Program-made: the position numbers and the translations under genes
Origin: a virus
Reading direction: 5' to 3' (one strand)
Virus record (IMG/VR): IMGVR_UViG_3300017697_000110
Location: 1 to 22,460 of that record
DNA length: 22,460 nucleotides
In this document: positions 1 through 22,460 of the stretch, in pieces
How positions within the stretch are numbered: position 1 is the stretch's first letter
Layout: every line of letters starts with the position of its first letter
The notes under the pieces: model-generated
Database searches by the model: none
What the model was told of the DNA's origin: nothing
What the model saw: the letters and a program-made list of their open reading frames with translations, nothing else

Positions 1-234
1 AATCGTGAGGCTTTGGCAACGGTTGTAGCTTATGTGGTAAAAATGGGCCCACAATGTTATAACGATAAGTCAAGGTATGGAGAAAAACCCTGGTGTCAAG
101 AAAAACAATGGGTTTTAATAGGGCGTTACTCTGGCTCTAGGTTTAAATTGGAGGAAGGTGCAGAGGTTCGCATCATCAATGATGATGAAGTGATTGCCAC
201 CATACTCGATCCAGATGACATAGTGAGTTTATAA
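1..234 (+). CDS. GroES-like co-chaperonin (Cpn10), 5' end outside window
   Basis: The open frame runs from base 1 without a start, so this is the C-terminal 77 residues of a longer protein; the TTG at 13 is more likely an internal Leu codon. The visible part follows the GroES barrel pattern: a strand like TVVAYVVKMGP (GroES: GxVVAVGxG), a loop with PWCQEKQWVLIGRYSGSRFKL (GroES: VGDxVLFxxYSGxxxK), and a final EVRIINDDEVIATI, matching the EYLILxExDILAVI end of the family. The GroEL-binding mobile loop would lie upstream of the window. The expected role is to cap the host GroEL ring and help fold virion proteins, as T4 gp31 does for its capsid protein. Its place directly before scaffold and capsid genes fits. 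The family call is by eye. Confidence 0.62.
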   Translation, partial: NREALATVVAYVVKMGPQCYNDKSRYGEKPWCQEKQWVLIGRYSGSRFKLEEGAEVRIINDDEVIATILDPDDIVSL

Positions 235-1178
235 TGAATGAACAAGAAAACACTCAAACAATTCAGCCAGAGGTTGAAGAGCTAGAGGTACAGGTAGTAG
301 ATCAAGTTGACGAGCAAACAGGACAATCTGTTTCCTCAGATGATGAATTAGAAAATTATACGAAAGGCGTTTCTAAAAGAATCAACAAGCTCAACGAAAG
401 AAATAGAATGGCAGAAGAAAAAGCTGCAAGACTTGAACAAATGCTGGCCCAGAAAGAAATGGAAACAGCAAGCATGTATCAAGTGCAACAACAGACTAGA
501 GATCAGTTGCTTGTTAAAGAAGAAGAGGCACTTGTGGCCAAGGTAAACCAAGCAGATGACTTGTATAAGAAAGCTATACAAGCTGGTGACGCTGAATTGA
601 TAAGCAAAGCTGATACGCTTAAAAGCGATTTAAGTATTCAAAAAGAAAAACTTAAAGTAGCAAAAAGCCAAGCCGAGCAACAAAATTTTCAAAATCCGCA
701 AGCCGTGCAACAGCCAATGCAACAGGCAGTGCAGCAAAATCAAGAAACACCGCCAGCAACCAGAGAGGCAAAAGCCTGGCATGAAAAAAATTCTTGGTAT
801 GGCGATCAATCTGATCCAGATAATTGGCAGGCATCGCAATTTGCATATTTTACGCATTACAATTTAATTAACGAAGGTTATGAGGCAGACTCAGATGAAT
901 ACTATGAGCAGCTTGATAACCGAGTATCAAAAGTTTATCCAGATCTAGTATCTGGGCAAAGTGTCGAGCAATCAGAAGGTAGACCCGCTGTGCAAAGAGT
1001 CGCCTCCACCTCTGTCGGAGGACGACAAAAAACACAAGGCAAAAAGAACGGTGTAACTTTTTCTAAAACGGAAGTTGAGCGTCTCAAAGGATTGAAACCA
1101 CACAATATGTCGGAAGACGCGTGGTTAAAATCTGTTGCTAAAGAAAAACAAAAAATAGCCAACAGGGAGGCAAAATGA
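234..1178 (+). CDS. Capsid scaffolding-like protein
   Basis: This 314-residue protein starts inside the upstream stop (TAATG), implying translational coupling. Residues about 40-165 are rich in Lys, Glu, Gln and Ala with heptad-like spacing, so a long coiled coil is likely, followed by a Gln-rich linker. Residues about 180-240 hold an aromatic segment (AWHEKNSWYGD ... SDEYYEQLDNRVSKVYPDL) resembling the W-N-W-G / SDEYYE-D-R-P pattern of scaffold proteins in marine podoviruses. The basic C-terminus could bind capsid protein. No protease motif is seen. The predicted role is to guide procapsid assembly and leave before or during DNA packaging. Lack of an N-terminal delta domain in the capsid protein downstream fits a separate scaffold. 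Confidence 0.68.
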   Translation: MNEQENTQTIQPEVEELEVQVVDQVDEQTGQSVSSDDELENYTKGVSKRINKLNERNRMAEEKAARLEQMLAQKEMETASMYQVQQQTRDQLLVKEEEALVAKVNQADDLYKKAIQAGDAELISKADTLKSDLSIQKEKLKVAKSQAEQQNFQNPQAVQQPMQQAVQQNQETPPATREAKAWHEKNSWYGDQSDPDNWQASQFAYFTHYNLINEGYEADSDEYYEQLDNRVSKVYPDLVSGQSVEQSEGRPAVQRVASTSVGGRQKTQGKKNGVTFSKTEVERLKGLKPHNMSEDAWLKSVAKEKQKIANREAK

Positions 1179-1648
1179 CCGAAGAACAAGACAACACTAC
1201 CAGAAAATCCCGTGAATCCGAGAATCACGCTAATAACACTCGAAGAAAACCATGGACGCCAGTAAGAAAACTTGAAACTCCAGAACCACCAGAAGGATAC
1301 GAATATCGTTGGATAAGAGAATCCATGTTGGGCCAGGAGGACAGAAGTAACGTAAGCAAAAGATTGCGAGAAGGTTGGGAACTTGTAAGAGGGACTGATT
1401 TACCACAAGAATTTGCATTGCCTACTTTGGACGAAGGAAGACATACTGGCATTGTATATAATGATGGACTACTTTTAGCAAAAATTCCTGTCGAGACGAA
1501 ACAAGAGCGTAATGCTTACTATGAGTCTCAAACGGCTAGAACCAAAGAGGCATTGGACAATAACGCGTTTAATGAATCCAGAAGGGACAGTCGCTATGTA
1601 CAGTATGATGCAAAAAGGGAGTCTAACGTTACTTTTGGGAAAAAGTAA
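1175..1648 (+). CDS. Conserved phage protein between scaffold and head genes, unknown function
   Basis: This 157-residue hydrophilic protein overlaps the scaffold gene stop (ATGA) and has a good ribosome site, GGGAGG at 1165-1170. The N-terminus (1-40) is polar and probably disordered. The middle holds EPPEGYEYRWIRESMLG and then a basic helix ending LREGWELV, followed by GLLLAKIPVE and a C-terminus NVTFGKK. I recall proteins of this layout next to capsid genes in marine phages, but no biochemical function is known to me. It has no signal peptide, membrane segment or catalytic motif. Position suggests a head-assembly or minor head role; this is inference. Confidence 0.7.
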   Translation: MTEEQDNTTRKSRESENHANNTRRKPWTPVRKLETPEPPEGYEYRWIRESMLGQEDRSNVSKRLREGWELVRGTDLPQEFALPTLDEGRHTGIVYNDGLLLAKIPVETKQERNAYYESQTARTKEALDNNAFNESRRDSRYVQYDAKRESNVTFGKK

Positions 1649-1674
1649 CAACCACAACAATAGGAGAATTTTAA

Positions 1675-2262
1675 ATGGCTAATAAAGATAGCGCATTTGG
1701 ATGCAAACCTGTTCGTATGATGGGTGGAGCACCCTATAACGGTGGACAATCACGTTATAGAATTGCAAGTGGAGCTACAACACCTATATTCCAAGGAGAC
1801 TTGGTTACTCAGCTTACAGCTGGGGTTATAGGAAGACACGCCGCGACTGGAACCGTTCCAATTGTCGGAGTGTTTAATGGTGTACGTTACACTGACCCAA
1901 CCACAGGCGAGCAAGTTTTTAAAAACTACTATCCTGGCAGCGTTTCTGCTAGTGATATTTTTGCTTACGTTATTGATGACGCAAACGTCATATTTGAAGT
2001 CCAAGCAGACGATACCTTCCCGGTAGCGGATCTGTTCGGTAACTTTGATGTTGTCGAAGGCTCACCAGTAGGCGACACTAAGTCTGGAAGATCTAATGCA
2101 GAGCTAGACGTAACAACCGGTGCTACGACCGCAACGTTACCGCTCAAGTGTATTGACATCTCCCAGGATCCCGATAACGATGACGTAGCATCATCCAACA
2201 CCAATGTACTATGTGTGATTCAAAACCACATCATGGGACAAAAAGGTGCTGGCTTAGCATAA
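1675..2262 (+). CDS. Probable head decoration / minor head protein
   Basis: The gene encodes 195 residues and has an AGGAG ribosome site about 8 bases before the ATG. It sits between the scaffold-like region and the major capsid gene, the usual place for decoration or cement proteins. The sequence is rich in Gly, Thr, Val and Asp with short alternating hydrophobic stretches, pointing to a beta-rich fold. The N-terminus carries GCKPVRMMGGAPYNGG, a segment I associate with virion proteins of marine phages. No transmembrane or enzyme motif is seen. A capsid-surface role is inferred from position and composition; it could also be an unrelated head-assembly factor. Confidence 0.6.
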   Translation: MANKDSAFGCKPVRMMGGAPYNGGQSRYRIASGATTPIFQGDLVTQLTAGVIGRHAATGTVPIVGVFNGVRYTDPTTGEQVFKNYYPGSVSASDIFAYVIDDANVIFEVQADDTFPVADLFGNFDVVEGSPVGDTKSGRSNAELDVTTGATTATLPLKCIDISQDPDNDDVASSNTNVLCVIQNHIMGQKGAGLA

Positions 2263-2272
2263 GGAGTAAATA

Positions 2273-3190
2273 ATGGCTATATCAAGAGCTCAGCTAGCTA
2301 AAGAGCTAGAACCAGGTCTAAATTCATTATTTGGTCTTAACTATGATGAATACGATCGTGAATACGAAGAAATCTTCTCTATAGAAGATTCAAGTCGCGC
2401 ATTTGAAGAAGAGGTATTAATTACCGGTTTCGGATCTGCGCCTACGAAAACTGAGGGTCAAAGTGTAAACTTCGATCAAGCATCTGAAAGTTTCAGTGCG
2501 CGTTATACCCACGACACAGTGGCGTTAGCGTTTGCTTTAACAGAAGAGGCTATCGAAGATAATCTCTATGACTCTTTAGGAAAAAGATATGTCAAAGCAT
2601 TGGCGAAATCTATGGCTAACACCAAAGAGATCAAAGGTGCGGATGTGTTGAACAACGCTTTCTCATCCAGTTTTACTGGCGGAGATGGTGTTTCTCTAAT
2701 TAACACTGCTCACCCACTTGCTGGTGGTGGAACAGCTGCTAACAGAGCAACAACTATGGCCGACCTTAATGAAACTTCATTAGAGGACGCTTTAATTGAC
2801 ATCTCTACTTTCACAGATGACAAAGGATTAACAATCTCTGTGCAAGCTGACAAACTAATCGTGCCACCACAATTAGTATTTGTTGCTGACAGAATTTTAA
2901 ATTCTAATCAGAGAGTAGGAACATCTGATAATGACTTAAACGCTATTAAGAACACTGGTGTTCTTCCTGGCGGTTATTCAGTAAATCATTATCTAAATGA
3001 TCCGGATGCTTTCTTCATCTTAACTTCTGTAACAGCACAAGGCGAAGGCCTTAAAATGTTCCAAAGAACTGGCATGGAAACTTCCATGGAACCAGACTTC
3101 TCAACTGGAAACATTCGTTACAAAGCTCGTGAAAGATATTCGTTTGGTTTCTCCGATTGGAGAGGCGTATATGGATCACAAGGTGCATAA
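2273..3190 (+). CDS. Major capsid protein (HK97-fold, Mu gpT-like type)
   Basis: This 305-residue protein has a strong ribosome site (AAGGAG, 2261-2266). Residues about 70-125 match the E-loop and spine-helix region of phage major capsid proteins, with ARYTHDTVALAFALTEEAI followed by a long helix through LAKSMANTKEIKGADVLNNAF. Later segments (INTAHPLAGGG; LVFVADRILNSNQRVG; MFQRTGMETSMEPDF; RYSFGFSDWRGVYGS) follow the order of the Mu gpT-like capsid family. The N-terminus lacks a long delta domain or protease, consistent with a separate scaffold gene upstream. It should form the icosahedral shell. A strong terminator 45 bases after the stop suggests this is the last gene of the head transcript. 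Confidence 0.86.
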   Translation: MAISRAQLAKELEPGLNSLFGLNYDEYDREYEEIFSIEDSSRAFEEEVLITGFGSAPTKTEGQSVNFDQASESFSARYTHDTVALAFALTEEAIEDNLYDSLGKRYVKALAKSMANTKEIKGADVLNNAFSSSFTGGDGVSLINTAHPLAGGGTAANRATTMADLNETSLEDALIDISTFTDDKGLTISVQADKLIVPPQLVFVADRILNSNQRVGTSDNDLNAIKNTGVLPGGYSVNHYLNDPDAFFILTSVTAQGEGLKMFQRTGMETSMEPDFSTGNIRYKARERYSFGFSDWRGVYGSQGA

Positions 3191-3235
3191 CTCGAACGTT
3201 TAGAAATACCGTTTATAACTCAAGTATTTCAAATT

Positions 3236-3261
3236 AAGGGCCCTCCAGGGCCCTTTTTTTT
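3236..3261 (+). terminator. Rho-independent terminator after the capsid gene
   Basis: A perfect 6-bp GC stem, GGGCCC (3238-3243) with loop TCCA and GGGCCC (3248-3253), is followed by eight T residues (3254-3261). Two A residues before the stem can pair with the first Ts. It lies 45 bases after the capsid stop and just before a promoter-like site, so it should separate the head block from the accessory cassette. Confidence 0.9.
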
Positions 3262-3296
3262 GGCCTAAATTAATTACAAATTAAGTGTATAAATTG

Positions 3297-3325
3297 TTGT
3301 ACTTTTGTGCATAATTGTGCATAAT
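3297..3325 (+). promoter_or_regulatory. Candidate sigma-70 promoter for the accessory cassette
   Basis: TTGTAC (3297-3302) and CATAAT (3320-3325) are separated by exactly 17 bases, which suits a bacterial housekeeping sigma factor; the -10 box matches 5 of 6 consensus bases but the -35 box only 3. A start near 3332 would give a 5' leader of about 40 bases to the ATG at 3371, with GGAG at 3361-3364 as ribosome site. It lies directly after the terminator. The same layout recurs at 22275-22303. Confidence 0.55.
3305..3325. repeat. Two tandem 11-bp repeats overlapping the promoter
   Basis: TTGTGCATAAT occurs at 3305-3315 and again at 3315-3325, sharing one base, giving a 10-bp period, about one helix turn. 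The second copy contains the putative -10 box. Same-face repeats over a promoter are typical of operator sites for small dimeric repressors; which protein binds is unknown. Confidence 0.5.
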
Positions 3326-3370
3326 AGGTATGTGGGAATTGAAATTAAAAATAAAAAAACGGAGAAAAAT

Positions 3371-3625
3371 ATGACTGTCAATATAATTGAAGAAATCAAC
3401 AAAGCTGGCTTTACAGCTTTCCAACACCCTGGAGAGGGTATCAAGATCAGCTGCGAAGACGGCAAAGACGCTGGGATCTACTACCCAGATGATTGCCCGG
3501 AGTTTGACATCTACGACCAAGATCCCTGGATCAACCCAGAGGTTGTTAAAGTCTGCAAAGACAATGGTTACGAAGTTGACTGGCAAGATCCTGGTACTTT
3601 AACTGTTTACAAGGAGGTGGCGTAA
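3371..3625 (+). CDS. Small acidic protein of unknown function, first gene of accessory cassette
   Basis: I place the start at the ATG at 3371 (84 residues) because it follows GGAG with six-base spacing; a longer frame from 3305 would begin inside the promoter repeats. The protein is acidic and Asp/Tyr/Pro-rich, with segments HPGEGIKIS, GIYYPDDCPEFDIYDQDPW and an ending DWQDPGTLTVYKEVA. No signal peptide, membrane segment or metal site is obvious. It overlaps the next gene by one base (TAATG), preceded by a strong site AAGGAGGTGG at 3611-3620. I do not recognise a characterised family; small proteins of this style occur in phage and plasmid accessory regions. Confidence 0.7.
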   Translation: MTVNIIEEINKAGFTAFQHPGEGIKISCEDGKDAGIYYPDDCPEFDIYDQDPWINPEVVKVCKDNGYEVDWQDPGTLTVYKEVA

Positions 3626-4203
3626 TGACTATGACTAGAGAATTTTATATCCCAAAGGGATCTAAAGAAATAAAGGCTGCAAAAACAGACGCGGTAGCTT
3701 ACGTTGAGGATTGGGAGTGCGGGACCAAGTACACGGCCATGGTGTTCGGCGGCAAGAGATCTAAATATGACAAGTATTACGGTTTCAAAAACAAAGAGGC
3801 CAGAGACAATTATGTGATTAAGTATTTCACAGATCAAGAAAATGCAGCTCTTGCTAAAAAGAAACGTGCTGAACAAGCGAAAACGCAAGCCAAAGAAAAT
3901 CAAGCAAACTACCAAGTGGGTGATATTCTTGTTTCAAGTTGGGGTTACGATCAAACCAACATTGATTATTACCAAGTAATTGAGAGAACAGCTAAAATGG
4001 CCACCATTCAAAAAATTTGCAAAGAGTTTTTAGATTCTGGTTATCCTAGCGAAGATAAAGTGATCCCTCTTAAAGATTCTTTTGTTGGCAAGCCTAAGAA
4101 AAAGAAAATTGGGACTTACGGTATTACGATAAGCAGTTATGAGACTGCAAGTCTTTGGGACGGCAAACCCGACTATGAAACTGCTGCTGGTTGGGGTCAC
4201 TAA
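3625..4203 (+). CDS. Accessory protein with VGDILVSSWGYDQTN domain, unknown function
   Basis: This 192-residue protein is coupled to its neighbours by one-base overlaps on both sides. The N-terminal part (about 20-70) has AYVEDWECGTKYTAMVFGG then KYDKYYGFKNKEAR, followed by a Lys/Ala/Gln-rich helix. The second part begins QVGDILVSSWGYDQTNIDYY (about 97-116), a segment I associate with small accessory proteins of plasmids and phages, and ends SLWDGKPDYETAAGWGH. The VGD-W-Y pattern suggests a small beta barrel, but no catalytic residues are evident. It may modulate host or nucleic-acid processes; that is speculation from its position in a non-structural cassette. Confidence 0.7.
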   Translation: MTMTREFYIPKGSKEIKAAKTDAVAYVEDWECGTKYTAMVFGGKRSKYDKYYGFKNKEARDNYVIKYFTDQENAALAKKKRAEQAKTQAKENQANYQVGDILVSSWGYDQTNIDYYQVIERTAKMATIQKICKEFLDSGYPSEDKVIPLKDSFVGKPKKKKIGTYGITISSYETASLWDGKPDYETAAGWGH

Positions 4204-4676
4204 TGATTAAAAAAATATACCTTGATATGGACGGAGTTTTAGCCGACTTCGTTACAGCTGTTGAGGGCCCCGACTATTTGAACGGGCCCTTACACGGCGA
4301 ACAAACCTATGACGATCGCAAGATCGAGTTTACCAACAAGCGTTTGTTCAGAAATATGCCACCGATGCCAGGCATGTTAGATCTAGTTGCCTATGTCAAA
4401 GGATCTGGTTTGCCCTGGGAGATCTTAACTTGCTCTGGCGAGATCAACAGACCTTTGGTTGTGACTGACAAGATCGCCTGGACCAAACAATATGTAGATC
4501 CGCACGTTGTGGTTACGTCTACACTCAAAGGCAAACACAAAGCAATTTTTGCAAGACCTGGACATGTGTTGGTTGATGACAAGAAATCAAACATTGTGGC
4601 CTGGGAAAATGCCGGCGGCATTGGCATCTTGCATGAAACTCCTGCTGGTACTATCAAAAAATTGCAGTCTCTTTGA
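4203..4676 (+). CDS. HAD-family 5'(3')-deoxyribonucleotidase-like phosphatase
   Basis: Starting at the ATG that overlaps the previous stop (TAATG), the protein is 157 residues; an upstream in-frame TTG at 4191 would add four. All four HAD motifs can be placed: motif I LDMDGVLADF with D8 as likely nucleophile and D10 as acid/base; motif II ILTCSG with T76; motif III a Lys in KGKHKAIFA (K111 or K113); motif IV VLVDDKKSN with D125-D126 for Mg2+. The order and length fit the 5'(3')-deoxyribonucleotidase (NT5C-like) family, which dephosphorylates deoxynucleoside monophosphates. In a phage it could balance nucleotide pools or remove a host signal nucleotide. It closes the accessory cassette. The exact substrate cannot be read from the sequence. 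Confidence 0.8.
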   Translation: MIKKIYLDMDGVLADFVTAVEGPDYLNGPLHGEQTYDDRKIEFTNKRLFRNMPPMPGMLDLVAYVKGSGLPWEILTCSGEINRPLVVTDKIAWTKQYVDPHVVVTSTLKGKHKAIFARPGHVLVDDKKSNIVAWENAGGIGILHETPAGTIKKLQSL

Positions 4677-4780
4677 GTTGCTAAAGTAATTCCTTAGTAG
4701 TATCATTTTCTAAATATATTTAATTAGCTTGATGAGGGCCGGTTTACCGGTTTCCATTAATACAAACAAAGGAGTTCATA
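4677..4780 (+). other. Intergenic region with weak promoter-like and hairpin elements
   Basis: This 104-base AT-rich gap separates the nucleotidase gene from the next virion gene. It contains TATATT-like sequence around 4715-4720 without a well-spaced -35 box, and a small inverted repeat CCGG-TTTA-CCGG (4739-4750) with no real T tract. AAAGGAG before the ATG at 4781 is a good ribosome site. A promoter for the structural block is expected here but cannot be fixed by eye. Confidence 0.4.
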
Positions 4781-5497
4781 ATGGCTAATCCACATTTTCA
4801 AAACCAAATCCAATGGGCGGGTAATACCGTTGCAACAAAGGCAAAAAAAGATCAACCGATGTTTATGCCTTATCCATCCGATCAAACACACTATGGTTAT
4901 TTCAATGACTTTATGGTGTATACAGCGGGTGATTGGACAATCACAACAACCGAGGATGGCACGGGATCCGCAACTGAGGCAATTACTTCTGGTGCTGGTG
5001 GCCAGTTTTTAATTACTAACGCGGCTGGCGATAACGATGCTGACTTTTTTAACTTAAAAGGCGAATCTTTCTTAATTGACGGCACAAAAAGAGCTTTCTT
5101 TTCAGCAAGATGGAAAGTCAGCGATGCAACACAATCTGACATAGTTATGGGTCTGCAAATCACAGACACAACACCATTAGCAGCAAGTGATGGCATCAAC
5201 TTTAGAAAAGATGATGGCGATGCACTGCTTGACTTTGTAGTTGAGAAAGATGCAACTGAAACTTTAACAGCAGGCGTAGCTACTTTGGCAGACGATACGT
5301 TTATTACAACATCGTTTTTCATAGATCCAAACGCAGCATTGGTTTATTACTCAATTAACAACGCAGAGCCAGTTGGAGTGGTCAACACCAATCTTCCAGA
5401 TAACGAAGAGTTGACAGTATCTTTTGGTATTCAAAACGGCGCAGCCGCAGCGAAAACCATGACTATCGATTACGTCACAGCTATCGTAGAGAGATAA
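4781..5497 (+). CDS. Beta-rich virion protein, lectin-like sandwich possible
   Basis: The product has 238 residues, preceded by AAAGGAG. After a short polar N-terminus (MANPHFQNQIQWAGN) it has many alternating hydrophobic/Thr strands, for example GYFNDFMVYTAGDWTIT, KRAFFSARWKVSD and AALVYYSINNAEPVG, ending MTIDYVTAIVER. This pattern suggests a concanavalin-like or jelly-roll beta sandwich of about 200 residues, as found in phage decoration or receptor-contact proteins. I recall similar proteins in marine phage structural modules. No signal peptide or catalytic motif is seen. It could coat the capsid, replace part of a tail fibre, or bind cell-surface glycans; the sequence alone does not decide. 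Confidence 0.65.
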   Translation: MANPHFQNQIQWAGNTVATKAKKDQPMFMPYPSDQTHYGYFNDFMVYTAGDWTITTTEDGTGSATEAITSGAGGQFLITNAAGDNDADFFNLKGESFLIDGTKRAFFSARWKVSDATQSDIVMGLQITDTTPLAASDGINFRKDDGDALLDFVVEKDATETLTAGVATLADDTFITTSFFIDPNAALVYYSINNAEPVGVVNTNLPDNEELTVSFGIQNGAAAAKTMTIDYVTAIVER

Positions 5498-5498
5498 A

Positions 5499-5900
5499 AT
5501 GGCAGACGCAGTAACATCTCAAACAATCCAAGACGGTGAGAAAACCGCCGTCTTGAAATTTACAAATGTTTCGGATGGTACCGGTGAAAGTGCAGTCAAA
5601 AAAGTAGATGTTTCAGCATTAGCTAAAAACAGTGCAGGCCAAACCTGCACCAATGTTTCAGTAGCTAGGATTTATTGGGCCACGCGTGGGATGGGAGTAA
5701 ATCTTGAGTTTGATGCTACAACAAATGTTCTTTTAACTGGGTTACCAGCAGATAGCACAGGTGATGAATACTATGATTTATTTACAGCAATACCCAATAA
5801 TGCGGGATCTGGTGTAACTGGAGACATAGATTTGACCACTGTCGCACATTCGAGCGGTGATACTTATTCAATTATATTGGTTTTGAATAAGAATTATTAA
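5499..5900 (+). CDS. Small conserved virion protein, beta-rich
   Basis: This 133-residue protein starts one base after the previous stop. It contains KFTNVSDGTGESAVKKVDVS near the N-terminus, a central IYWATRGMGVNLEFDATTN and a C-terminal PNNAGSGVTGDIDLTTVAHS region with SGDTYSIILVLNKNY at the end. I associate this set of segments with a family found repeatedly in marine phage virion modules. The composition (Thr, Val, Gly, Asp; no membrane segments) suggests an all-beta fold. Its pairing with the 238-residue gene suggests the two assemble together on the particle surface. Function is not established. Confidence 0.66.
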   Translation: MADAVTSQTIQDGEKTAVLKFTNVSDGTGESAVKKVDVSALAKNSAGQTCTNVSVARIYWATRGMGVNLEFDATTNVLLTGLPADSTGDEYYDLFTAIPNNAGSGVTGDIDLTTVAHSSGDTYSIILVLNKNY

Positions 5901-5903
5901 TGA

Positions 5904-6212
5904 ATGGCAGCAACAAAGCCTAGGAAAAAAACTAATCCTATCAAAAAAACGGTAGGCAAAGGCGGTAATTACCGAAAAACCAAGTCTGGAGCAGGAATGA
6001 CCAAAAAGGGCGTTGCTGCATACAGAAAGGCAAATCCTGGATCTAAGCTGAAAACTGCCGTAACAGGTAAGGTAAAAAAGGGTAGCAAGGCTGCTAAAAG
6101 GCGTAAGTCTTATTGCGCAAGATCTCTTGGGCAGTTAAAGAAAAGCTCTGCTAAAACTAGAAACGATCCTAATTCGAGAATTAGGCAAGCAAGAAGAAGG
6201 TGGAAGTGCTAA
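5904..6212 (+). CDS. Very basic small protein, KSYCAR-type family of unknown function
   Basis: The 102-residue product is about one-third Lys and Arg, with no clear ribosome site, three bases after the previous stop. The N-terminus is a Lys-rich tail; the core reads GMTKKGVAAYRKANPGSKLK, then KGSKAAKRRKSYCARSLGQ, and the protein ends RRRWKC. I recall this core as a domain of unknown function (I believe DUF6321) shared by marine phages and some large eukaryotic viruses; the number is from memory. The charge suggests nucleic-acid binding, perhaps packaged with the genome. The two Cys residues could bind metal or disulphide-link, but this is conjecture. Confidence 0.62.
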   Translation: MAATKPRKKTNPIKKTVGKGGNYRKTKSGAGMTKKGVAAYRKANPGSKLKTAVTGKVKKGSKAAKRRKSYCARSLGQLKKSSAKTRNDPNSRIRQARRRWKC

Positions 6213-6574
6213 TGGCAAAAAAATCATCAACCCCAAGCAACGTAACTAACCCTAGCTTATATTCAAGAGTAAAGTCTGAGGCCAAAAGTAAGTTTGACGT
6301 TTATCCGTCTGCTTACGCTAATGCCTGGCTGGTAAAAACTTATAAAAAACGCGGCGGCGGTTACAAAGGCGCAAAAAAAGCAGAAGGAGGCGAAGTGAGT
6401 AATAAAGATTTAAGACCGGTGCCAACTGGCAATAAAGGCCTAGGTAAACTACCTACCAAAGTTCGTAATAAAATGGGATTTATGAAAAACGGTGGCAGTG
6501 TACAGCTCCAGGCTAGAGGTTGTGGCGCAATTATGAACAGCAAGCGCAAACCTACAAAAGTTCCTAGAAGTTAA
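6212..6574 (+). CDS. Basic small protein with YPSAYANAWLVKTYKKRGG domain
   Basis: The start at 6212 overlaps the previous stop (TAATG) and gives 120 residues; an upstream in-frame GTG at 6200 would add four. Residues about 12-50 (SLYSRVKSEAKSKFDVYPSA followed by YANAWLVKTYKKRGGGYKG) form a compact helical module I have seen in phages and algal viruses with no known function. The remainder is Gly/Lys-rich, with KAEGGEVSNKDLRPVP and a C-terminus GGSVQLQARGCGAIMNSKRK similar to glycine-rich tails of other marine phage proteins. It is the second of four basic genes in a row, which points to a joint role, perhaps binding DNA or other virion proteins. Confidence 0.62.
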   Translation: MAKKSSTPSNVTNPSLYSRVKSEAKSKFDVYPSAYANAWLVKTYKKRGGGYKGAKKAEGGEVSNKDLRPVPTGNKGLGKLPTKVRNKMGFMKNGGSVQLQARGCGAIMNSKRKPTKVPRS

Positions 6575-6578
6575 AATT

Positions 6579-6932
6579 ATGGCCATAAGCAGAAGTAGCA
6601 TTGGCAAATCAATAAGCAAGGGATCTAAACCAAAAGGTGGATTGACCAAGTGGTTTAAAGAAGATTGGGTTGACATAGGATCCAAGAAAAAAGGCGGCGG
6701 CTATGCAAAGTGTGGCAGATCTAAACAAAAAGCAGACGCCAAAAGAAAATACCCAAAATGTGTACCAGCTGCAAAAGCTGCAAGCATGAGCAAATTACAA
6801 ATTAAATCTGCAGTCAGCAGGAAAAGAGCAAAGAAACAAGGGGTAGGCGGCAAGCCTACAAACGTTAAAACTTTTGCCGCTAGAGGTGGTAAGATAATCA
6901 AAAGATCTAACATAGGTCTTTACGGAAGATAA
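6579..6932 (+). CDS. Basic Cys-containing small protein, KWFKEDWVDIG family
   Basis: This 117-residue protein begins with a Ser/Lys/Gly tail, then GGLTKWFKEDWVDIGSKKK, a possible zinc-binding pair CGRSKQ ... KRKYPKCVPAAKA (two Cys about 16-17 residues apart), and helical SKLQIKSAVSRKRAKKQG followed by GGKPTNVKTFAARGGK. I recall this layout as a domain of unknown function (possibly DUF5872) that recurs beside the two genes upstream in marine viruses; the number is from memory. With only two Cys in the core a full zinc finger is not certain. The strong positive charge suggests contact with nucleic acid. Confidence 0.6.
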   Translation: MAISRSSIGKSISKGSKPKGGLTKWFKEDWVDIGSKKKGGGYAKCGRSKQKADAKRKYPKCVPAAKAASMSKLQIKSAVSRKRAKKQGVGGKPTNVKTFAARGGKIIKRSNIGLYGR

Positions 6933-6943
6933 TAGGAGTAATT

Positions 6944-7309
6944 ATGAAAGGTAAAGGAACTAAGTACATGGCTAAGGGTGGAAAAACTACTAAGTACATG
7001 TCTAAAGGCGGTCGTTTAGGATATGGTGGAAACAAAGTTGATCCAATGTCTAGGAAACAAAGTTTTATAGACAGTAAAGATAGCGGTCTAAGAAATGTTG
7101 GACGACAAGCTGAAAGAGAGTTAGGTCTTAGAATAAGCAGAGGTCCTGGCATGAAAGCTGGTGGTCCTGTAGGTTCTATGTTTCCTTCTATGCAAAAAGC
7201 TATGAAGGGTACTAAGTACATGGCTAAAGGCGGAGCTGCTTTACAATCTGAAATGAAAGCAAATCCAGGTTTTAGTAACATACCAAAATCTGTAAGAGAT
7301 AAACTGTAA
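6944..7309 (+). CDS. Lys/Gly-rich protein with KYMAKGG repeats
   Basis: The gene has a good ribosome site (TAGGAG, 6933-6938) and encodes 121 residues. The heptapeptide-like unit TKYM(A/S)KGG appears three times, at residues about 6-13, 16-23 and 90-97; the DNA repeats too (ACTAAGTACATG at 6959-6970, 6989-7000 and 7211-7222). Between them lies a more ordered stretch with SRKQSFIDSKDSGLRNVG and AERELGLRISRGPGMKAGG. The C-terminus (NPGFSNIPKSVRDKL) looks like a short helix. Such Gly/Lys repeats recur in marine phage virion proteins, with no known role. It completes the basic gene group; binding to DNA, membranes or polyanions is plausible but unproven. Confidence 0.62.
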   Translation: MKGKGTKYMAKGGKTTKYMSKGGRLGYGGNKVDPMSRKQSFIDSKDSGLRNVGRQAERELGLRISRGPGMKAGGPVGSMFPSMQKAMKGTKYMAKGGAALQSEMKANPGFSNIPKSVRDKL

Positions 7310-7329
7310 AAATATAATAATTAAATATA

Positions 7330-8028
7330 GTGGCGTATTTAATATCAAATATCCCGCAGTTCAAATGCTGGGTAAGAAAAGAGTTTACAGCTAATCATTC
7401 CAATTACCATGGCGAGTATTTGCACGCTTTGGTTATTGCGGTCAATACAATTCCAGATAGATCTCTTTCATTCCAGGTGGTTTTTACTGGCTGTGAAATA
7501 GATGACATGGAAGATGAGCCAAACGTACATGGCGGTGCTATGTGGGCCCGGATGCCAATAGAGGCTCTGGTAGCAGACATACCGTTAGAAGACTGGCCAG
7601 AACCCATGGAAGATCATTTGGCCCAACCCTGGGACTGTCTAAGTCATCATCATTCGGTTATAACCATGGATCGTGTCAGTTCTTCTCCGTGGATCTGCAA
7701 AATAGGTGGCGAGTTTTACACAGGCAAATATTTGTTTACTGTGGATTACACAGAAAATTCAATAGCAGACGATCCGGCTCAACATAAACAATCACATGTG
7801 TTATATTTAACGGACGCTGGTGAGTACACTGGAAATTTTGTAGCATTACCTAATAATAGAGTAAGAGCAACAAACCCTGCTTTGTGGCGTGTAGGCGAAG
7901 GGGCACCGGATTTCATGCCCTCGCAATGGACACATTCAGCGGAACAACATGAGAGCTATATGGATCCAAACATAACGTTTAACAATCTATACGCTCCGGG
8001 AGAAGAAGATGGCGACATCGAACAGTAA
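7330..8028 (+). CDS. Conserved phage structural-region protein, unknown function
   Basis: A GTG start at 7330 gives 232 residues; no clear ribosome site is visible and the 20-base gap upstream is AT-rich. The protein is acidic and rich in Trp, His and Met: segments HALVIAVNTIPDRSLSFQVV, CEIDDMEDEPNVHGGAMWAR, HLAQPWDCLSHHHSVITMDR and GEFYTGKYLFTVDYTE. Clustered His, Asp and Cys could bind metal, but no known catalytic signature is present. I recall homologues at this position, just before the head-tail adaptor gene, in many marine podoviruses. It overlaps the next gene by 20 bases. A particle or assembly role is inferred from position. Confidence 0.7.
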   Translation: MAYLISNIPQFKCWVRKEFTANHSNYHGEYLHALVIAVNTIPDRSLSFQVVFTGCEIDDMEDEPNVHGGAMWARMPIEALVADIPLEDWPEPMEDHLAQPWDCLSHHHSVITMDRVSSSPWICKIGGEFYTGKYLFTVDYTENSIADDPAQHKQSHVLYLTDAGEYTGNFVALPNNRVRATNPALWRVGEGAPDFMPSQWTHSAEQHESYMDPNITFNNLYAPGEEDGDIEQ

Positions 8029-8704
8029 AAACTTTGAACCAGATGTAGCAGAATACATAGAAGAGGCTTTTGAGCGTTGCGGCTTAGAGCTAAGAACTGG
8101 TTACGATCTTAAAACAGCCAACAGAAGTCTGAATCTTATGTTAGCCGAATGGGCCAACAGAGGTTTAAATCAATGGACCATTGCACAAAAAACAGTGGCC
8201 ATGGTAAAAGACACCACGTCTTACAACATTGACAGTACCAACAGCACAGCACCGATTGACGTACTAGATGTATTTATTAGAGAAACTGTCGGCTCTGAGT
8301 CAACAGATCTGCCCATGACCAGGTTAAGCAGAGCTGAGTATTCTCACATTGTTACTAAATCAACCACAGGAAAACCAAATCAATTTTTTATCAATAAGCA
8401 GCTGTCACCGACTATTACAGTTTGGCCTGCTCCAGATAAGTCCAGTGCTTATACGGTTTACATGAATGTATTAACCAGAATGGATGACTCAGATGCAGCA
8501 ACCAACACCCTGGACATGCCTTTTAGGTTTTATCCTTGCTTGGCCGCAGGCCTGGCATATTACATATCTTTAAAAAGAGCGCCAGAAAGAACCGCTATGT
8601 TAAAAGGTTTGTATGAAGAAGAGTTTACCAGGGCCTTATCCACCGATGAGGATAGAGCCTCATTTAGAATATCTCCAGATATTCGGAGTTACAACAACCC
8701 ATAA
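8009..8704 (+). CDS. Head-tail adaptor, P22 gp4-like
   Basis: This 231-residue protein starts inside the previous gene with GGGAG at 7998-8002 as ribosome site. The N-terminal 60 residues form predicted helices (FEPDVAEYIEEAFERCGLEL, then NRSLNLMLAEWANRGLNQWT), matching the start of P22 gp4-like tail accessory factors. The middle is beta-rich (TTSYNIDSTNSTAPIDVLDV) and the C-terminal part holds FYPCLAAGLAYYISLKRAPE, where such adaptors carry a helix contacting the portal. It should bind beneath the portal ring and close the head after packaging. The family call is by sequence pattern. Confidence 0.7.
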   Translation: MATSNSKNFEPDVAEYIEEAFERCGLELRTGYDLKTANRSLNLMLAEWANRGLNQWTIAQKTVAMVKDTTSYNIDSTNSTAPIDVLDVFIRETVGSESTDLPMTRLSRAEYSHIVTKSTTGKPNQFFINKQLSPTITVWPAPDKSSAYTVYMNVLTRMDDSDAATNTLDMPFRFYPCLAAGLAYYISLKRAPERTAMLKGLYEEEFTRALSTDEDRASFRISPDIRSYNNP

Positions 8705-9018
8705 TGGCATTTGCATCTGGTAAACATGCCTACGGTATTTGTGACATCACAGGGTTTCGCTATAAGTTAAAGGACATGAAGAAAACTTGGGACGGACTCC
8801 TGGTGGGCCCAGATCAGTTTGATCCTAAGCATCCACAAATTATGCCTCGGCCCGCACCACTAGATCCGCAGGCCATAAGAAATGCAAGGCCAGAAAAACC
8901 TACAGACAATAATTTCTTTGTGGTTTACTCAAACGTGGGCGATGGAAAACTAGGATCTCAGCTTACAACTTTTAATATAAGTGCTAATATAGGATCAGTT
9001 ACGGTAACAACAACATGA
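8704..9018 (+). CDS. Small conserved head-tail region protein
   Basis: The 104-residue product overlaps the adaptor stop by one base (TAATG) and the next start by four (ATGA). The N-terminal half, AYGICDITGFRYKLKDM then TWDGLLVGPDQFDPKHPQ, is a pattern I have seen in short proteins beside adaptor genes in many podoviruses and siphoviruses; the single Cys suggests no full zinc site. The second half is Pro-rich, then a beta segment NFFVVYSNVGDG, ending in a Thr/Val strand. Function unknown; it may stabilise the connector. Confidence 0.68.
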   Translation: MAFASGKHAYGICDITGFRYKLKDMKKTWDGLLVGPDQFDPKHPQIMPRPAPLDPQAIRNARPEKPTDNNFFVVYSNVGDGKLGSQLTTFNISANIGSVTVTTT

Positions 9019-9662
9019 GTTTTACATATTCAACATTAAAAACAGCGGTCCAGGATTATCTGCAAGTTTCTGAAACGACCTTTACCAATCAACTACCAAC
9101 TTTTATCCAGGAGGCTGAAAACAGAATATTTAAACTTGTTCAGCTGCCGAAACAAAGAAAGAATGTCCAGGGATCTCTTTCTACCAATAATAGGTTTTTG
9201 GCTACACCAACAGATTTCTATGCCCCATTTAGTCTTGCGGTTATCAGCAGCGATACTTACGACTACTTAGACTTTAAACATTCATCGTTTGTAAAAGAAT
9301 ATGCTCCTACCAGCACAACCAGGGGCCAACCAAAATATTATACTTTGTTTGATGATACGGCGTTTGAGGTAGCACCTGTACCAGACGCAGACTATACGGT
9401 AGAATTACATTATTTATATAAACCAGTCTCTTTAACGAGTGGTAGTGACAGCGGTACAACATTTTTGTCTACGGATTATCCAGACGCATTGTTGTACGGC
9501 ACGTTAGTAGAAGGCGCAGTTTTCTTAAAGGAACCGCTAGATGTCGTTGGCCAGTTCGAGGGACGCTTTAAGGAGGCGGTAGCTAGAATGAAAACTCTAT
9601 CAGAAGGTCGTGGCACACGAGACGAATATAGATACGATTTATTACGCACCGGCGTAAATTAG
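9015..9662 (+). CDS. Tail tubular / phage adaptor protein
   Basis: This 215-residue protein has the layout of phage adaptor proteins (T7 gp11-like tail tubular A role): an N-terminal helix YSTLKTAVQDYLQVSE, then FIQEAENRIFKLVQLPKQRK, LATPTDFYAPFSLAVIS and a beta segment TAFEVAPVPDADYTVELHYL. The C-terminal helices include EGRFKEAVARMKTLSE. It would add the next ring below the 8009 adaptor and carry the tail hub. The start overlaps the previous gene by four bases and the stop TAG overlaps the GTG of the next. Assignment rests on motif order. Confidence 0.72.
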   Translation: MSFTYSTLKTAVQDYLQVSETTFTNQLPTFIQEAENRIFKLVQLPKQRKNVQGSLSTNNRFLATPTDFYAPFSLAVISSDTYDYLDFKHSSFVKEYAPTSTTRGQPKYYTLFDDTAFEVAPVPDADYTVELHYLYKPVSLTSGSDSGTTFLSTDYPDALLYGTLVEGAVFLKEPLDVVGQFEGRFKEAVARMKTLSEGRGTRDEYRYDLLRTGVN

Positions 9663-10411
9663 TGATCGAATTAACAAAAGAAGAAAATCAAAACACACCC
9701 CAAGAATCCCTAGAAGGCAAAAAGGTTGCAATCGTTGGCCTAGGGATTAGCCAGGTTGATTTTGCTATTGGCCTGCAAAATGGCCGTGAATGGGATGAGG
9801 TCTGGTGCATCAACTCTGCCGGGGCAACTTACCCGTGCGATAAAATATTTATGCTGGATCCAGCGAGTCGTTTTTTTGATAGTACCGATGCTGGTTTACA
9901 AACCAATGTAATGACAAGTTTACTTAGCAACACAGATGTACCGGTTTTTACCTGCGAGCTTGACGAGAGAGTAAAGAACCCCGTTATGTTTCCAATTAAC
10001 GAGGTTTGCAATGCTACCAAATGCGCTTACTTAAATAACACGGTTGCTTATGCAATAGCTTACGCTTTGTGGAGCAAGGTTGGCAGAATAGATCTATTTG
10101 GCATAGATTTTTCATACAAAGAAAACATGCACTTTGCCGAGGCGGGCCGAGCATGTGTTGAGTTTTGGATCAGCAAGTGCATGGAAAACGACATATTGGT
10201 AGGTATGAGTGGCAGATCTACTGTCCTAGACTCAAACGTACCAGCAACAGAAAAACTCTATGGTTTTCATAGATTAGAAAAACCATTGGTTGCAATACCC
10301 CATGAAGGCAAGTTTATTATTGGCCCTTACGATGAAATAAACAAAGAGTTAGAAAAGCAAGGTTTAAAAATAAATGAGGATGTAGCTCCACCAGAGCCAT
10401 ACAAAGGATGA
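9662..10411 (+). CDS. Rossmann-like enzyme, DUF115/sialyltransferase-like fold possible
   Basis: A GTG start within the previous stop (TAGTG) gives 249 residues. After a polar N-terminus a glycine-rich loop follows a strand: KKVAIVGLGISQVDFAIGLQ (about residues 20-39), then DEVWCINSAGATYPCDKIFM with the acidic segment MLDPASRFFD. A later VGRIDLFGIDFSYKENMHFA resembles the LxGIDF strand of DUF115-type and CST-I sialyltransferase-like proteins, which use nucleotide sugars or phosphorylated substrates. No membrane segment is present. It is an odd enzyme-like member among tail genes and may modify a virion component or host surface glycan; the reaction cannot be assigned. Confidence 0.62.
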   Translation: MIELTKEENQNTPQESLEGKKVAIVGLGISQVDFAIGLQNGREWDEVWCINSAGATYPCDKIFMLDPASRFFDSTDAGLQTNVMTSLLSNTDVPVFTCELDERVKNPVMFPINEVCNATKCAYLNNTVAYAIAYALWSKVGRIDLFGIDFSYKENMHFAEAGRACVEFWISKCMENDILVGMSGRSTVLDSNVPATEKLYGFHRLEKPLVAIPHEGKFIIGPYDEINKELEKQGLKINEDVAPPEPYKG

Positions 10412-10695
10412 ACGTTGACGGACTATTTGAACTAGGACAAATTTCAGTGCATGCCACAGAGAATGGTGGCCACCCACCAGAATTTTGGGCAGCACAAGCA
10501 ACCAAGAAAATTTGTGACATTTCAGACAATGCACCAGAGCATGTAAAACAGCAGGCTCTCGCTTTCCAAAAACAAGTTTATGATGTAATCTTACATAGTA
10601 TTAAAAATGCAATAGAGTCTAAAAATACAACTCTAGTGAATTTGTTAAAAAAACAAGGTCAGAGTGACATGGCTGATATTATTAAGGAGCTATAA
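10408..10695 (+). CDS. Small conserved helical phage protein
   Basis: This 95-residue protein starts four bases before the previous stop (ATGA). After ISVHATENGGHPPEFWAAQA it is largely helical: ATKKICDISDNAPEHVKQQA and LAFQKQVYDVILHSIKNAIE, ending with a polar helix. I recall the HPPEFWA-QATKKI segment in marine phage gene neighbourhoods like this one, without known function. The next gene starts after one base, with AAGGAG inside this gene's end as its ribosome site. It could be a chaperone or a minor virion protein. Confidence 0.66.
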   Translation: MNVDGLFELGQISVHATENGGHPPEFWAAQATKKICDISDNAPEHVKQQALAFQKQVYDVILHSIKNAIESKNTTLVNLLKKQGQSDMADIIKEL

Positions 10696-10696
10696 G

Positions 10697-11125
10697 ATGG
10701 CAATTACATCGGCAATATGCACAAGTTTTAAACAAGAACTTTTGGTTGGAACACATAACTTTACTAACAGCAGCGGCAATTCTTTTAAATTAGCGCTCTA
10801 CACGTCTTCGGCAACTTTGGGTGCTGGCACTACAGCTTTTACCACAACTGGGCAAGCATCTGGGACCAATTACACATCTGGCGGTAGCGCTTTGACAAAT
10901 GTTACTCCCGTTGCCTCTGGAACCACTGCAATCTGTGATTTTGCAGATTTAACATTTAGTAATGCGACTGTGACTGCTAGAGGGTGCATGATTTATAACG
11001 ACACCAACAGCGATAAAGCAGTTTGTGCTATTGATTTTGGTGGCGACAAGACATCTACCGCAGGTGATTTTACGATTGTTTTCCCAGGCGCAACAGCTAC
11101 AGGTGCAATTATAAGATTGGCTTAA
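10697..11125 (+). CDS. Beta-rich minor virion protein
   Basis: I chose the ATG at 10697 (142 residues) because it follows AAGGAG at 10684-10689; a frame starting at 10664 would begin inside the upstream gene. The sequence is Thr/Ser/Gly/Ala-rich and nearly all beta: SFKQELLVGTHNFT, SFKLALYTSSATLGAGTTAF, GTNYTSGGSALTNV, and DFADLTFSNATVTARG, ending FPGATATGAIIRLA. Proteins of this pattern are common in marine phage tail regions; an Ig-like or tail-surface fold is plausible. No function is established. Confidence 0.68.
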   Translation: MAITSAICTSFKQELLVGTHNFTNSSGNSFKLALYTSSATLGAGTTAFTTTGQASGTNYTSGGSALTNVTPVASGTTAICDFADLTFSNATVTARGCMIYNDTNSDKAVCAIDFGGDKTSTAGDFTIVFPGATATGAIIRLA

Positions 11126-11154
11126 TTAAATTTCTATTATGGTAGAATTTAAAA

Positions 11155-13047
11155 ATGCCACTCACCAAAGTTAATTTTAAACCAGGGATCAATAAAGAGG
11201 AGACTGACTACTCAAACGAGGGTGGTTGGGTAGACGGCAACTTTATTCGGTTCAGAAAGGGCCGCGTTGAAAAAATAGGTGGCTGGGAAAAATACAGAAC
11301 CAGCTCTCTTGTTGGATCTCCTAGAGGTTTGCATGCCTGGATTGCATTAGACGGCTCTGAATATCTTGGCATAGGCACAACCAACAAATACTATATTGAA
11401 AACGGTAACGTCTATTATGATGTTACTCCGATTCGCAGATCCTCAACAAATTCAACTACATTCGGGGCCACCAATGGATCCTCAACCATAACAGTAACAG
11501 AAACAGGACATGGAGCTGTCAATGGTGACTTTGTTACTTTTTCAAATGCAGTATCTCTAGGCGGCTTAGTAACTGCCGTGGTTTTAAACCAAGAATATCA
11601 AATTAGCCTGGTCACTGGGACCAATACTTTTGAGATTACGGCTAAAGATACGGACGGCGTAACGGTAACAGCTAACGCAAGTGACTCTGGTAACGGTGGA
11701 TCTGCGACCGATGCTGTGTATCAAATTAATTCTGGCCTGGATGTTTATGTCGATAGCACTGGTTGGGGTGTAAGCACCTGGGGTGCAGGCGGCTGGGGTT
11801 CTGCTACAGCATTGAGTGATACCAACCAGCTTAGATTGTGGACACACGATAACTATGGTGAAAACTTAATTATCAACCCACGCAATGGTGGTATTTACAG
11901 GTGGCTCGAAAGTAATGGCGTGTCTACAAGGGCCCAAGAGCTATCTGGTATCTCTGGAGCCAACAAAGTGCCGACTAAGGCTTTACAAGTAATAACCTCT
12001 GAAACAGACAGACATTTAATTGTTTTAGGCGCAGACCCTTTAAGCGGTGGCTCAAGAACTGGCGTGATAGATCCAATGTTGATTGCATTTAGCGATCAAG
12101 AAAACGAATTGGAGTTTGAGCCACTGAATACCAACTCTGCTGGATCTTTGCGTTTATCAAGTGGATCTTCAATTATTGGTGGCATTAAATCTAGGCAAGA
12201 GGTTTTAATCTGGACAGACACATCTTTATACAGCATGCAGTTTATCGGGCCACCACTTACTTTTGCAGTCAACCTAATTAATGAAGGCGCTGGCCTCATT
12301 GGGCCCAAGGCGTTTGCGAATGGCCCAAACGGCGTTTTCTTTATGTCAAAAAATGCTTTTTACTTTTACAACGGCTCGGTCAAAAAGCTGCCTTGTTCGG
12401 TGCAAGATTATGTATTCGGTGATTTGGATGTCAGCCAGGCGTTTAAATGTTTTGCTGGCCTCAACGAAGAGTTTTCTGAGATATGGTTTTTCTATCCATC
12501 CAACACAGATAACACGGATGAGATCTCAAGATATGTGATTTATAACTATGAAGAAAACTCCTGGAGCATAGGAACCTTAGAAAGATACTCCTGGCTTAAT
12601 TCTGGCATTAATGAAAAGCCACTAGCAGCGGGTGAATCAAGCGACACTAAATATATTTACGAACACGAAAAAGGTGCTAACAATGACAGCAGTTCCATGG
12701 ATAATGTGTTTATAGAATCTGCCGACATAGATATGACGGACGGCGAGAGCTTTGTGTTTCTTAAAAAAATAATTCCGGACATACTGTTTCAAACAGAAAC
12801 AGGCACAAGTCCGACACCAGCTGTAAACGTTGTGGTTAAAAGAAGAGACTTTAATGGCCAGTCTTTATCAACCGATTCAACCACACAGATAGGCACATCA
12901 AGCACTTTTTCAAGTTTAAGAACCAGGACAAGGCAATTTGTATTGCGCTTTGAATCCGATGACGATAACAGTGAATCAGACAGAAAAGATTTTAAATGGA
13001 GGTTGGGAGACACTCGCTTAGACATACAACCATCTGGACGTAGATAA
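11155..13047 (+). CDS. Tail hub / stabilisation protein (P22 gp10 / T7 gp12-like role)
   Basis: This 630-residue protein begins MPLTKVNFKPGINKEETDYS followed by EGGWVDGNFIRFRKGRVEKI, a hallmark start of large tail proteins in marine podoviruses that take the role of P22 gp10 (packaged-DNA stabilisation) or T7 gp12 (tubular B). The rest is repetitive beta structure with propeller-like segments such as HLIVLGADPLSGG, EVLIWTDTSLYSMQFIGPP, GVFFMSKNAFYFYNGSVKKL and RYVIYNYEENSWSIG. Residues about 110-180 hold a Thr/Ser/Gly-rich insert. It should sit below the adaptors and form the tail tube or nozzle. The ATG lacks a clear ribosome site. Confidence 0.72.
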   Translation: MPLTKVNFKPGINKEETDYSNEGGWVDGNFIRFRKGRVEKIGGWEKYRTSSLVGSPRGLHAWIALDGSEYLGIGTTNKYYIENGNVYYDVTPIRRSSTNSTTFGATNGSSTITVTETGHGAVNGDFVTFSNAVSLGGLVTAVVLNQEYQISLVTGTNTFEITAKDTDGVTVTANASDSGNGGSATDAVYQINSGLDVYVDSTGWGVSTWGAGGWGSATALSDTNQLRLWTHDNYGENLIINPRNGGIYRWLESNGVSTRAQELSGISGANKVPTKALQVITSETDRHLIVLGADPLSGGSRTGVIDPMLIAFSDQENELEFEPLNTNSAGSLRLSSGSSIIGGIKSRQEVLIWTDTSLYSMQFIGPPLTFAVNLINEGAGLIGPKAFANGPNGVFFMSKNAFYFYNGSVKKLPCSVQDYVFGDLDVSQAFKCFAGLNEEFSEIWFFYPSNTDNTDEISRYVIYNYEENSWSIGTLERYSWLNSGINEKPLAAGESSDTKYIYEHEKGANNDSSSMDNVFIESADIDMTDGESFVFLKKIIPDILFQTETGTSPTPAVNVVVKRRDFNGQSLSTDSTTQIGTSSTFSSLRTRTRQFVLRFESDDDNSESDRKDFKWRLGDTRLDIQPSGRR

Positions 13048-13358
13048 TGGCTAAGTTACTACCGACAAGACTGCCGCAAGCACAAGGGTCAGAGGTAACT
13101 GTCGATACTTTCAACCGTTTAATAAGAATTTTAGAAATAAACCTGGGTGCAGTAGACTTAGATGTTACAAAAGGCTACACAAATACCGAGCTTGGCGAAT
13201 TGCAATTCGCTACAGGCTCGATTATATTTAACACTACAACAGAGGTTCACCAGGCTTTTGATGGAACAGAATTTAGAAACCTGTATGAGCACCAAACTTA
13301 TGTGACCGGAGTTTCTGCTACAATGAGCATAGGTGCAGTTACAGTAACAATAGGATAG
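13047..13358 (+). CDS. Small conserved tail-region protein
   Basis: The 103-residue product overlaps the tail hub stop by one base (TAATG). It starts MAKLLPTRLPQAQG, then a helix VDTFNRLIRILEINLGAVDL and a beta segment ATGSIIFNTTTEVHQAFDGT, ending in Thr/Val strands. The FNRLIRILEINLG segment recurs in small proteins directly after the tail hub gene in marine phages, as I recall. No catalytic or membrane motif is seen. It may be a minor tail or spike-base component. Confidence 0.66.
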   Translation: MAKLLPTRLPQAQGSEVTVDTFNRLIRILEINLGAVDLDVTKGYTNTELGELQFATGSIIFNTTTEVHQAFDGTEFRNLYEHQTYVTGVSATMSIGAVTVTIG

Positions 13359-13360
13359 AT

Positions 13361-15508
13361 ATGTCAATAAGCGAAGATTTACAAACAAGACTAAGTGGTT
13401 TAACACAAGGCCCAAACCCTGCTCCACGCAGAATCTCTAATAGGGAAATGGAATTAATGCGAGAAACTAATCCCATGGCTGGCATGATGGGTTCTCCAAG
13501 CCAAGGTTTTTACACCGATGATCCAGCTAATATTATCCAGCTAAGCGATGGGCAAAATACATTAGCCTTAAGAGAGAACGACCCCAGAATAAATAAATTA
13601 ATTGAAGAGGGGTATCGTATGGTGCCATCGCCTTCAACTAATATTGATGTTGGTCCAACCAAAGGAGCTATCTCAAACAGAGAAATGGAGTTGTTTAGAA
13701 ATGCTAGTCCAAGATTGCAAGATGGTTCTCCATTACCTTCAGGAATGGTTCCAAACATGATGCAAACTATGGAGTTTAGAGATATTAACCAAGATGGTAA
13801 GGAAGATAGAGGTCAAGGTATGTACAGGCAAAGTGACTTAGTTCCTGAAAGTTCTCAAGGAGCCATATCAAACAGAGAAAGACAGATGTTTAATGATGCT
13901 GTTCCTAGCATGGGAACTATGGGTGGTGGTAGAGCACCTATATCTGACCAAGAAAGACAGATGTTTATGGATTCTATTCCAAGACAAACAGACGAAACCC
14001 AACAAGCTATTGATACTTTACAACAAGAACTCCAAATGACCACTGATCCTGAAGAAGCTGAAGGATTGGGTCAAATGATTCAAAAACTTTTAGTACAAAC
14101 TAGAGCACCTTTTAGCGATATGGCAAAAGAGCTTGCACAGTTAGGTGGTGGTGAAGACACCATGCTTGCTCATTTGCGACCAGGAGAAATAGTTTTACCT
14201 CCAGAGATGATGGAGGATCCAGAATTTGAAAGCATGGTTGAAACCAAGTTTAATCAATTAGGCATTAACCCAGAACAGGCTGTAGCTGGTATTGGTATAG
14301 CCAGTCTCAATGAATCAACTGGTTTAGAACAATTTGGTTTCTTTAAAAAAATTGGTAAAAGCCTTAAAAAAGTAGTCAAAAAAGTAGCACCGTTAGCAGT
14401 CTTTGTGCCAGGTATTGGTACAGCTCTAGGTGGTGTTTTGGGTGGACTTGGTAGTGCAGTGACATCTGGGTTGGGCAGCATAGGATTGGGTGGAGTAGGT
14501 AGTGCATTAGGTAGCGCAGGTAGCGCTCTTGCTGGCGGGATTGCAAATCTCGGTATACCAGGAGTTTCATCTATTGCAGGTGGTACAGCTGGAGGTTTTG
14601 GCGGTATTACGAACGCATTGACTACTAGATCTGGATTATTCGGTGGCGGTCCTTTATCTGGACTTCTTGGTGGTGGTCAACAACCTACCATTGAAGAAAT
14701 AGGATCAGCTGATCCAACAACACAAGTCAGAATTGACAGACTAAGATCAGAGGGTATGAGTGATGCACAAATTATGCAAAACCTACAACAATCTGGCATG
14801 GTTCCACAGCAATCTGGTGGCGGTAACTTTTTAAGTAATTTAGTCAGCGGCCCTGGTGCAGATGGCAGAGGTAATTTTGGTGCCGTAGGTGATTTTCTCG
14901 GTGGAGGCTTTGGCGGAGCTGGTGGTCAAGGTGGTGGACTAGGCGGCTTGGCAGGAATGGCAGGAGCCGGAGCTTTAGCTGCTAGTTTGGGCAAGCTCGC
15001 TTACAATGAGGCCAAAGATGCAAAAGGCGTATCACTTTCACCTGTTGTAGCCATGGACGCTACTGGCAGATACAACCTTGAGGCCGAGATGGCCAGAAGA
15101 ATGGGCCAACAAGCGCCAAACCCAGTTGAGTTTGGTTTACTGCCCGAAAACACTATTCCAGAATTATCTGGAGGCAAGCCAAGAGAACCACAACCTATGA
15201 TGTATGGCGGATCTGTTATGCCGATGGCTTATGCCGATGGCGGCAACGTGGCCATGGAAGATTTTGAAAGAAAAAACGGTTTTATTGACGGACCAGGCAC
15301 AGAGACAAGCGATGATATACCGGCCATGTTAAGTGACGGTGAGTTTGTAATGACAGGCCAAGCAGTCAGAGGCGCTGGTTCTTTTGATATGAATAACAAC
15401 CAAGGCATCCTTACATTGACTCCGAACGGCGGTCCAGATAGAGAAAATGGAACCGAGCTTATGTACCAACTAATGGAGGCTTTTAGCGGGCAAGCACGTC
15501 CTGCATAA
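13361..15508 (+). CDS. Large internal-virion-type protein with ISNREM repeats and GE-V motifs
   Basis: This 715-residue protein has three regions. Residues 1-210 are disordered and carry four copies of a short motif (ISNREMELF-like) at about 25-37, 104-117, 169-182 and 194-207. Residues 266-284 (DTMLAHLRPGEIVLPPEM) and 650-669 (SDDIPAMLSDGEFVMTGQAV) are two versions of the D-x-A-x-L-x-x-GE-V motif seen in tape-measure and ejection proteins. Residues about 327-440 start with a basic amphipathic segment (FFKKIGKSLKKVVKKVAPL) and continue Gly/Ala/Leu-rich, as in membrane-active proteins; another Gly-rich stretch spans about 486-545. It likely enters or crosses the host envelope during DNA ejection. 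This is inferred from composition and position; a tail assembly role is possible. Confidence 0.66.
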   Translation: MSISEDLQTRLSGLTQGPNPAPRRISNREMELMRETNPMAGMMGSPSQGFYTDDPANIIQLSDGQNTLALRENDPRINKLIEEGYRMVPSPSTNIDVGPTKGAISNREMELFRNASPRLQDGSPLPSGMVPNMMQTMEFRDINQDGKEDRGQGMYRQSDLVPESSQGAISNRERQMFNDAVPSMGTMGGGRAPISDQERQMFMDSIPRQTDETQQAIDTLQQELQMTTDPEEAEGLGQMIQKLLVQTRAPFSDMAKELAQLGGGEDTMLAHLRPGEIVLPPEMMEDPEFESMVETKFNQLGINPEQAVAGIGIASLNESTGLEQFGFFKKIGKSLKKVVKKVAPLAVFVPGIGTALGGVLGGLGSAVTSGLGSIGLGGVGSALGSAGSALAGGIANLGIPGVSSIAGGTAGGFGGITNALTTRSGLFGGGPLSGLLGGGQQPTIEEIGSADPTTQVRIDRLRSEGMSDAQIMQNLQQSGMVPQQSGGGNFLSNLVSGPGADGRGNFGAVGDFLGGGFGGAGGQGGGLGGLAGMAGAGALAASLGKLAYNEAKDAKGVSLSPVVAMDATGRYNLEAEMARRMGQQAPNPVEFGLLPENTIPELSGGKPREPQPMMYGGSVMPMAYADGGNVAMEDFERKNGFIDGPGTETSDDIPAMLSDGEFVMTGQAVRGAGSFDMNNNQGILTLTPNGGPDRENGTELMYQLMEAFSGQARPA

Positions 15509-15517
15509 AGAAATTAT

Positions 15518-18028
15518 ATGAGCGAAATACGTTTTAATCCAATAACAGGCGAACGAGAGATTATTGATCCAAGAGGAGGCCCAAGAGGAGGTCGCAGACC
15601 AAATATCGGTAGACCAATATTAAAACGACCCGAAATTTTAGTTCCTCCAACAAAACTACCATCAAATATATTGGCTGGTATAGGCAACATTCCTGGTTTA
15701 AATTTAGATTTTTCTAAGTTGCCCAAGAACATAGATTTCAGTAATTTAGATCCAAGAGCTATTAATGCTAATCCGCAAGGCTTTCAAGACATGATCGAAC
15801 GAGCGAGAGCTCAAGAAGGACTACAAGGATCTTTAGGCGGTCCTATGGAGTTTGGTGAGGCTAGAAAAAGAGCAATAATGACTGGTAGTCCTATGCCAAA
15901 AATGGAGGATTATGATATGTCTCCATTAGGACCACGCATCGGTAACGATAAAAGAGTTATACCTTTGCCACCTCCTGAAGCCTTTCAAGGCAGGATAGAA
16001 CAGGCTAATCAACAAGAAGACTTTCCTATATTCGGTGGTCCAGCACAAGGACCAGCTCCAGACTTTTCAACCTTGCCAAAGGGCACAGATCCGGGCGGAC
16101 GATTTTTTACAAACCCTAACGGCGAAAGTATGTACCAACCGCCAATGCCAACACTAGCTCCTGGTGCGGTCGGCAACATGATGATGCCTCCTCCTATTAA
16201 TTTAAGCACAGGCCAGCCAATCGACACAAGTTTACGGTCGCTAGGACCCGATCAAGCACCGCAAATGCCAAGCAGACCAAGTATTCCAGGTATGGGTTCT
16301 CCAGGCGGAACTCCTGGATTTTATGACAAAATAATGCCAACTGCACCTGCACCTGCACCTGTACAAACTACTGCACCTGCACCTGCACCTTATACCGGTG
16401 CCGGTTATGATGCTTTCGGTGAACAACCTTTTGTCAGCTCAGTCAACAGAGTCGAAAGCGGATTAGATCCATTAACCAAGCAATTATTATTCGGTTTAGA
16501 CGGTAAAGGTGGATTTATACCAGGAGCCATGAGAGCTGCTGAGAAGGTTTTTTATGACGATGAGGGTAATCCTGTTGTTATTGAAGAAAAAGTTGCAGGA
16601 TTAAGTCCAGATCAACTTAGAGCGCAAGAATTAGCCAGAGAAGGTGTTGGCATACAAGATTCTTACTTACAAGGCGCACAAGACGCTTATGGCCGGGGTG
16701 TTTCTGCTTTAGAAGCAGGTTTGGGCCGCGCAAGAGGATTCGCCGAACAAGGACTCGATGCAACCAGAACAGGACTCGATAGTTTAGAATCTGGTTTATC
16801 ACAACAAGAAATGATCTCCAGAGGAGCCACTGGCGACTTTGGTACACAATTAGGTGGCATAGCTGGTAGAGGCATAGGTGCTACAGACAGATTTGGTAGA
16901 AGACTCGGTGGTGTAGAAGGTATGGCAAGAGGAGCTGCTGATACCTTCGGTACACAATTAGGTGGCATAGCTGGTAGAGGCATAGGTGCTACAGATCAGT
17001 TTGGTAATCGTCTAGGTGAGTCTGAGAACCTTTTAAGAGGTACTACTGGTGCTTACAATCCTTCTCTAACATCACAGTTTTACAATCCTTTTGAACAGCA
17101 AGTAGTAGAACAAACTATCAGCGATATTTTAGAGCAAGGCGACAAAGCAGAAGTCGCAGCCAGAGCGCAGGACATCGCCAGGGGCGGTGAATCAGCGTTT
17201 GGATCCAGGGCAAGATTAGGAGCCGCAGAGCGCCGTGAGGCGTTGGGTAGAGGTTTAGGTGAGGCTGTTAGTGGAATACGCGCAGGCGGGTTCGGTGAGG
17301 CTCAGAGACTAGGCTTGGGTGAGTTTGCGAGACAAAGACAAGCAGAACGACTTGCATCGTCTGGATTGGCTGGTTTATCGGGTCAAAGATTAGGTGCACA
17401 ACAGGCTTTAGGTAGCCAACTAACTGGATTGGCTGGAGCTCAACTCGGTGCACAACAAAATTTAAGCAATCAATTATCTGGTTTAGCAAGTTCAGAGTTA
17501 GGTTCACAACAAGCTCTGGGCAGTCAGTTGACTGGTCTAGCTGGTCAACAGTTAGCAGCACAACAAGGCCTGGCATCTGGACTCGGATCTATTGGTACGC
17601 AAAGAATGGCTGGACAACAACAGTTAGCAAGTTCTTTGGGTGGACTTAGTAATCTTGAGGCCCAAATCGGACAACAGCAACAACAAGCTCAGTTTGGTTT
17701 AGGTCAAAGCATGCAAAACTTAGGCACACAAGCACAGGCTGCTAGAGCTGGCGATGTAAGTCAGCTGTACGGCATAGGCCAGCAACAACAAGCATTAGAG
17801 CAACAAAGATTAGATGCTGAAAGAAGAAACCAATTACAAGCACAGCAAGCTCCATTGGCTCAGTATCAGTCATTGATGCCATTTGTAGGTATGGCGCCAG
17901 CTGGACAGCAACAAACAGCAACAACATTTACGCCTCCGCCTAGTCCTTTACAGGCTGGTTTAGGTGTCGGTTTAAGTACCTTTGGCGCATTGGGCAACTT
18001 TATGAATCAAGGCCAGAGGGCAGTTTAG
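15518..18028 (+). CDS. Large repetitive internal virion / ejection protein
   Basis: The 836-residue product has a Pro/Gly-rich N-terminal third, including an Ala-Pro stretch at about 275-291. A second region holds a duplicated unit of 36 residues with GTQLGGIAGRGIGATD at 442-457 and 478-493. Between residues about 619 and 726 six 18-residue units occur in tandem, such as GLSGQRLGAQQALGSQLT and GLASSELGSQQALGSQLT, decaying towards the C-terminus; a Gln-rich helical region follows. 18 residues equal five helix turns, so a regular helical rod or bundle is likely. It is the first of three overlapping genes resembling the three-part T7 gp14-15-16 or P22 ejection sets. Exact role is inferred. Confidence 0.66.
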   Translation: MSEIRFNPITGEREIIDPRGGPRGGRRPNIGRPILKRPEILVPPTKLPSNILAGIGNIPGLNLDFSKLPKNIDFSNLDPRAINANPQGFQDMIERARAQEGLQGSLGGPMEFGEARKRAIMTGSPMPKMEDYDMSPLGPRIGNDKRVIPLPPPEAFQGRIEQANQQEDFPIFGGPAQGPAPDFSTLPKGTDPGGRFFTNPNGESMYQPPMPTLAPGAVGNMMMPPPINLSTGQPIDTSLRSLGPDQAPQMPSRPSIPGMGSPGGTPGFYDKIMPTAPAPAPVQTTAPAPAPYTGAGYDAFGEQPFVSSVNRVESGLDPLTKQLLFGLDGKGGFIPGAMRAAEKVFYDDEGNPVVIEEKVAGLSPDQLRAQELAREGVGIQDSYLQGAQDAYGRGVSALEAGLGRARGFAEQGLDATRTGLDSLESGLSQQEMISRGATGDFGTQLGGIAGRGIGATDRFGRRLGGVEGMARGAADTFGTQLGGIAGRGIGATDQFGNRLGESENLLRGTTGAYNPSLTSQFYNPFEQQVVEQTISDILEQGDKAEVAARAQDIARGGESAFGSRARLGAAERREALGRGLGEAVSGIRAGGFGEAQRLGLGEFARQRQAERLASSGLAGLSGQRLGAQQALGSQLTGLAGAQLGAQQNLSNQLSGLASSELGSQQALGSQLTGLAGQQLAAQQGLASGLGSIGTQRMAGQQQLASSLGGLSNLEAQIGQQQQQAQFGLGQSMQNLGTQAQAARAGDVSQLYGIGQQQQALEQQRLDAERRNQLQAQQAPLAQYQSLMPFVGMAPAGQQQTATTFTPPPSPLQAGLGVGLSTFGALGNFMNQGQRAV
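16841..16995 (+). repeat. 47-bp perfect direct repeat inside ejection gene
   Basis: Bases 16841-16887 recur exactly at 16949-16995, offset 108 bases (36 codons), so both copies are in the same frame and encode GTQLGGIAGRGIGATD. The DNA identity across synonymous positions suggests a recent duplication or gene conversion rather than old protein repeats. Confidence 0.85.
17372..17695 (+). repeat. Tandem 54-bp (18-residue) coding repeats, about six units
   Basis: Unit starts fall at 17372, 17426, 17480, 17534, 17588 and 17642. Units 1-4 share the pattern GLxxxxLxxQQxLxxxLx; units 5 and 6 are degenerate. DNA identity is only partial, so these are older than the 47-bp repeat upstream. They encode the helical array in the 836-residue protein. 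Confidence 0.75.
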
Positions 18029-19479
18029 TGAGCAACCTAGTCAAAGATATTGATGTTTTCGCAAACGGTGGTGGTGTAGATCTAACTGATACAACCAACC
18101 AAATGTCTGAGCTAGGCAAAGCCATGATGACTCAGTTTAGCGATTACGACCAAAACTTAGAAAAATATCAAGAAAGATTGGCGCCTTTTGCTTATCAACC
18201 AAGCAAAATGAGCATCTATGATCTGGCTGCCGAACTCGGAGCTGGGTTACTCTCCACACCTAATACTGGCGGTGCCTCAGCTTACACCGGCTTAGGCGTT
18301 GGTTTTAACAGAGTTTCGGACAGATTGAGAGCTGCAAAAGCTGAAAATGAAAAAGCCAGGCAACAAATTGGTTTACAGGCTGCACAGATGGCCATGCAAG
18401 ATGAAAAATCAGCTCTTGAATTTATTAAAGAATACGAATTAAAAAACCTAGATTACAAAAATAAACGTGGAGATCTTTTAACATTTGAATACACAGACGC
18501 AAATGGAGATGTTGTCCAGCAAACAGTAAGAGATAACGTTGCCAACGATGACATTATTGACACGCTTATAAACGATAGAGGAGCTGTTGAAGTAAAAACC
18601 CCTGGCAGCATAGTTAATGTTGGTGGCGACCAAAAGGTTTCAAAGAGAGACGAAGAGGCAATCAAAAGACAATATGCAGCGGAGGATGAAATCTTAGCCA
18701 AACAAAGAGCTGGTGTTTCTAGTGTTGCTAATGTAAACGAGGCCATTGCTATTGCTGAAAGACTGGGCCCAGAAAACTTTGGTACTGTAGCTAAGGCTAC
18801 TTTATATCCTAGAAAATTATTAGATGGACTTGGTGTGACAGATGAAAACGCACAAAATATTTTGGGAGATCAAATTTTAATTAGCCAAATCTCTTTAGGT
18901 TTTACCATGGACATTGTAAGCAGAACCAAGGGTGCTATATCTAACCGTGAAATGGAAATGTTTGAAAGAGCGTCACCGGGCCTTGGGTCTAACTACAACG
19001 GTTTTATGAAACAGGCCGAGTATTTAAAAAGAGTTGCGCAAAGAGATGTTGATTTCTTTAACGCTTATACAGAAGAAGCTGACAGGCTAGAGGCTTTAGA
19101 AGATGCTGGTGAGTTGCGAGCCTCGCAGGTAAAAAGAAAATTAGATAAGTTCGAGGGCGATTGGTACAACGAAAACCTAATATTTAGCAAGGAAGAATTT
19201 GCAGAATTAGAGAAAATAGCAAAAGGCAATTACACGGATGAGGCTGGAATTACTTACACAACCCCAGAAGGGTTTAATGCAGATGAGTGGAGAAAAAAAT
19301 ACCGCGAAGGACAAGAGGCAAGTGGTGAACAAAAGTCTTCTTACACATTAGGTAAAACTCCTGCAATAGATTCTTTAAATAGAAAAAGACAACAAATACA
19401 AGCAAGAACAGATTTTACACCCGAGCAAAAAGAAACCCTGTTAGCGGCAATTGACAGCCAAATTAAGGCACTACAATGA
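18028..19479 (+). CDS. Internal virion / ejection protein, middle of three
   Basis: A GTG start inside the previous stop (TAGTG) gives 483 residues. Segments: an N-terminal polar part, a Gly-rich turn AAELGAGLLSTPNTGG with GASAYTGLGVGFNRVSDRLR, then a long Ala/Glu/Lys helix (about 96-145). A beta part (TFEYTDANGDVVQQTV) and mostly helical C-terminal half follow. Residues 300-319 read TKGAISNREMEMFERASPGL, the same motif that is repeated in the 715-residue protein upstream. Such G-x-I-S-x-x-E segments occur in many phage ejection and internal proteins as I recall. It should be packaged in the head and leave with the genome. It overlaps the next gene by four bases. Confidence 0.66.
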   Translation: MSNLVKDIDVFANGGGVDLTDTTNQMSELGKAMMTQFSDYDQNLEKYQERLAPFAYQPSKMSIYDLAAELGAGLLSTPNTGGASAYTGLGVGFNRVSDRLRAAKAENEKARQQIGLQAAQMAMQDEKSALEFIKEYELKNLDYKNKRGDLLTFEYTDANGDVVQQTVRDNVANDDIIDTLINDRGAVEVKTPGSIVNVGGDQKVSKRDEEAIKRQYAAEDEILAKQRAGVSSVANVNEAIAIAERLGPENFGTVAKATLYPRKLLDGLGVTDENAQNILGDQILISQISLGFTMDIVSRTKGAISNREMEMFERASPGLGSNYNGFMKQAEYLKRVAQRDVDFFNAYTEEADRLEALEDAGELRASQVKRKLDKFEGDWYNENLIFSKEEFAELEKIAKGNYTDEAGITYTTPEGFNADEWRKKYREGQEASGEQKSSYTLGKTPAIDSLNRKRQQIQARTDFTPEQKETLLAAIDSQIKALQ

Positions 19480-21818
19480 GCCAGCCAAGTTACGAAGACC
19501 TCATGCAAGACATCAACAAAACTGGTGAACTTGGTTTAGCGCAACAAAAAGAACAAGATAATTACACTATAAGAAAAGCTAAGTCACATTTATTTTTTGA
19601 TGATGATACAAGAATAGATTTTTTGGCAAGCGAACGTTTCCCTGGAGATCCTATGGGATCTATGAAATACGTCAACATTGATGGCGATTTGTATTACCAA
19701 AATCCTAACGGCGAAAAGGTTTTTAACGGTGCTAAGTACACAAAAGAGTTTCCCAACAATGAGGCTGTCGGTTTTTTTGGTGACAAACTCGTACCAAACT
19801 TAGTTCCAGCCTCAACTTTTGTAGCTGATGTTGGAGGCGGTATGGCTGGCGCAAAAGCTGGATTTAAAACTGGCCTGCGAATACTTGCAAACCCAGCAAA
19901 TCCTTTAAACAAAAATCCTTTTACTGCTGGAGCTGTTTTGTTGGGATCCACAGCGATTGGTGGTTTTGGTGGTAATTATTTTTTTGGCGGCCTAGCTCGA
20001 ACCGGGAGAGAGGCAACAATAGATCAGTTTTACAGCCTGCCACCGGAAGAAATTGCAGCTGCACACAACGATCTTTTGGTTTCGTCTGCATTTTCGTTAA
20101 TACCTTTTGGCCAAGGATCTGTTGGCACTGCTAAATTGTTAAATGTTTTTAACAAAGAACCAGACGCTTTAAGATACTTAGTCGAGCTAAGGGGCACCAC
20201 GGATGAAACTATACAAGAGGCAAAAAGACTTGGTTTTGACTTAACGCCTGCTCAAGCAGATCAAATTGGTAGTAGAGCTGCTGATTTACAATATTTTTTA
20301 AGTAGACAGCCAGACGCAAGACAAATTACACAATTTTATGACAGCCAGGCAACACAAATATCTGAGGCTATACAAGTTTTTGCCGATGAGATAGGCTCAC
20401 AATCTGGAAGAATTGCTGGCGATGTAAATGAAAGAATTGTTGACACAAGTAAAAAGGTGCTTGATGAGCTGGCTAGAAGAAGAAAAGAAAGAGCTACTAG
20501 GTTATACAACATACTTAAAGAGGCTCCGGAGGGTATCAAGGTCAATAACTTGGATTCTGTTATAGATCTTATAGACAGCAAAATAGCTGGTGAAGTTTTA
20601 GATGAATCTGGAAAATTAATAAGAGTGGTTGAACCTGCTGAAACAACAGTCAAAAATTTAGAAAAATTCAAAAAAATATTTTACAAAGAAGACGGTACCT
20701 TAGTTGATGATCTTATGGAGCTAGACGCAAGAAGAACCACGGAAATGAAACAGTTAGCGTTAAAACTCCAGGGCAAAGGCACTGGGGATGCTGGAACTAT
20801 TTTTGGCATCATGGACAACATGACTTCTTTAATGGATGAGGCTGCTCCCATGTATAGACAGGCTAGAAGAGTTTATGACCCTAACAAACCTGCTTTACAG
20901 TTAATTGAAAAAAGTGCAATCGGCAAGTTTGGTAAAATAATGACAGATAAGCAAACAGCAACCGCCATGAAGAATTTGTTTGATCCCAATGTTTCTACAA
21001 AATCTTTAAGAAACGCAAAAAGAATTTTAAAGACCGCAGATCCAGAACTATTTAAAGACATAAAAAAACAGTTTATTTTAGATCAATACGATAAATTTTT
21101 TAGAGCTGAGGCCTTGCAAAAAGGTATGCCTCAATTACAAAAGTATTTTGGCAGCAATAGAGTTAAAGATATGATGCAAGAAATGTTAGAGCCAGAAGAA
21201 TTTGCAAACTTATACAAAATGAATGAGCTTATGGGTATGGCTTTTAAAATACCGACTTCTGGTTCTGCAACTCAACCACTTACTGAGACGGCAGGTCAGT
21301 TAGCTTATGAAGGCTTAAAAGGTAAAACTAAGGCGGCCCAGCTCGCAATGGCTTTGATAAATTTGCCAGGAAGAATATTTCAAGGAAAATTTGGTGAAGA
21401 GGTTGTAGGAAGAATAGCCAAAGATCAACAGCAGGGTTACTTAAATGTTCTTACAGATCAACTGCTTGCAGATCCAGATGCAGCAAAATCATTGGATGAG
21501 GTTTATAACTTTTTTAACACCAATGAGTTTATGATAAAACAAATGGGTTTAAGAGGTGGCGCTGAGGGTTTTGAAAACTTAACTGAGCCAAGCGTTCAAC
21601 CATATACAGGAGGCGATCAGCCTGCCGAGCAACAAAGCTATGAAAGTATATTACAAGAAATAAATTCTTTAAGTTCAGAGCCAGTGGCTATGAATACGAC
21701 TCAACAAGTGGGAGGTTCCGAGCTTTCCATACCAGAAATGACATCTTCAACAATATTGCCAAATGAAATGGATCGAGAGATTGCTATGAGAAAATCTGGT
21801 ATTGGTTCTTTAGTCTAA
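19476..21818 (+). CDS. Large internal virion / ejection protein, last of three
   Basis: This 780-residue protein starts in the previous stop (ATGA). After a polar N-terminus it has a Gly/Ala-rich hydrophobic part at about 105-175 (FVADVGGGMAGAKAGF, AVLLGSTAIGGFGGNYFFGG) that could insert into membranes. Residues about 235-700 are long helices of a coiled, charged type (SQATQISEAIQVFADEIG; KKVLDELARRRKERATRLYN), resembling the helical body of P22 gp16 or T7 gp16. No lytic transglycosylase Glu motif is visible. The motif SYEDLMQDIN at residues 5-14 recurs as SYESILQEIN at 721-730. The gene ends 9 bases inside a convergent gene on the other strand. Role inferred from size, composition and position. 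Confidence 0.68.
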   Translation: MSQPSYEDLMQDINKTGELGLAQQKEQDNYTIRKAKSHLFFDDDTRIDFLASERFPGDPMGSMKYVNIDGDLYYQNPNGEKVFNGAKYTKEFPNNEAVGFFGDKLVPNLVPASTFVADVGGGMAGAKAGFKTGLRILANPANPLNKNPFTAGAVLLGSTAIGGFGGNYFFGGLARTGREATIDQFYSLPPEEIAAAHNDLLVSSAFSLIPFGQGSVGTAKLLNVFNKEPDALRYLVELRGTTDETIQEAKRLGFDLTPAQADQIGSRAADLQYFLSRQPDARQITQFYDSQATQISEAIQVFADEIGSQSGRIAGDVNERIVDTSKKVLDELARRRKERATRLYNILKEAPEGIKVNNLDSVIDLIDSKIAGEVLDESGKLIRVVEPAETTVKNLEKFKKIFYKEDGTLVDDLMELDARRTTEMKQLALKLQGKGTGDAGTIFGIMDNMTSLMDEAAPMYRQARRVYDPNKPALQLIEKSAIGKFGKIMTDKQTATAMKNLFDPNVSTKSLRNAKRILKTADPELFKDIKKQFILDQYDKFFRAEALQKGMPQLQKYFGSNRVKDMMQEMLEPEEFANLYKMNELMGMAFKIPTSGSATQPLTETAGQLAYEGLKGKTKAAQLAMALINLPGRIFQGKFGEEVVGRIAKDQQQGYLNVLTDQLLADPDAAKSLDEVYNFFNTNEFMIKQMGLRGGAEGFENLTEPSVQPYTGGDQPAEQQSYESILQEINSLSSEPVAMNTTQQVGGSELSIPEMTSSTILPNEMDREIAMRKSGIGSLV

Positions 21819-22043
21819 GGACTCGGTGGCCTGGATCATGGCCCCAACAACTTCATAATCTAATTCATATCCCATGTGGGATTCATCGTTGAGGACTATC
21901 TCCAGGTTTCTGGATATAAGTCTTAACAACGCGGCCTGTTGATGCAAGGTAAGTCTGCTGAACAGCTCAATGACTTCCGGCGCCTCAAGCACAGGTTTAT
22001 AAGATTGAGGTTTAGTTTTTTGGGACATAATGTTTTTAAACAT
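21810..22043 (-). CDS. Small helical protein downstream of repressor-like gene, unknown
   Basis: The 77-residue product is translated leftwards and overlaps the stop of the RHH-like gene by one base (TAATG on that strand), so the two are probably co-expressed and coupled; a second Met at residue 6 is a weaker start. After a polar N-terminus the core APEVIELFSRLTLHQQAALL through RLISRNLEIVLND is helical, with a short acidic C-terminus (MGYELDYEVVGAMIQATES). No DNA-binding helix pair, toxin or signal motif is recognised. The gene overlaps the 3' end of the rightward ejection-protein gene by 9 bases. It may assist the upstream regulator. Confidence 0.62.
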   Translation of the reverse strand: MFKNIMSQKTKPQSYKPVLEAPEVIELFSRLTLHQQAALLRLISRNLEIVLNDESHMGYELDYEVVGAMIQATESLD

Positions 22044-22267
22044 TAGATCTTAACAGTAGATCCAGGACCTTCAACGGCAACCCTGTGCTCTTCTCTTGCA
22101 AAAGAATCATGCTTTTTTAACCTTGCATGTTCTTTTTCAATTAAAACTTTTAGCTGATCTATTTTGGATCTGCGTTCCATATCGCATATTTCTTGCAGAA
22201 GATCATAAGTTTTAACATCTACTGCCAAACTTTTTCTCATTTTATTATTTTCGGTGTGTATATCCAT
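22043..22267 (-). CDS. Ribbon-helix-helix DNA-binding protein, probable repressor
   Basis: Using the ATG at 22267 the protein has 74 residues; an upstream ATG at 22294 lies within the promoter palindrome and the third candidate is at 22240. None has a good ribosome site; 22267 sits where the leftward promoter would start transcription, suggesting a leaderless message. Residues 11-18 (RKSLAVDV) form the beta strand, 19-32 (KTYDLLQEICDMER) the first helix, and 34-49 (SKIDQLKVLIEKEHAR) the second helix of an Arc/MetJ/CopG-like ribbon-helix-helix fold; the C-terminus is a charged tail. RHH dimers bind short palindromes, so it should bind the inverted repeat at 22273-22304 and control both divergent promoters. 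Fold by eye; target inferred. Confidence 0.66.
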   Translation of the reverse strand: MDIHTENNKMRKSLAVDVKTYDLLQEICDMERRSKIDQLKVLIEKEHARLKKHDSFAREEHRVAVEGPGSTVKI

Positions 22268-22272
22268 GGACG

Positions 22273-22304
22273 AATTGTATACGCTTTTGCACATATATAC
22301 AATT
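22273..22304. promoter_or_regulatory. Symmetric divergent promoter and operator palindrome
   Basis: AATTGTATA (22273-22281) and TATACAATT (22296-22304) form a perfect 9-bp inverted repeat around a 14-bp spacer; arm starts are 23 bp apart, about two helix turns. Rightward, TTGTAT (22275-22280) and TACAAT (22298-22303) are 17 bp apart. Leftward, the mirror gives TTGTAT (22302-22297) and TACAAT (22279-22274), again 17 bp. Each -10 matches 5 of 6 consensus bases and each -35 only 3. The two promoters overlap completely, so polymerase can occupy only one at a time, and a repressor bound to either arm should block both. Confidence 0.6.
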
Positions 22305-22338
22305 AATTATTAAAAAATGTATGATAAACTAATTCACC

Positions 22339-22460
22339 ATGTATAAGCTAAAAAATTATCTTCTCAGCATGCAATCCCACTGGATGATTAACCAGGCAAC
22401 CTATGATGCTGTCCAGGAGACAATCCCTTTGGTTGCAAAATATGTTGCAGCTAACGGCAT
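22339..22460 (+). CDS. Truncated rightward gene, N-terminus only, unrecognised
   Basis: An open frame begins with ATG at 22339 and runs off the window end; 40 codons are visible (MYKLKNYLLSMQSHWMINQA then TYDAVQETIPLVAKYVAANG). It begins about 29 bases after the predicted start point of the rightward promoter and lacks a clear ribosome site. The first residues are faintly like the start of S49-type phage proteases (KLKNYLLS, W, I), but too little is present to assign. Its divergent arrangement with the RHH gene suggests it is under that regulator's control. Confidence 0.45.
   Translation, partial: MYKLKNYLLSMQSHWMINQATYDAVQETIPLVAKYVAANG

Follow-up and report, generated by a model that had tools for sequence, protein, structure and literature searches.

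A probable hypervariable docking site for accessory genes between the capsid terminator and the next virion gene of a phage related to pelagiphage HTVC023P

The stretch of DNA analysed here (the window) is an IMG/VR virus record of 22,460 bases. The part running from its capsid gene to the gene at 4781 finds DNA matches in HTVC023P, HTVC027P, 023Pt_psg01 and DSL-LC04 by way of the capsid gene, and the lineage is marine and related to pelagiphage HTVC023P. After the capsid terminator lie three fused genes (3371-4676), encoding ORF84, ORF192 and a HAD hydrolase, which are followed by the leader of the virion gene beyond them. ORF84 starts 180 nt 3' of the capsid stop. The features of the locus are as follows.

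2273-3190, + strand: major capsid protein (MCP) gene, the left border (Pfam PF25209, E=6.7e-15; phrog_371, E=3.7e-24)
3236-3262, + strand: intrinsic terminator of the capsid gene, with a stem at 3236-3255 and a T run; not a feature of the cassette
3268-3337, + strand: promoter/operator-like element that precedes the cassette genes and is conserved where relatives bear cargo; its coordinates come from locus L139, whose sequence matches the window exactly at this place
3297-3325, + strand: operator-like repeats, TTGTACTTTTGTGCA at 3297-3311 and GTGCATAAT twice, at 3307-3315 and 3317-3325
3371-3625, + strand: ORF84, a small cassette protein with the C-terminal end ...YKEVA
3611-3627, + strand: connector AAGGAGGTGGCGTAATG, a ribosome-binding site plus fused stop/start
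3625-4203, + strand: ORF192 (phrog_37844), with an invariant WGYDQTN motif and relatives on conjugative plasmids
4203-4676, + strand: HAD hydrolase resembling 5'(3')-deoxyribonucleotidases, the constant last cargo gene
4717-4780, + strand: 5' leader belonging to the next virion gene and conserved in relatives; contains a hairpin at 4729-4760
4781-5497, + strand: downstream virion gene in a decoration-like position, the right border; named from its position and the label 'cement protein' carried there by DSL-LC04

A first-pass annotation of this DNA had described a moron-like insert set apart by a strong terminator, its own promoter and a final gap, and had suggested that it may alter nucleotide pools or signalling, or protect against other phages. 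The terminator is there, and it ranks first among the terminator-like sites found by a terminator scan of positions 1-12,000, but it does not belong to the insert. Inspection by eye, uncounted, of the 200 nt 3' of the MCP stop found a terminator-like hairpin in nearly all relatives listed, those with an empty site included. Hence the terminator is the capsid gene's own and was ruled out as a marker of the cassette. Likewise, the gap of 104 nt before the 4781 gene exists but is the leader of that gene, since relatives with an empty site have the leader too. The protein encoded at 4781-5497 has no family match in Pfam or PHROGs. The cargo is placed between two pre-existing regulatory borders, and neither virion operon is interrupted.

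The leaders have structures of their own. In the window, 4720-4761 forms a hairpin whose stem varies and whose pairing is kept in six relatives (judged by eye); it is of another type than the leader of an alternative decoration-type gene, which is present in 39 loci (L002 to L084) and has a structured RNA leader with a 9-bp stem and a pseudoknot CTAGG/CCTAG. For this second leader, in a structure hand-drawn from one sequence, 13 of 14 pairs changed on both sides, and 91.9% of cells were paired against 74.3% in shuffles. Rfam at the gathering threshold returned no match on the window or on eight loci, which included the alternative-gene leaders tried.

Within the insert, the coupling proposed for the three genes holds, as ORF84/ORF192 and ORF192/HAD each overlap by the A of TAATG. 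On an own promoter the signs are mixed: a sigma-70 consensus scan found no promoter at 3262-3371, but the promoter-like element at 3268-3337 is conserved before the first cargo gene of cargo-bearing relatives. The non-structural accessory nature of the insert is borne out by close relatives, in which it is present, absent or replaced. Such presence and absence is in keeping with a moron, but the insert is not a textbook one because its terminator is owned by the capsid gene, no + strand terminator-like site in 4676-4780 closes it, and its G+C content is not different (42.9% against 41.9%).

The frequency of the insert was taken from loci L006-L085 alone, since the loci from L092 onward had been retrieved by a HAD, ORF192 or ORF84 query. 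For this set, the MCP sampling took the best-ranking 80 out of at least 600, and 79 remained after removal of one duplicate; in all, 11 loci were dropped because they were judged to duplicate the window or one of the other loci (L019, L139, L171-L173, L175, L183, L240, L245-L247). The site is empty in 50 of the 79 loci, holds HAD cargo with both flanks in 7, is cut in 11 and holds other cargo in 11, of which L043, L067 and L085 may be empty sites with an unrecognised next gene. At MCP identities of at least 80% (n=21), there were seven loci with HAD cargo, three with other cargo, five empty and six cut by a contig end, one of which (L010) nevertheless carries the HAD gene. No HAD cargo was found at 70-80% (n=10; four other, six empty) or at 60-70% (n=48; four other, 39 empty, five cut). 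The variation reaches down to near-identical phages. For example, L006, with an MCP identity of 99%, has a single unrelated gene of 82 codons and neither ORF192 nor HAD, and the ten loci with MCP identities of at least 98% and both flanks, the window included, show six arrangements. In one of these ten (L131), a frameshift splits HAD into two ORFs, which may be a sequencing error. The first-pass annotation had set its reading against a cassette kept in place by all relatives; the presence/absence comparison found no such constancy, and a cassette fixed in the lineage is ruled out by the empty, other-cargo and replaced sites.

The order of the cargo is less free than its content. HAD is the last cargo gene in all 46 HAD-bearing intervals, a count that includes loci retrieved by HAD, ORF192 or ORF84, and it is followed by a gene of the 4781 type in 39, by its alternative in 3 and by a contig end in 4. 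The gene before HAD changes: ORF192 holds this place in 15 intervals, k3 and k4 in 11 each, a member of the ORF84 cluster in 5 and other genes in the remaining 4. Cluster names are single-linkage, and since ORFs with their first codons in the shared leader can chain, the 'ORF84-cluster' is loosely defined and may contain more diversity than its name suggests. The fixed last place of HAD, the single exchange of the genes upstream and a like array at a second genomic site had been missed by the first-pass annotation. A functional pair of ORF192 and HAD, such as an effector and its modifier, with the rest incidental, is quite improbable. ORF192 does stand directly before HAD in the 15 intervals mentioned, and in L176 and L177, loci without a capsid match, they adjoin each other in the opposite order. 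However, other proteins take its place in the remaining intervals, and most of the distant ORF192 relatives have no HAD match in the fetched stretch.

The HAD protein (157 aa) matches phrog_2643 (E=1.2e-31), a PHROG of the moron/auxiliary class, and scores 24.6 bits against Pfam PF06941, 0.2 bits under the cut-off of 24.8. Elsewhere in the window, the protein of 7330-8028 matches phrog_3704, 'ferredoxin', also of moron class (E=4.1e-31). By PDB profile, HAD matches 5'(3')-deoxyribonucleotidases of the mitochondrial and cytosolic kinds, with E as low as 1.6e-7, and the first Foldseek matches of its predicted structure (mean pLDDT 96.3) are 2i7d, at the head of the list with E=3e-7, 3bwv and 2jao (E 3e-7 to 8e-7). 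The agreement of PHROG, profile and fold upholds the first-pass description of the third protein as deoxynucleotidase-like. The catalytic residues D8, D10, K113, D125 and D126 are invariant in 38 sequences. As judged from sequence and modelled fold, HAD thus resembles 5'(3')-deoxyribonucleotidases with the catalytic residues intact and, by analogy, probably dephosphorylates deoxynucleoside monophosphates. The likeness to PF06941, which includes Dtm of phage PBS1, lies in the catalytic motifs and in the best PDB matches by profile and fold; the cassette protein differs in its length and in its place just below the Pfam cut-off. PBS1 Dtm hydrolyses dTMP (PMC12697855).

An ordinary auxiliary-metabolic insert of the moron type, in which HAD is central and recycles or depletes deoxynucleotides or frees phosphate while the small genes are passengers, would fit the constancy of HAD, its PHROG class and the action of its family member Dtm on dTMP. 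We consider it unlikely, as every intact interval examined has small genes along with HAD and these are replaced faster than HAD is, no HAD is seen at the second site in L242-L244, and no thymidylate synthase of two families was found in six HAD-bearing records, which are incomplete. A role of HAD in uracil-DNA synthesis was rejected for want of positive evidence in the search for the two families. Thymidylate synthase PF00303 appeared only in the records of L048 and L061 (G005 and G006), both without HAD, in a small sample of incomplete records.

ORF192, whose confidently predicted structure has a mean pLDDT of 92.6, has relatives in 236 plasmid records, of which 180 are typed conjugative. 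Four of these plasmids were inspected, and in two (L086, L087) the neighbouring gene is ParB-like or a stabilisation gene. Against the PDB, ORF192 gave no match as a single sequence, two chance-level matches by profile and no fold at E <= 0.001. ORF84 could not be assigned to a family by Pfam, PHROGs (best E=0.25), NCBIfam or PADLOC; the NCBIfam matches were at chance level only. PADLOC recognised none of the three window proteins and gave two weak matches among 54 other cassette proteins, which have few Pfam matches, among them LPD29, DUF2958 and DUF7220.

Alignments of relatives show that the genes before HAD have been replaced precisely at start codons. For example, the window and L094, L103 and L105 are alike at 13-15 of 60 nt before the HAD start and at 59-60 of 60 after it. 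The border is clean even though the start overlap differs, ORF192 running into HAD by TAATG and k3 by ATGA. Similarly, L097 and L241 are identical over 70 of 70 nt to the end of k23 and then at 17 of 45, because one continues with ORF192 whereas its counterpart continues with k3. Numerous cassette genes that are unrelated to each other finish with AAGGAGGTGGCGTAATG or a near variant, giving a protein tail of KEVA or KEVV. The connector GGAGGTDGYGTRATG joins a ribosome site to a fused stop/start inside the last codons of the upstream gene. Among 63 partly redundant loci with MCP identities of at least 80%, it has 55 copies in 93 kb of cargo and none in 385 kb outside; the window has a single copy, even when as many as two mismatches are tolerated. 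The wider pattern of GGAGG, any five bases and TRATG has 46 distinct contexts inside cargo and 3 outside; in 44 of the 46 the spacer is TGGCG, TAGCG, ACGCG or TGGTG. At the protein level, a C-terminal EV[AV] is found in 24 of the 54 cassette proteins (hand-reduced from 72 candidate ORFs by removing second copies and the shortest ORFs) and in none of 183 structural proteins (matches covering less than 80% of the query excluded). The connector is common and not universal, since 24 of 62 cargo families have it in at least one member; it is absent at the HAD border.

Such borders may also arise by plain phage mosaicism, in which illegitimate recombination occurs everywhere and selection spares only intact genes, the connector being a strong ribosome-binding site for small overlapping genes. 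Selection is known to leave clean gene borders behind, so random recombination with later loss of broken genes can yield them too, which counts against the docking reading; moreover, the connector holds an optimal Shine-Dalgarno sequence at constant spacing. On the other hand, the spacer between GGAGG and TRATG has no known ribosome requirement, yet four five-mers fill nearly all contexts, and the fused structural-gene junctions of the window do not use the connector. We regard mosaicism as a possible account, short of an even chance.

Short elements beside shuffled genes have precedents. PeSL are reportedly mobile regulatory cassettes of T4-type phages (attributed to Arbiol, 2010, and Comeau, 2014), with a promoter plus stem-loop between shuffled genes. 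PeSL, which PMC4503421 cites, resemble the present case in tying short common elements to accessory-gene shuffling among related phages. They differ in that here there is one promoter per array and the joints are ribosome sites lacking a stem-loop: no + strand terminator-like site lies between the three window genes, which overlap by one base. In the Cluster K mycobacteriophages, small non-structural genes carry the SAS (Start-Associated Sequence) repeat GGGATAGGAGCCC 3-7 bp ahead of their start codons, and the repeat was proposed to act in translation initiation (PMC3203893). The likeness is a short repeat by the starts of such genes. Unlike the SAS, by which upstream genes need not fuse, the connector lies within the upstream gene's last codons, with stop and start fused and gene replacement seen, and the SAS consensus is not found in it. 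Antiviral hotspots of P2/P4-type phages likewise offer a fixed locus with changing accessory genes in a conserved genome, but they reportedly hold whole multi-gene systems (PMC9122126), whereas the present site holds single small genes in one operon and no recognised defence system. The main text of PMC9599517, which covers HTVC023P-type genomes, contains neither 'hypervariable' nor 'nucleotidase', and the titles and abstract openings of the partial literature searched hold no description of a capsid-side docking site.

The cassette promoter recurs elsewhere in these genomes. Of ten long contigs checked, three also have the connector at a distance from the capsid site. L250 and L251 have an array behind a 2OG-Fe(II) oxygenase gene, close to where the tail genes end, and in L252 a connector-bearing array lies at the contig end. 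A profile built from 16 cassette promoters (27 reduced to 16) detected the arrays at the second site with E-values between 3e-12 and 3e-10 in L242-L244, L250 and L251; the first three carry ORF84 (98%) there, with k3 next in L243. Elsewhere it matched L178 (4e-9), L174 (4e-7) and L215 (4e-6) and, more weakly, L132, L134 and L135 (about 8e-5) and L192 (0.003). L132, L134 and L135 lack a capsid match and have a HAD gene (55-56%) behind the same type of promoter, and in L132 and L135 the genes preceding HAD end in KEVA/KEVV or EEVA. A serine-recombinase-like gene lies beside the array in L174 (2590-3384; phrog_95, E=6e-38), and such genes adjoin the arrays of L176 (2502-3158) and L192 (6938-7735), as judged by eye. 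Three further features lie at the right end of the window.

22043-22267, - strand: candidate Arc-like (ribbon-helix-helix-like) regulator; weak match to phrog_3180 (E=0.02); start re-set from 22294, as homologues align from about 22267
22288-22302, - strand: TTGTATATATGTGCA, before the regulator gene, resembling the cassette operator site
22339-22460, + strand: start of the 2OG-Fe(II) oxygenase gene; the second cassette site of relatives is directly 3' of this gene

The window ends within the oxygenase gene, so its own second site would lie beyond it. Upstream of the regulator gene, the promoter profile was equalled by 2 of 500 dinucleotide shuffles in the window, by 1 in L243, by none in L250, L251, L213 and L219 and by 11 in L258; in L257, 101 shuffles scored as high and the test fails. 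The profile gave no score upstream of the regulator in L259 and L260, genomes without HAD cargo, or upstream of 21 structural genes of the window. Part of the signal may be general promoter likeness, and the regulator gave only three chance-level PDB matches. The repeats at 3297-3325 may act as an operator, to which TTGTATATATGTGCA could link the Arc-like gene; these sequence likenesses are only suggestive of a tie between the Arc-like protein and the cassette promoters.

The presence and absence of the insert, the replacement at gene borders, the common connector, the promoter element at two sites and the intact HAD residues are best explained, with a probability of about 0.7, by a hypervariable docking site for accessory genes, of which 3262-4676 would be one allele, carrying small genes and a constant HAD. 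Because the site is bounded by the capsid terminator on one side and by the leader of the following virion gene on the other, cargo can come and go with both virion operons left intact. The cargo operon, with one to several interchangeable small genes, many of them joined by the connector, and then the constant HAD gene, would be transcribed from its own promoter/operator-like element and translated as a coupled string. The connector puts the ribosome-binding site of the next gene in the last codons (...KEVA) and fuses stop to start (TAATG). Small genes are gained, lost and swapped, possibly by recombination using connectors and flanks, while HAD and the flanks stay; the Arc-like regulator may control the arrays. 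More tentatively, and against the odds as we see them, the arrays could be plug-in single-gene cassettes, with a 17-nt connector doubling as a recombination joint for in-frame, in-operon swaps, at least two docking sites, one operator, one Arc-like regulator, and capsid-site arrays ending in the same nucleotidase. The fast turnover of whole genes agrees with a probable role of the small proteins in host takeover or counter-defence.

Accessory genes turn over fast, and how single genes are swapped in compact phage genomes without breaking operons is poorly understood. A defined connector makes its role in gene exchange testable. Since the docking site, connector and promoter can be read from the sequence, such arrays may be mined by pattern for small phage effectors.

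Follow-up and report, generated by a model that had tools for sequence, protein, structure and literature searches.

A divergent control region with back-to-back promoters and a probable RHH-like autorepressor in an uncultured marine phage

Near the end of a 22,460-bp IMG/VR entry, the whole of which was analysed here (the window), two short promoter-like elements of opposite orientation occupy the same bases, which raises the question of whether one inverted repeat can serve as two mirror-image promoters. The repeat itself is as perfect as the preliminary description had it: the arms AATTGTATA (22273–22281) and TATACAATT (22296–22304) are exact reverse complements lying 14 bp apart. The claim that both strands read TTGTAT, 17 bp, TACAAT is also confirmed, each hexamer pair being exact in the window (22275–22280 and 22298–22303 on the plus strand, 22302–22297 and 22279–22274 on the minus strand). 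The DNA comes from a tailed phage known only as uncultured, and its major capsid protein, judged by sequence, resembles those of HTVC023P-type marine phages, with about 60% identity to the capsids of Pelagibacter phage HTVC023P and phage DSL-LC04. The reading favoured here, with a probability of roughly 0.65, is that of a divergent control region with separate back-to-back promoters, predicted leaderless mRNAs, and an RHH-like autorepressor with a second box-bearing promoter. The idea of a divergent region beside a likely repressor was right, but the mirror as its mechanism is wrong on present evidence.

As a generic feature, a perfect 9-bp inverted repeat is weak. The window holds six of them with loops of up to 40 bp, compared to one to eight in ten Markov shuffles, and 10% of the 130-bp shuffles of the AT-rich repeat region contain one. 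The full two-arm pattern occurs a single time in the record, and its chance expectation with up to three mismatches is 0.02, for a pattern that was picked after being seen. Each of the two promoters matches 8 of 12 consensus positions; neither was listed by a sigma-70 scan of the window, and an Rfam search of the window gave no match. Since perfect repeats of this length are not rare in the window, the case depends on relatives rather than on chance arguments.

Relatives were gathered by an IMG/VR scan with the RHH-like protein as the query, which yielded 80 loci (81 with the window). Nearly all of them hold, in divergent orientation, a 2OG-Fe(II) oxygenase gene and the RHH-like gene, the latter followed by a gene for a partner of 72–89 aa. 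The motif TTGyAw–17 bp–TAnAmT precedes the RHH-like gene in 77 of the 81 loci, including the window and corresponding to 50 distinct segments, while two of the four loci without it end at a contig edge. The TTG and positions 1, 2, 4, and 6 of the -10 (T, A, A, and T) are invariant among distinct segments; most of these bases were demanded by the search pattern itself, and the independent facts are the presence of the promoter and the constant 17-bp spacer. The spacing pointed out in the preliminary description is, for the minus-strand promoter, invariant in relatives.

The RHH-like ATG lies 6–7 nt past the -10 in about two-thirds of the distinct loci (6 nt in the window), so that transcription from TTGTAT-17-TACAAT on the minus strand is predicted to start at this ATG (22267) and to give a leaderless mRNA. 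Starts of the RHH-like protein at 22294 or 22241 were rejected, as the relatives align at 22267. Another clade shows a leader of 15–43 nt, beginning with ATACCAAAC, ahead of the RHH-like gene, and in three loci of a compact clade (L041, L047, and L051) the ATG past the -10 does not share the frame of the RHH-like gene and begins a mini-ORF close to the start of that gene.

The gene on the plus strand has a conserved promoter element of its own, some 25 bases away. Its assignment as an oxygenase is based on the match of the counterpart in the relative L003 (2243–2956) to PHROG 61 (1e-27), and the protein has the same length in L003, L006, and L074. An extended -10 of the form TGnTAnAmT is located 6–8 nt ahead of the oxygenase ATG in 30 out of 38 distinct loci, including the full-consensus forms TGCTATAAT and TGTTATAAT, and is missing from eight loci of the compact clade. 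Owing to this short gap, the oxygenase mRNA is also predicted to be leaderless, with transcription from TGATAAACT starting at or beside the ATG at 22339. The features of the window are collected in Table 1.

Table 1. Features of the control region and of the second promoter, with positions in the window.
Feature	Position	Strand	Basis
2OG-Fe(II) oxygenase gene start; 237 aa in relatives, cut by window end	22339..22460	+	L003 2243-2956
Extended -10 TGATAAACT, oxygenase gene	22322..22330	+	TGnTAnAmT in relatives
-35 hexamer TTGTAT, promoter of RHH-like gene	22297..22302	-	TTGyAw kept in 77/81 loci
-10 hexamer TACAAT, same promoter, 17-bp spacer	22274..22279	-	TAnAmT in 50/50 distinct segments
Perfect 9-bp inverted repeat, 14-bp centre	22273..22304	both	sequence
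Candidate RHH operator: TGTA 22301-22298 and TGCA 22291-22288, 10 bp apart	22288..22301	-	predicted binding
RHH-like protein, 74 aa, predicted leaderless, ATG 6 nt past -10	22043..22267	-	weak RHH_1 / Arc-like matches
77-aa partner protein	21810..22043	-	conserved downstream neighbour; start overlaps RHH-like stop (TAATG)
Terminator-like hairpin and T run, past major capsid gene	3236..3261	+	-17.2 kcal/mol, sequence
Second promoter with TGyA boxes, TTGTAC-17-CATAAT, behind capsid gene	3297..3325	+	19.1-bit model match
Predicted leaderless GTG 6 nt past -10; in-frame tag with GGAG; ATG at 3371	3332..3373	+	sequence

The preliminary description proposed instead that two identical promoters share the 32 bp in opposite directions, exclude each other, and are both silenced by one RHH protein, an arrangement that now appears distinctly unlikely. 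Neither hexamer pair has a mismatch in the window, and both are kept in 9 of the 50 distinct segments, all of them near the window. However, the last T of the mirror -10 is lost in 38 of the 50 and the mirror -35 TTGTAT in 41, most segments having TTCTAT or TTTTAT in its place, and all nine arm pairs are intact in only three. Relatives thus retain the RHH-like gene while the arms are lost, an outcome that the preliminary description had itself named as refuting its model. The G of TTG is complementary to the third base of the -10 in 11% of the distinct segments, due to the use of TAGAAT by most relatives. Overall arm pairing (0.671) is slightly higher than in column shuffles (0.625), an excess that can be explained by shared ancestry. 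A bidirectional mirror promoter implies conservation of both directions over the same bases, which is not observed, and the oxygenase gene owns a separate conserved -10. For these reasons (hexamer loss, the separate oxygenase -10, and poor arm pairing), the mirror promoter was rejected as a conserved unit. The perfect mirror of the window arises because its clade uses TACAAT as the -10, with flanking bases that supply the rest of the match to TTGTAT. This shows how an eye-catching perfect repeat can come about as a side effect of a single ordinary promoter. What comes closest to the mirror idea, and counts in its favour, is seen in the compact clade (L034, L035, L036, L041, L047, L051, L055, and L063): the two start codons leave so little room there that the divergent promoters are bound to overlap, yet these are not mirror images.

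The RHH-like protein encoded next to the two promoters is the candidate regulator. The RHH_1 profile is covered nearly in full, with E values of 0.085 for the window protein and 0.056 for the consensus, and with 13–14 bits against a cut-off of 20.5, so that the curated family cut-off is not reached. An Arc-like repressor PHROG is the best match in 11 of 29 members, at a marginal E value of 0.016. A PDB profile search gave no credible match, and nothing came from hhalign against CopG, Arc, and Mnt, of whose sequences that of CopG alone was checked against the PDB. The monomer model consists of one long helix (residues 18–65) without the RHH turn. The family pattern RKSLAVDxxTYxLL...RSKIDQLKVLI was judged by eye to be right for RHH, hence the label RHH-like. 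Of the control region beside a probable RHH gene that had been proposed, the divergent promoters and an RHH-like neighbour stand, whereas the sequence points weakly to RHH identity. Neither this protein nor the 77-aa partner matches any phage record, leaving the regulator without a detected relative among 50,697 phage records, and a search of bacterial genomes confirmed no relatives. The end of the partner gene overlaps the end of a convergent 780-aa gene (19476–21818). In the close relative L003, an inserted small HNH endonuclease gene (3482–3733) separates the partner gene from the cluster of structural genes.

The spacer of the RHH-like promoters is conserved, whereas promoter spacers usually drift. 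It contains one of a pair of TGyA boxes, at offset +11 (35 of 50 promoters); the other, at +1 (47 of 50), lies over the minus-strand -35, and its conservation is partly that of the promoter. These boxes seem a likelier operator than the two arms, which were rejected in this role since they vary where the boxes persist. With the window clade left out of its training, a promoter–operator model still gives two strong matches in the window, the RHH-like promoter (25.9 bits) and a second promoter behind the capsid gene, whereas the maxima in shuffles average 10.1 bits and reach 17.4 at the highest. Sites of this second class, which follow either the capsid gene or the oxygenase gene, amount to 24 distinct ones including that of the window. 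Their search required the box at +1 but not the one at +11, which is nevertheless present in all 24, with a third box at -9 in 14 of them. Of 35 contigs, 20 carry the strict box pattern and none carries its reversed control. One further 26-bit match in the relative L096 (17641–17669), with an ATG 7 nt past the -10, was set aside, as a large reading frame on the opposite strand spans it.

The RHH-like protein would probably bind these boxes, one helical turn apart in the -35 and spacer of its own promoter, and thereby repress itself, while the same boxes at 3297–3325 would extend its action to a small regulon. Binding is made plausible by the likeness of the boxes to the hexad [A/T]TGT[A/C]A recognised by RelB, a known RHH repressor (PMC2812701). 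Alternatively, the conserved spacer might belong to a promoter that a specific sigma factor or activator, encoded by host or phage, recognises, without the RHH-like protein being bound. The constant location of the boxes within promoters, one of them overlapping the -35, and the weak RHH identity are consistent with this explanation, which is nonetheless unlikely: the oxygenase promoter of the same region is devoid of boxes, their sequence resembles the RelB hexad, and a related pattern has no hit in around 100 kb of HTVC023P, HTVC027P, and CRP-902, three phages that share the capsid but lack the RHH-like gene. For the second-class sites, the regulator could be another protein. The two-gene operon could also be viewed as a toxin–antitoxin module, in which the RHH-like protein would be the antitoxin and the 77-aa protein the toxin, both under a promoter that they autoregulate, as two small adjacent or overlapping genes with the RHH-like one in first place and a candidate operator in their own promoter would suggest. 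However, the partner of a type II system is expected to belong to a known toxin family, and the 77-aa protein matches no toxin, nor any other family or fold; moreover, the gene pair is near-invariant within one phage group. Such a module is very improbable. Autorepression through the TGyA boxes thus remains the preferred reading, and in place of the mirror it offers a regulator, an operator, and a small regulon that can be tested, in a group of uncultured marine phages.

Several elements of this model are already known from other systems, such as divergent leaderless phage regulators (PMC4488713), RHH autorepression (PMC2812701), and bidirectional promoters (PMC12825309). One likeness is to RelB of the E. 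coli relBE system, which, like the putative repressor of the window, is a small repressor of its own two-gene operon, and whose repeats are much like TTGyA (PMC2812701). However, its operator relO comprises four adjacent hexads in 12-bp palindromes (PMC2812701), while the TGyA boxes stand 10 bp apart. The systems also differ in that no search identified the partner as a RelE-like toxin, and in that a second operator-bearing promoter is present in the phage. On the other hand, the cI/cro region of phage PY54, as well as cI of lambda, exemplifies divergent regulatory genes with leaderless mRNAs and a repressor site between them (PMC4488713). The region studied here shares the divergent leaderless layout of PY54 with a candidate repressor site, its leaderless state being predicted from sequence. 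Those repressors are of the helix-turn-helix type, whereas in the window the gene opposite that of the RHH-like protein encodes an oxygenase, and the phage is not known to form lysogens. Arc and Mnt of phage P22 and CopG of pMV158 are small RHH repressors working at their own promoters, as documented for CopG autorepression (PMC6607859). The likeness to them is limited to this arrangement: no sequence-level link was found, and the RHH-like protein lacks the glycine conserved in the turn of CopG. Finally, E. coli bidirectional promoters are short sequences that RNA polymerase could read both ways, one binding event excluding the other (PMC12825309). They share their -10 and commonly start 18 bp apart (PMC12825309), whereas the promoters here are separate, with predicted starts at a distance of about 70 bp.

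The second-class promoters show a conserved layout past the -10. An ATG or GTG follows 6 nt after this element and opens a conserved tag (GTG GGA AAT or ATT ...) of 12–14 codons, which holds the Shine-Dalgarno of the next start codon. Read by eye, the tag shares the frame of the downstream gene, which differs between sites, at 19 of 23 distinct sites, and in the remaining four it ends at the next start or just within it; an automatic count of 16 out of 24 sometimes took the wrong ATG and was replaced by the reading by eye. This suggests that second-class mRNAs are translated from both starts, and messages of this recurrent kind, with a leaderless start and a Shine-Dalgarno tag in frame, would lend themselves naturally to tests of dual translation initiation. 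It can be proposed tentatively, as a generalisation that may well not hold, that in a widespread group of uncultured marine phages an RHH-like repressor acting on TGyA boxes with a 10-bp step controls leaderless-start promoters, the second class of which is dual-start. The layout of boxes, leaderless start, and tag recurs in the window (3236–3373) and in L074, L080, L090–L095, and L098. A 46-kb relative, L097, additionally encodes a 271-aa protein (416–1231) that looks by eye like a serine recombinase and might bear on lifestyle.
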